Positions 1 through 64,000 of a stretch of DNA of 64,000 nucleotides are shown here, piece by piece. The stretch is from Ilex aquifolium (lineage: Eukaryota > Streptophyta > Magnoliopsida > Aquifoliales > Aquifoliaceae), in the NCBI GenBank assembly GCA_951799425.1, contig OX637401.1, positions 31,483,780 to 31,547,779 on the forward strand, in the 5' to 3' direction. Each line of letters begins with the position of its first letter. The first letter of the stretch is position 1. The position numbers and the translations under genes are program-made. The notes below the pieces were generated by a model, which ran no database searches, was not told the origin of the DNA, and saw only the letters and a list, made by a program, of their open reading frames with translations.

Positions 1-1075
1 TGAAGAGTCAAGATTGGGATAGAAAGACTTGAAGATAAATCAGAATTTTAATCCTTATAAGAGTTTAAGTGAGAAGAAAACTCATTTAAAGTTGGATTAG
101 GAAAGTTTCCTAAAAGATAAGGATTTGACACGTCTTCAGTATTTCATTCATAACTTTTGACTCCGATATCGGATTGACCTTATTTTTGTGGGGTTGGAAA
201 GAAGACTTCAAGGGCTACAGAAGTGTATTTCACGAAAATTTCGTGATTCAGTCTCTAAATATGCGAAATTCAAACTCGAAGTCTGGACAAATTTTGTACC
301 TGCGGGCCCCAAGATTTATGGACGGGATTTAACCTTACAAGACATCTTTTTGGGAAAGGAATTCCTTCCAACCTGTACTTAGGATTTATTTTACTATAAA
401 TAAGGGCTCTCATCTATTGAGAGGGGGGGGATCTTTTTGCTCACGAATTCTTCAGTGTATTTTGCAATTCTTTTATCATGTCCGGCTAGAAGATTAAGCT
501 AGGGCTAAGGGAAAACCTCTCAGTGAAGTACGGTATTATCATTGACTTTGTACTTAATGATTTATGATATTGTGTTAATCTAATTTCTGATCTTTTAGTA
601 AAGTTTTTATTCTGTAAAAACTCCTGAGTTGTTGTGCCACGTACATCGATTGCTTGAGTTTCCCTGCGAATAAATAACTGGTTATTCCACGTTTGAAGTG
701 TTAGCATTGTTTCATAAAATAATATGATTAATTTATTATTCAGGTTTCTGAATAATCTTTTGATCATAACTTTTGGTTTCATGACTTGATTTGTTATTTG
801 GGTTAACCGACATTTAATTCCTGTTTCAAATTAAGCCTCAAGTCTTTTATTATTACTGTATGGAATTGAGAGGGAGTACCTAATGCTCTAGTATTTTTAT
901 TACTGATTTTAATTATTAAAGTCAATTGTTTTCAATCAAAACTCCTCAAACAAACTTTCTCTTTTTAATTTATTAGTATTTGTGTGATTGTTTACTTGTT
1001 ACAATTCCTTGTGAATTCGATCTCGGATTTCCGAGAATATATTACTCTGCTCAACCTACGCTTGGGTTTACACTT
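1..1075 (+). mobile_element. LTR-retrotransposon fragment, probable LTR and leader
   Basis: There is no convincing coding sequence. A TATA-like motif (actataaataa, about 392-403) is followed by a leader that resembles the U3-R-U5 of long-LTR Ty3/gypsy elements. The stretch around 1000-1075 looks like the end of such an LTR or leader, where it abuts a copia fragment in the opposite orientation. The assignment rests on style only, because no second LTR or target-site duplication lies inside the window. Short open frames here show no recognisable domain. Confidence 0.3.
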
Positions 1076-1288
1076 TTAAAGTTGAAGCAGTAGGCTTCCA
1101 TACGGACAGCCCACACTTGATAATTTATTCCATCAAACACTGGAGGTGCCAGTGCATTCAGTGAAGTTTCTGAGGTCATTCTGAATATTGTTTGTAGGTT
1201 TTTTTTTGTGTTTTGGATAGGGTAGATGGTGGTGTATAGGCTCACTCACCTCATAGGTTGCTCAAGAACTTGGCTCTGATACCAATTT
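1051..1288 (-). mobile_element. Truncated Ty1/copia internal start: PBS plus N-terminal gag
   Basis: The minus-strand frame 1245-1051 contains PPVFDGINYQVWAVRMEAY, the start of a copia-type gag (DUF4219-like). To its right, 1271-1284 read in reverse is TGGTATCAGAGCCA, the usual plant copia primer-binding site matching initiator Met-tRNA. Primer site, short leader and gag start are in the correct order next to the LTR at 1289-1624. Everything downstream of the gag start is missing, so the element is a dead 5' stub. Confidence 0.65.
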
Positions 1289-1624
1289 GTAGGTTTTGAT
1301 AGAAACAAAGTGTAGAAACTCTTAGGAAGCAACAGAACGTTGAGTGATCTGAAGTTATAATTTATTAAGCTTCAAAGCACTTATTTATACAGTTAGCTTA
1401 AAACAGAAAAACATAAAAAGTGTAGTTTAATATGTTACCTGCAGATACCTCCTAAAAAATAGCAACAAACCTGCTACCTATAGATACTTCCTAAAGAATA
1501 GAAACAAACCAACAAATACTTCCTAAGGAATAGGTAAATCTTCCATATGACTAACTTATTTGACTACTTCCACTTCAATCTACTCAGCTCCATGTCAGCA
1601 GCTCCTAGGACATGTCATTCAACA
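1289..1624 (-). mobile_element. Copia 5' LTR (336 bp)
   Basis: On the plus strand the segment begins TGTAGG and ends TTCAACA, giving the TG...CA ends expected of an LTR, and it lies four bases from the Met-tRNA-type primer site. Its right edge coincides with the point where similarity to the 23.9 kb copy of the FIP1 exon starts, so the copia element inserted into, or truncated, that duplicate. The matching 3' LTR is not in the window. Confidence 0.55.
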
Positions 1625-3368
1625 GAACAGCACTTTTTATCTCGTTTTGCTATCCACAATAGACAGCCTAGTGCTAATCCATTCAACCTGTTCTGAGTCA
1701 AACCTGAAACCACAATTCTGTTGTTACTACTTCGGCTGAGGTATGAGATGCACCTGCATTCTCTCGGACCTAACTTCCACCCCATCTCCTCTTCCGCATT
1801 GGCCTTTGTTGTTGCTTATTCTGAGTTGTTTCCACAACTGAATCAACCGGAGGGTCGACAGCCCAGTCTGTGTCATTTCTTAGAGTAATGGGCTCCTTAA
1901 ACCGTTCTCTTCGTTTTTCCATCTTTGCTATCACCTCAAGAATCCGAGGGTTATTTTTCTCAACAACCACATATCCATTTTTTTGCTTTTTCGCCATTTA
2001 ACTTCTTCACATCACTGATTTGTCACACATCAGCAGATGCACATATCTTTTTCACTGGGTTCACATTTATTGCTTCGGTTATTATCTGACCTTCCTCAAT
2101 AATCCAAAGCTTCAGTGTGCTGCGTTACAGGGAACTTGTCAAGCCATTCGTTGCCATTCTGGTTGGTTTCAACTTTGGAGTCGTCCAATTGAGCTACTTT
2201 CTCCACATGAGATTCGTTGAAACCCTTGCAAGTTTTCTGCTTGACATCAATTATCCGGTCCATGTTTTCATGTCTATCATTGTACATTACACTTCCAGCT
2301 TTGAAGCATCTTCCAGAGGACTGCAGGGTGTATTGCCATGAGAAAATTTCACACAATTGAATGTTCTACAGGCTAAGAAAGACATTTAAGCTTACTGAGA
2401 AGAAATGGATAAGCTTAAGCAAGATGAAAAAGCTGTTACTGCAAGCATTTGGCAAAGAATTATAAATACACAACCAAAAATGCCGTTTAAAAGAATGGGT
2501 TAGAACCCAGTATTAACAAAACCTGAAGACAAACAGGGTTAGTCAACCATTCAAAAATAAGTAAGGTGAAACTCGAATTATCTTCGACTAAGCAGGTCAT
2601 CCAAACTACAACATGTATGACATAGAGAAACATATAATACCCGGAATTAAAAATATTAACATCTAGTGTTCCGTGATCTTGGTACTTGCAAGTACCTAAA
2701 TTTACTTCATGTAAAGAGAGAAAAAAAAAAAGAAGAGTACTAATAAGATGATCAGAACCAACTGTAAATATAAAGGACAAGCAACTGATGCTTCATTGCA
2801 TCCTTGCATTCATTTGATCAAGTAGCACAAAATGATACCTGGACCAACACTCGGCCACACAATGGCCACGTAGGCATGACCAAGTTACGATTGTGAAGCT
2901 CAAACATGAGATGTCAAATTGCTTAACCTTTAGATCATATCGAAGGCTAAGTCAAATTCCTTTCCCTCTAGACATTTTATCGAAGGCCAAAGAAAGATAG
3001 AGTATTGGCCCCGTCGCCAAGATAAATAATCAACAAGTTTTCCTATACCATCCTATGGATGGAATGGATAATCACAAGTCCAATTACTGATGCAGGAACA
3101 ACACCTCCTTTGGATGAGATGGATAATAATTCTACCTGAATAAAACTGGTTTATCTCCATCCGATCCCTGAGCTGACAAACAATAAACAGGAAGCTGAGA
3201 CCACAAATAACAGATGACCACCTCTATAGTCGATCTCAAACACGACAAAAATAGTTCTTCAATCTTTATGTTCAAACAATTACATTAATTGCACTTCATG
3301 TGATGACCAGCAATCAACTCAAATCCCTGACCTGTGACTTTCCAATCGACATTCAAAGCCAGCAATGT
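1625..3368 (-). pseudogene. Duplicated, decayed terminal exon and intron flank of the FIP1-like gene
   Basis: This stretch is nearly identical to 23937-25608, which holds the last exon of the FIP1-like gene and about 1 kb of its upstream intron. The exon part is 2320-1770. An extra base near 2100 turns the frame after HTEALD into a stop, and the frame is recovered further on. The C-terminal signature KMEKRRERFKEPI and the RKRRWGGS ending are still readable. No other FIP1 exons accompany it and no promoter is seen, so this is a partial segmental duplicate. Similarity stops at 'agcaatgt' (3361-3368) on the right and at the copia LTR on the left. Confidence 0.82.
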
Positions 3369-3694
3369 TACCGTCTCTCAAGTTTCAAATGATCCTCTAG
3401 TTCAAAAACTTTTTTAGAGAGTTTGAGAGATGAAGGCGGAAATTTTTTGAAAAATTGTTGTGTATTTGGGTAAGTAAGTGAGTAACTTTTAGCATGTTAT
3501 TAAACATCGGACGTGTCTATTGTTCATAAGCTTCTCTCTATTCCTTTAAAACTAGACTCGATCTTTTGAAGATCATGGATGGGTATGAGTTTATTATGTC
3601 TGTGACTATCTTATTGCTGATGCTAGTATGATTAGTGGCAGCAAACGATGGGTACGATTTATAACTTGTTTCGAGATGAATGGATCCCACTGGT
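3369..3694. other. Spacer, no gene recognised
   Basis: Sequence between the FIP1 duplicate and the jacalin pseudo-exon. It presumably contained the promoter or leader of the lectin copy. No TATA box or first exon can be placed with confidence. Confidence 0.4.
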
Positions 3695-3792
3695 ATGATC
3701 AAAATTGGTCCAGCAGGGTACCTTGGTACAAGTAGAACTGAAATCGTTCAGATCTTTTTATATCACATGGGGAGGGACAAATCAATACCATC
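3695..3792 (+). pseudogene. Jacalin-related lectin pseudo-exon, 5' half
   Basis: From the ATG at 3695 the frame reads MIKIGPAGYLG and then EIVQIF, the first beta-strands of a jacalin domain. It aligns with the better preserved exon at 19864. Against that copy there is a net 2-base deletion between about 3760 and 3785, so the frame no longer joins to the continuing SIQFQY-type segment. The exon is then cut at 3792 by the 13.5 kb LTR element and resumes at 17302. Both the frameshift and the insertion argue that this copy is dead. Confidence 0.75.
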
Positions 3793-4508
3793 TGATGGTG
3801 TACACCTACTCGAATGAGCTATGGAACTGAATTATTTGGTATGAATGATCTGTATGGTGATTAATACGGTATCTGAGTTGCAAGTCTCGTGTCTAATAAT
3901 GCAGGTGAATGCTTTGGGGAACAAGGAAAGGGATGATAACACGACAGAATTATAGTGGTTCACCGGCCTGAGCTCAGCTAGTCCACTCTGTAATGGAGTC
4001 TCTAGCTCCTCTCTCTCTCTTATTGATGGTGTTCAATGTATTACAGTCCAATCGCCAGGGTATTAGGGTTTCTAGTTGTTCTTTTTTTTTAATAGAGGCT
4101 TGCCCTCCTTTTTATAGCCTCATGCTTACCTCTAATTCGAGATCACCTCCTATAATGGAGGGATCTTGCCCTATCTTCATCTATAATTTCGGAGTTACCT
4201 AAAATTCATATGGCCGGCTTTTATGGTTTCCACCTCGAGATCTTTGCCTTCTTCCATGGGATTCTCCTTAGTTTTAGGAGAGGACCCCGGTTGGTTACGG
4301 GTTTTATGCCTTGGATCCAGCTTAATCTCTATCACGAAGGTATCTGTGGCCCTCTTGCCCTTTCTTGTTCGTGTCTCTTGAGGGGAGGTCTGAGCTCAGC
4401 TGGCTGAGCTCAGACTGTGGCTTAAATGAGCTCTACTTCCCTCCTCTGAGCTCCTGAGCTGAGCTTACCTCCAGAGCTCATCGTTGGGTTTTATTTCAGG
4501 TATCATCA
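3793..4508 (-). repeat. 3' LTR of the 13.5 kb element
   Basis: 716 bp, beginning TGATGGTGTA and ending TATCATCA, so the ends form a short inverted repeat TGATG...CATCA. It holds a reverse-strand TATA box (cctttttatag, 4107-4117). It pairs with 16585-17301; scattered substitutions and a small length change in a T-run separate the two. Confidence 0.95.
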
Positions 4509-4521
4509 GTTGCCCCCCAGC
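4509..4521 (-). promoter_or_regulatory. Polypurine tract of the 13.5 kb element
   Basis: Read in reverse, a G-rich run (GCTGGGGGGCAAC) lies directly against the 3' LTR, where plus-strand DNA priming is expected. The same run lies at the same place in the small element at 44646-48563. Confidence 0.7.
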
Positions 4522-4681
4522 TCTTGTCTAAGTTAGCTTAGGCAAGGGCTGAACTGTTTCTCGATCAGAACTAGATCTGCATGTGATCTCCTTTGGCTTT
4601 CCACGTGACTGAAGATTTTTGACGGTTTGTAGTGATCATGACTCTCCTCGATTCCCACGCATGTCTCAGCCCACGTCCTTC

Positions 4682-5169
4682 AAGCTTTAAATACCCAAAA
4701 CGGCTACCTGAACCGTTTCTTTACACTATTCATCTTCTCCTCTGTTTCTCTGTACTTCTTGCCTCTGCGAATTCTTGGGTCCTAGTCTAGAAGCTCTTTG
4801 ATTCTTTGCCCTAAATCGGCCTTTGTTCGATTCGAGGACTCGCAGTGCTTCCCCTCTTTGATTTGGCCTCGGATTGTTGTTCGTCGCTTCTCCCCAACTA
4901 GGTACGCTTTCCCTATCCTCTTTTCGGCTTTTCCAACTCTGGACCCTTCGAGTTTTAGGTGGTTGCTGCATTTTTGGACCCATAGGTTCTTTTTCTTCTG
5001 GTCCCGTGATCGTTGCCTGTCTCCCCTTCCTCATTTTGTGGACTGGAGTTCCATCGTGCACATACTCGCTGTTGGGAGTTACTGTGCTGACCCTAGGGTT
5101 ATTAGGGAAAGTTTAGTTAGTGTTCTCCCTCTTTATCGCTCTTTCAATCTCCCTTTTTCTTGTCCAATT
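4682..5169 (+). promoter_or_regulatory. Putative promoter and leader of antisense gene A
   Basis: A TATA-like tttaaatac at about 4686 is followed by a pyrimidine-rich leader and then by the ATG at 5170. The open frame extends upstream to 4798, but the segment before 5170 has no resemblance to the protein family, so I take 5170 as the start. Inferred from position only. Confidence 0.4.
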
Positions 5170-7819
5170 ATGTCTGCTTCTTCTGGTGCTACTCGTTCCT
5201 CTGTTTCCCTACTAGGGGACCGGTCTGAGGACACCGACTTAGGGGATGTTGGTGATGAAATTGATAACTTTCCTGGTGTGGAGGCTGTAGAAGCCGAGGT
5301 CTGCACCGAGGAACCTCCCTCTACCTTATCTCCCACGCCCCCCAAACCTGACAAAGGTAAGGGCAAGGTGAGTGGAGTTGGGGTTGAAGAAAAAGAATCA
5401 TACCTGGGGGCCGCCTTTAGGCATGCCGAGTCTGTGGGCCATAGTAGAGAGGTCCCTGGGTTAATGAGAGCTTATAAAGCTCGATACGGCTTTCCTCCTG
5501 GGGTTGAGCCCTGGTGCCCTGATAATTCCATTTACTATGTAGAACAAGTGCGCCAGAGGGTCTGTTTCTTCCTAGCTGCCTTTGAGAATGGTCTTCGCTT
5601 TCCTTTGCCTCCCTTCATTAAGACTGTTCTTCAACACTTTAATGTTTGCCCTTCCCAGATTTCTCCCAACTTCTATGGCGTCATGGTTAGTCTCCTAGTC
5701 ATCTTTAAGAAACATAAACTCGGGGTTCCTAGCATTTCTTTGCTAATGGAGCTCTTCAACGTCAAACTGACCTCCGCCGAAGGTTTTCTGTATATTTCCA
5801 AGCGAACTAAAGCTAGGAAAATTATCACTGACCTCCCCTCTTCTCACAAGGCGTGGAAAAAACATTTCTTTTATATTGGGGGTACCAATTAGGAGTACAA
5901 CCCTGCAGATAAGACAGATACTCTTGGTATCCCTAGAGCTTGGACTATCCCAGAAAACTTGCGTGAGTCTTTACTCGAGCTGACTGAGCTCTGATTTAGA
6001 ACTTATGGGCCTCTTGCCTTTCTCTTACTTGCATACTTTTTCTTTCAGGTGGTCGCCCTGAGCTCAGCTCTGAAGATAAGAAGGTGCTAGTGAAGTTAGG
6101 AAAAATCAAGCCAGAGAGGTACGCTGATCTTATTAATTCTCAGAATCTGGTGAAGCTAGGTCTGAGTCCTCCTTCGGCGACCCTAGCCATTCCATTATCC
6201 ATTGTAGAAGCTGAAGAAGGTAATACCATTATCACTTTCTTTCTTCTTCTCTTTCGTTTCCTCTTACAGCTCTTGATTCCAACCAGACCTTCCAGGCCCT
6301 TCTACCATGAAGTCCACTCCTGAAGAACTTAAGGCCAAGGTGGATGAGCTGATGAAAGGTGGTAGATCCAGCAAGCGCAAGGCCCGGGTCAGTTCTGGGA
6401 GTGGTCCGAACACCCGGGCTAAAATCCCCAGATTGGAGGTGCCTTCACCCCCCTCTGCTACTGAAGAACTGGTTCCCAACAAGGCATCGCCTTCCTCAAC
6501 CGGCACTCCTCAAATTGCAGTCACTTCTTCCTCTCCAGTGGCCCATCCTGGGTTGGTGCCTGCTCAAGAGGGAGGTCAGGCTTCCCCTTCCTCCTCTGAG
6601 GTCGAGAGAGCTTTGGGATTGATTCCCGACCTCCAGCCCAGAGATTTCACATTCAGTGCCTCTGGGAAGATGGTTGAGAAAGAGAGAAAATCTGAGGAAG
6701 AAGATGAGGATTCTTTCTTTGACAACATGGATCTTGCTGCGGGAGCTCTTTCTTCTATTTTTTCTGAGTCTAATGTCCTGAAGGCTGCTTCTATGCCCCT
6801 TGAGGAATCCATCTCTTCAGCTCTTCAGGGAGCAGCTGCTGTAAGTGCTAGCACTTTTTCCTCTTTACTTATTTTTGTTTCGTGGTCTGACGTAATTTGC
6901 TGCACTTTCTTTATATTCTCAGGCTGCCCTCCATGCGAAAGGTCTGCTGCACCGAGTTCGGTCTCAAGAGAGCTCTTTTAAGGTTCTGAAGACGTATAAG
7001 GTCAGGGTTTCTGAATTGTCCCTTGAGAATGAAGACCTCAGGGCTCAGAACGAAGACCTCAGGGCTCAGGTGGAGAGCCTCAAAGAGCAAACGGTGAAAC
7101 AAGCCTCCGACCTCAAACATACATTAACCGTCAAGGTCAGAGCTGAGGAAGGGGAAAATAAAGCTCGAGATGAGCTAAGACTAGTTAAGGAGGACCTGCA
7201 GCTTAAGGTTGAGGCGTGGTCCAAGGCTAGCCAAGAGGCTTTTAACGCCAAGAAAGAGCTTAGCCTGGCCAATCAAGATTATCTCGCCCTCAACGAGGCA
7301 AATGGCAAGCTCTGCGAGGAGCTCGAGGAGCAGAAAGATTTGGTCAAACAGAGGGATAAAGAGATTGCCGAGCTTAGAGATGAGGCCACCACTTTGTGGG
7401 CTACTGGATGGCTTGCCTTTAGGCGCAAGACTATCAAAGCTTTTCCAGACCTTGACTTCAACTTCCCTATCCCCACTGAGGAAGAAATGGAAGAATCTAG
7501 CTCTGATAATGAGGAAGATGTCTCGGTCCCACCATCAGCTACCTTGAGTCAAGACATACCTGCCCCTGGGACCTCTGGAGCTCTTATCGTGCTTCCTGAG
7601 CCTCCAACTGCGACTCCTGAGCTCCCTGCTGTAGATCCTGTTGTTCCTGTTTCCACACCGTTTTCAGCTGACTTGGTGACTGAGGCCCTTGCTCAAGACC
7701 CGGACTCAACGGGAGCAGGGACCCAAGGCCTTTCTGGAAGCTCTTCCCTTGCTTCTGCTGTTGAGGGCTCATCTACTGAGCTGCTAGATCCTTCAATTAC
7801 TCCCCCTCCAGAAACTTAG
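5170..7819 (+). pseudogene. Antisense gene A: gypsy-associated accessory protein (PF04195-like), broken
   Basis: Runs opposite to gag-pol. Exon 1 (5170-5962) has an acidic, Ser/Pro-rich start, then the conserved block LPPFIKTVLQHFNVCPSQIS and a second block ending KKHFFYIGG. These resemble the plant 'putative gypsy type transposon' family (PF04195, from memory). A stop TAG at 5890-5892 interrupts this block; 23 further sensible codons follow to a GT donor at 5963. Exon 2 is 6049-6219. A possible 50-bp intron (6220-6269) leads to a segment whose frame no longer matches the one starting at ATG 6307. Exon 3 ends at 6840 (donor GTAAGT). Exon 4 (6923-7819) encodes a long coiled coil (about 7020-7390) and an acidic Pro/Ser tail. 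It is therefore a spliced gene with one nonsense codon and one probable frameshift. Its function is unknown. It is paralogous to gene B at 8875. Confidence 0.7.
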
Positions 7820-8022
7820 GACTTTTTAGTTGTAATTTCTTTGTAAAATTTTTTTGAGATGCAGCTTTGACTTGGGCTAGGACTTTGTGTTACTTTGCAA
7901 TCTTCATCTTGTTTTTCCTTTGCTGGTTTAGCACATGTATATCTTTGAATTTCGATTCCGAACTGCTCACTTACTTGTTTTGCTTTATATGTGTTTTGCT
8001 TTGTATACTCCCCTTGCCTCTT

Positions 8023-8061
8023 TTTTGCTTTGAGGGGTGCTGTGCACTTCTTAAAGCAAAA
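8023..8061 (+). other. 16-bp stem-loop after antisense gene A
   Basis: Arms TTTTGCTTTGAGGGGT (8023-8038) and ACTTCTTAAAGCAAAA (8046-8061) enclose a 7-base loop. The three departures from perfect complementarity are all G opposite T, that is G-U pairs if the plus strand is the RNA; in the other strand they would be A-C mismatches. Related stems occur at 8411-8450 and 45375-45410. Confidence 0.6.
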
Positions 8062-8196
8062 TTACTAGATTTGAAGAGTATAGAAGACTTGGTGTTGTGC
8101 TCAATGGATTCTCCTGAGCTATTGAGCTTGGTAGTTGGTATCCTAGGGATCCCTTCCCTTTTCTTCTCCATTCTGAGCCACACAGCTTGATATTGT

Positions 8197-8373
8197 GAAC
8201 TTAGGAGTTCTTACTGAGCTACGTAGCCCCTTTCGTGAACTTAAAAGTTCTTGCTGAGCTTCGGGGCTCTTCTGCCTGAACTTAAAAATTCTTTCTGAGC
8301 TCCATGGCTCCTTTGTGTGAACTTAAAAGTTCTTTCTGAGCTTCATGGCTCTTTTGTGTGAACTTAAAAGTTC
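8197..8373 (+). repeat. Hairpin array 1 (alternating two-hairpin units, about 43 bp)
   Basis: Five GAACT-tnaa-AGTTC-type hairpins alternate with four GAGCT-nnnn-GGCTC hairpins. The arms are mostly kept, while the four loop bases of the second type vary (acgt, tcgg, ccat, tcat). The array lies about 380 bp after the stop of antisense gene A. The same two hairpin types make up the 40-bp repeats at 45585-46504. Confidence 0.75.
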
Positions 8374-8410
8374 TTTCTGTGTTTTCTTTTTCTTGTACTT
8401 CCCCTACCCC

Positions 8411-8450
8411 CCTTGCTTTGAGAAGTGCTTCAGTCCTTCTTCAAGCAAGG
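8411..8450 (+). other. 15-bp stem-loop
   Basis: Arms CCTTGCTTTGAGAAG and CTTCTTCAAGCAAGG enclose a 10-base loop. There is one mismatch and one G-U pair in the plus-strand sense. It is the second member of the TTGCTT...AAGCAA stem family. Confidence 0.6.
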
Positions 8451-8874
8451 CTATGGACTTCACGAGCTGCTAAGTTCTTTTGATGAACCGAGGAACCCAT
8501 CAGGAACTCTTCCATTCTGATGTGAGCAGGGCTCTTGGAATTGCAAGTCTCAAAGACTTGCTATACAGGTGCTCTGTTTTTGACTGGGCTGAGCTCAAAC
8601 ATGAAGGATATTCTTCTTGGGTGGGGTCAGAATTCCCTTCGGTTGTCTTGAGTGCAATAGGAGGGGTAGTCTTGTGCTGATTTCCTTTTCCCGCCTTTTT
8701 CCCAACCGTTTTCCATAACCGCAACCACCTTTATTTATTAAGAAACCAAAAAGACAACCGATTCCTTTTCTCGTGTCTTTTGGTTTCTTAAAAACTCCCA
8801 ACTTTCTCTAAGTTTCCTTTCATCTGTTTTCTTGATTCTTCGTGGTTACTCTCTGTTTTTGATCTTGATCTCTA
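8451..8874 (+). promoter_or_regulatory. Spacer and probable promoter of antisense gene B
   Basis: No domain-bearing frame is seen. An AT-rich tttatttatta at about 8730 and a pyrimidine-rich leader before the ATG at 8875 are consistent with a plant promoter. Weak, positional evidence. Confidence 0.35.
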
Positions 8875-9962
8875 ATGGCGGTCCCTAGTTCTTCTTTGTT
8901 CGAGGAGCGGACTTCCTTCGGAATCGAATGGAAGTGGCACTGTCGCTACCTATCTCCCTCTACCCTTGAGCCCTCTGATTTGAAAACCATCAAGAAACAG
9001 TTCCTTCTTGATCTTGAGTTGCCTTTGCGAGTCCCTACTCCAGATGAGCCCTGCAACTACCTTCCTCGAGGGGAAGTCTGCTTCTTTGAAGGTGCCATGG
9101 ACATGGGACTTCGCCTTCCCATTCATCCGGCCATAGGGCGAGTTCTTGCCTACTATGGCCTGTGTCCTTCTCGCCTTTCTCCACGAGGATGGGCCGCTAT
9201 GGTAAGCTTTTTCTTGTTCTGCCGCCTACATGCCATTGGCAGGTTCCCCTTTGTCTCTGAGTTTCTATACTTCTTCGAGATCGAAGAAGATGATGCCCCC
9301 TGCTTCAGCTTCTTCCGTTGGAGGAATTTCAAATTACGCCCTTTGATTCTAGATCTTCCCTCCAATCCTGAAGGGTGGTCTAAACGTTTCTTTTTTGCTT
9401 CTGGGGAGTCTTGGAGGTCCACTGAGGATCGTTGTCGTGAAGCTAGGATCCCACGGTCCTGGAAGAGCTTCTCTCGCACTGGTAGGTTCGAGCTGAGCTC
9501 TTCTGCATATTTCTTTTTTAAGATACATCCTTACTATGTTTTTGCTGTGCAGGTCCACCTGATCTGGATGTGCCAGAGATGGTGAATATCAACGAGTTGC
9601 TACTTGCGGAGTCTAGGACTTATTCTGAACTGATGACGAATGAGAACCTTTATTTGTTTGGGGCCCTGGCAACTGAGTATGAATTTTCCTCTGTTCCCTA
9701 CTCTTCCTGGACTTCTTTCTCTGATTCTGAGGAGGTAGGGGATGCTGACGAGGCGGGAGATACCGGCACAAGTTCAAAGAAGCGTAAGAGGGATGGTTCC
9801 TCTTCCCCTGACTCTCTGTCCACCATTTTCCTTACCCCAATGGGTCAGAAGCTTCTTGACGCACTTTACAAGGCTGAGCAAAAAAGGGATGAGCTGAAGA
9901 AGGAGAATGCTTGCCTGAAAGAAGAAGTTGCTGAGCTGAGGTCTCAGCTTAAAAAGGATTAG
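8875..9962 (+). CDS. Antisense gene B: gypsy-associated accessory protein (PF04195-like), intact
   Basis: Two exons, 8875-9481 and 9553-9962, joined across a 71-bp GT-AG intron (GTAGG...TGCAG), give an uninterrupted protein of about 338 aa. Residues about 80-190 contain LRLPIHPAIGRVLAYYGLCP, then WAAMVSFFLFCRLH and WSKRFFFASG, matching the layout of gene A and of the PF04195-type family (family name from memory). The second exon has an acidic stretch, a basic cluster KKRKR (possible nuclear signal) and a C-terminal coiled coil (AEQKRDELKKENACLKEE). It lies in the Tat element on the strand opposite to gag-pol and ends shortly before a hairpin array. The intact frame and clean intron contrast with the stop-ridden gag-pol. 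The role is unknown; related antisense frames occur in other Tat-type elements. Confidence 0.75.
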
Positions 9963-10184
9963 GACCTCTATCCCCTTGTATTTCCTTTCTTTTCTTGAAC
10001 GATGCCAAATTATGAATCTCTTTATACTTTTCTGAACATTTATATTCTAGGATTTTCTGAATACCAGGTCTTTTGCTTTTGAATATGCATGCCCATATAA
10101 GAGCTGAGGGGCTTATCTCTTGTGATTTAAGGAGCTCGTTCCGAATTCTGTAAACTTGTTTCAGCATATTCTTCGTGTTTAGAA

Positions 10185-10325
10185 CACGAACGTGGATGAA
10201 AAACAGAAGATCATGCTTGCACTGACCTTAGTCCCTGACTAGTTCCACAGGTCGGACCACGAACATTGATGGAAAACAGAAGATCATGTTTGCACTGACC
10301 TTAATTCCCAATTGATTTCGTAGGT
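10185..10325 (+). repeat. Imperfect ~75-bp direct duplication
   Basis: The block containing 'aaaacagaagatcatg' and 'ttgcactgacctta' occurs twice in succession with few differences. It lies between the stop of gene B and hairpin array 2. No function is apparent. Confidence 0.6.
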
Positions 10326-10482
10326 AATCTCCGCTGTACTAAACATATTGGGGTCTTCAAGTGCGTAGGCAGTGCACTAGGACTATTAGTCGTGAGGGAA
10401 TCTACTGTTGGTGTCTCCAAGAAGAGACCAGCTTTGAATCTTATGAGCTTAGAAGCTTGCATGGGTTGAGGAGCTCGTTTTG

Positions 10483-10940
10483 AACTTTATAAGCTGAGAA
10501 GTTTACCGCTCGTTTGTGAGCCGAATAGCCCATCTTGTGTTTTATAAGCTGAGAAGCTTATCGCTTGTTTATGAGCTGAAGAGCTCATCTTGAAGCTGAG
10601 AAGCTTATCGTTTGTTTATGAGCTGAAGAGCTCATCTTTGAATTTTATAAGCTTAGGAGCTTATCGTTTGTTCATGAGCTGAAGAGCTCATCTTGAATTT
10701 TATAAGCTTATGAGCTTATCGTTTGTTTATGAGCTGAAGAGCTCATCTTGAATTTTATAAGCTGAGAAGCTTATCGATTGTTCATGAGCTGAAGAGCTCA
10801 TCTTGAATTTTATAAGCTGAGAAGCTTATCGTTTGTTTATGAGCTGAAGAGCTCATCTTGCTTTTTATAAGCTTTGAAGCTTATCGTTTGTTTATGAGCT
10901 GAAGAGCTCATCTTGCTTTTTTATAAGCTTTGAAGCTTAT
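10483..10940 (+). repeat. Hairpin array 2 (~55-bp units, two hairpins each)
   Basis: Seven to eight units of about 55 bp. Each has ATAAGCT-nnnn-AGCTTAT and ATGAGCT-gaag-AGCTCAT, 7-bp perfect stems with 4-base loops. In the first hairpin the loop varies (gaga, tagg, tatg, ttga) while the arms stay the same. The first units are more degenerate. The array lies between the converging ends of antisense gene B (stop 9962) and pol (end 11048). Confidence 0.85.
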
Positions 10941-11047
10941 CGTTTGTTGTAGAGCTTGTTGCACATTCCTTTACTTTGGAAGTCATCTAAGGGTGAATAA
11001 AAGACTTGTTTATTCTTATTTAAAAATAGCTCTATTACAAGTAACAC

Positions 11048-14000
11048 TTACTGAAAAAACTTCTTAAGGTGCTCGGCATTCCAAGAGTGAGGTAGGACCT
11101 TCCCCTCCTCTGTTTGCAACTCGTAGTTCCCTGGTCTGATTACCATTGACACAATATAGGGTCCTTCCCAATTGGGTCCCAATTTTCCATGCGTGGGATC
11201 CTTTCTTGCAAGCAGAAGCCTCCTAAGTACCAAGTCTCCATCCTTGAAACTTATGTGCCTCACCTTCCTGTCATAGTATCTTGCCGTTTTCCTTTGGTAA
11301 ATTCAGACACGATGCAGAGCTTTGTCTCTCTTTTCATCCAAGAGATTGAGGTTTAATAGGAGAGATTCATCATTGAGCTCGGCATCTGCAAATTCCTTCC
11401 TTGGTGATTGGAGCCCTACCTCCACAGGGGCTACTGCCTCAGTTCCAAAGGCCAAAGCGAATGGGGTTTCCTGAGTTGCAGATCTGACGGTGGTCCTGTA
11501 GGCCCACAATACTTCAGGGATGTACTCCACCCACTTGCCTTTCAGGTTTTCTAGTTTGGTCTTCAAAGCTGTCTTTATGGTTCTGATTGTGACCTCTGCC
11601 TGCTCGTTGGATTGAGAATGTGCAGGAGCTGAGAAATAGTTCTTGATCCCGAGCTCAACACAAAAGCTTTTAAATTTTGAGTTATCAAACTGCTTTCCGT
11701 TGTCAGACACGACCGCTCTGGGAACCCCAAACCTACAAACTATCGATTTCCAAACGAAGTTTTGAACTTTTTGCTCAGTGATTGTTGCCAAAGGTTCGAC
11801 CTCTGCCCATTTGGTGAAGTAATCCACCCCTATGATGGCAAACTTGCATTGCCCCACACCGGTGGGAAGGGGTCCAAGAATGTCCAAACCCCACTGCTGA
11901 AAAGGCCATGGGCTTACCACCGAGGTTAGCAGCTCGGGAGGACAGTGGGAAACATTGGCATGCTCCTGGCAAGTCTTGCATTTTCTTACTAAATCGGTGG
12001 CATTTTTGAGCATGGTGGGCCAATAATACCCTTGTCTCAATACTTTTCCTGCCAAGGCCCGAGCACCTATGTGATTGCCACATATTCCTTCATGTACCTC
12101 TCTGAGTATATAGTTGGCATCTTCATCCCCCACGCACTTAAGGAGAGGCGTTGAGAATCCTCGTTTGTACAGTTTTCCTTGCATCAAGGAAAATCTGGCT
12201 GACCTGGTCCTCAGCTTGGATGCCTCCTTAGCATCGCTTGGCAAAGTCCCACTCTGCAGGTACCCCATGATGGGGTCCATCCAGCTCGGCTGAGCTTCAA
12301 TTGATAGCATGTCCTCTTCTTCGATACTTACCGAAGGCTATGGAAGGTGCTCCACTGGAATTAGCCTATCCAAATCTTCTTGCGAGGCAGTTGCTAACCT
12401 TGCCAACGCATCTACTCATGAATTCTCTGTTCTAGGCACGTGTCTGACCTTAACCTGCACAAACTTTTTTATTAGCTCTCGTACCTTTTTGAGGTAAAGG
12501 ACCATCTTTTCGCCTCTCGCCTCGTACGACTCTTCTATCTGCTTAACCACCAGTTGAGAGTCACTGCAGATCTCCAGCTGCTCTGCTTCCATAGAATAAG
12601 CAAGATTGAGCCCAGCTATGACAGCCTCATATTCTGCCTCGTTATTTGAAGCTTTGAACCCAAATCTAAGGGCATACTCGACATCTATTCCCTCTGGGGA
12701 GGTCAAGATCATTCCTGCACCGCTTCCCTGAGCATTGGCGGCTCCATCTACTGAAAGCCTCCATATGGGGAGGTCTGGTATTAAATATGCGGTCTCCATA
12801 GGCGCTGATGCTGTGAACTCTGCGATGAAATCCGCCAAAATTTGCCCTTTGATGGCAGTTCTTGGCTTATATCTGATATCAAACTCACTGAGCTCTATGG
12901 CCCATTTAACCAACCTCCCTGAAGACTCTGGCTTATGTAGTACTTGTTTCAACGGCTGATCTGTTGGGACCTCGATAGTATGAGCCTGGAAATAAGGTCT
13001 AAGTCTACTAGCTGTTGTAACCAGAGCTAGAACAAGTTTTTCCATCTTTGGATATCTCTCCTCTGCCCCCCCCCTCAGAGCTCTGCTACAGTAATAGACT
13101 GGTTGCTGAGCTCTGTCTCGCTCCCTAACCAGCGCCGCGCTTGTTGAAAAATCTGAAACTGCTAGGTAGAGGGTGAGGACTTCCCCTTCTAAAGGGCTTA
13201 CCAAAACAGGAAGGGAGCTCATATAATTTTTCAGGGCTTTGAATGCTTCTTCGCACTTGGCATCCCACTGGAATGCCTTTTTTAAGATCTGAAAGAATGG
13301 CTGGCATTTATCACTTGATCTAGACACAAAACGGCTCAAGGCAGCTATCCTGCCTGTCAGGCGTTGTACCTCTCTTGTGTTGGATGGTGATTGCATTTCC
13401 ACCATCGCCCTAACCTTCTTTGGGTTTGCCTCAATCCCTCGGCTGCTAACTATAAAACCCAGAAATTTTCCTGCCGAGACCCCAAATGCGCACTTCGCAG
13501 GGTTGAGCTTCATTTTGTACTGCTTTAGGATCTGGAATGATTCGGTTAGGTGCTCGATGTGGAGCTCTGCTTTTAGTGACTTTACTAACATGTCATCAAT
13601 GTAAACCTTCATGGATGCGCCTATCTGTTTTTGGAATATCCTATTCACCAACCGCTGGTAAGTGGCTCCAGCATTTTTCAATCCAAAAGGCATGACCTGA
13701 TAACAATATGTTCCCTGTTCCGTCACAAATGAGGTCTTCTCTTGGTCGTTGGGGTCCATCCTGATCTGGTTATAACCTGAGAAAGCGTCCATGAAGCTAA
13801 GGAGCTCGTGCCCGGCAGTGGCGTCCACTATTAGGTCGATCCGAGATAAAGGAAAACTGTCATTGGGGCATGCCCGGTTGAGATCAGTAAAATCGATGCA
13901 CAGTCGCCATTTACCATTGGTTTTTTTGACTAAAACTACATTTGCCAACCAGATAGGGTAGTCAACTTCCCTGATGGCCTTGGCATGGAGGAGCTTGCTG

Positions 14001-15385
14001 ACCTCCTCATTAATTGCCCTTTGTCTTTCTGAGGCAAAACTCCTCCTCTTCTGTTTGACGGGCTTGCAAGTTGGGTTCACGCTTAGCCTATGGGTAATAA
14101 CTGAAGGGTCAATACCTTCCATATCCTCTTGCTTCCAAGCAAACACTCCTATATTCTCCTTCAGGAACTGGATGATGAGACCTTTTAGCTCAGCATTCAG
14201 TCTGGAACCCACATAAACGAGGTGTTCTGGGTTCTCATCAAGTTGAATTGGTTCCAGCTCTTCCGAGGGCATTGGTCTCGTTTCCAGCTCATCCCTCATG
14301 TCAAGTTCATCCAGTTGGATGTTCTCAACCTCTTTCTTTTTTACAGATGTCATGTAGCATTCTCTTGCTATACGCTGGTCTCCTCGGACCACTTCGACTC
14401 CATTTTCTGCAGGAAATTTAACTACCAAGTGATAGGCTGACGGGATTGCCTTCATAGAGTTAAGGGATGGTCTTCCAAGCAAGATGTTGTATGCAGAGGG
14501 TGCATCGACCACTAGGAATTTTACAGTCGTGGTGGTTTGGCAGGGTGGGTCCCCTAGGGTGAGCACGAGTTGGATCGAACCCAGGGGGAGCACCCTTTCC
14601 CCAGAGAATCCCAACAAGTGAGTGTTTACAGGTTCAAGTCTCTCCCTTCCTATATCCATCTTGTCGAACGCAGGTGCAAAAATGATATCTACCGAGCTCC
14701 CGTTATCGATTAGAACCCGATAAACGGTTCTATTAGCCACCACAGCTCGTACCACCAATGGATCATCATGAGGATACTGGCATCCCTCCAAATCAGCGTC
14801 TGAAAAAGTGATAGCTGTATCCAAGCGTGGTGCTTTGGACACAGCGTGCACTTCAAGAGCTTCTTTGGCTCTGATTCGTTGAAGGTGTGCTTTCCTGGCT
14901 GAGCTGGACTCCCCACCTCCTGCGAATCCTCCTGATATTACTCTAATCTCTCCTAGAGGCTGCTGATGTGGTGCAGGTGCTTGCGGCTGATGTGGTGGCG
15001 GTGGGAGAGCTCGGTTCTGGTTGTCATGAGCTACAAAACGGCGTAACTGACCTCGCTGAATCAAGAACTCGATTTCCTTTTTTAGTTGAATGCAGTCATC
15101 AGTGTGGTGACCATGATCTCTATGGTAATCGCAGTACTTGGTGGGGTCTCTCTTGGCCGGATCTGCCTTCATCTGAGGTGGCCATCTCAAGAACTTCTCG
15201 TTTTGGACCTCATACAGAACTTGCGACACAGCGGCAGTGAGTGGGGTGAATCGCTGAGGTCCGTATCTGGGCTGTAGTTCAGGCTGCATGGGGCCCAGGC
15301 GATCTCTGACATTTCCTCTTCTCTTGGGTGAGCGGTCTCTATCCCTCCTTGGGGACCTTTCTCGCCCTTTTTCCTTCCTGGGACT
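11048..15385 (-). pseudogene. pol region of Tat-type element: protease, RT, dual RNase H, integrase
   Basis: A single minus-strand frame continuous with gag but cut by stops at 12416-12418 (TGA), 12338-12340 (TAG) and just before 11303 (TGA). From the Met at 15289, in order: zinc-knuckle variant C-x2-H-x4-H-x4-C (residues 53-66); aspartic protease site IDNGSS; reverse transcriptase with YIDD (about 13592-13603); RNase H; and a second RNase H with SVDGAANAQG (about 12735-12765) and an SDSQLVV block. After the stops comes integrase with an HHCC-type finger and the D-D-E triad (GLDILG, SDNGKQF, NEQAEV), then a short C-terminal piece ending at 11048. The dual RNase H places it in the Tat group. 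Two of the stops fit C-to-T changes at CGA codons. No functional polymerase can be made from this copy. Confidence 0.92.
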
Positions 15386-16522
15386 TTAGTCCCTTCTCTT
15401 TTCTTCTTTTTCCTTCTTCTTTCGTGAGGATGTGCTCCCTATTTTGGAAAGGAGTGCCTCTTCACCATTTATATACTTCTCTGCCTTGGCTAACACCTCA
15501 GCCATACTTGCCTGAGGGTTCTTCGATATAGAGAACATTAGATCCTTTGATTGCACTCCCAACCCTGCAATAAAGGCTGTTATGGCAAATTTTTCGTCTG
15601 GAACGTCTACTTTTAGTGTCTCTGAGTTAAACCTTTGGACATAAGACCTCAGGTTTTCTTGGGGCCCCTGTTTCACATTCAGTAGGTGATAGCTCGGCTT
15701 CCTGTATATCCGGGCTCCTATAAAGTGAGATACGAAAGCTATGGAGAGCTCTTTGAAGGATGAAATCGAGGCTGGTGGGAGCCTGTGAAACCAGGCTAGG
15801 GCGGAGCCTTTCAATGTGATGGCAAAAGCTCTGCAACGCACAGGATACTGGTATCCATGCAGCTCCATCTGGTTCTTGTAAGTGTTGAGATGATCCACAG
15901 GATCTTTCGTTCCGTCAAAGACCTCTATTTGTGGCATCCTGAACTTTGGTGGGAGAGGAAAGTGTAGCACTCCAGTAGTGAATGGGGACTCGGTTTGTTG
16001 CACTAGGATATCCATTGTAACCGGAGTCTTGCTCTTTACAGCCTCCTTCATATGGCTGAGCTCTTGCTGGATGTCTTTGAAACGTTGCTCCCAGTGCTGC
16101 TCTCTCCTGTCTTGCGGATAAGGGAAAAAATCATCCATCTCACCCCCATCGTTCTGACTTTGCACTTCCTCATTGTGACCATTCCTAGGGGGTTGGTAAG
16201 GAACATGCCCCCTGGTCTGGCTGTTTTTCCCTCCTTCGTTGACCTCCCTAAGGGGATCCCAATGTCGTTGTTCCCTATGAGGGGGATTGTTCTGGCCTTC
16301 TTGGGCCGGTCGTGCCTCCTGTGGGCGCTGTATGAGCTTTGATAGCTCTGCATTTTCCCTTAGCAAGCGTTGGTTGACGAGGCGAAGAGCCTCCATCTCG
16401 TTATTAATGGGGGAATTAGCCTCTTGGATATTCCCGGGTTGTCTGCCGTTGGTAGCTTCTTGCTGGTCTTGCATTCGTGGTATGTTTGTTTGACTTCTGC
16501 TCATATTTCGTGTTGTTACCAT
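15386..16522 (-). CDS. gag polyprotein of the 13.5 kb element (378 aa before stop)
   Basis: Starts MVTTRNMSRSQTN, with a charged coiled-coil-like N-terminal part, then the retrotransposon gag (PF03732-type) core, including FDGTKDPVDHLNTYKNQM and ALAWFHRLP. It ends at TAA 15386-15388 inside an Arg/Ser-rich tail. The paralogous gag at 46673-47917 has an Arg codon at this place and reads on, so the TAA is probably a mutation and gag and pol were once one frame. Capsid function is expected for virus-like particle assembly. The start lies 40 bp inside the primer site. The product may still be made, but lacks the zinc knuckle. Confidence 0.88.
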   Translation of the reverse strand: MVTTRNMSRSQTNIPRMQDQQEATNGRQPGNIQEANSPINNEMEALRLVNQRLLRENAELSKLIQRPQEARPAQEGQNNPPHREQRHWDPLREVNEGGKNSQTRGHVPYQPPRNGHNEEVQSQNDGGEMDDFFPYPQDRREQHWEQRFKDIQQELSHMKEAVKSKTPVTMDILVQQTESPFTTGVLHFPLPPKFRMPQIEVFDGTKDPVDHLNTYKNQMELHGYQYPVRCRAFAITLKGSALAWFHRLPPASISSFKELSIAFVSHFIGARIYRKPSYHLLNVKQGPQENLRSYVQRFNSETLKVDVPDEKFAITAFIAGLGVQSKDLMFSISKNPQASMAEVLAKAEKYINGEEALLSKIGSTSSRKKKEKEEKRRD

Positions 16523-16561
16523 CAGTCACTAAAGGATCAGCTTATTTGTAAAAGGAACAGT

Positions 16562-16584
16562 CGTTCCCACAGACGTCGCCAAAC
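16562..16584 (-). promoter_or_regulatory. Primer-binding site of the 13.5 kb element
   Basis: In reverse this reads GTTTGGCGACGTCTGTGGG, directly against the 5' LTR. The small element has GTTTGGCGCCGTCTGTGGG, so this copy carries one change inside the site. The TTTGGCGCCGTCTGTGGGAA motif is common in this group; I could not verify which tRNA it matches. Confidence 0.75.
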
Positions 16585-17301
16585 TGATGGTGTACACCTA
16601 CTCGAATGAGCTATGGAACTGGATTATTTGGTATGAATGACCTGTATGGTGATTAATACGGTATCTGAGCTGCAAGGCTCGTGTCTAATAATGCAGGTGA
16701 ATGCTTTGGGGAACAAGGAAAGGGATGATAACACGACAGAATTATAATGGTTCACCGGCCTGAGCTCGGCTAGTCCACTCTGTAATGGAGTCTCTAGCTC
16801 CTCTCTCTCTCTTATTGATGGTGTTCAATGTATTACAGTCCAATCGCCAGGGTATTAGGGTTTCTAGTTGTTCTTTTTTTTCAAAAGGAGGCTTGCCCTC
16901 CTTTTTATAGCCTCATGCTTACCTCTAATTCGAGATCACCTCCTATAATGGAGGGATCTTGCCCTATCTTCATCTATAATTTCGGAGTTACCTAAAATTC
17001 ATATGGCCGGCTTTTATGGTTTCCACCTCGAGATCTTTGCCTTCTTCCATGGGATTCTCCTTAGTTTTAGGAGAGGACCCCGGTTGGTTACGGGTTTTAT
17101 GCCTTGGATCCAGCTTAATCCCTATCACGAAGGTATCTGTGACCCTCTTGCCCTTTCTTGTTCGTGTCTCTTGAGGGGAGGTCTGAGCTCAGCTGGCTGA
17201 GCTCAGACTGTGGCTTAAATGAGCTCTGCTTCCCTCCTCTGAGCTCCTGAGCTGAGCTTACCTCCAGAGCTCATCGTTGGGTTTTATTTCAGGTATCATC
17301 A
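16585..17301 (-). repeat. 5' LTR of the 13.5 kb element
   Basis: 717 bp, same ends as 3793-4508. In transcript orientation the TATA box CTATAAAAAG is at 16910-16901, followed by a leader into the primer site. It also contains a (CT)n run and several GAGCTC-rich palindromes (17180-17270). Confidence 0.95.
16901..16910 (-). promoter_or_regulatory. TATA box of the element's 5' LTR
   Basis: CTATAAAAAG on the minus strand. It drives gag-pol transcription toward lower coordinates; the start is expected about 30 bases further left. Confidence 0.6.
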
Positions 17302-17384
17302 CCATCCAATTCCAGTATGTTGAGGATGGAACTTTGGTACTGTCTGACAAATTTGGTGTTAAGGGTGGAATTACATTTGATGTG
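17302..17384 (+). pseudogene. Jacalin-related lectin pseudo-exon, 3' half
   Basis: After the target duplication CCATC the interrupted lectin exon resumes with QFQYVEDGTLVLSDKFG and ends TTTGATGTG before a GTGAGT donor, exactly as in the exon ending at 20058. Joined with 3695-3792 this is one jacalin exon, but with a 2-base deletion. No partner third exon follows before the next lectin gene. Confidence 0.75.
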
Positions 17385-18300
17385 GTGAGTTTATTCCCTT
17401 TCACATGTGCATGCAATAAACACAGCATATCACAAAGGTTCTAGGTTAGCCTCTTCCAATTTTGTATAATTTCAATACTGCCCCTGATACTTTATTATTT
17501 TTTTCCAACATCTAAGTTGGCTCCTTTGGGAAATTCTAGCCCTGCCCCTGCAGTTTATCCATCATAGTATGTTGTTAATTCTCTTGGTTGTCTTTCCTAC
17601 ACAAGGGCAGTCCACAAGTATTTGGGTTTATAAAACAGTGACCATAAAACCTGGCATAACTTTGTTGCTCACTTCCTCGTATGCTCTCCCCTGTAGCCCG
17701 CACGTATGGGGGTAGAGCTATGAGTCCAGTTTTCTTGGCATTCTTAATGAGATTTCATCTAATACATTTTTCTTCGATTCTTTTTTAACAAATGATTCAT
17801 CATACATTCAAGTGAAATTCATTGTATATAAGTGAGTCACTCATTCATTAATAGTGGATGATCTGTCAAAAAGAGATATTTAGATAAAATGTATTGGAGG
17901 GGATTAGTACTATCCCTTCTTTATAATCGTTTTAAAAGCAACCAGTCACAAGCACCCATTGTGCAGTAATGAAAAAAGGTGCTTGGTTAGTAAGCAATAG
18001 CTTTTCAATTTTAATCCTTTTAAAAGCAACCAGTCACAAGCACCCATTGTGTAGTAATGAAAAAAAGGTGCTTGGTTACTAAGCAATAGCTTTTCAATTT
18101 TTGATTTTTGTTGAGTTTGTTTGTTATGTTAGAGCTGTTTTTATTTATTATTGTTTTTGCATGCAGTTTGTTTATGGATCATTGTCGTTAATTTAATTAT
18201 AAATTATAGTATTTATTAAGATTGATTACCTCTTGAATAATGGAAAAAAAAAAAAAAGGAAGAAAGAAACACCGACAAAGAAAAAGGAACCCAAAAAGCA
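17385..18300. other. Spacer with SINE tail and short duplication
   Basis: Former intron of the lectin pseudogene plus intergenic DNA. Around 17810-17900 there is a degenerate tRNA-derived SINE 3' part ('cattaatagtggatgatctgtc'), also seen at 51300 and 53830. No coding sequence was recognised. Confidence 0.4.
17930..18105 (+). repeat. 88-bp tandem duplication with hairpin
   Basis: Two adjacent copies of a unit containing CAAGCACC...GGTGCTTG, an 8-bp perfect stem with a ~20-base loop, differing at a few bases. Confidence 0.7.
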
Positions 18301-18480
18301 TCTCGGTGACCACCAACTTTTCTCTCTCCACTCTCCTATAAGTTCCTTCCCCCAGCCCCTCTCTCTCTCTCCTCTGTAAAACCAAGCTGAGCTCTAGAAC
18401 TTCAGAAAGTGTGCAAATCATAGTCAGGTATGGTTAATAGAAGCAAAAGATCTGTAAGTTTTATAATTTGTTGTTCAAAT
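18301..18480 (+). promoter_or_regulatory. Possible promoter and first exon of the jacalin gene at 19864
   Basis: A TATA-like cctataag near 18335, a CT-rich leader, and a GTAAGT-type donor after an ATG-containing stretch (about 18430-18455). That ATG frame does not join in phase with the next exon, so the exon would be non-coding. Speculative. Confidence 0.25.
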
Positions 18481-18518
18481 ATATGCTTGTGTTGTGTCGT
18501 CTATGAATCCTCTCTTTC

Positions 18519-18521
<3 letters not shown>

Positions 18522-18584
<63 letters not shown>
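18522..18584. repeat. (TA)n microsatellite
   Basis: About 30 TA dinucleotides in a row, immediately beside a Helitron-like copy. Confidence 0.95.
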
Positions 18585-18588
<4 letters not shown>

Positions 18589-18592
18589 AATA

Positions 18593-19155
18593 TCTATATA
18601 ATAAAGTAGCTTACAATTTAAATCTCAAAAGATAAACAAAATGACTTTTGCTATTCGTGGTTGAGATCGCTTTAAATTTTACTTTAAAGTTAATCTAACG
18701 GTTAATATTAATATTCTAAATTTTATAGGAAAAATAGGCCCCTAAGGGTGTGTTTGGATTGATTTTTTAAAAGTACTTCTAGAAATTATTTCTCATAAGT
18801 ACTTTAAAAAAAAAATAGTATTTGAAACCGCCCTACCACTACCTCTACCACCCCTACCCCCACCACCACCACCGCTACCGCCACCACCACCACCACCGCC
18901 ACCACCACCGCCTCCGCCACCACCATCGCCGCCCTCGCCGCCACCACCACAGTCATTGCCACCCACCACAACCATCACCGTCTCCTACCACCACCACCAC
19001 TGCCGCCCACCACCTCTCACCCCCACTACAAATCGATGCTTAAATTCTTTTATATCTTATCTATGTTTGTGATTTGATTTTGGATATGAATACAAATATG
19101 TTTATTGTTTATCATTTTTTATTACACTGTGCCTTCAGACACATGCAATAACTAT
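18593..19155 (+). mobile_element. Helitron-like element copy A with CCA-rich core
   Basis: Begins TCTATATAATAAAGTAGCTT and ends near GCAATAACTATA. The core 18831-19024 is a (CCACCACCG)-like minisatellite. It abuts copy B head-to-tail. The TC start and the end shared with copy B (hairpin plus CTAG) fit a non-autonomous Helitron; there is no target duplication and no terminal inverted repeat. Confidence 0.45.
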
Positions 19156-19771
19156 ATACAATAAAGTAGCTTACAATTTAAATTTCAAAAGATAAACAAA
19201 ATGACTTTTGCTTTTCGCGGTTCAGATCGTTTTAAATTTTACTTTAAAGTTAATCTAACGGCTAATATTAACACCCTAAATTTAATAGGAAAAATAGGGC
19301 CATAAGAGTGTGTTTGGAGTGACTTTTTAAAAGTACTTCTAGAAATTATTTCTCATAAATACTTTAAAAAAAAATAGTGTTTCAAATCGCCCCACCACTA
19401 CCTCTACCACCACCACCGTCACCGCCACCACCACCACTACTGCCGTCGCCACCACCACTACCACCACCACCGTCGCCAGCGCCGTCACAACCACTGCCGC
19501 CGCCCCCACTGCCACCACCAACTCCACCACCACCGTCGCTGCCGCCGCCGCCACCACTACCATCGTCGCCACCACGGTCATTGCCACCCACCACAACTAT
19601 CATCGTCTCCTACCACTGCCGCCCACCACCTTTCACCCCACTACAAACCGATGGTTAAATTCATTTATCTCTTCTCTATGTTTGTGATTTGATTTTGGAT
19701 ATGAATACAAATATGTTTATTGTTTACTATTTTTTATTACTCTGTGCCTTCAGGTACAGGCAATAACTAGT
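19156..19771 (+). mobile_element. Helitron-like element copy B with CCA-rich core
   Basis: Same family as copy A, directly following it. The 3' end has a small stem TGCCT...AGGCA, then ATAA and CTAGT (19767-19771), the CTRR-T arrangement of Helitron ends. Core minisatellite 19380-19640. Open frames through the core (Pro- or Gly-rich) are by-products of the trinucleotide-like repeat and not genes. Confidence 0.5.
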
Positions 19772-19863
19772 ATATATATACATTGTCCTAGTGAGCTGCT
19801 GTGAGTAGTGTTTTCTGAATTTACTAAGTTCATGAATTTACGCTGAAAATTGATGCCACTAGG

Positions 19864-21286
19864 ATGATCAAAATTGGTCCGGTGGGGGGCTCGGGTTGCA
19901 CAGCTTGGGATGAGAATGGACATTGTGAGATAGTTCAGATCTTTGTATCGCATGGTGATGGGGGATTTATCAATTCCATACAATTCCAGTATGCTGAGAA
20001 TGGGACTTTGGTATTGTCTAACACATATGGCAAAAGTACTGGACTCTCATTTGATGCGGTGAGTATATATAATTTTCTTTCAACTTTTTGATTGTTGTTT
20101 CCTGGAAATTTGCTTTGAAAATCTAATAAGATAATGCATTGTAATCGTTAGATAAATTGAGAAAATATATATTACAACGGTGATACCACGTGTCAATATT
20201 GACGTAGTATCACCAACCAATAATATCAAAACAAATAAGCAAATGGATCTATATAAGTAAATAACTACTCACTCTTCTTCTATATAACAAAATAAATACT
20301 AAAGTGGGTTCACCTTACCCACTTCGTGTTTTATTTTCGGTTAGTGATAATATGTCAACAATGGTGATATAATATCACCGTTGTATTCAATATTTACTTA
20401 GATTAATAGTGAACTTAATTTAATAGCACCTTCATTAGTGGTTATAAGAGACCGGGTTCTCAAATTAATCTCAAAATCCTGTCCCAATTGCTTTGCTCAA
20501 TAAAAAAAATCAAAATCAATAATGCTACGCTGACCAAATTTTGGAAATAAATTAAGAGCCCAAATGACATGGCAGCATATTATTTGGAGTCTTTATTGGG
20601 GCCCAAATGACATGGCACTAAATAAAGAAGCCCAAGTCAACTGTCATGTCATTTGGTCTCTTAATTTAGTCTCAAAATTTGGTCAGCGTAGCATTACTGA
20701 AAAAAATTTCAATGGCTTGGATATGCAAGAAGGGAAATGAAGTCGCTCATAGTTTAGCCAGATTTGCTATTAATTGTAATACTTTTATGTTGTAGAAGGA
20801 GGAGATACCACCATTTCTATTATCTCTTCTCTACAATGATGTATTTAGTGGTGCTCATGAATGATTATCGTTTTTTTCTCAAAAAAAAAAAAAAAACAAA
20901 TTTTTTTTTGAGAATGCAGTTTTAAATTAGAGGCCTTAACAAATACATTGGTCAATTGAATTTACTAACAGGTAAGGTTGGATTATCCATCGGAGTATCT
21001 TACCTGGGTCAGCGGTCATAAGGCCGTTCGACTTTATCGAGAAGGTATAAGTTCACTAGCATTTGGTACCAATCGAGCAACGCACGGACCGTTTGGTCGC
21101 CCTAGCGAGGAAGACAAAGAGTTTCGGATTCACTTGGGACCGGACCGGCAATTCGGTGGATTTCATGGTACTATCGACTCCTATGACCGACTAGCCTCCA
21201 TTGGGGTATACCTCAAGCCAATTACAACACTCGGCACGTCCCGGATAAAAATGCAAGGACAACTACGACACTCTTCAAATAGCTAG
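19864..21286 (+). CDS. Jacalin-related lectin, two coding exons
   Basis: Exons 19864-20058 and 20972-21286 splice in phase (GTGAGT...ACAG) into 169 aa. Residues 1-65 read MIKIGPVGGSG, then EIVQIFVSHG and SIQFQYAENGTLVLS. Residues 66-169 contain the typical FGTNRATHGPFG, FRIHLG and FGGFHG blocks ending in SIGVYLKP: one jacalin beta-prism domain. The final loop, normally GxxxD with the sugar-binding Asp before AIG, reads YDRLASIG here, so mannose or galactose binding may be lost (by-eye alignment). I start at the ATG 19864, because many single-domain lectins begin MIK, but a short upstream exon joined at the preceding AG is possible. The intron holds a MITE. The gene sits in a cluster with a pseudo-exon (3695/17302) and a C-terminal fragment (22608). 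Confidence 0.8.
20522..20694. mobile_element. 173-bp MITE with ~23-bp terminal inverted repeats
   Basis: Ends ATGCTACGCTGACCAAATTTT and its near-perfect inverse, flanked by TA on both sides (Tc1/mariner-type signature). It lies in the intron of the jacalin gene. The interior also pairs (AATTAAGAG...CTCTTAATT), so the whole unit can fold back. Confidence 0.75.
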
Positions 21287-21388
21287 GGATTGTCCTATTT
21301 TCACTGCTGTACGTTGGTGTAAAACTTGGTAATGGTGGTATTACGAGTATATCTTTGGTACCAAAAGCTTAATAGACTTTATCCATGT

Positions 21389-22503
21389 ACTAATTATTGC
21401 TTGTACTTGAAGGCACAAAATAATAAAAAAATGGTCAACAATAAATATATTTGTATTTATATCTAAAATCAAATCACAAACATAGAGAAAAGATAAATGA
21501 ATTTAAATATCAGTTGTAGTGGAGGTGAGAGGTGGTGGCGATAGTGGTGGTGGTAGGAAACGGTGATGGTTGTGGTGGGTGGTAATGACTGTGGGGGTGG
21601 TGGTAGTCGTGGATGGCAACAGTGATGGTAGTAGTGACAGTCATGGGTGACGATAGTGGTGGTGGTGGGTGTGAGTGTGAGTGTGAGTGTGGGTGGTGGT
21701 GAGCGGCGGTGATGGTTGTTGCTAGTCGTCGTGGTGGGGCGACGACGGTTGTGGTGGTGGTGGTAGGCGGACGACGGATGCTTCTGAGCGACAGTATGAT
21801 GGATGGTGGTGAATGGCGGTGGTGATAAGTGTGGTGGGAGTAGGTGACAGTGGGCGACGACAGTGGTGGCGGTAGGTGTGGTGGAGTTGGGTGATAGTGG
21901 TTATTGACGACGGGTGGTGGTGGGCAACAATATGAAGGTGGTGGGTGGCGACGATAGTCGTGAGATGATTGTGGTAGTGGTAATAAATATAAGAATGAGA
22001 TGACAATGATGGTGAGTGGTGGCCGTGACGATGGTGGTGGCGACGGCGGCGGCAGTGGGGTAATGTGGGGATAGCGGCGATGGTGGTGATAATGGTGGTG
22101 GTCGTGGGTTGGTGGGGGTTGGGGTGGTGGTGGGACGACAATGTTGGTGGTAGTAAGGATGGTGGTGGTGGGACGTTGACGGTGACGGTGGGTGTGGTGG
22201 TGGTGGCAGCGTCGACGGTGGTGGTAGGGTAGCGGCGGTGATGGTAGTGGCGATGGCGGTAGGGGTGGCGGTGGGGCGGAGGTGGTAGTGGTGGTGGTGG
22301 GGGAAGTGGGGGTGGGACGATTTCAAACACTACTTTTTTTGTTTAAAATAGTTATAAGAAATTATAAGTCCTTGAAGCACTTTTAAAAAATTAGCCGTCG
22401 GATTAATTTTAAAGTAAAATTTAAAAAGATCTCAACTGCGAAAAACAAAAGTTATTTTATTTATCTTTTGAAACTTGAATTGTATTGTACTTTATTATAT
22501 AAA
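21389..22503 (-). mobile_element. Helitron-like element copy C, inverted, with expanded GGT-rich core
   Basis: The left edge ACTAATTATTGC is the reverse complement of the 3' end of copy B, and the right edge matches the TATAATAAAGTA start. The core (about 21515-22320) is some 800 bp of GGT/GTGG-rich minisatellite, three to four times longer than in copies A and B. It lies just after the stop of the jacalin gene and separates it from a further jacalin fragment. Confidence 0.5.
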
Positions 22504-22607
22504 TTATTATTATTATTATCCCGTATGACTATTTCGTAAGTATGTGAATGTGCTGATGAGAGTTCCCTTGCAAGAGAACAGAGTATGATGAGTCACGCAC
22601 ACTGGAG

Positions 22608-22709
22608 GGAGATGAAGGTCATCGATTTGGTGGATTTCATGGCACTGCTGAGCATGCCCTAAACTCCATTGGAGTTTATGTCAAACCAGACACCTCCGGA
22701 CACCCCTAA
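22608..22709 (+). pseudogene. C-terminal jacalin fragment
   Basis: In frame: GDEGHRFGGFHGTAEHALNS, then IGVYVKPD and a stop at 22707. This is the last two strands of a jacalin domain, similar to the end of the 19864 gene, without any upstream exon. The sugar-binding Asp position is Asn. Confidence 0.75.
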
Positions 22710-22889
22710 CAATGTTGCGTGATATAAGATGTACTTTGCCAGTTTACTGATTATATGTTTTTGATGTATTATATGAGTGCTTTGAAACGAAGTACTATTG
22801 TTGTTGGGTTGTCACCTAGTTTATTGGGTGACTGTTATAATCCACTGTTATACACTCTCTAACTATCATGATATACTTACAAATCACGC

Positions 22890-23140
22890 TTATGTTGTTC
22901 CGGGCACCCTTCCCTGTGCAAGTACATCTCTTCATCTTCTCTTTCCATCTCGTTCCCCACACCAACCCTTCACCCCAAGACCCAACTCCCCACACCTAAT
23001 CTGCACCCCAGCACAGCGGTGGGGTTTGGTTCTGGTGGTTGTGGGGAGTGATGGGATGTTGGGGTTTGGGGAGGGCTGGTTTGGTGCCGGGGTGGAATGC
23101 GATGGGAAAAGAGAAGTTCCGGATAACATCTATAAAACCC
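22890..23140. repeat. Putative fold-back repeat
   Basis: The left part (TTGTTCCGG ... CTTCTCTTTCCATC ... CCCAACTCCCCACA) is mirrored as an imperfect inverted repeat by the right part (TGTGGGGAG ... GATGGGAAAAGAGAAG ... CCGGATAACA). It resembles a degenerate hairpin transposon. No protein recognised. Confidence 0.35.
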
Positions 23141-24078
23141 GACTGGTCAACTAACAAAGAAAATGACTACAAGTTCACCATACACCTTACGTGGTTTCGA
23201 TATATGGTAACCTTGAGGCGCGGGGTATAATAAGTGTAAACTTCAAGGAGAGTTTTGAGTAAATAAATTACCCCATCAATAAGCCATCCCTCTCCTTTTG
23301 AGCACTTTGGGATTTACCTGTGACAATAAGCATGTATGCGTTTGCCATTCTCACTAGAAACATGAATGAAAAATTACATTAGCGGCAACAGATTTCATGA
23401 CTAACATTATCGTGGGTGGTAATTGTGTTGGGGATGGGGGATCAACAACCCACAAAGATTCAGTTCCAACATATAACAAACACAAGTCTCCTAGGTACCA
23501 TAATGATGCAAGATACAACTGTTAGTAAGAGGTCACTGCCACAAAATAAGACTAAAATAGCTACAGCATCAATCAAGCTTATATGTTCCCTGACAATACT
23601 AACAGCAAGAGAAAATTGTACTAAACAAATTTAGAAAATGAGGTACAACAGAAGCCCAACGCCCAACTAGCAGTCTCGATTATGACAGTAGCCCGTAAAA
23701 ACTGCCTCCTGAAATAAGAAGGCAAGCTAAGAACTTATTAAGTTATGATTTATAAAAGGATCAGAGTGGCCAGCCAAAACCTGTGGTGGGTAAAGGGAAA
23801 TTTATAAAATCCTTCTAACTTATAAACTTTCACCAAGAATATACTAGCACAGTTAACCTTATTCCAAGCAGAAGAAGAAATTAAAAAATGTTCAAATTCA
23901 ACTCTATCTTCAACATCCAGAAGAAATAATTTATCTGAACAGCACTTTTTATCTCGTTTTGCTATCCACAATAGACAGCCTAGTGCTAATCCATTCAACC
24001 TGTTCTGAGTCAAACCTGAAACCACAATTCCGTTACCACTTCGGCTGAGGTATGAGATGCACCTGCATTCTCTCGGAC
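23141..24078. other. Spacer and 3' flank of the FIP1-like gene
   Basis: No gene recognised. The part right of 23640 is downstream of the FIP1 stop codon and presumably contains its 3' UTR and poly(A) site. Similarity to the 1.6 kb duplicate begins at 23937. Confidence 0.4.
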
Positions 24079-27000
24079 CTAACTTCCACCCCATCTCCTC
24101 TTCCGCATTGGCCTTTGTTGTTGCTTATTCTGAGCTGTTTCCACAACTGAATCAACTGGAGGGTTGACAACCCTGTCTGCATCATTTCTTAGAGTAATGG
24201 GCTCCTTAAACCGTTCTCTTCGTTTTTCCATCTTTGCTATCACCTCAAGAATCCGAGGGTTATTTTTCTCAACAACCGCATATCCATTTTTTGCTTTTCC
24301 ACCATTCAACTTCTTCACATCACTGATTTGTCCCACATCAGCAGATGCACATATCTTTTTCACTGGGTTCACATTTATTGCTTCGGTTATTATCTGACCT
24401 TCCTCAATATCCAAAGCTTCAGTGTGCTGCGTTACAGGGAACTTGTCAAGCCATTTGTTGCCATTCTGGTTGGTTTCAACTTTGGAGTCGTCCAATTGGG
24501 CTACCTTCTCCACATGAGATTCGTTGAAACCCTTGCAGGTTTTCTGCTTGACATCAATAATCCGGTCCATGTTTTCATGTCTATCATTGTACATTACACT
24601 TCCAGCTTTGAAGCATCTTCCAGAGGACTGCAGGGTGTATTGCCATGAGAAAATGTCACACAATTGAATGTTCTACAGTCTAAGAAAGACATTTAAGCTT
24701 ACTGAGAAGAAATGGATAAGCTTAAGCAAGATGAAAAAGTTGTTACTGCAAAGAATTATAAATACACAACCAAAAAGGATTAGTCAACCATTCAAAAATA
24801 AGTAAGGTGAAACTCGAATTATCTTCGACTAAGCAGGTCATCCAAAATACAGAATGTATGACAGAGAGAAACATATAATACCCGGAATTAAAAATATTAA
24901 CATCTAGTGTTCCGCGATCTTGGTACTTGCAAGTGCCTAAATTTACTTCATGTAAAGATAAAAAAAAATAAGAGTATTAATAGGATGATACTGTAAATAT
25001 AAAGGAAAAACAACTGATGCTTCATTGCATCCTTGCATTCATTTGATCAAGTAGCACAAAATGATACCTAGACCAACACTCGGCCACACAATGGCCACGT
25101 AGGCATGACCAAGTTACGATTGTGAAGCTCAAACATGAGATGTCAAATTGCTTAACCTTTAGATCATATCAAAGGCTAAGTCAAATTGCTTTCCCTCTAG
25201 ACATTTTATCGAAGGCCAAAGAAAGATAGAGTATTGGCCCCGTCGCCAAGATAAATAATCAACAAGATAATCACAAGTTTTCCTATACCATCCTATGGAT
25301 GGAATGGATAATCACAAGTCCAATTACTGATGCAGGAACAACACCTCCTTTGGATGAGATGGATAATCATTCTACCTTAATAAAACTGGTTTATCTCCAT
25401 CCGATCCCTGAGCTGACAAACAATAAACAGGAAGCTGAAACCACAAATAACAGATGATCACTTCTATAGTCGAGCTCAAACACGACAAAAATAGTTCTTC
25501 AATCTTTATGTTCAAACAATTACATTAATTGCACTTCATGTGATGACCAGCAATCAACTCAAATCCCTGACCTGTGACTTTCCAATTGACATTCAAAGCC
25601 AGCAATGTATGAGGAGGGCCAGTCCCTGGGCCAAGATGACATCCCCCCCCCCCCCCCCTCCACCCCCAAAAAAAGAAAAAAAAATTCCTCTCCCTGCATA
25701 CTACAAAGCTTTCTAGTATTGTCGTCATTCATATACATATAGTCAATCCTGCCAAATTAAATGGTAAACCTATTTTTCATCCACCAAAGATAACCTGGAA
25801 AACAAACTATGATGTTGGAGGGAAACAGAGCTTTGAACCTCATCATGCAGAGAGCTAATCAGAAATTCCGAAAATGCAAAACACAAAAATTCCTAATGGC
25901 ATACCACAATTTTATAGCACATGAAAAAATGAAGTCCATAGATGCCAAAAATGGGTAAAGAAAATAGCAGTTATTCCACGAGCAACAAAGGATCCTACCG
26001 CTGACTTACTACACGAACAAAATGAAAGCAGTTCAATAAAAAGGGAAATCAACCCGAAGAGAAATAAGTGGAAATAACATTTGTGAGGATTGAGGTTTGC
26101 TTGTCATTCATTCACAAGGTGAAGAACAATTACATGGTCAATTCACATCATAATAGGCTTCCACAAGTGCAGAAAATCAGTGCATTCCAATCTACAATAT
26201 CTAAAATATTGTCTCTGATTAAATAAAAAGAAATCCACCTTGCATCTAAAACTAGCACATCGTACCCTGATTCAATCTAGGAAATCTGTATCCCAAAAAA
26301 CCAAATTTTGAAGTAAGCCACCTACTGCTTAGATACAGAAGTTCCATTCCATGTATCGCGGCCATCTATATTTGAGATAAAACCGTACTGAACAAGATAA
26401 TTTTTGTTTTGTTTTGCACATTTGGTGAATGGTGACATGTTGAGATCCAAAATTTTGGTAGCAAAGAAAAAAACTGAAATCAGCTGAAATTGACCAATCA
26501 CATTAAAAATGTTTAGCCAATACTAAACAAAAAAATTGTTTCACAGAAAAAAAAAACAAAAAGATTTGTTGTATGCAACACGGGAAAAGATAATAATTTC
26601 CAGGTAAATAATAGGAAGCACCACCCAGTGATTTCAGCAGTCCTCAATGAGAATACGACCTAAAGGTCTAGAAGCCTACGTTCAGGTAAAAAAGGCCTAA
26701 AAATGTCCATTTATATACTACCAAAAAAATCCATGAGTCTTTCCACAAACCAGTGAAGTTAAGGATCAATCCATCTTTCTATAAACCACATTACTAGCTG
26801 ACTCTCACTAGTTGGGACAAGGTTTTGCGGAGTTGAGTGTAAACCATTCGAACATTTAAGCTTTCAAATACTCTAATATGAAAATATATTTCATTCTAGG
26901 GCTCGACATATTTCAAAGGCTAAAGCCATCAAATAAAATCTAACAACGTTCGCTCACAACATAGAAGCCCAAAGTTGCAGGCACAAATAGGTGATAGCCT

Positions 27001-30000
27001 ATTACGTAGCTTTCTTAATTCTACCGGCATGAGAGCACGTGTTACCAGGTTTCTAGATCATTTATCAACTTTCAAAAATACCAGTTGATTGTGTTATTTT
27101 GGTTGTAGAAAGAACAGATAATGTTGATGGTGCTTGTGTTATTTTGATTGTTCATGGTAATGTCAATACGCAAAATATCCACAACATGAGATGAATGAAA
27201 GGTGAGTAACTGGCCCACTTCAAAGAAAGAGGCATCCAAAATGCATATAAAAGGAAAATAGTTAGGATAAATATTGATTGTCCTTGTTAAAAAACACATA
27301 ACTCCTATGACAAAAAATCTCATGAAAAACTTCTGATATTGCTTGTCTAAACGCAGTATCTTCCTTCTCAGATCACCAAAAAAATAGAAAACATGGGGAA
27401 AAAAAGAACAGAAGAAGACACAGCTTCATGTTGGGTGATATGAAAAGCTTTAAATCAGAAGAAAAACATACAATCACAAGGATATTGACAAACTATCAAG
27501 TACAACATAAAGCATCTTCACTGCCACAAGGTTAGATCCAAGAATATTCAAAGAGAACACAAAAGAAGGACGAAACAAAAGTATTTGTTAGAAATTAATC
27601 AAACAGATGTCAATTTCATATTTGTTTCGACAATGACTCAGAGGTATTGTCCTCGTGCACCATATATGTAGCTACCTATAATTTCATATTTGTTTCGACA
27701 ATGACTCAGAAGTATTGTCCTCGTGCACCATATATGTAGCTACCTATATACTAACATTTTATTCCCATGAAATGGATTTTAAGTTTTCATATATTCCTTG
27801 TCATTGTTGTGGTTTATTTCATTCGCCATGTACATGTAGCCCTGTGTTTCCGATGATTATTATTTTCTTTCCTATATAACAGAATAAAATGTCATACAAT
27901 ATCCAACTGATAACAATACATTAACTAACATAAAGAAGGGAAAATATTAGTATTCTTACTATAATTACTACTATTTTATTATTAAATAATACTCTCTGCA
28001 TGCTTATGGTGGTGAGTCTGTGATGCAGTCCCTCCTGGCCTGTAAGGCCATTGTTGAAACTCAAACACTTAAAGACAATGTACAATGGAAAACTTCACAA
28101 GATTACTTACATGAAACTTTTGAATAGCCAATAGGATATTTAAAAAGCCCTAGAAGAAACATGCAATGAGATGCCAATAACAAAAGCAAAGAAACTCGCC
28201 CAACATATGTGGAGCACTCATGAATACATTCACAGTGATACAAGGTTTTGACCTCGGTTTCCCCAATTTTACCTTTTCTTCCCTAACAACCAAGTGTGAG
28301 TCAACTGAAACCCCGAACCTCGGGAGTGTCTTCTCATGATTTCCTCTTCCAATAATATTAGAACGTCTACCAAATCGAATACCACTATTTCCTTCCCTTA
28401 TTGGTTGGTATCTAGTCCGCTCCACTCGTCTGTTATCTATTAATTTCCTGGCATGATCAGAGCCATGTTTAGTGTCAAGGTGTTCATGGGTTGAAGTCCT
28501 TTTGAAAGAAAATGATACCCCTTCAGGACCGAATTTACCATTCCGATGCCTGGAGATGTATTCATCTTCAGCCCAATGTCTTACTTCAGAATGCCAATAG
28601 TGTCCACTTCTTCGAAGATGAACCTGATTATCAGGATTATTGAAACTTTCTTCAATGTCAAAAGCATCAGCATAACTACCAAACCAACTACTGTCACTAC
28701 CTTCTCTCCTATCTCTCCCATGTATCCCATCTCTTTCATACACATCATTTCTTGGAGACAGGGTACCATGCCACCTTTTGCCATTGGCAATATGAGCTTC
28801 TTCATAAGAACAAGAGGCCAAAGATTGATGATCCGTGCATCTCCAGTACTCATCCTCCTCACTCATTGACCATAAATTATCCAGCCCGATAGAAGAGTTG
28901 TCATATCTCCTCCTACTTCTTTTAGGGCTTTCAACTTCCCTTCTGGTATGTGGTAAACCTCTTTCATACTTATGCTCTGAATAATCTCTTTCCCTGTGAG
29001 TATACGGAACTGATCCTATATATTCTTCTTGCATGAAATCATCGTTATATTCACAATCAAGAATAAAATCATCATTTCTCATTGTCTTTCTAAACTGCGG
29101 TTCATCTCCTTTCCTTTGCCATCGAGTACCTCTTTCATTCTTCAAGTGGAAGGCATTCTTTGGACTCCACCATCTAGACTTGCAAGAGGGAGGGTCCATG
29201 TCCTCAACAGGCAGTCCCCTTTCATGATGATACGAATCCCTTTTCAACATTTCATCATCCTCCCTCGATATTCTTTGTTCAAAAAGATATTCCCCTCTAT
29301 CGAAATTTCTACTGGGATCTCGATCTGCCTCATATCCAAAGCGCTGATGGCCTTTCCAGTGAGGATTTCTTGTGTAAACAGCCCCAGCCTGATAGTCAGA
29401 AAACTGTTCACCACAATAACTGAAGGATAGTTCTGATTCCTTACAAGATGAGATATCTTTCCCATCAAAAGAATCAAAACGATGTAGCCTTTTGTTCTGC
29501 CTGCTATCGTCAACCCATCCTTCAGTCTCGGAAAATGGCGAGGCATCATCATCAGGGTGGTTCTTGCATCCAGACAGACCGTGGCATCTCCTACTGCGAT
29601 GCCTCACATTCTCTTGAATGGACCTCCTATTTCTTGTACTATATCTACAATTACCAGCTTCTGCTTTGAGACTCTGGCTTTTTGAGTCTTTTGACTGATA
29701 GTAGTCGGATGCAACGGACTCCCGAATCTCAGAGACCGAATTTGATAATTGCCTTCTAACATGATTATGAGCTTTTCCTGGGTCAATAAAAGTACCACTT
29801 CTGAATGATTCACTATGACTGCCAGAACAAGAAGAACTGGGGCTATGTGGACTATGTTCACCATTAGAAAATTGTGTTCCCGAAATAGATGGAACAGTAT
29901 TGCATTTTTTCCTGCCCACCCTTTTGTTTGTGTTATTTGAAGTTTCCATTGTTTCAGCAGTTGCTTCTGATTCGCATATGGCCACCTCCAGATGGCTATG

Positions 30001-33000
30001 CCCATCATCAGAGATCTGAACACGTTCATGATTATCTGAATCCTTGCACATAGAGTTAGATGGCCTTGCTTGTTGGGGACCCCTAAACACATCAAAAGAT
30101 TATATATTAGTGGCAACGAATAAAATGTAAAACAAAATGTGGGAATAAAGTTAGTTACTCAAATTGTCTTGTTCCATTTATTCACATTCCGAAACAGGAC
30201 ACTAACCACAAAAAAGAGAAAAGGCCATTTTGCTGGTATTGGTATTCAACCAAACCACTTTGGCTTGGCACAGAAGACAAGTATTGAAACTATGAGAGGA
30301 CCAAAGAGAAAATTCTATAAAATCAGTCAAATACACATGAATCATAGCCCACCCCAAATCTTCAAAAGGAACTTCTAATTTAAACATCATTTAAGGGATA
30401 CTGCAAGTATTATAATCTTTTTGATAAGCAAAACATTAATGAGTAATGATGCACACCAAAACCTAGCCCATACCCTAATCCACGACCATATACAGCAGAT
30501 GCAGACTTCCTGGATCGACTTCAGAAAAAAAGACACAAACACCAAATCTATTTGTTAATATGCAAAGAAGCATGATCAAACAGTGCCAGTACAGCTTTTG
30601 GTTAAGATATAGATGAAGTATAACTACCCATCGGCACAAATTTGTTGAAGAAGACAGTAACTACATATGATGCCTTATAAATATGAACAACCATTGAGCC
30701 TTTCTATCAAAAGCTTAAGTGTGCTTTATTAAATTATTCAAAGACATCCAAGTTCTGATGAGCCACTAGCATGCATGTCAAATCTGGAAGGCTATAAATC
30801 AACGGCAAAAACATCAGTAGCATTACAGCAATGCAGCAGAGCAAAATTAAAATTACTTCATTGATAGATGCAATATATGAAGTTGTCAATTGTAGTGACG
30901 CACTGAACTCAGCTGCCAACACTTTACATGACATGTGATGTCACTCCCAATAAATTTGGAAGTATTTACATCTGCAAGAGGTAGATGCATTCATAGCATA
31001 TTCAGGTGACAACATTATGAACAACTATTACCAAGGTGCTTCCACTCTCTAACAAACACAGACAATGAATATAACCAAACCAGACAGAGCCTTGTCCCAA
31101 TTAGCTATACACTGTGAAGCACCCTTAAGTCTCAACATAACGAAACCTATACTCCAGGGTATGACCCTGCCAAACATCAAAAAATAAGAATTAAGACAAT
31201 ACTGGACTATAGAGCATGTGGATCATACCTTTTAGGAACTGATGTACTCAAACCTTCACCATTCCCTTCAAGATATTCTCCAGGGTCGTCATCTTCACTG
31301 GCACTATTAACGCACAGAATATCTCCTTCTTCATCCACATCAAAATCTCCAGTTTCCGATGCTTGATGTTCGGATTTATTTACACATCCTAATCCCTCCC
31401 TGGCTGAACCAGAGGAGTCCTCCTTCGTATCCTGCACTCTAATCTGCTCCAAACCAGGTCATAAGCAGTAAACCAGGAGAAATAAATGACACAAAAGCTA
31501 TAATAAAAAACAAAGCAATAGCACACCTGAATGACGACATCTGAGTCCCGATCAAGGGAACGCATTACATCCATGGATGGTTGTCGCTCACTGCTGCGTT
31601 CTTCTACTTGAATAGCTCTACCCTTTGGCTGAAACATTCACCACGAGATTACAATATTACCACTCCCGACTACCTATTTCTAGTTTTTTACTTGTGAATC
31701 TTAAGTTCTAACTTATATATTATACATGCTGGAAAAAAACACACTGCTTAAGGCATACCATTTCCAATTGCATCTCTTTTCTACAAGAAACTCTTGAAGG
31801 ATGAGAAACTATTCTATACTTTCTCAAATTTCACAGATACAGCCTTCTGAGCAACCTTCCCATGCTCAAATGCAGCTTTATATTCATATTTTATGAACAA
31901 AATAGATTTACAACTATTTATTGCTTGAACAAGAAAAATATTCTGCTGTAGTTCCAGATATATTCACCTTATTAGGTTGGGAATATTCAGTGGGATGAAT
32001 CCTTTTTGGCCTATTTGTGTCTTGTCGATGTTGATCCTGTCACATGATCTCAAGATTAGGTTTCTGTCCATAGAGGTTAACACGAATAATATCACACTGC
32101 ATGAGGAAAAGTGGAAAATATAACCCCCACAGCACGTAGACTACGAGGGATCTATTGGACAGGCTTGGGAAATTTACCAAAAGGTAAATAGTTTGGAAAC
32201 ATAAATGCCAGTAATTATATTTACCAGGCGGTTGCAATAATGTTTCCAACTATCTTCATCAAAACCAAAATTGAAAAAATCTTTTAAATCCACACCAGGA
32301 TGTCTCCAAGGCTTCCGCTCTAATGCATCAATATTAACATCAAGTATAGTCCTGTAAGAAATATGAAATGGATACCTTTGATCAAGAACATGAAAATAAA
32401 AGTGCAAGGACATAAAAGAAGCTCAAAAGCATATTTAAAAAAGTGACCCTTCGGCAAATATTCTTAAAACAATGCCAAAGATGGGCTTCATAACAACAAT
32501 AGAGCTCACATGTCTCATGCTGAGTATCTTAAATGGCTGATTGATAGTCATTATCTTTTGCGATGTGCAGAATAAAATCATGTTATATAATGCAAATACA
32601 CCTCAAAACCAACCTAGTTTGTGCACAAAAAAGAGTGAAACCAATTATATTTACCTGCACCGAGGAAGTGAGAAATTCTTGTGTCCGCTTTGAGCTGCTA
32701 CAAAGCTTGAGGCCATGCGTTGATTGCACCCATTATCATCCCATTCACCTCTACACAATGTGGAAGAGTATGAAGCTACTCCCACAGCTTCACTACCTTT
32801 CGAATTATTTGGAAATGCTGCTGGTTGAGGTCTCTTGTACTGCACAAGAGTGTTCAGAAACTAATCACACACAAGCCGCAACAACATCAAAATCCTAGCT
32901 CAATTAAGATAACATAATTACAAAATAAAGGGAGGAAGGCTCCCGCTGCTGTGGGGTAGGGGGTCAGATGTACCCACTTACCCCCACATGTGGAGAAATA

Positions 33001-34115
33001 ACTAATTCATCATCATGTTCTATGCTACAATTCTATCATCTCAAATAAATCAGTCCATGAGACATCAAACAAGGCTAACTTTGGAATTGAGCAAGCAAAT
33101 GTTTTGCAAGAATTTCAATCTCTTTATTAGTAGTAACTTGTTGGAAAAGCAAGTAATAATGTAGCACACTTTAGGGTTCTTAAAATTAAAGGCTCCACCA
33201 CAATAGACACATATTGTGAAGTTAAATAAATTGTTCAAATTCCACAGAAAATATTTGCAACCTCTTAACATTTATTACTTTACTGAAATATACGGAGAGG
33301 ATTCCCATACCTACCACTACATCAGTTTAAAGCCTAATAAACACTGAGCTTCTAAAACCAACACAAATGACAATAACATAGTTCTATGATGCAAAGAATC
33401 AATTCAGGCCTCTTTTGATTGCACGGGGTATCTAGCAGATTCGAACCATTCCTGACCTCACATAACTGCTTCCCACTAAAAATACAAATTTTACATCAAC
33501 AAACCCTTAGTGACTTTCAGAAACATATTGCGCACTATCATTCAACTATACCTTGTATTGTGAGTACTGCAAATGATAACCGCCTTTACCTCCATTCTCT
33601 CTCTCGATATCATTCCAACCTTTCTCTAATCCATCACCAACCAGCGACTGATCACTCCATTTTCGATGCTTCCCCAAACCACTCCCTTCTACACCTATTC
33701 CAGAGCCACCATGTCCCTCTTCCTCCCCTTCTTCCTCAAACCCTCCGTTACTCAATCTCACATCATTCCGCATCCCCACAAACCCTGGCTCAGCATCACC
33801 ACCACCTTCATCATCATCATTCAACACTATATTCAATTCATCCTCACTGTCGCTCCCATTATTATCGGTAAATTCCTCGACTGCATTTGCCTCCGAATTC
33901 GAAATCGTCGTCACTACATTCATATCATCACCGATCAAATCAACTCCTCTTGATTCCTGATTGAAAACTTTGTCTCCATTGTCATCGTTACTGGGGTTAA
34001 TTTCGCTCTTTTCTATGTGTAAATTTGTGATGTTTGGAATCGAATTGATGGCCGAAGTAGCTCGGACCTCGACGTCGGCGTACAAATCGCCGAAATCATC
34101 ATCCAGGTCTTCCAT
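24079..34115 (-). CDS. FIP1: FIP1-like pre-mRNA polyadenylation factor (plant FIP1 type)
   Basis: Exons, 5' to 3': 34115-33552, 32839-32655, 32351-32225, 32036-31968, 31628-31527, 31443-31229, 30082-~28234, 24627-24079. All junctions are GT-AG and in phase; together about 1,219 aa, close to the long Arabidopsis FIP1 homologue (about 1.2 kaa from memory). It starts MEDLDDDFGDLYADV. Exon 3 holds the FIP1 core PGVDLKDFFNFGFDEDSWKH, exon 5 GRAIQVEE and DSDVVIQ. Exon 7 is a huge Arg/Ser/Asp/Glu-rich region, and the last exon has RILEVIAKMEKRRERFKEPI and ends RKRRWGGS. FIP1 links poly(A) polymerase to CPSF in the nucleus. The donor of exon 7 is uncertain (28234 or 28228; both keep the phase), and the intron after it is about 3.6 kb. 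The terminal exon plus intron flank is duplicated at 1625-3368. Confidence 0.9.
27612..27747. repeat. 68-bp tandem duplication in the last FIP1 intron
   Basis: Two adjacent copies starting 'aatttcatatttgtttcg', differing at one base by eye. A recent local duplication with no apparent effect on splicing. Confidence 0.85.
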
Positions 34116-34153
34116 TTGAGAGAATGAAACCTGAGACAGAGAAAATCGTGGAG

Positions 34154-34223
34154 CTAGGGTTTTAATTTTTCAATTGCCATTTGGTGGAAACCACGCAAAA
34201 CCCTAGACAATCTTAAACCCTAG
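34154..34223 (-). promoter_or_regulatory. Three telo-box-like motifs upstream of the FIP1 start
   Basis: ctagggttt at 34154-34162, aaaaccctag at 34197-34206 and aaaccctag at 34215-34223, within 110 bp of the ATG. AAACCCTA motifs are frequent in promoters and leaders of plant housekeeping genes. No clear TATA box is seen. Confidence 0.5.
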
Positions 34224-34800
34224 CCCAGTACAATATTACATAGCCATTTCTATGCAGGTTGGAGCTCGTGACCTCATCTTCACTAGGGTTATATACGGAC
34301 GGTATCCCCTCATGTGGATTATATAATTTGAATAGGAAAAATCTCACTTTATACGCCGGAAGATATAAACTTTTTCACTTTGTAGCTTCAAGTATGAGAT
34401 TTCTCATATTATACCCTAATGTATTAAAAGTATTGTAATATGACAATTTCATTACCTTATGCTGCTTATTCCGTCAAAATTTACCCCACTGACATTGGTA
34501 GAATGAGTAATAGAAACTAACAGAAGAATGATATTATAATATTTTTAATATGCAAAAACTTATCTTTAAAGGTATAAAATAAGAATTCTTAATCTTTTAG
34601 GGTATTAGGTGAAATTCGCCTATTTGAATAAAATACTAGAGTAACACGTGCCTTCGGGTATGGTGAAATGTGAATAGTTTTGAGAAGGATGTTAATGGTC
34701 GCTGGATAAGTCTATTTGAGACCGTCGGATTAACTTATTAAAATTTGTTCTATTTTATATTATAAATTGACCGGCCTGATATTTTTTAGTTTGTGCAAAC
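34224..34800. other. Intergenic, no gene recognised
   Basis: AT-rich spacer upstream of the FIP1-like gene. It contains no recognisable coding sequence. Confidence 0.4.
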
Positions 34801-35161
34801 TAGGGCCATGTTTGGTTAGCTTTCCGGAAACTGTTTTTTGTTCTCAAAATTTAAAAAACACTCAAAACCTGTTTGTTTAGCATTTTTGTTCTCAAAATTT
34901 TGAGAAAAAATGAGATTTGAGTCAAAGAAACAGAAAACAAGTTTAGCTTGTTTTCGGAGTTTTCTTTGAAAATTTTGAAAATAAAGAGAACAATTTTGGA
35001 ATTTAATGAGGTCTGCCCTTCGAGTCTCCTTAGCAGCAAATTTCTTTCCTTTTTTTTTTTACTTCTTCCTCTCTCTCATAATATACAATATATATATATA
35101 TATATAATAGATATTATAATATAATATATAAATATTATATTATATAATATTATTAAAATTC

Positions 35162-35217
<56 letters not shown>

Positions 35218-35659
35218 ATAAATAAATATATATATATATGTATAAATATATTATATAATATATAATAGAATATTATAATATATGAATATTATATATTATA
35301 TAATATATAATATTATAATATATAAATATAATATAATATTTATTATAATATAATATAATATATTATATTATAATATATATTATATTTTTAAGTTTGGTTT
35401 ATTGAATTTTTTTTTTATGAAATTATCAATCTAAAAATAACTTTCTTATATTTTTTTATTAATGTTTGAATTACTGTTCAAACATATATTTAAACTGTCC
35501 AAACAGGTTTTACTATTTTCTGTTCTGTAAAACTGTTTTTGAAATCATCTAACCAAACAAGTTTTTTATCTCAAAAAATATCAAAACCATTTTCTTAAAA
35601 CTCTTCTCAAAAACTGTTTTCGGATACCTGTTTTTGAAACGCAAACCAAACAGGCCCTA
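34801..35659. mobile_element. hAT-like non-autonomous element with AT-rich core
   Basis: Ends TAGGGCCATGTTTGGTTAGC and the inverse of TAGGGCCTGTTTGGTTTGC, a terminal repeat typical of plant hAT MITEs. The subterminal parts are also inverted (AAACTGTTTTTTG / AAAACTGTTTTCGG). The centre 35085-35390 is almost pure TA/ATATTA repeat. No clear 8-bp target duplication survives. Confidence 0.55.
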
Positions 35660-35918
35660 GGCTTCTATGCCTCTATCTCACTTTGTCCTCTTAATTATCA
35701 CGTTAAGACGTTAAAATTGTGTATTTTAGTTCTATGTAGACATTCTGTATTCAAAACATGGTGAATATTTGGTTTTTGTGACAATATAAAGCTACTATAA
35801 TTTAGTTGAGAAGATAAAATAAGATCAAAATCAAACTTAAATGGGTTAAACTATAATTTTTCTTTTGTCATGAGTCGTTATAGTGAACTGAGTTAAACTT
35901 AGGTAAATTTGTATGTGC

Positions 35919-36700
35919 TTACGATGACTTACAAGTTATTAAACGAAATCGCTTGACTATAGTACTGATTTGATTTTTTGTTTTTTGGGTACAATGTAAA
36001 GATAAAGGGAGTCTCCAAGGCTCTCTAACAAAAGAAATGTCGGCCATATCAGTCTCAAACACCGTCCTCATTTTCACGGGGACTATCCTATCCAAGAGAA
36101 CAAATCTGATTTCCTGTCTTTCTCCCATGTTCGCAAGGACATCAGCACTATGGTTCCCTTCTCGCAGAACATGACTCACTGAACTGCTCGTGGCTCTCAG
36201 CAAAGCCTTAGAGTCCTCAATGAGCACCCTAGAGAAGGGTGGGTCTCTTTTTGCTGGTAAGCACTCCCATCCTGGCTAATCCCGGGTTTTCTTTTGAACA
36301 GCCATCCGTATTAAGTTTGAAACCTCCTGTAGAGGGGAAGGACCAAGAAATTAGTCTAACATCATTATTAGCCCCAACCCTAACCATCTCCCCTGATTGA
36401 AAGTACTATTAATCTCTGCTGTAAGCTTTACATCATGTCTAAGTCTAACCACCTCCCTTGGATCTGTACATTGATTTTCAATGCACTATTTATTTCTGTC
36501 TTTCTAAATGCCCCAAATAAAACAAATAAAAGCCAAGGCCCATCCCTTGTTCTTCCAAGAACCTTGGCACCTGTCTCTAATATTTCTCAAGGCCCAACTA
36601 GTGAGGCCCAATGACAGATCAGAGATCAATTCCTATTGGTCCATAAACACCCTTCAAATCCTCCGAACTTTATTCAATTTTAGAATTTTTAAGGGATTTG
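35919..36700 (-). pseudogene. LINE-type RNase H and zinc-finger remnant
   Basis: Reading leftward: a piece resembling the end of a LINE reverse-transcriptase zinc-binding domain (WKNKGWALAFICFIWGI, about 36580-36490), then GGFKLNTDGCSKENPG (about 36330-36285), the first strand of RNase H with its catalytic Asp. After a gap come VSHVLREGNHSADVLANMG and the end of the domain. Several stops and deletions separate the pieces. A decayed non-LTR retrotransposon or derived RNase H gene. Confidence 0.65.
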
Positions 36701-37819
36701 TGTTGATTATTTGAAGATTGATTATTCAATTTTAGAGTTTAATCGTTACAATTTTTTACTAAAAATTGAGCTCGAATTGTCTCAAATGCTTGCAAGAATC
36801 TACCAAACCAATCGTTGTAAGAATCCAAACTCAACGGTCGAACTTGTTCAATCATAACCGAGCCCAAGTCGTATAATAAAGTTCAACAAACTCCATTTCC
36901 CTAGCTCAGTCTTGTTTTATTGTCCAATGGTTTTGACGCACCAATAGCCAGCTCTACACAATCCACCTAATGAAACCTTCTCTCTCTCTCTCTCTACTTC
37001 ACCCTTTCTTAAACAGCATTTTTTTTCTTTGGAAAAATTGTGGGTTTAAAAACCGAACTGTAAGCAAGCAAGTCCATAAAATTTATCTATGTTCAAAATC
37101 AGCATTATATGTTGATATGTGTGAATGGGTTTCCAGCCAGAGATGAAACTGAATTTGCAAGAAAGACTGAAGAAGTCAATGAAGGTCAATGGGCACCGAT
37201 ATGGTGATAGCCAATGATTATCCGATATTTAAGTCAATTAATTATAAGGATTAGTGCGTATAAAACAATTATTCATCAACATGTCTATAGAATTTAACTT
37301 CATCCCGAAAAAAGAAAGGCACTTACCACCGCCACCTCGCACCACTACTACCAGTTAGTGTCAATGTCAAACTTCCATCAAATAATTTTATCGATTAGTT
37401 AATTGAGAAAGTTTCAATCTTATCCTCTTTGATCGAATTATTGAGGAGATTAGTCGAAATGCACGTAAATTGACCCAGACATTCTCTTACAAAAAAAAAA
37501 AAGTTTCAATCTTACCCGCAAACCAAGTTGACTTCAGTTTCAATTACTACTCAACCTCCTCTTTATATTATGTTAATAATCGTGCAGCTCTTTAATTCCT
37601 CCACATGCTCACAACTACTAACAGCTGATGGTCTCCCCACGAACACCCTACCCCCCCCCCCCCCTCCCCCTCTCTTCCTTTCTGTCCATCTCTAGGCAAT
37701 TAAACTATAAGTAGGTTACTACTACATGCTTCTCTTCCCATAAGCCAAAGAAATGAGGATTGAGGTCATATTCAAAGGGTAAAACCCTTCTCTAATGGAG
37801 TGAAAGCTAGGACCGATAA
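36701..37819. other. Intergenic, no gene recognised
   Basis: AT-rich spacer. It holds a degenerate SINE tail (about 37430-37505: 'gagattagtcgaaatgcacgtaaattgacccagac' followed by an A-run) and a poly(C) run at about 37650. I see no coding sequence. Confidence 0.4.
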
Positions 37820-38130
37820 TTGAACCGAGCTATTTGGGCTCAGCTCGGATAAGACTCGATTTAAATTCGGCTCGTGTTTTAAACGAGTCGAGTTTAAACA
37901 ATTTTTTAGACTCATTTAGAAAATAAGCCTAAGAGGCTCGGTTTGAGCTCACAAAACTTGACTCATTTATATCTACAATAATCGATCTACTCGGGCTCGT
38001 CTTGGGTTCGGCTCGTTTTGGACTCAGCTCTTTTTCTAAACGAGTCGAATTTAAACAATTTTTTAGGTTCATTTAGAAAAACGAGCTCGACAAGGTCGTG
38101 CTCGCAAAACTCGAATCGATTATCAGCCCT
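37820..38130. repeat. Dispersed GCTCG/CGAGTC-rich repeat
   Basis: Two related halves, each with 'aaacgagtcga(g/a)tttaaacaattttttag' and flanking 'gctcg' words, as in a common dispersed plant repeat. A degenerate relative lies at 54930-55140. Confidence 0.5.
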
Positions 38131-39785
38131 GGTGAAAAGTCACTTGTTGGACTACCCCCACCATATCATTGCAATCAAAAAAATAAAAAAGCCAAAAAAA
38201 TGAGAAGGTGATTTGTTCTCTAGGTCATATCTCAAAGACTTCTAACTGTGCTTTACTTTATTTCTAATAAATCTAGGGAATCCTGCATAATTTAAGAGTT
38301 AGTATTTCTCAAATATATAGTTGCACATACATAGGTTTTGGCTTAAATGGAAAACTTTACTCTTCTAGCATAGAACCTATCAAAGTTGCTGTTTTTGGTT
38401 GGTTTTTCTGGCTACTGCTATATTGCCAATGCTTCCCTGCAACTTTTTTTGGTACAACTCAGGACTGGTAGGCTTCTGTTCTTTCTTAAGATGCCGTCCT
38501 ATCTGAGGGTCTAGAGAGAGAGAGAGTTTATATGAGTTGAGCATGTGGCATAGAAATGGAGGATTTGGTTTTTGGACCAACCAAATGTTGCACTTCAATG
38601 GATACAAAAAAAAAAACAGGGGACGTACAGGGGATAAGGGATTGTGATGTTACTAGACTAAAGGCCCCCTGTCCACCTGAATGTCTATAACAATGTGAAT
38701 TGTACAATTTCAGCTATTCTCTAGTCTCCGTCCTGTCATTCAAACTAAATATGGCATACAATGGGAGGAATTTACAATAGCCCTCTGTGATGAGACCCAT
38801 AAATTAGTGGAATTCGAGATCCCAAATGAGATATAATGTACCATACGCTGCTCTCGTAATCAAATTCACAAGTGAAATAGTTTATAACCGTATTGCACAT
38901 TGAATAATATACCCCTTCATGTTATAACAAAATTCATATGTAATCGCAACTCAATTCAGATTTTGGTCAAAACAATAAAATTTTCCCTGTAGCATAATTT
39001 TAATCAGAGTTCTTTTCTTTAATTTTTTTCCATGTACAATTGGTCAAGATTGATTTTGTCGAGTACTGTGCTTAGAATAACTTGACTAAAGCAAAACTAA
39101 CTTCCCCCATAAGATACTTTGAGGGATATAACTTTCTCCCCAAGACTATAAATCGTGCCTAGTCTCCTTCCTTGGGATACTTCAAAACATAGAAGAGACT
39201 TTTCTGTCTAGTTAGGGGCTAGCAGGCATAGCTGCTTTTCTTTTATTTTTTTGAACTGAAGGCTTAGCTTCTTCTTTTTTTTCTCTACAGCGCATTTAAG
39301 TTTGTGCCGACTAGTCTCTTGAACTGAGTTAGAGTATGTACCTAAAGGAACAAGGGTGATTAACCCTTAAGAAATATGAGAAGAGATTAAATCTAACACC
39401 TCTAGGTTAACACAGGTCAAGCTTAATCATTGAACCACTCCTAAAGTTTAGGCATAGCTGTTTAATGCAACAAAAGTTTGTATTTCTTTTCATCTTTTGC
39501 CTTGGCAAGTTGGTATAAAAGTAGTCACAGCACAAGAAGCATAAAAGTAGTGAAAATAAGATGGCCAAGAGAATGTTGGAATACTCTCTTATGTCTCTCT
39601 CTGTCTCCTCCATCTTTGCATTTTGATTTAAAGGAGCCACAACATCGTTTTTGTATGCCAGTGAAAGTCATCACACCATTCAATCATTCGTACCCCACCC
39701 CCCCTCTCTCTCTCTCTCACACATATAACAAGCAGTGATGGGAAGCTCCTGAAAACCATTTTCTTCTTGCAAAACTCAAGCTATC
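38131..39785. other. Intergenic, upstream of the TPD1-like gene
   Basis: No gene recognised. A (CT)n run and a tiny upstream frame (ATGGGAAGCTCCTGA, about 39738-39752) lie just before the TPD1-like start and may belong to its leader. Confidence 0.35.
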
Positions 39786-40564
39786 ATGAGCTCTGTTTAT
39801 TGTTTTTTCTTCTACTTGATGGTGGCTATCATTCTAGTTTACTACATTGGATTTCATTCAGGTACTGCAGAACTAAACTTCTTTTGCATAACTTATTCGA
39901 ATTTCTTGGGCTCTTGCACCTCATCTTTACCTTAAATTGCACAAAAAAAAACCCATACTCCCAATGTGATGGTTTCCCTAGAAGCTTATACTTTCATTTT
40001 GACAGATTTGTCAGGCAAGTATTTTCATTCATCCCATGGGGACAACAACACCACAACCATCAAACCAGAAGAGGCATACCTAAACCACAGAAAGCTTTTG
40101 TTACATGGTAAAATTCCAACTCAATGTCACCCATCTTTCTGGGCTTTCTTTCAATGAGTTTGATTTTTCGTTTTCAGCTTTTTTGGGACAGTTGTTGTAG
40201 TTTTTAGTTGAGTGGGGTGTGTGTGTGTCATTAGTAACAAATAACAATGTTTGATTCATCAGGGACTTGCACAAACAGAGACATAAGCATTTCGCAGAGC
40301 AGATATTCATCAACTGGTATACCACAATACGTAGTCCAAATTGTGAACACCTGTGTTTCTGGTTGTGCACCTTCAAACATTCACCTCCACTGTGGTTGGT
40401 TTGCCTCGGCAAGAATAGTGAACCCAAGAACCTTCAAGAGGATGTCTTATGATGATTGCTTGTTGAATGGAGGGAGGCCATTGAGGACCAGTCAGATTAT
40501 CAGATTCACTTACTCAAACTCTTTCATGTACTCACTTACATTCAAGTCTGCCAAGTTTTGCTGA
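39786..40564 (+). CDS. TPD1: TPD1-like secreted cysteine-rich protein
   Basis: Three exons, 39786-39861, 40006-40107 and 40263-40564, with GT-AG introns, give 159 aa. Exon 1 is a hydrophobic signal or anchor (MSSVYCFFFYLMVAIILVYY). Exon 2 is variable and basic. Exon 3 is the TPD1 domain: CTNRDISISQ, GIPQYVVQIVNTCVSGCAPS, HLHCGWFASARIVNPRTFKR, YDDCLLNGGRPL and a C-terminal Cys. Six cysteines match the family. TPD1 (tapetum determinant 1) is the ligand of the EMS1/EXS receptor kinase in anther cell fate; homologues (TDL) act more widely. Which paralogue this is cannot be told from the sequence. The protein ends exactly at the last conserved Cys, as in the family. Confidence 0.9.
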
Positions 40565-41448
40565 GCTGAATACAACCCACAACACAAACAACCAAATGGC
40601 AAAACCCAACACCCAAAAAGAACCACAATTTTTGTCAGCCTTTTTCAGAGCCTAGCACACAGCAAATTGAACCAAAAGCAATTCCTTTTTACAAGTTTCA
40701 GATCTGTTTAAAGTTTCTTTTGGTGCTCATTTCATGGTAGTCAATACCTATGGGTCTTGACCAAAAAAATACATATTGGTCATCCCCATGTATCTTGAGA
40801 ATCTGCACTGTTCTAAAGTGAAATTTGAGAGTCAAAAGCTACTATTTAGACGGCTGCGTGGTGCACGGAAGGCCTGATGAGACTTAGTGCTGCTTTTGCA
40901 GTGCGTGTGCTCTCACTTCTAAGGGCAGTACATCTTTTCTTGGTCTCCAAGAACCAACAACATACACGAGAGAGAAAGAGAGATAGAGAGAGAATAGTTT
41001 TATCTTTCCCTCACTTTTCTTTAGATGTGGAGATGTTGTCGGGTCTTTTGTGAATCTTCATATACAAGGGTCCAGGAAGTGTCAGCCGAGGCTGGATAGG
41101 TTGAAGAAAATGACAAACAAGTCTCAACAACGAATGAAGCAAAAGCTGTGAAACATTGAAAGCCTCTCTCTCTCTCTCTCTCTCTCTGTGATTATGACAT
41201 AGAGGTTGCATGTTTACATCAAAGCTCACTACTCGAGAATGGGGAAGTTCAAGAAAAGATGAGAGAAAGAAAGAGAATGAAACCAGAGACAATTGGTTAG
41301 CAAATTTGTTGGTTATCCATGTGTAGTAATAGACTTTAGACGTTATGAAATGAATTGTTAGAGAGGAATGGTGAGAAAGGTAATGTCAAATGTGTTGTAC
41401 TTTTTGCAATGTTCCTTTATTACTTGTTTCAGTTTGAAAACTATCAAC
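40565..41448. other. 3' flank of the TPD1-like gene and spacer
   Basis: Presumed 3' UTR, then a (GA)n/(CT)n-rich stretch at about 40970-41190. No further gene recognised. Confidence 0.4.
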
Positions 41449-41560
41449 AAGGTAGCTCTAAATGGTAAGACGAGGAGTTGTAAACTCAAACGTTTTGAAT
41501 TCAAACCTTGACAATTTATTAGAGTTAGATTATGAGGGAGTTATCCTGCCCAGTCCATTA
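41449..41560 (+). mobile_element. tRNA-derived SINE fragment
   Basis: A-box-like tagctctaaatgg (41453-41465) and B-box-like gaattcaaaccttg (41497-41510) with the family's downstream 'gagttagattatgagggag'. Truncated at the 3' side. Confidence 0.5.
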
Positions 41561-41749
41561 ACTTGCCAATGTCCCAACTTCTCGCCTTGTGGTCTCATGG
41601 GCGGTTGATTGAAGAATCTTGTAGGCCCGATCGGGCCCATTCCTGAAGCTTACCTCCACCGGAATTGTTTTGGGATGAATCCTGACAAACATAATCAGGC
41701 CAAAACCTGTTGTAGTAATCACCTTATTTTAGACCTACCCACCAAATTA

Positions 41750-41760
41750 AATATATAAGA
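41750..41760 (+). promoter_or_regulatory. TATA box of the dirigent gene
   Basis: aatatataaga, about 170 bp before the ATG at 41928 with no other gene between. Confidence 0.45.
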
Positions 41761-41927
41761 AGCATCAAACTTTGTACTAATCCCAAAAAAAATTGCTTAG
41801 TATTAGCTAAACACTTCGTCATTTTCCTCAGGTAACAATTCTAATCCATAGGCTAAGCATCTTCAACACCATCTATAGATATCAAACATCAACCCTTCCA
41901 CCTCCAAGCTCACACAAACACAAAGCC

Positions 41928-42470
41928 ATGCCCAATCTCCTCAGCTTTGCCTCCAATTCTCTTATCCCCCTTCTTGCTATTCCTTTCATCCATTGGGCAT
42001 ACACCTTCAAGTGGCGTAAACCCAAGCAAACCAACCTTGTCTTCTATGTTCATGACAACTTAACTGGCCATGACACTTCTGCTATCACTGTGGCTGGAAA
42101 AAATGGGCCTACTGCAAGTATACTTGAATTCGGAACTATCTTGGCCGTCGATGATCCAGTAACCGAAGGCCCAGATTCAGCGTCGAAAAACATCGGTAGG
42201 GCCCAAGGTATGTACATGAACTCACAGTTGGATGGTAAGGCATTGTACTTGATGTTCTCTGTGATTTTCACTGATGGAGAATATAAAGGAAGTAGTTTGG
42301 AAATTCAAGGGCCTGATCCTTTCTCAATGAAAGAAAGAGAATTTTCGATTGTTTCGGGGACAGGCTACTTTAGATTTGTGAAGGGATATGGAATTATGAC
42401 AACAGAGTTCCTTGACGTACCTAACTTGAGAGCAATCCTTAAGCTCAATGTAACTGTCAAGCACTATTGA
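41928..42470 (+). CDS. Dirigent family protein (180 aa, intronless)
   Basis: Single exon. Residues about 8-26 are hydrophobic (signal peptide or anchor), followed by the basic KWRKPK. The dirigent domain starts at about residue 36 with TNLVFYVHDNLTG, continues with FGTILAVDDPVTEGP, GRAQGMYM, the strand ALYLMFSVIFTDGEYKGSSL and a GTGYFRFVKGYG segment, and ends LNVTVKHY. Dirigent proteins act in the apoplast, where they guide stereoselective coupling of phenoxy radicals (lignans and related compounds). Length and lack of introns fit the family. The subfamily cannot be assigned by eye. Confidence 0.92.
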   Translation: MPNLLSFASNSLIPLLAIPFIHWAYTFKWRKPKQTNLVFYVHDNLTGHDTSAITVAGKNGPTASILEFGTILAVDDPVTEGPDSASKNIGRAQGMYMNSQLDGKALYLMFSVIFTDGEYKGSSLEIQGPDPFSMKEREFSIVSGTGYFRFVKGYGIMTTEFLDVPNLRAILKLNVTVKHY

Positions 42471-42824
42471 AATGCTATCTCCTCAACAGCACCCACTAAT
42501 TTTCTCAGAAAGTCTTGAGCTGTGTCAACAAGAACCATTATGAGTTCTTCCTCATTATTGGATACTTTGATTTGTTGATGCTCTAGTTTTGTTACGATTC
42601 TCCCACAAAGCGCAGAAAGTTACTGCATCACTCACAGAAATAAGAAAAGCACTCCAATTTCCTCTAAAACGTATCACAAAATTTACTCATAATCGAAAAG
42701 GTTCTAATGACAACTAAAAGTCTAGCCCGTCCAATAGTCTAATAGAACCTCAAAAAGGGTGAAGTGAGCAGGTTAGTGTTGTCTGTGATCCATGTCTATG
42801 GTCCATATTGTCAGATTAGAAAAA

Positions 42825-42979
42825 GGAAAATGTTATTTGAACCTAAAAATCTGACATAATGATGTGGCTTCATAGGGATCATTGGATCAACACCAAATTC
42901 CAATGTTTGATGGGGTCTACAGTGAATCCAAAGGTCACAGTGAATTAGGTCAGATTTTTAGGTCCCAATAGCATTGCTC
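42825..42979. mobile_element. 155-bp Mutator-type MITE
   Basis: Ends GGAAAATGTTATTTGAACC and the inverse of GAGCAATGCTATTGGGACC, continuing into a near-perfect inverted CTAAAAATCTGAC. Flanked by the 9-bp direct repeat TTAGAAAAA (42816-42824 and 42980-42988), the length used by Mutator-like elements. It lies 350 bp after the dirigent gene. Confidence 0.85.
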
Positions 42980-42988
42980 TTAGAAAAA

Positions 42989-44099
42989 ATAACTCTTAAA
43001 CAGTTGCAATTGGGGGGGGTAACTTAAAGCGGACATCTAAAAATGGTTAGGGTCGGGTCGTTATTGTGGGAAAAAAGTTTATTTACACAATTTGTTAGGT
43101 GTGTTCATGGGCCGGACTATCCGGGTGAGTTATCGGATGGGCCGGACTGAATTTCGGGTAGGGATAAATTACTTGCAGCCCAACCAGTCTGTGGGTGGGC
43201 TTGATGGGTGGGCTTGATGGGTGAGCATTTTATATATATATATACAATTTCATTTAAAATTCGTTCAACTTAATATTTTTTTAAATTATATTTTTGAATT
43301 AAAAGTAGAGTCAAAATAGACAAAAAATAAATACTGAATAATTTTATTTAAATAAAATAGAGTCATACATTACCACCAAACTTTTAAAGTTTCAATAATC
43401 AAGTTTTTTTCAAATAATTGGGTGAAAGGGCAGATGGGCTAGGCTGGCGGGCTGGCTCATGGGTCTGGTTTTTGTAGACGGGCTCATGGGCCGGTGTTTT
43501 GGGCTAGATGATGGGTTTGAGGGCAAACCCAAACCCTCTCTTGAAGGGTATTAGGCTTGGGCTTGGGCTCGGGTTAACTATTAAACTTGTCGAACTTTGA
43601 GCTTATTTTTTTCAGGCCAAATAACAAGATCCGTGGGCAACCCAATCCATGGACACCTCTACAATTTGCCAATCCGAAACCTCTCTCCTTTGGAATGGAG
43701 GAGTTTGATAAATGAAGAGGCTTTGTCTGTTTGGTGGCCTGTTTTAGTTGACATTGCTTAATTTTGGCTAACCTGTTGACCCAGTTACAGAGATGAGCTC
43801 CATTAAGGTCGTCATGAAAGACACCTGGGGTGTGTTTGAATAGTGGGTTAAGGTGGGTTAAGAGGTATAAGGATAGCTTAACAATGAAGTGGGTCCCATA
43901 TATCCATTGTTTGGCAACTGAAAAATGGGGAAGGTTATGAATCCCGGGTCAAACCTTGACCCGGATGCTACAGTGAAAATTATGCAGTGTACATGGGTTA
44001 ACTGTAACCCACCCCTCCCCTGGGTTACAATCCCACCCACCGGGTTGATCAGGTAAAAAGACGGGCTTACCCCTCTCTCTTAGATATTTTGCTACACCC
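42989..44099. other. Intergenic with degenerate repeats
   Basis: Contains GGGC/GGCTTGATGGG-type dispersed repeat (about 43100-43620) and a CACCTGGGGTGTGTTTGAATAG... stretch (43825-44040) that looks like an old MITE; a similar 'aaacacacccctggggtgt' end lies at 51041-51060. No gene recognised. Confidence 0.4.
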
Positions 44100-44645
44100 T
44101 ACCCAACGAAGGATCCTTCACTTCGTCCAAGCAGCTCAGCTCCAAGCAGGTCACAGGCGATCGTCGACTGCAATCGAGGTAAGCTTCTTCTCATCAACTC
44201 TCTGCATATCTACCTCTCTTCACTCTCATTGACTCTCTCTCACAGTCTCTCACTCACTTCGCCTCTCTCTCAATCTCTCACTCAGAAGTGATCTTCTCGC
44301 CACTGCTGGACCTGCTGATCTGCGCCTCTCCACCTTCTAGAGCCAATGACTCTAGTATTGTTGTATGTTTTTAGTGTAGGTTTATGTATTATGTTGGATT
44401 TGTGGGTTTAATTCTGTTGTGTGTGGCATTAAGTGCACAAGGTTGTATTTGATTGAATATGATTCTCAAATATTAGTTCAAATGGTTTTGGGGAAGACAG
44501 TGGTGCTTTTTCAGTTCATTTTTTGGGTGTTTGGTGATACAGCTTTAAATTCATTGGTAAATTCCTCTTTTATTCATTTCTTTTGGTTTTTCTTTCCATT
44601 TTTCTTAATAAATTATGATTATCTTTCATCTGTTTGGTTACAAAA

Positions 44646-45229
44646 TGATGGTGTAATTTTACACGAATGAGCAATGAGTTAGAGTATAATTGCTAGGAAC
44701 AGATCTGAGCTACAAGGCCCGTGAATCGGTGGTTGAATGCTCTCGTTGTCCGAGGTGTGGTGTGTGTAACACGTAGAAATATAGTGGTTCACCGGCTTGG
44801 GAGCTCGGCTAGTCCACTCTTCAATGGAGTCTCTTGCTCCTCGAATCTATATTCATCTAGAAAATGTTTTACAAGATGCCTTTGATGCCAGTAGGGTTCT
44901 CTCTCTTTGATTGAGGCGATGTACAATATTTATAGTGTAATTCCTATCTCTAAGAGATTTTTACCGAGATCTTTGCCCTTCATCCGTAGGATCTTCCTTG
45001 ATTTTTGGGATAGAATCTTGGTTAGTTGAGAGTTTTGTGCCTTGATTCTAGCTTTCCATTGCTTTGAGGATGCTATTCACCAGCCAGCTGTTTCCCCTTC
45101 AATTTCCCGTTTGTTTTCTTTGAGCAGAGCTTGAGGTCTGGATTGCGGAGCCCTGGTTACTGTGTCTGACCTCCTTGTCTGACCTCAATGTCTGAGCTCA
45201 TACTTAGAGCTTTTTTCTAGGTATCATCA
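44646..45229 (-). repeat. 3' LTR of the gag-only element
   Basis: 584 bp, TGATGGTGTA...TATCATCA. It shares its ends and an internal 'gtggttcaccggc...gagctcggctagtccactct' block with the LTR of the 13.5 kb element, while most of the rest differs. Reverse-strand TATA (ctataaatatt) at 44925-44935. Confidence 0.97.
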
Positions 45230-45242
45230 GTTGCCCCCCAGC
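45230..45242 (-). promoter_or_regulatory. Polypurine tract of the gag-only element
   Basis: In reverse, GCTGGGGGGCAAC directly adjoining the 3' LTR, the same as in the large element. Confidence 0.7.
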
Positions 45243-45374
45243 CCTTGGCCCAAGCGAGCTTGGGCAGGGGCTGAGTTGATGCTGAATTGAGATAGACTTC
45301 CACACATCGACCTCGATTTGCATGAGCTCGAGGTGCAGAGAGTTGCTGCTTTTCCTACGGTTGCCGAGTTCCCA

Positions 45375-45410
45375 TTGCTTCGAGAAGTACTTCAGTGCTT
45401 CTTGAAGCAA
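45375..45410 (+). other. 13-bp stem-loop next to hairpin array
   Basis: TTGCTTCGAGAAG and CTTCTTGAAGCAA enclose a 10-base loop. The one imperfect pair is G-U in the plus strand. Counterpart of the stems at 8023-8061 and 8411-8450. Confidence 0.6.
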
Positions 45411-45584
45411 AATTATTGACTTTATGAGCTGCCGGGCTCTTTTTAGGAATTAAATAGCCCATTTTGAGCTCCTAGGCTCTTTTCTGAACTATTGGAGTTC
45501 TTCGTGGGCTGTGTTGTTCATATCATGAACTGAATAGTAGTAGCGCGAGCTACGTGGCTCCTATTATGAGCTGAAGAGTTCAGC

Positions 45585-46504
45585 GTGAGCTGCTTGGCTC
45601 AAGTTATGAACTGAATAGTTCCTCGTGAGCTGCTTGGCTCAAGTTATGAACTGAAGAGTTCATCGTGAGCTGCTTGGCTCAAGTTATGAACTGAAGAGCT
45701 CATCGTGAGCTGCGTGGCTCAAGTTACGAACTGAAGAGTTCATCGTGAGCTGCTTGGCTCAAGTTATGAACTGAATAGTTCATCGTGAGCTGCGTGGCTC
45801 AAGTTATGAACTGAAGAGCTCATCGTGAGCTGCGTGGCTCAAGTTACGAACTGAAGAGTTCATCGTGAGCTGCTTGGCTCAAGTTACGAACTGAATAGTT
45901 CATCGTGAGCTGCTTGGCTCAAGTTATGAACTGAATAGTTCATCGTGAGCTGCGTGGCTCAAGTTATGAACTGAAGAGCTCATCGTGAGCTGTGTGGCTC
46001 AAGTTACGAACTGAATAGTTCCTCGTGAGCTGCTTGGCTCAAGTTATGAACTGAAGAGTTCATCGTGAGCTGCTTGGCTCAAGTTATGAACTGAAGAGCT
46101 CATCGTGAGCTGCGTGGCTCAAGTTACGAACTGAAGAGTTCATCGTGAGCTGCTTGGCTCAAGTTATGAACTGAATAGTTCATCGTGAGCTGCGTGGCTC
46201 AAGTTATGAACTGAAGAGCTCATCGTGAGCTGCGTGGCTCAAGTTACGAACTGAAGAGTTCATCGTGAGCTGCTTGGCTCAAGTTACGAACTGAATAGTT
46301 CATCGTGAGCTGCTTGGCTCAAGTTATGAACTGAATAGTTCATCGTGAGCTGCGTGGCTCAAGTTATGAACTGAAGAGCTCATCGTGAGCTGTGTGGCTC
46401 AAGTTACGAACTGAAGAGTTCATCGTGAGCTGCTTGGCTCAAGTTATGAACTGAATAGTTCATCGTGAGCTACGTTGCTCAAGTTATGAACTGAAGAGTT
46501 CATC
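45585..46504 (+). repeat. Hairpin array 3a: 23 tandem 40-bp units
   Basis: Units start every 40 bp from 45585 to 46465. Each has TGAGCT-gctt-GGCTCA (or gcgt loop) and ATGAACT-gaag-AGTTCAT. Variants AGCTCAT for AGTTCAT and ACGAACT for ATGAACT recur in a higher-order pattern, so blocks of several units were amplified together. Confidence 0.92.
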
Positions 46505-46694
46505 TTGAATTTATGAGCTGAAGAGCTCATCTTGAATTTATGAGCTGAAGAGCTCATCGGATGTTTATGAGTTGAAGAGCTCATCTTGATTTTATGAGCT
46601 GAAGAGCTCATCTTGAGTTTATGAGCTGAAGAGCTCATCTTAAATTTATGAGCTGAAGAGCTCATCTGATGTTCATAAGCTGAAAAGCTCGTCT
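46505..46694 (+). repeat. Hairpin array 3b: ~7 tandem 27-bp units
   Basis: Units TTGAATTT + ATGAGCTGAAGAGCTCAT + C. They are the same 7-bp, gaag-loop hairpin as in array 2 of the large element. Because 27 is a multiple of three, the minus strand stays open (SSSAHKFKM-like repeats), and the gag frame runs into it. Confidence 0.88.
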
Positions 46695-47917
46695 TGTTCT
46701 CTGACATCTTCCCTTCTCTTGGGGGAGCGATCCCTGTCTCTTCTTGGGGACCTATCTCGTCCTCTTTCTTTCCTAGGACTTCGATCCCTCTTATTTTCTT
46801 CCTTCACTTTTTCCTTCTGTGAGGATGAGCTCCCTACCTTTGAGAGAAGGGCTTCCTTGCCATTAATATACTTTTCTGCTTTAGCCAGCACCTCTGCCAT
46901 GCTTGCTTGCGGGTTCTTTGATATAGAAAATATCAAATCTTTCGATTGCACTCCTAATCCAGCAATGAAAGCAGTGATCGCAAACTTCTCATCTGGAATA
47001 TCTACCTTCAGGGATTCTGAATTGAACTTTTGGACATAAGACCGTAGGTTCTCGTTGGGTCCCTGTTTTACATTCAACAGGTGGTAGCTCGGCTTTCTGT
47101 ATATCCGAGCTCCTATAAAGTGAGATACAAAAGCTATGGAGAGCTCTCTAAAGGATGAGATCGAGGCTGGTGGGAGCCTGTGAAACCAGGCCAGGGCAGA
47201 GTCTTTTAACGTGATGGCAAAAGCTCTGCAACGTACAGGATCCTGGTATCCATGCAGTTCCATCTGGTTCTTGTAAGTGTTGAGATGATCTACGGGATCT
47301 TTCGTTCCGTCAAAGACCTCTATCTGAGGCATCTTGAACTTTGGTGGGAGAGGAAAGTGCAGCACTCCAGTGGTGAATGGGGACTCAGTCTGTTGTACTA
47401 GGGCGTCCATTGTAACCGGAGCCTTGCTCTTTATAGCCTCTTTCATGTGGCTGAGCTCTTGTTGGATGTCTTTGAAGCGTTGCTCCCAGCGCTGCTCTTT
47501 CCTGTCCGGCGGATAAGGGAAAGAATCATCCCTATCGCCCCCGTCGTTCTGACTTTGCGTCTCGTCGTTATGGCCATTCCTAGGGGGCACATAAGGAGCA
47601 TGCCCCCTGGTCTGGCTGCTTTCTCCTCCTTCGTCGACCTCTCTGAGGGGGTCCCAGTGTCGCCGTTCCCTGTAAGGGGGGTTATTCTGGCCTTCTTGGG
47701 CCGGTCGTGCCTCCTGTGGGCGTTGTACGAGCTTTGATAGCTCTGCATTTTCCTTTAGTAATCGTTGGTTGACGAGGCGAAGGGCCTCCAACTCGTTATT
47801 AATGGGGGAATTCGTCTCCTGGATGTTCCCTGGTTGTCTGCCGTTGGTGGCTTCCTGCTGATCTTGCATTCGTGGTAGGTTTGTTTGACTTCTGCTCATA
47901 TTTCGAGTTGTTACCAT
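46673..47917 (-). CDS. gag of the small element (414 aa)
   Basis: Starts MVTTRNMSRSQTN and is about 90% like the gag at 15386-16522 by eye, including FDGTKDPVDHLNTYKNQM and ALAWFHRLP. It continues through an Arg-rich tail (DRSPRKERGRDRSPRRDRDR), then ends DELFSL inside the hairpin repeats, just where the large element goes on to its zinc knuckle. The frame is open throughout. It is a capsid-like protein without nucleocapsid finger or enzymes. The state of the gene fits a recently active element. Confidence 0.9.
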   Translation of the reverse strand: MVTTRNMSRSQTNLPRMQDQQEATNGRQPGNIQETNSPINNELEALRLVNQRLLKENAELSKLVQRPQEARPAQEGQNNPPYRERRHWDPLREVDEGGESSQTRGHAPYVPPRNGHNDETQSQNDGGDRDDSFPYPPDRKEQRWEQRFKDIQQELSHMKEAIKSKAPVTMDALVQQTESPFTTGVLHFPLPPKFKMPQIEVFDGTKDPVDHLNTYKNQMELHGYQDPVRCRAFAITLKDSALAWFHRLPPASISSFRELSIAFVSHFIGARIYRKPSYHLLNVKQGPNENLRSYVQKFNSESLKVDIPDEKFAITAFIAGLGVQSKDLIFSISKNPQASMAEVLAKAEKYINGKEALLSKVGSSSSQKEKVKEENKRDRSPRKERGRDRSPRRDRDRSPKRREDVREQDELFSL

Positions 47918-47956
47918 CAGTCACTGAGGAATCAGTTTATTTGTAACAGGAACAGT

Positions 47957-47979
47957 CGTTCCCACAGACGGCGCCAAAC
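47957..47979 (-). promoter_or_regulatory. Primer-binding site of the gag-only element
   Basis: In reverse GTTTGGCGCCGTCTGTGGG, adjoining the 5' LTR. Undamaged, unlike the site of the large element, which has one change. Confidence 0.8.
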
Positions 47980-48563
47980 TGATGGTGTAATTTTACACGA
48001 ATGAGCAATGAGTTAGAGTATAATTGCTAGGAACAGATCTGAGCTACAAGGCCCGTGAATCGGTGGTTGAATGCTCTCGTTGTCCGAGGTGTGGTGTGTG
48101 TAACACGTAGAAATATAGTGGTTCACCGGCTTGGGAGCTCGGCTAGTCCACTCTTCAATGGAGTCTCTTGCTCCTCGAATCTATATTCATCTAGAAAATG
48201 TTTTACAAGATGCCTTTGATGCCAGTAGGGTTCTCTCTCTTTGATTGAGGCGATGTACAATATTTATAGTGTAATTCCTATCTCTAAGAGATTTTTACCG
48301 AGATCTTTGCCCTTCATCCGTAGGATCTTCCTTGATTTTTGGGATAGAATCTTGGTTAGTTAAGAGTTTTGTGCCTTGATTCTAGCTTTCCATTGCTTTG
48401 AGGATGCTATTCACCAGCCAGCTGTTTCCCCTTCAATTTCCCGTTTGTTTTCTTTGAGCAGAGCTTGAGGTCTGGATTGCGGAGCCCTGGTTACTGTGTC
48501 TGACCTCCTTGTCTGACCTCAATGTCTGAGCTCATACTTAGAGCTTTTTTCTAGGTATCATCA
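47980..48563 (-). repeat. 5' LTR of the gag-only element
   Basis: 584 bp, one difference from the 3' LTR by eye. Its right neighbour is the target duplication CAAAA (48564-48568). Confidence 0.97.
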
Positions 48564-50600
48564 CAAAACATCTTTGAACAATTTTAATGTCATTGTTTCA
48601 GCGGTTTCCATGGTTCCGGATTTCTTACTTCATCTTATTGACTGGTTTTTACGTCATCTTCCAGTGGATTCTGCATGCCTGTGTCTCAATCTGGTATATT
48701 GGCTTCCCTTTCTCTTGCCACATTGGAAAAAACATGTTGGTTTCTGAGTCTTGGTGGCCTTCCTTTGTTACAGGTGGCCATACCCATTTATGGACTTATC
48801 ATCATCATATGCTCCATTATGGTATGTTTTCTCCTATGCTTCATTGTCATGAAGGCTCTAAAGAATACAATCAGAGATAAAGTGCATCATGTGCAAACAA
48901 TATTTAATTGCTCAAATGTTTACTCCAAATGGTTTGCATGCATAAAAACTGCATTGTTTAAGCACAGGTTTTCTAAAATTTCTACATCATCTTAGCAAGT
49001 TTCTCATGAATTTCACTCACCATTGATTACTTCTATAAGATATATTAAAATGGGTTAGTTGAAAAAAATAATGAATTTCTGCCCCACGGTAGTCTTTTTT
49101 TTTTTTCCAGCAGCTGGGGGAGTTGGTGGTTGATCCAATTTTTATATTTTTTTCAAATTGTTTCAGGCCCCTGAGTTAATTGGTGCAAGCCGTATAATTG
49201 AAACTATAAAACCATGGATCAGATGTCCATAGCTATAGTCACCCACCCTTAGATGCTATTCTTGAATTACTGAGCCCACCATAATACTTTTCTTTTCTTT
49301 TCTTTTCTTTTCCTTTGCTTTTTGGTTCTAAAATCTCTTTGAACATTTCCATGAAATTTATTTACTGCTTCTATCTGATGATTTCCTATATTCTCTCTAA
49401 TGATTTTTAGGTACGTCTTGGTGAACATTTCCACAAAATTGATTTACTGTTTGTATCTGATGAATTCCTACATTCTCTTTAATGGTTTTTAGGTACTTGT
49501 TGGTGGCAGTAATGCATATTCCATGCTATGGGATCTTTGCCTTACTCGTGAGAATAAAGCATTATGTGTTTTCTAGATGGTTTGCTCGATCATGTCGGTG
49601 TAAGCGATAAAAATTGTATGCTTGACCCCTCCAAAGCCACAGGTATTGTTGTCTTTCAATTGCAATTACGAGGAACCTGACTGAACAGAGCTGGTTCTTT
49701 AGAAGGTTCAACTTGAGACACTCAATACCTGGAGTTACTTGTGTCATGCTTTCCCTTATCATTTTCCGAGGTAGGGTTGGGAAGAGAAACTGTCATACAC
49801 TATAAGAATATCATCAGGTTATTTTGTACTTGTTATGCGCTGAAAGGGGTATAATCTGGCTATCCTTTGATATAAAAGAAAAGAGAGGAAAGGAAAAAGG
49901 AAATTGCTATGTCAGGTGTGTTTTGGGTTGAACTGAAACTGGTGGTGGAACTGAAACTGTAATAGGGCCTTAAGTTTGATTGGAATCCCAGTGTTGGTGA
50001 TGTTTCTCATCATTCCTTTCTTTAATATTATTATTGTTATTCTTGCTTTTCCTGTTCAAGTATCATTGCTTGATAGAATGGGGCCATGACCACCATGAAG
50101 CAATATACATTATTCAAATACATTCTTGCTATGTGACATTTAGGCCTTCCTTTTTCTTCTCTCGTGTTTTTTTTTTTTTTTTGGTAATTTTAATATCTTC
50201 TTTATTGTAATTGTTGGGAAATGATGAACAAAACTTTTGGAGAACGGCTTGCTAAAGCTAAGATTCAATATTTTTGAATTCTGCTTGTTTCCGTAACGTG
50301 AAAATTTCAGTGCACATCAGGGAAGTTGATTTTGCACCAAGATCAGAGTCTGTGTTGACTTTACTGTTACTGGATCATTACCTGTATCTGGGAAGTTGAT
50401 TTTGCACCAAGATCAGAGCTCTTTGCCTACTCTGAGGAAGAAGGTGCTGGTGAGGGCAGATGGATAATCTGGAAATGCTTAGTTTCTTAGTATTTTTGGA
50501 TGACTTTTGTAAATTTTGATATGTTTGTTTCTTGTAAGCCTTGCTGCGAACTACTTGTAATTCTTGGTTTATATCAATAAATTTTTATATTTTCATTGTT

Positions 50601-52662
50601 TTGGTTTGCTTTATCATATTGTTTTAAGGTAAGGTTGTTTGTCTTTCTCTCATTATAATCAATTTTTAAGAAATAAAATAAAGTGTTGATTTGTTTGAAA
50701 AAAAATGTATAAAATATATATATATATATATAACTTTCCTTATTTTTATATGTTTTTATGTATATGTAGAAAATGTATAATTTTATTAGGCTTGGATGGG
50801 TTAATCAAACATAGGATATGATTGGTTTGGATTGGAATGGATAGAGTCATGGGTAGAATGGTAAATTACTACAAATTATTAGTGTAATCTATGGGACTCA
50901 CTGAATTATACATTTATTTTTCAAACAAGGGTTAGGATTGGATATAATCTTGGGTTAGGGTTTTAAAGTGAATGAGTGGGTTTGGCTTGGATTGGTTAGG
51001 ATATAAAAAAAGAAAATCTATCCTATCCCACCCCATTACCCAAACACACCCCTGGGGTGTAGGGTAACATTGGAGTTGATACCAGTTATATCATCCAAAT
51101 ATAATGAGAGGATTAACAGGTTTTTTCAGCCAATAAATGCTATTAATGGTGATGGCAACAAGTTCAACAGACATATAATTTCTAATTAGGATTTGGCTTT
51201 TCTCTTGATGGATATCTCTTCCAATATATTTTTTCTTCAATTTCTATTTTTGCTAATCACATACCCTATATTTTAACTGAGACATATTATATATAAGTGG
51301 AACTCTCACTCATTAATAGTTGATAATCCGTCAAAAAATATATATTTGAAGGAATTTGAGGTCTCTTTTCGGACAATTGTAAGATTGTTCTATTGTCCGC
51401 CAATTGTCGAGATTTAAACACATTAGTAATAAGTTTTTCAACTCTTTAATGAATAATTTGTTTGTGCATGTCTTTGACCAGACTGGGGAGAAGATTAATC
51501 GTGGTCCGCGTAAGTTGGCTCGGACAACTTTTATTGTTGAACCAAAATAAAATAAAATAAAAGAATCGCTTATATAGAACAAAAATTTTATTTATTTTTA
51601 GATAAAGAAAATGAATTATGTTCTTATTCAATAAACCTTCAACTGTTTATAGATCTTGAAATTACTTCTCAGGTGACTATTTGGTATATCAGTATACTAG
51701 TCATAACTTGTGCCTAAAGGCATGAAGGAACATAAAATTCAAGCGCCCAAAAATCGATCCAATTATATTAAATTTTTTCAACATGTATATACTATCGTAT
51801 ATGGATAATATTTGAAATAAAAATTATGTTAAACTATAAATTAATCAAATATTAAATGATTGAACATGTGATAGAAATGAGTTATGTGATGTTTTTAGGG
51901 GGAAAAATATGTAGGGGATAAAAATTCAAGTTGCTATGTATTTTATTATATAGATGTATCTATATAGATCCATGATTTTCCTTAAGAATAGATTAGTCAC
52001 CATTCATAAAGCTATTTAGAATGTAGCTATCCATGATTTCCCTTAAAGATAACTCTTTTTGGTTCAACCTTGAAGATAACTCACTCGCCATTTATTTATG
52101 AAGGACCCACAAATATAAAATAGACCCACTAGAATTTACAAAAAATTATCTACCATTACAAATTGAGAAGAACTAATATGAAGGAAAACAAATCCAATAA
52201 AAAATGTTTAAAAATTACTTCAAAAGGGGGAAAAAAACCTATTCTCTTTTTACGTAGGGGTGTCAATCGTGTCTCTTTTATTTGTGTCACTTTCAATACG
52301 TGTCAGGTTTGTATCAATAAAAAATTATTTAATCCTACAACAATTTATATAATACTATTTAAAAAATAAAAAAAAATTATAAAATATTTATTTTCTGTCT
52401 ACAATACTCGTTAAATACTTAGAATTTCTCTTAATGATACTAGGAATAGGGAAAGAAAAGATATGAAATTATTTAACTTAAATGAACGTATAGTGCGTTA
52501 CTGAAATGAATGGTGAAGACAGACTCATATAGCCGATCCCAAATGATTGCTCAGTTTGATTTGGTTTGGTAATACTCGTTAAATACTTATTTTCTATCTA
52601 CAGTACATGTTAATCGATTCGTGTCTAACCTTAATTTGACTCATTTTATTACTCGTGTCTGA
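50601..52662. other. AT-rich intergenic DNA with SINE pieces
   Basis: No gene. Two stretches resemble the 3' half of the local tRNA-derived SINE: 51295-51345 ('ctcattaatagttgataatccgtc') and 51465-51560 ('gaagattaatcgtggtccgcgtaagttggc...ttgttgaacc'). 50780-51060 is a degenerate GGATTGG/TTAGG-rich, MITE-like stretch ending 'aaacacacccctggggtgt'. Confidence 0.4.
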
Positions 52663-53275
52663 TGATACACAAAATCTGTTTATACTTGTTTTTGGCCACC
52701 TGTCAAGTATTTAATGCAAAATTTAAGAAGGAGACTCACACAAACAAACACAAAAATTAGGTGGTTTAGTCGGAGTGACCTACTTCACTGAGAATTGCTA
52801 CGGTGACCGAAGAATCCTATTACTCGAGAGGTGTAATGTGCTAAGATGTGTGTGATGTCCCCTATGTGTAGGCGAGATTTACAATTTATAGGTGAGGGAA
52901 GTTGGCTCCAAGGGGCTCTAACTAAGGGGTCATCCTCGTAATAAGGAGCGGGGTGATTCCGTGAAGCTTGTCTTATCCTTGTAACGGGCGAGATGATAGC
53001 AAGGTGATTCCTCGCCCTATCTTGTAACGGGCGAGGTGATATTACGAGACTGGCGATGTGCCCCTAATGATTGCGTTCCCACATATTCCTTCTCTTCAGA
53101 TGGAGATTCTTATGTGCACTGATGATGGGTTGGGTCTATCAGGAATGTGAGATTGGCCCAATTGAAAATCCTTAATCTTGTGATGGGCTTGACCTAAATA
53201 TTTAGGTTGAACTTGGTCTCTATCTCTGATCTAGGCCGGGTCTGAGCCGGGCTGTTAATGTCAACTAATTGTGTC
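52663..53275 (+). mobile_element. LTR-like repeat R1 (possible solo LTR)
   Basis: Starts TGATACACAAAATCTG and ends about TGTCA. It shares with 57208-57778 the blocks 'attaggtggttt(a/c)g', 'gtgacctact/attc', 'gtgaccgaagaatc' and 'acaatttataggtgag'. Same orientation, TG...CA-like ends and a leader-like middle fit a solo LTR, but neither target duplication nor internal region was found. Confidence 0.4.
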
Positions 53276-54249
53276 ATTTTCAAATTTTTTGTTGGGATGG
53301 ATTAGTGTTAATGGGTAAAATTGACAGTCTACTCTTGCTGTGCTCAAATCATCTCAGGGGCCTTAATATATTTTCAACCCTCCATTTTTCTTGTTCATAC
53401 TGGTTCAACCGTCTATATACATACGAATGAAGTCTTTCATTTTCATGAAATTAAAAAAAAAAAAAAAAAACGTGCACTAATCCCAGCATGTACTACACTA
53501 GTCGGTCCAAACTCGGAATGGGATCTGGTCAGTCCCGTGGTGCTTGGTTGGTAGGTAGGTGATGTCAATGAACTATATATAACTATAAAAAAAACTGGCT
53601 TACATGTGTGAAATGATTAAAAATATTGGCAACTAATTTAGTATAGACGAGTGGGTTGAATGACTTAATTATAATTGGAAAATGAATAGCTTAGGCCAAG
53701 AAGATCGTGTGGTTGGCTATATTTCTTAAATACTAGGTGTGCGGTGGGACTTGAAAGATAGAGTGATATTTATAGTAATTTTTTGGGGTCAAGTCATGAA
53801 AGATTTATCCATCATAAATATTTTAGTTTCAGCGTGGATGATCTGTCTTTATTCGATTGAAACTAAATTCCATATTTCATTTCTTCTATATAAAAATCCT
53901 CAATAAATTCGTGTCCTACAAGTGAATTTTACTAGGATTGTGTGTCCCCAATATAGTTTTTCGGCCTCGATTCGATGTGTTTACTCTCTAGCTCAATACG
54001 CTCCATTTTGCTCCGACCACTTTGTCTATAGTCTTGTGGGCCTAGTAAATATGAGTGACTTGGTGCTTGGTAGGTGATGCATTTATGTAGCAAGGTATCG
54101 TCCTAATCACGTGTTATTTGGAATTAAGAATGCAACACACAATTATCGAATGCACCCAACAAATCTTTAAGACGATGCAACATTTACTAAATATTTTATT
54201 AAATGTTGCTTACCAAATCAATGTAACTAGTTGGATGAATGTACCTCTA
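53276..54249. other. Intergenic, SINE tail
   Basis: AT-rich. 53770-53880 carries a SINE 3' half ('gaaagatttatccatcataaatattttagtttcagcgtggatgatctgtc'). No gene seen. Confidence 0.4.
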
Positions 54250-54480
54250 ATGGGTAGCTCAATTGATAACAGATATAGAACTGTAAATTCAGACGTTTTA
54301 AGTTTGAATCTTGATAATTTTTTGAGGTCAGACCAAAGAATTAGTCGAGGCATGCCTTTGAATACCTTAGTCTCGGTATGGATAGTTTGTTTTTGACTGA
54401 AACGGAAAAAAAATTAGTTAAAATACACATAAATTGGTTCGAATACACTTAACCATTCAAATAAAATAAAAAAATCAAAA
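54250..54480 (+). mobile_element. tRNA-derived SINE
   Basis: A box gtagctcaattgat (54254-54267), B box agtttgaatcttg (54301-54313), the family body 'ttgaataccttagtctcggtatggatagtttg', and a tail with an A-run. Confidence 0.6.
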
Positions 54481-55614
54481 TCGATCACGTGTTATAAGTG
54501 GAACTCTAGTGGGGCTCCCGTTTTCAACGGACAAGATTAATTGTTGCTGTGTTTTTTTGAAAAATAAAAAATAACGAGGGACACGAAGGAGATATAATTG
54601 AACAAACAAATAGACCGATCACCGATGAGTTAGGTGAAATTGTCGTTCCCCATCAACTTACTCACATTTTCTTTTTCTTTTTCTTTTTTTTTTAAAAAAG
54701 ACCGTCATTTTTCGGTTGCTTTACATAAAAAACCCTCCACTTCAATGAAAATCACCAGAAGGCCACCGTTTTGACTCATTAACAATTTAAGATAATTCCT
54801 TTCACGTTGATAGCGAGCCAGCCATCGTTGACATACTCTTTTCCCCCACTTGCTTTTATTTTACCAAAAAAAAGAGGGTTATCTATTTCAAAGAGAATAA
54901 TTCAATTTGTTGAACTTGAGGGTAAGATTGATAATCGAGTCAAGCTATTCAAGTTCAGTTCGGATTCGACTCATATAGGATTAAGTTCGAACTTGAACAA
55001 TTTTTTAAGCTTATTTTAAAAAATTAGTTTAAAAAATTCGACTCGTTTATATGTAAAATATCGAGCTACTCGAGTTCGATTTGATTTGGACTCGTCTTTT
55101 TAAAAAAATGAATCAAGTTTGAACGATTTTTTAGAATTTTTTTAAAAAATGAACTTAATAGACTAGGCTCGATATAAAAACATGCTAATGAAATATTGTT
55201 GCTAAATACTAATGAAATATAAAAACATGTAATAAAAAAAAATCCCTTAAATGAGAACGTCTTTATCATTGACATTATCGTGTGCAAATTGCAAATATGA
55301 AAAACAAACTCAATAATTAGTCTATGACAAAATGACAACACATCAAAGGGTAGTCAATCACATTAAATTTGAAGCTTTCACTACCACACTACTAATACTT
55401 TGTCAAAGTCTATGTTTTTTTTCCCAAGTTTATACCATTTTTTTTCTTCTGATACCGTAGAATTATTCTAAACTATAACCCTCTTTCTATTCACTTTTTC
55501 TTTTTTCTAAAAAAGATCCATAACATGAGACATCTATCCTCCCTACCCATTGATCCCCAACTAGTTGAGGAAGATGACATTCCACTCAAACCTTTACTAC
55601 AAGTACCCAAGCAC
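54481..55614. other. Intergenic with degenerate GCTCG-type repeat
   Basis: Holds a relative of the 37.8 kb repeat (54930-55140: 'gaacaattttttaagcttattttaaaaa' / 'gaacgattttttagaa'). No gene recognised. Confidence 0.4.
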
Positions 55615-56538
55615 AGCAACTCAAGATAGTTCAAGTTATAAAAGAGATGAACCGTAAATTTAGATATTTTAAATTCGAATCTTAATAATCATTTAAAGTT
55701 GAGTTATGAGAAATTTATCACTCATGAATACTTTAGTTTTGGTGTGGATGGTCTGTCTTTGACCGAACCGGAGACATGGGCCGAGCCAGCATATGCCCGG
55801 GGGGCACAGGCCCACCCTCAAATTTTTTTTCTTAACATTACCTATATGTATTTCAAGTAGTTCTTCAATATTTTTAATTATGTCCACCCTATTTTTTTGG
55901 CACATCAATTAGTGTACACTTATATCAAATGAATATTAATTTTTTTGACACAATTTTGGACATGTTATGTACCTATTTAGATAAATTTTGAATATGCTAA
56001 ATTCATTTTATACTTTCTAAGACTAAAAAAGACATTATATATATATTCGCTAGTTTACTTGTGATTTTAACATTTATTTTGCTAATTATGGTAGAAATTA
56101 TAGAGTGCACATTGAACTGCATAATTAATCTAATGAGTTATAAATACCAAAGTGATAAAATGATTGTGTATATAAATAATAGTAAAGCTGTTATGCAACG
56201 GTTTCAAAGTATGAAAATTCAATGGAGTCAATTCTAAATGATTTTAATTAGCCTATATTTTGTAAAAAAAAAAAAAATTGGTTTCGTTTGTATATACTAA
56301 GCTTATCAAATTTTGGTATGTTGGGTTTAATGAACTTTTAAGTATCAAATATGATGTAATTAAATATAAATTATTGTCCTATTTCTATCGATTGTGAAAA
56401 AAAAAAAATTAGTTAGTTGAAATATTCGTGCCCACCCTGGCATGACTTTCTGACTCCGCCCCTGACCGGAGATGAGATTAATCAAGGTGCACATAATCTG
56501 ATCCAAACACTTTTGACTGTTGAACCAAAAAAAAAAGT
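55615..56538 (+). mobile_element. tRNA-derived SINE split by a hAT-like insertion
   Basis: SINE parts are 55615-55774 and 56473-56538; the latter ends 'gttgaacc' plus an A-run. Flanks agtacccaagcaca (left) and agtattcaagcaca (right) look like a 14-bp target duplication with two later changes. The interruption is 55775-56464. Confidence 0.7.
55775..56464. mobile_element. hAT-like non-autonomous element (690 bp)
   Basis: Flanked by the 8-bp duplication ACCGGAGA (55767-55774 and 56465-56472). Ends CATGGGCCGAGCCAG and the inverse of CAGGGGCGGAGTCAG, a terminal repeat known from plant hAT elements (CAGGGGCGGAGCCAG). No transposase. Confidence 0.8.
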
Positions 56539-57207
56539 ATTCAAGCACAATCGTATATCTTGGTTTGAATTATTTTTAACTATTGATTGAAAAAATAATA
56601 AAATAATGAATAAAATAAAATTTACAGGTGCTACATGTACGAAATTAAAGTTGTACAAATTTTAACTCATAAATGAGAAATTATAATTCACAAAAGAGAA
56701 GCTACAATTGATTGAGGTATAACTTTACCTCAATCAGTATAATTTTACGTTAAAAAATAATAACTTTATCTTTAAAAATAATAATATTTGGTATAGTATC
56801 AAATTTTTTTTTAGTACCATGGTCTTTCCTGGTATTACAAGCCACTTTCTTTGAAATTAATAAAAAAAAAAGGATTACACTAAAGATGTGGAGTTCGGAG
56901 CAACTTCACATTCAATTGGACTGTAAAGTAAAGACTATAGAGTGGTGGCGGAAGCCGTTTGTGGAACATTTCAACGTTCAACAATGGCATGTACGACTCC
57001 ATTTGCTCGGCAAACAAATATATAAATTTCGAGTTAAATCATTGACTTTTTAATTTCTATCATTTTGATTTGTTTTTAAATGGTCCAAAACTCTCGTCAA
57101 AATACCTAATGAAAAAAAATTACATGTTTGTCACATTTCTTTTTCAATCTTTTAGAGAGGATTTGGAAAAAAAAAAATGAAATGTTATAGTTGCAATTAT
57201 AGGTAAT
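56539..57207. other. AT-rich intergenic DNA
   Basis: I see nothing coding here and no structured repeat. Confidence 0.5.
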
Positions 57208-57778
57208 GATGCACAAAATGAGTTTATGTAAAATCAATCAAGAGTGTGATGGTGTGTATAATGTTGTATGTGATGAGATGCTTAATACAGTAAGAGACAA
57301 AGATTAGGTGGTTCGGTCAGGGTGACCTATTCTGTTGGAAATGACTACGATAACCGAAGAATCTTATTATTCAAGATGTATAGTGTGTTGAGATGTATGT
57401 AATATTCCTCATATGCAGGCGGAACTTACAATTTATAGGTGAGTAGAGTTTTATAGCACCTCAGAGGTAGTTTTAATTGAGACGTCATTATGAAAAACCC
57501 TGATTGAGGCGTACCCTCGTAACGAAGAGCGGGCGTGATTTCATTATGCCGGTGTAACAGGTGAGATGGTCTTGTGAAACTAGCAATGTGCACTCCGATG
57601 AGTGCACTTTATGATTCTCTTTCTAAGATAGAGATCTTCACGTGCGCTAATAATAGACTAGGTCTCCAAGATGATGGCTTGGTCTTGTTGGCATGTATCT
57701 GTGATTTGGGTTTGACCCGTATCTATGATTTGAACCTGGTCTAGGCCGAACCCGTCAACCGGGATCAAAGTGAATTAC
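57208..57778 (+). mobile_element. LTR-like repeat R2 (possible solo LTR)
   Basis: Related to R1 at 52663-53275, same orientation. Starts TGATGCACAAAATGAG and ends near GAATTACA. Divergent enough to be an independent, old insertion. Confidence 0.4.
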
Positions 57779-59538
57779 ATGGTACATGTTATTTTTGTTG
57801 GTAATTTGAATCAGCCTTTTCAATTGGACTATTTAGAATTAAGTTGAAAATATTTAGTACTATACCTGAAATTACTGTCAAAAAAGGCTCTCTTTTGAGA
57901 CTAAAGAGTTCATTTCACTTTACACAAATCTAACAAAACAGCTCATCTGGTAATACAATCATCCATCCAATCTCTATCAATCGGCCTTTCCATTAAATTG
58001 TCACAATTGAAAGAAAGATAATTAAAATAAAACATAACTGCGTCATTTAAAGATCATTACTATATTATGCCCTTCCCATAGTATTGTCACAAAACACCTC
58101 TTTTCCAAACAATTTTGCTTCCAATTTAAACGAGACATCATATAATTATTTAAGCATAAAACAGAGGTTTTATATATATTTATGTCAATTCCATTGGTTA
58201 TTTTCAATGTATAAAATGGTTAGATTGGTCAATTTCTTTTGATATTGATGGGAATTGATCATATTAGGATGATAACCCTATTTCTCCTCCCCCAACCAAC
58301 AAATGTTAGGGACCCAAAATGTTGAAAGATGAAACTACCATCACTATATATCCCATTCCCATGGGAGGCAAAATGTCCAATCAATTAGTTGTAGTAATTC
58401 ACAACATATTACCAAATTTAAAATGCATTTAAGACCATAGATTAGTATTGGTGAATTAATGATCCATTTTTTTTATATATAATACTTTTCATAATTTAGA
58501 AATAGCATAAAGACTTTTGTGAGTTATGAGAAAAAAACATTTATCCTTAATACTTACATGAGACTCGAGATGTCTTGAAATTTCTTAAAATAACATAAAA
58601 TAATATTGTGTTTTGTGTATTGTAGGATTTTTAAAAGATATTACATCTATTTAAAACTAACTTAAATAGGTAGTTCTTAAGAGATTTTGAGTAAAATTAA
58701 CTAGATCCTTTTGAACATTGCCTTTTTTCTTAGCTTATGAAGCAACTTTTTAGACTCAAAATGGTTATTTAGACTGATTCAAGAAGTTGATTTTATGAAC
58801 TTTTATTTTGGGTTTTTGAAGTTTTGTTACGGGTCTTACATAATTTTTTAGTTTATTATATTCATAAAATATTATTAGTTGTGTAGAAAAAATTAAAATT
58901 CATAGTTTTTGAACTATTATGCATAATCTATACATACATGTAATTATTTTTTTATTTTGACACAAAATAAACCAAAAAAACTAGAAAGTTAGTCAAAACA
59001 GATTTTTTCAACTTTTTAAAGAATACCCCGAACGGTTTTAAAAGACTTTTTTATGAAAATTTTCAAAGTGCAGTTTTTCATATAAAAAAAATCAGCTCTA
59101 AACAAGCCCATTATTACTAATTGATATATAACTCGAACCTCTAAACCTAAATTGATACTTGATAATAATTCATGTATTTTTCATATCAGGTGGAATTGTT
59201 CTCAACCCAAATATATTAGCATTTATTACCTGGATGGCAGTTCAGTAGTTATTTCCCAATCAAGGGCTATATATTGATAAATACTTCCTCGGTTTTTATC
59301 ATTGCAATTTTTATTATTTTTTTTCAGTCAAGCCAACCGTCCGATCCACCTACCGTTCCAACCATTTCTCTCTCCCTCAAACTTGGTAAAACATCTACAG
59401 CCCATACACACCAACCCAAAAAGAAAAACAGATATATATCATTCGTGAGCTAACTACCAAAGGCCACGTGACCATCTCTCTCTTCCCCGTCTTGGTAGCT
59501 GCTCTGTCCTCTATCGGCCAGAGCCTCACTCTCTCTCC
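57779..59538. other. Intergenic DNA upstream of ACLB
   Basis: AT-rich, no gene. The last 150 bp become CT-rich (Y-patch-like), typical of a plant core promoter. Confidence 0.45.
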
Positions 59539-59546
59539 TATATAAA
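59539..59546 (+). promoter_or_regulatory. TATA box of ACLB
   Basis: TATATAAA followed by a CT-rich start region; transcription is expected at about 59570. The first exon (to 59634) is non-coding and ends CCAG|GTACAT. Confidence 0.75.
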
Positions 59547-60879
59547 CCCCCATCTCTCTCCACTTTCTACATTGTTGCGTTCTTTCTCACTCGGCTCGTC
59601 TGAATTCAGGAGGAGACTTTGATCCTCTTCCCAGGTACATTATACACTCATTTGAATTTACTCTTTTTAACCAAAACTTATCTAATTATCCCTCATTTCT
59701 GTTGACGAAGTCCTAATTGTTCAATCTCAGATATTTGTGTGCGTCTTCTACTTTCTGTTTATGATTCGACTTCGTAGTTGTGTTGATGATTTTCCGAAAA
59801 TTTTCGGATCTTTGTTATGTTCTGCATTTTTCTTGCTTAATTTCGAGAAGCGAAATGCTTCGATTTGTATTTTAGTGAAGCTTTTGAATTTCAGTTGAGT
59901 TGCGAGTCAGATCTGGCTATAATAGTAACATAAAATGGCATTTTCATTTGGCGTTGAGCTTGAGTACGTACATTATACATACATTACATTACGATCTGGA
60001 GCATCATTGCTTTGTATTTGAGGGATTATTCGCATGAATAGTTCATAATTCTCCTTTTTGTTTCGTTTAATCATCATAACTGCCAATGCCATGGATCCAC
60101 TTATTATTGAGTTATATGTTACTGATTTAATTTTAATATTGCAAACCTTTTGAAAAAGTTGGGGGTTAAAATGTCAGTGCTTCCCCTTTTTGCGAGTAAT
60201 GGCAAAAAGTTTGTGTGGCGGGGCCAAACTCGGCAATGACCTTTCAATTGCTCGCGATTTGAGGTCTTATGATGGGATCATATAAGGACTAATTTGACCG
60301 GTTTTAGAACTCCCATCAATGCGCTGCTGCCTTCCAAATTTGGTAGTGAACCAGTTTGTTGATTTGGTTGTTCTTGATGAGCCACCTGACTGTATTATTC
60401 ATCTGTTGAGGGCAGACATGTCCAATACTTGTTTTATTAGGGAACCAAAAAAAAAAAAAAGAATTTTTTAGGTGATATTTTGAGATAGTGTGCTTCATTG
60501 TTCCATTTTGAGACAACCAAACCATTCAAACATACATGGGACAAAAGAAAGAAAGAAAGAAAAAAGAATTTCGAACTTTGTTTTGTACTTCCTTCTGAGA
60601 GATATTGTGCATGTTTCTCTTAAAATAGCCCCAACAAACTACACAATATATTCTTCATCATGCCATGGCTATGACTTACTCTGTTTTAAAGATGAAAATT
60701 TTGTTTCATTTCCGCCAAAACATCTGAACCGAGTCAACTATTAATTATCAAAACTCCTATGTTTTGAGGTACTTCGATATGTTTTGATCTGTTTCAGCCT
60801 ATGTTTCAGATTGTTTCGAAAAGAAAATTTCTCATTTATTCTTGGTTTCCCTTTTGTCAGGTCTCTCTGTGCCATCACC

Positions 60880-63800
60880 ATGGCTACTGGACAAATTTTC
60901 TCCAAAACTACACAAGCATTGTTCTACAATTACAAGCAACTTCCAATCCAACGGATGCTTGATTTCGACTTCCTTTGTGGTGTGTATAAATCTCTATACT
61001 GTTGCGATTGGCTTTGAGTCGCTGCACAAACGTGGATGCTTAAATCATGTTGCTAGTTGCTACCATTGTTGATCAGCAATGATGAATTATTTTATTCATT
61101 GCATTTACAGGGAGGGAAACACCTTCAGTTGCTGGAATTATAAATCCTGGTGCCGAGGGATTCCAGAAACTGTTTTTCGGTCAGGAAGAAATCGCCATTC
61201 CAGTACACTCAACGTATGGTTCCTTCTTTCTCACCCACCCTGTGTTTTTTATTTCCTTGTCACCTTTCCATACAAATGAAATCTGATATGAATATGCCGA
61301 GGGTACTTTACATGCTTCTAACGCTGTGATTTACTTTGGTTCGGTGAGGTTGACTTCTTGCAATGATAATCATCATGTCATGTTAAGTAGCTGATTTCTG
61401 AGGACATTTTATTCACCTAATCCCTTGACTAGTGTATCAAAATTTACTTTCCTGATTAGTTCAGTAAAACACTTTCGGTGTTTAAGCAATCAACTGTGGC
61501 AAACAGGTATGAACTGAAAAAACTACAAGTTTCACGGCATTTTTCAGACACTTAAAACCATGTGTGTGGTTTATGCACTCTCGTGAATAGAAAGGGGAAG
61601 AGTATGTGATTACTATTGTTTTACTTACTCATTGCTTCCAAGTTGTGAAAGTTAACATATGTTCCTATCTCTCTCGATTATTTAGAAATGCGAGTCTGTT
61701 TTGTCCACTTTCTCCATCCCTGTTTATGTACTGCCTATAATTATAATTGATACTTAGAATGGACCTAGTGATGATTTCTTCTTTGACCAGGGTTCTTGAT
61801 ATGATTTTAAACTGAAATACTTTTTATCTAGTGATGATTTCATCTGCGCTTAACGTTCTCTTACCCCATTTAAATTCTTTTGCAGCATTGAGGCTGCTTG
61901 TGCTGCACATCCCACAGCTGATGTCTTCATAAACTTTGCATCATTTAGAAGGTTTGTTCTCATTTATTTTTATATTCTGGAGCTTAAAGTTCTTTCTTGC
62001 ACCATGTAATCATTATAATGTTAATAATAATGCAGTGCTGCTGCTTCATCCATGGGCGCTCTCAAACAGCCAACTATTAGAGTGGTGGCTATTATAGCTG
62101 AAGGTGTTCCTGAGTCAGACACCAAGCAGTTGATTGCTTATGCAAGGGCAAACAATAAGGTAAATAAAAGTGTCTTTGAAGATTTGTGGCCCTATGTTCT
62201 GGCTTAAGTACATTTTTGGAGTCATAGGTGAAGAGTAAGACCATACTGTCAATTATCAGTAAACACACAGCAATGGATGTTTGTTTGCGCACTTAATCTA
62301 CCCCCGGAATTCTGTTATGGCATCTGAATTAACATGTATCTGATTATGTTGTTTACTTCTGTTTGCAGGTTGTTATTGGCCCTGCTACTGTTGGAGGCAT
62401 TCAAGCTGGAGCTTTTAAGATTGGTGACACTGCAGGAACAATTGATAATGTTATTCAGTGCAAACTGTACAGACCTGGATCTGTGGGTTTTGTCTCCAAA
62501 TCTGTGCGTAATCATTCCAAAGCTTCCCTATCTATAAAGAAATCTCATCTATTTTGTAACACGCCACATGCACACTGACCAGCCTTATGTTGCAGTCGAA
62601 AGAATTTCCCAACAACATTTTTGATAGAAATTTCTTATTGTGTTATATGCATTGGTTTTTATGATGCATTCTAAGTTTGCTACTTATTGTTCCTAAGAAA
62701 TAACAAAAAACAATGATAAATAAAAAATAGTTAATAAATCCATTTCTAATATTGTTTATCTTCCATTTTTTGTATAAGATGTAATCCCAAGCTCTTATTA
62801 TATTGATTAGGCTTTGATTTATATAATTATTTTGTTGATTGAGTATCATGTGCATGAGTAGCTGTCAAAGCTGCTTGATTTGTTTTTTGAATAAGTAAAA
62901 GCTGCTTATTAACTTTCTCTTCAATTACAGGGTGGCATGTCTAACGAATTGTACAATACAATTGCTCGTGTAACAGATGGAATTTATGAAGGTATCCGTA
63001 CATGCGGGATATTTTATTCAGTGTGTGTTTCGATGGATGTCATAGTGTTGTGCAGTTTTAGATTGGAATATATTTTTGGTGTTAATTCCTTTCTTCTATA
63101 GGTATTGCAATTGGAGGAGATGTGTTCCCGGGCTCTACCCTTTCCGATCATGTTCTGCGGTTCAACAACATTCCACAGGTATGTCAGTGTTTTATATTTA
63201 TTCCATCTTATGGTTCCTGTCAGAGAGTTGCATTCTGTGTTACGAGTTTCTTCTTACCGAGAAAGCTATCTACATGATCAGCATCAAAATACACCTGTGA
63301 CTTTCATTCCTAGACCATGCAACACAGATATAGTCACAAGCGATAAATCTGCCTTTTTATCCCCTACAATGTCTATCCCATTAAATGTTGAAAGGACGCA
63401 AAAAAGTGAGACCTCAGTTCCCTACTTCGTAGCTCAGTCCAACTTTGGGATTTATGAGTGCATCTCAATTTGCTTTTTTATTGTGGTCTTACATTCCAGA
63501 TAAGATGACCTCTATGCAATGTTTTGACATTGTGATTCATTTCTCCCACTCCACTGAACTCCTGCTTTCAGTTTATTTTTCCGTGTTTCTTAATCCTGAT
63601 CTTCTGGTCTACCTCAGGTTAAAATGGTGGTTGTTCTTGGGGAACTTGGTGGAAGGGATGAGTATTCCCTCGTTGAAGCCCTAAAACATGGGAAAATCAA
63701 TAAACCAGTTGTTGCTTGGGTCAGTGGAACATGCGCGAGGCTTTTCAAATCAGAAGTGCAATTTGGTCATGCGGTGAGCTACTGTTTTGATTTTCTTGGA

Positions 63801-64000
63801 CTTATCTTATATTCATAGTTGTCATTGGTGTCATTTATTCATTTTTATTTTGGGTTGGGGGGTTACTGTTCGTTATTACCACAATATAGGATGTATCCCC
63901 TCCCCAAGCCCCGCAGAGGCGGGAACGTCGTGCACTGGACCACTCTCTAATTTTTATCTGTACTGGATGAATCAGGGAGCAAAGAGTGGTGGTGAGATGG
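60880..64000 (+). CDS. ACLB: ATP-citrate lyase subunit B, N-terminal part (gene runs off the window)
   Basis: Leader exon up to 59634, a 1.2 kb intron, then coding exons 60880-60979, 61111-61213, 61886-61951, 62036-62159, 62369-62503, 62931-62991, 63102-63178, 63618-63773 and 63976 onward, all GT-AG and in phase. The protein starts [20 protein letters not shown] and has [65 protein letters not shown] and [12 protein letters not shown]. Exon 9 ends with QFGHA, and exon 10 opens GAKSGGEM; the His of FGHAGA is the phosphorylated catalytic residue. About 282 of roughly 608 residues are present. With subunit A it makes cytosolic acetyl-CoA and oxaloacetate from citrate, ATP and CoA, feeding waxes, sterols and flavonoids. 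The start has a strong context (CACCATGG). Confidence 0.96.

Follow-up and report, generated by a model that had tools for sequence, protein, structure and literature searches.

Two antisense, intron-containing TRP28 paralogues and arrays of palindromic dyads in a Retand-type retrotransposon of Ilex aquifolium

The host element and its parts

The 64,000-nucleotide stretch of Ilex aquifolium DNA analysed here (the window) contains, at 3793-17301, an LTR retrotransposon in which two genes, A and B, lie on the strand opposite to gag-pol, with a tandem array behind each of them. Its parts are as follows.

3793-17301, minus: Retand-type element (Tat, Ty3/gypsy), TRP28 pair between pol and 3′ LTR
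3788-3792, partner 17302-17306: target-site duplication (TSD) CCATC, read on both sides
3793-4508, minus: 3′ LTR, 716 bp, U3 end at 4508
4509-5169, plus: PPT side of the 3′ LTR and the region upstream of gene A, with a TATA-like TTTAAATA (4686) and without TGAGCT
5170-7819, plus: gene A, strand opposite to gag-pol
5170-5962, plus: A exon 1, PF04195; in-frame stop at 5890-5892 in the window copy
5963-6048, plus: A intron 1, found by aligning 20 further copies
6049-6219, plus: A exon 2, from the copy alignment
about 6220-6286, plus: A intron 2, from the copy alignment; acceptor less certain
6287-6840, plus: A exon 3, NLS-like SSKRKARV; start deduced from frame and alignment
6841-6922, plus: A intron 3
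6923-7819, plus: A exon 4, coiled coil
8194-8379: array 1, 41-bp unit, 4.6 copies, behind A
8875-9481, plus: B exon 1, PF04195
9482-9552, plus: B intron, phase 1, position matching A intron 1
9553-9962, plus: B exon 2, SSKKRKRD and C-terminal coiled coil
10467-10956: array 2, 55-bp unit, 9.0 copies, behind B; alternating 18-bp dyads ATAAGCT-N4-AGCTTAT and ATGAGCT-N4-AGCTCAT
11303-12337, minus: pol, integrase part (PF00665, PF17921)
12416-15385, minus: pol, RT and RNase H part; PF13456 (profile match) as a further domain of RNase H type
15386-16525, minus: gag (PF03732)
16585-17301, minus: 5′ LTR, 717 bp, paired with the 716-bp 3′ LTR

The two LTRs differ at 11 of 716 sites (K2P 0.0156). A hallmark of Retand elements is an additional RNase H of archaeal type, placed between RNase H and integrase (PMC6317226); their stretch from pol to the 3′ LTR holds antisense TRP28 genes and tandem arrays (PMC11963269; PMC6317226). 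The same features are found here. The RT ORF contains PF17917 at 738-835 and PF13456 at 879-988, with the integrase in the next ORF downstream, antisense TRP28 occurs twice, and two LTRs are accompanied by a short TSD. Judged by its position, PF13456 would correspond to the archaeal-type RNase H known from Tat elements. No protease model matched the pol of the element in the profile search, and a protease-like motif could be made out by eye only.

Intron-containing paralogues under selection

A preliminary description had placed two spliced-type genes antisense within one LTR element, and its spans (5170-7819 and 8875-9962), their orientation and the introns at 6841-6922 and 9482-9552 proved exact. 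The paralogy that it proposed is borne out: exon 1 of A and B share 36% identity over 126 amino acids (E 4e-24, one single comparison), the profile–profile probability is 99.2, and in the PF04195 profile check that it had suggested (TRP28, Transposase_28; curated cut-off 26.2 bits) A scored 30.2 and B 40.8 bits. An intron of the same phase sits at the same position in both genes; each also has a basic NLS-like segment and the predicted C-terminal coiled coil that the preliminary description had named, and basic stretches and heptads are conserved. A search of PDB sequences gave a best E value of only 0.26 and no solved relative, and AlphaFold models built from the two window sequences alone had a useless mean pLDDT of 34.4 and were dropped.

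The genes were then compared among copies in the same genome. Forty of 1,664 candidates were scored with a B probe, 39 of them besides the window, and 20 of the 39 were taken in listed order. All 20 carry the A–B pair; since they were found with B, that gene is present by design, and it is the finding of A that carries information. L016-L018, about 94 kb apart, are probably one insertion, so the 20 copies are partly non-independent. Eight more diverged TRP28 loci were hand-picked, non-randomly, for differing frame lengths from 150 scored PF04195 matches; B was no selection criterion, and the pair was present in five of the eight. As high-scoring PF04195 matches favour A-type genes, this set would overlook any element that has only B. 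The tandem pair, which had been called unusual, is thus so with respect to the published description of Retand but common within this genome.

Splice sites are conserved across the window and the 20 copies (21 rows). The B intron, 71-72 bases long, has GT...AG in 21 of 21 rows and in all five diverged loci with B. Splice sites of A intron 1 are intact in 20 of the 21 rows, the exception (L021) being a copy without the 5′ part of A, and those of A intron 3 in 19, with a donor AT in L019 and an acceptor AA in L024. No loss of an intron from A or B was seen in the window and the 20 copies, in keeping with the retention expected beforehand.

The proteins of A and B are kept by selection. Using only pairs with dS above 0.05 (164 of 210 for B, 66 of 78 for A exon 1 and 69 of 78 for A exon 4), pooled dN/dS within the close family was 0.177 for B, 0.145 for A exon 1 and 0.263 for A exon 4, with a by-exon range of 0.138-0.263. 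A frame-shifted control on single exons of this family gave 0.64-2.31. The value for B lies well below 1; a value near 1, together with a lack of plus-strand transcripts, would have led the preliminary description to give up its reading. Across diverged families dN/dS was 0.144-0.246 for both genes. The A and B clades span the compared families.

Dyads in the arrays, half-sites in U3 and a gag-only relative

The arrays, earlier taken for hairpins, are best read as palindromic DNA dyads. The pattern ATRAGCT-N4-AGCTYAT occurs 20,731 times per strand genome-wide, versus 10 times for the pattern read backwards. Between the B stop codon and the row end, the 21 rows hold 379 dyads at three mismatches or fewer, 270 of them perfect and 11-35 per row, and neighbouring dyads lie 27 or 28 bases apart in 309 of 358 cases. 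Because these dyads were counted by their arms, the count is uninformative on arm versus spacer conservation, and tandem units that TRF had delimited independently of the dyad were used instead; in units from different copies the arms are kept and the bases between them vary. Dyad mismatches comprise 89 G.T and 78 A.C and so show no RNA-strand bias, which disfavours an RNA-hairpin reading, although the test has little power as neutral decay after insertion gives an equal outcome. A general hairpin count clearly exceeded shuffles (made by first-order Markov resampling, which keeps dinucleotide counts only approximately) only in the B-to-pol stretch, and was unclear for array 1 and the LTR-to-A stretch. 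Of the claim that each gene has its own array, the part concerning array 2 holds in 21 of 21 rows, whereas array 1 (at least two units) is present in only 16.

The array motif is constant across families in which exon 1 identity is 81-87% for B and 62-78% for A. Divergence of A down to 62% with no evident shift in the motif would speak, for this gene at least, against close co-evolution of the two. The dyad motif was not seen in the more deeply diverged L045, though there the TRP28 gene has no identified array next to it. We rejected L045 as a different palindrome paired with a different TRP28, its GGCGCC repeat mapping inside pol between the RT and second RNase H matches; clusters of GAACGTTC at L045:480-860 were set aside as lying outside the presumed L045 LTR.

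Half-sites also cluster in the LTR. TGAGCT/AGCTCA is concentrated at about 4385-4490, with nine occurrences within the initial 140 bp of U3, a count reached by 0 of 2000 shuffles. Among eight family representatives, 0 of 2000 shuffles reached the U3 TGAGCT count in six; the exceptions, L043 and L041, both without B, were reached by 15 and 96 of 2000. The half-site is clustered at the U3 end in most LTRs examined, and in an alignment of U3 sequences that have otherwise diverged, few columns are conserved as well as those of the hexamer. By comparison, TGAGCT occurs zero times or once in the LTR-to-ATG leader, wherever that leader could be placed, and at most four times per kb in the window outside both elements. 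In four copies with A and B (L010, L011, L012 and L015), the covered portion of the LTR has 1, 3, 3 and 3 hexamers. A dyad with the 4-base spacing of the arrays was considered for U3 and rejected, as spacing 9 dominates (13 in nine U3s) and spacing 4 occurs once.

A second element in the window, a relative of the first, has gag, LTRs and long arrays of both types.

44646-48563, minus: young gag-only (TR-GAG-like) element, TSD CAAAA
44646-45229 and 47980-48563, minus: its LTRs, identical at 583 of 584 positions
45495-46508: array-1-type repeats, 40-bp unit, 25.3 copies, ATGAACT-N4-AGTTCAT-like dyads
46484-46696: array-2-type repeats, 27-bp unit, 7.9 copies, ATGAGCT-N4-AGCTCAT dyads

A, B and pol all went unmatched within 44646-48563, and this combination of arrays without TRP28 genes was seen in one single copy. 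Like TR-GAG elements (PMC9784723), it consists of two LTRs flanking gag only, without pol; unlike the TR-GAG elements of the part of that account used here, most of its remaining interior is made of palindromic arrays of the type of its autonomous relative, with more units.

A possible control system and its alternatives

Gene structure, paralogy, selection, motif clusters and the young gag-only copy with its arrays are direct observations, and taken together the TRP28 pair and the arrays look like a built-in control system of the element. We see roughly even chances that A and B are accessory genes whose proteins act on the dyad sites, regulating the element or lifting its silencing. On this proposal they would be long-standing accessory genes of the Retand lineage, their duplication predating the compared families. 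Each would be transcribed from its own promoter-like region, antisense to gag-pol, and then spliced, yielding a protein, putatively nuclear, that combines TRP28, the basic NLS-like segment and a coiled coil for dimerisation. The dimers would most likely bind dyads built from the half-site AGCTYAT, candidate sites being the arrays behind A and B and the related half-sites at the U3 start. Bound TRP28 proteins might keep the element transcribable, by activation or anti-silencing, acting in trans, and may also serve gag-only relatives that have sites but lack the genes. Expression, nuclear location, DNA binding and the direction of the effect are what we infer. Points that weigh against the regulator view are that array 1 is absent from 5 of the 21 rows with A and B, that spacing in U3 is 9 and not 4, that hexamer counts are low in L010-L012 and L015, that L041 stands barely above shuffles, that A diverges while the array motif shows no evident change, and that the gag-only copy is one case.

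The arrays could instead be 3′-end or boundary devices that stop antisense A and B transcripts before pol, so that no dsRNA forms, and be unrelated to the A and B proteins, whose job would differ. An array does lie behind the stop codon of each gene, and the long array is the one nearest pol: array 2 in the window and, in the B-less L041 and L043, array 1 with 9.8 and 9.5 units. We nevertheless regard this as unlikely, given the absence of strand bias in the dyad mismatches (the low-power test above), the same hexamer clusters in U3, where a terminator is unexpected, and the longer arrays of the gag-only copy, which has no antisense-gene match. A comparably low probability attaches to the idea that TRP28 proteins have other tasks, such as partnering Gag or bringing the pre-integration complex into the nucleus. 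Retand elements commonly have tandem repeats at this place, specific to the family and of variable number (PMC11963269), and dyad number varies here too, but the dyad arms kept in TRF units while spacer bases vary, and the conserved hexamer in the diverged U3 alignment, speak against it.

Much less probable is a role for the antisense RNA without any protein, as dsRNA or siRNA control of gag-pol RNA, a possibility raised by Vicient and Casacuberta in 2020 (PMC7264820); frame-specific dN/dS far below 1 in both genes, together with conserved splice sites, argues strongly against a pure RNA role. Recent capture of a host gene, one of two guesses in the preliminary description, would fit the introns and promoter-like upstream DNA, as in host genes, but showed no positive sign here and appears highly improbable given 5,837 PF04195 candidates genome-wide with all 150 scored above the cut-off, a window-type LTR adjoining the TRP28 gene in seven of the eight opened loci and pol adjoining it in the eighth, clades of A and B that span the compared families, and the report of Vicient in 2025 of no TRP28 similarity outside transposable elements (PMC11963269). 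The other guess, that A and B regulate the element, is the best fit.

Antisense TRP28 ORFs and tandem repeats have already been published for Retand (PMC11963269; Neumann et al. 2019, PMC6317226), with no function assigned to the TRP28 genes or the arrays in PMC11963269 or in the part of PMC7264820 drawn on here. The present element differs from these accounts in its two tandem TRP28 paralogues, each with introns. The text of PMC11963269 mentions neither introns, paralogues nor two TRP28 genes, and its use of ORF Finder means that spliced genes would be split. In the portions of the cited Retand literature considered, neither spliced TRP28 paralogues nor the dyad repeat design is described. 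Retand-2 of Silene, with ORF3 and ORF4, likewise has more than one additional ORF (PMC11728184), ORF number being what is compared here. Gene23 of maize Grande is also an antisense extra gene with its own upstream promoter, and is nuclear and transcribed; unlike here one gene is described, and the sections of that paper used make no mention of a tandem paralogue or palindromic arrays (PMC7264820).

A bolder form of the proposed control system, tentative and rather doubtful in our estimate, is a two-protein, self-encoded anti-silencing or trans-activation system, in which antisense spliced TRP28 dimers would read an internal AGCTYAT operator array and U3 half-sites, and gag-only parasites would drop the enzyme genes while keeping and enlarging the operator; it would be an independent LTR-retrotransposon counterpart of VANC. 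VANC proteins are anti-silencing factors of VANDALs, which are DNA transposons. The likeness to the VANC/VANDAL system of Arabidopsis is in mode of working only, an element-encoded protein with short motifs tandemly accumulated in non-coding DNA (PMC5735166, PMC10398659). For VANC21, the sections consulted describe a 9-base motif in one orientation with binding shown, whereas the sites here are palindromic dyads and putative.

The locus joins the function of TRP28 and that of the arrays into one testable question, to which this analysis supplies spliced gene models, evidence of selection on the proteins beyond RNA alone and an 18-bp dyad with a spacer. The gag-only copy is a natural experiment that separates sites from genes. 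Surveys limited to unspliced ORFs may have missed such genes, and should A and B prove to read the dyads, plant retrotransposons would be seen to encode sequence-specific factors for their own expression or against their silencing.

Two spliced-type genes antisense to gag-pol

The Retand-type element has its pol domains in the order RT, RNase H, second RNase-H-type domain and integrase, spread over two ORFs, and its LTRs have diverged at 11 of 716 sites (K2P 0.0156). On the opposite strand, the interval from pol to the 3' LTR holds two genes, A and B; their exons were taken from an alignment of 21 rows, comprising the window and 20 further copies from the same genome found with a B probe.

Features in the window
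3793-17301, minus: Retand-type element, TSD CCATC
3793-4508, minus: 3' LTR
16585-17301, minus: 5' LTR
15386-16525, minus: gag
12416-15385, minus: pol, first ORF
11303-12337, minus: pol, second ORF
5170-7819, plus: gene A (exons 5170-5962, 6049-6219, 6287-6840, 6923-7819)
8875-9962, plus: gene B (exons 8875-9481, 9553-9962)
8194-8379: array 1, 41-bp units, behind A
10467-10956: array 2, 55-bp units, behind B
44646-48563: second, gag-only element, TSD CAAAA, ends similar to those of the main element

Both proteins match the TRP28 profile PF04195, the one named in the preliminary description, above its curated cut-off (A, 5e-7; B, 3e-10). The paralogy proposed there is supported by alignment of exon 1 of A with that of B (36% over 126 aa; profile probability 99.2). 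In a midpoint-rooted tree of exon-1 pieces from 15 genes, in which the single long row, L045, is unsure, the eight A genes form one clade (100/99) and the six B genes another (99/99), placing the duplication before the families compared. Intron 1 of A and the intron of B are both in phase 1 at matching positions, downstream of the TRP28 block. GT...AG borders are present in 21 of 21 rows for the B intron, 20 of 21 for A intron 1 and 19 of 21 for A intron 3, as well as in all five diverged loci having B (72-78 bases) and, for A introns 1 and 3, all seven having A. Among the introns that could be examined, loss was seen in no row, consistent with the earlier suggestion that element RNA carries them in reverse and cannot splice them. 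Intron borders and alignment together suggest that A and B are spliced-type genes.

Elsewhere in the window, direct repeats of about 1.7 kb at 1617-3332 and 23929-25572, 22.3 kb apart and with pieces 95-98% alike, have the appearance of LTRs from an outer element, which the Retand element would have entered by insertion. At 18746-22342, long repeats rich in CCACCA and including inverted copies give rise to ORFs in both directions; these frames, rich in proline and threonine, are probably spurious.

Selection on the pair and its spread

We estimated dN/dS by Nei-Gojobori counts over the 21 rows, pooling pairs with dS above 0.05 and, for A, omitting L021 and seven copies carrying a diverged form of the gene. 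For B, the preliminary description had singled out this ratio among copies as a check; it is 0.177 (164 of 210 pairs; exon 1 0.138, exon 2 0.263), not near 1. All of A gave 0.233 (69 of 78 pairs), with 0.145 for exon 1 (66 of 78) and 0.263 for exon 4 (69 of 78). Single exons in shifted frames, our control, gave 0.64-2.31. Near pairs outside the dS cut gave 0.39-0.93, as expected from post-insertion decay of copies. Across diverged families, with two of the pieces used containing a stop, the values were 0.144 and 0.170 for B exons 1 and 2 (15 pairs each), 0.175 for A exon 1 (28 pairs) and 0.246 for A exon 4 (21 pairs). Of the 21 rows, 11 have an uninterrupted B frame and, with the window's exon borders, which fit the diverged form poorly, 3 have an uninterrupted A frame. 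A stop at 5890-5892 breaks A in the window copy, some other copies of A being intact.

Of the 39 other places listed, 20 were fetched, and every one carried the tandem pair, L021 lacking the 5' part of A. A whole-genome PF04195 search returned 5,837 candidates, and all 150 that were scored passed the cut-off. Eight of these, chosen for looking different, were opened; five (L039, L040, L042, L044 and L046) carry A and B in tandem, with exon-1 identity to the window of 81-87% for B and 62-78% for A. At L041 and L043, A is present and no B match was found: L041 runs from A through array 1 (9.8 units) directly to the pol end, and L043 has 9.5 array-1 units and an interruption of about 2.4 kb in its pol-side sequence. 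Because the A genes of both are nested, in the tree, among those of two-gene elements, loss of B would be the simpler reading. Synonymous divergence in exon 1 between the window and L039 is 1.80 for A versus 0.49 for B, a strong difference within the same pair, so that the A/B region looks like a mosaic made by recombination.

The eighth locus, L045, belongs to a deeper TRP28-bearing family and has a single TRP28 gene. On its reverse complement, a GGCGCC-rich repeat (8441-8860) falls within pol, where it separates the RT match from that of the second RNase H. Palindromes of the GAACGTTC/TTCGAACG kind cluster in the flanking DNA (480-860), ahead of a TATA-like stretch; they may belong to another transposable element that has palindromic promoter sites of its own. 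Three near-identical copies in C6 (L016, L017 and L018), regularly spaced at about 94 kb, are probably one insertion copied inside a tandemly duplicated 94-kb segment.

Palindromic dyads in the arrays and a gag-only relative, half-sites in U3

Array 2 alternates the 18-bp palindromes ATAAGCT-N4-AGCTTAT and ATGAGCT-N4-AGCTCAT, each with a 4-base spacer. The 21 rows contain 379 such sites at three or fewer mismatches (270 perfect), successive sites being 27 or 28 apart in 309 of 358 cases, and the genome contains 20,731 exact matches to ATRAGCTN4AGCTYAT versus 10 for the reversed pattern. Upstream of array 2 is a 73-bp direct repeat (10182-10325); TRF reported similar repeats, in 2-2.5 copies, in L013, L021, L023, L026 and L040.

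Within the 140 bases that begin U3, the half-sites TGAGCT/AGCTCA also cluster, with 9 in the window, 5 in L039, 4 in L040, 2 in L041, 7 in L042, 3 in L043, 5 in L044 and 8 in L046. None of 2000 shuffles reached the count in the window or the five two-gene diverged loci. For the loci without B, the number of shuffles doing so was 96 (L041) and 15 (L043). The hexamers are among the best conserved columns in an alignment of eight U3 pieces, and the leader between the LTR and gene A contains 0 or 1. The cluster is weaker (1-3) in the close copies L010, L011, L012 and L015 and unreadable in L009, L013, L020 and L021. Spacing in U3 is dominated by 9 bases, unlike the 4-base spacer of the arrays, which counts against a simple story.

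The LTRs of the gag-only element are identical at 583 of 584 sites, its primer-binding stretch differs from that of the main element at 1 of 24 bases, and its gag frame is open over 406 codons; judged by its sequence, it is an element that moved recently. No match to A, B or pol was found within it. Much of the remaining interior consists of a 40-bp repeat (25.3 units) and a 27-bp repeat (7.9 units), holding dyads of the ATGAACT-N4-AGTTCAT and ATGAGCT-N4-AGCTCAT types.

Precedents and a proposed mechanism

Earlier papers describe the Retand lineage, its tandem arrays and its TRP28 ORFs in antisense orientation (PMC11963269, PMC6317226 and PMC7264820), and the conclusion of PMC7264820 calls for a search for spliced and antisense transcripts. 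ORF3 and ORF4 are named for Silene Retand-2 in PMC11728184; like the Ilex element, it thus has more than one additional ORF, giving two per element a precedent. In the open-access literature searched, we found no published description of the intron structure, of a TRP28 paralogue pair, of the shared dyad or half-site or of an array-keeping gag-only relative.

Vicient 2025 (PMC11963269) reported that just two of 63 clusters lacked TRP28 and that about half had tandem arrays, assigned DNA-binding to TRP28 by predictor and suggested a regulatory role. A basic KRKR-type stretch occurs in both the A and the B protein, as does a C-terminal part rich in heptads; these features persist across families and are consistent with nuclear dimers, for which a dyad DNA site would be suited. 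Going a step beyond Vicient 2025, we propose that TRP28 dimers may target the array dyads and U3 half-sites. VANC (PMC5735166 and PMC10398659) serves here purely as an analogy. A young element with enlarged arrays and without enzyme or TRP28 genes, here one copy, is what would be expected if the dyads were cis-acting and full elements supplied a factor in trans.
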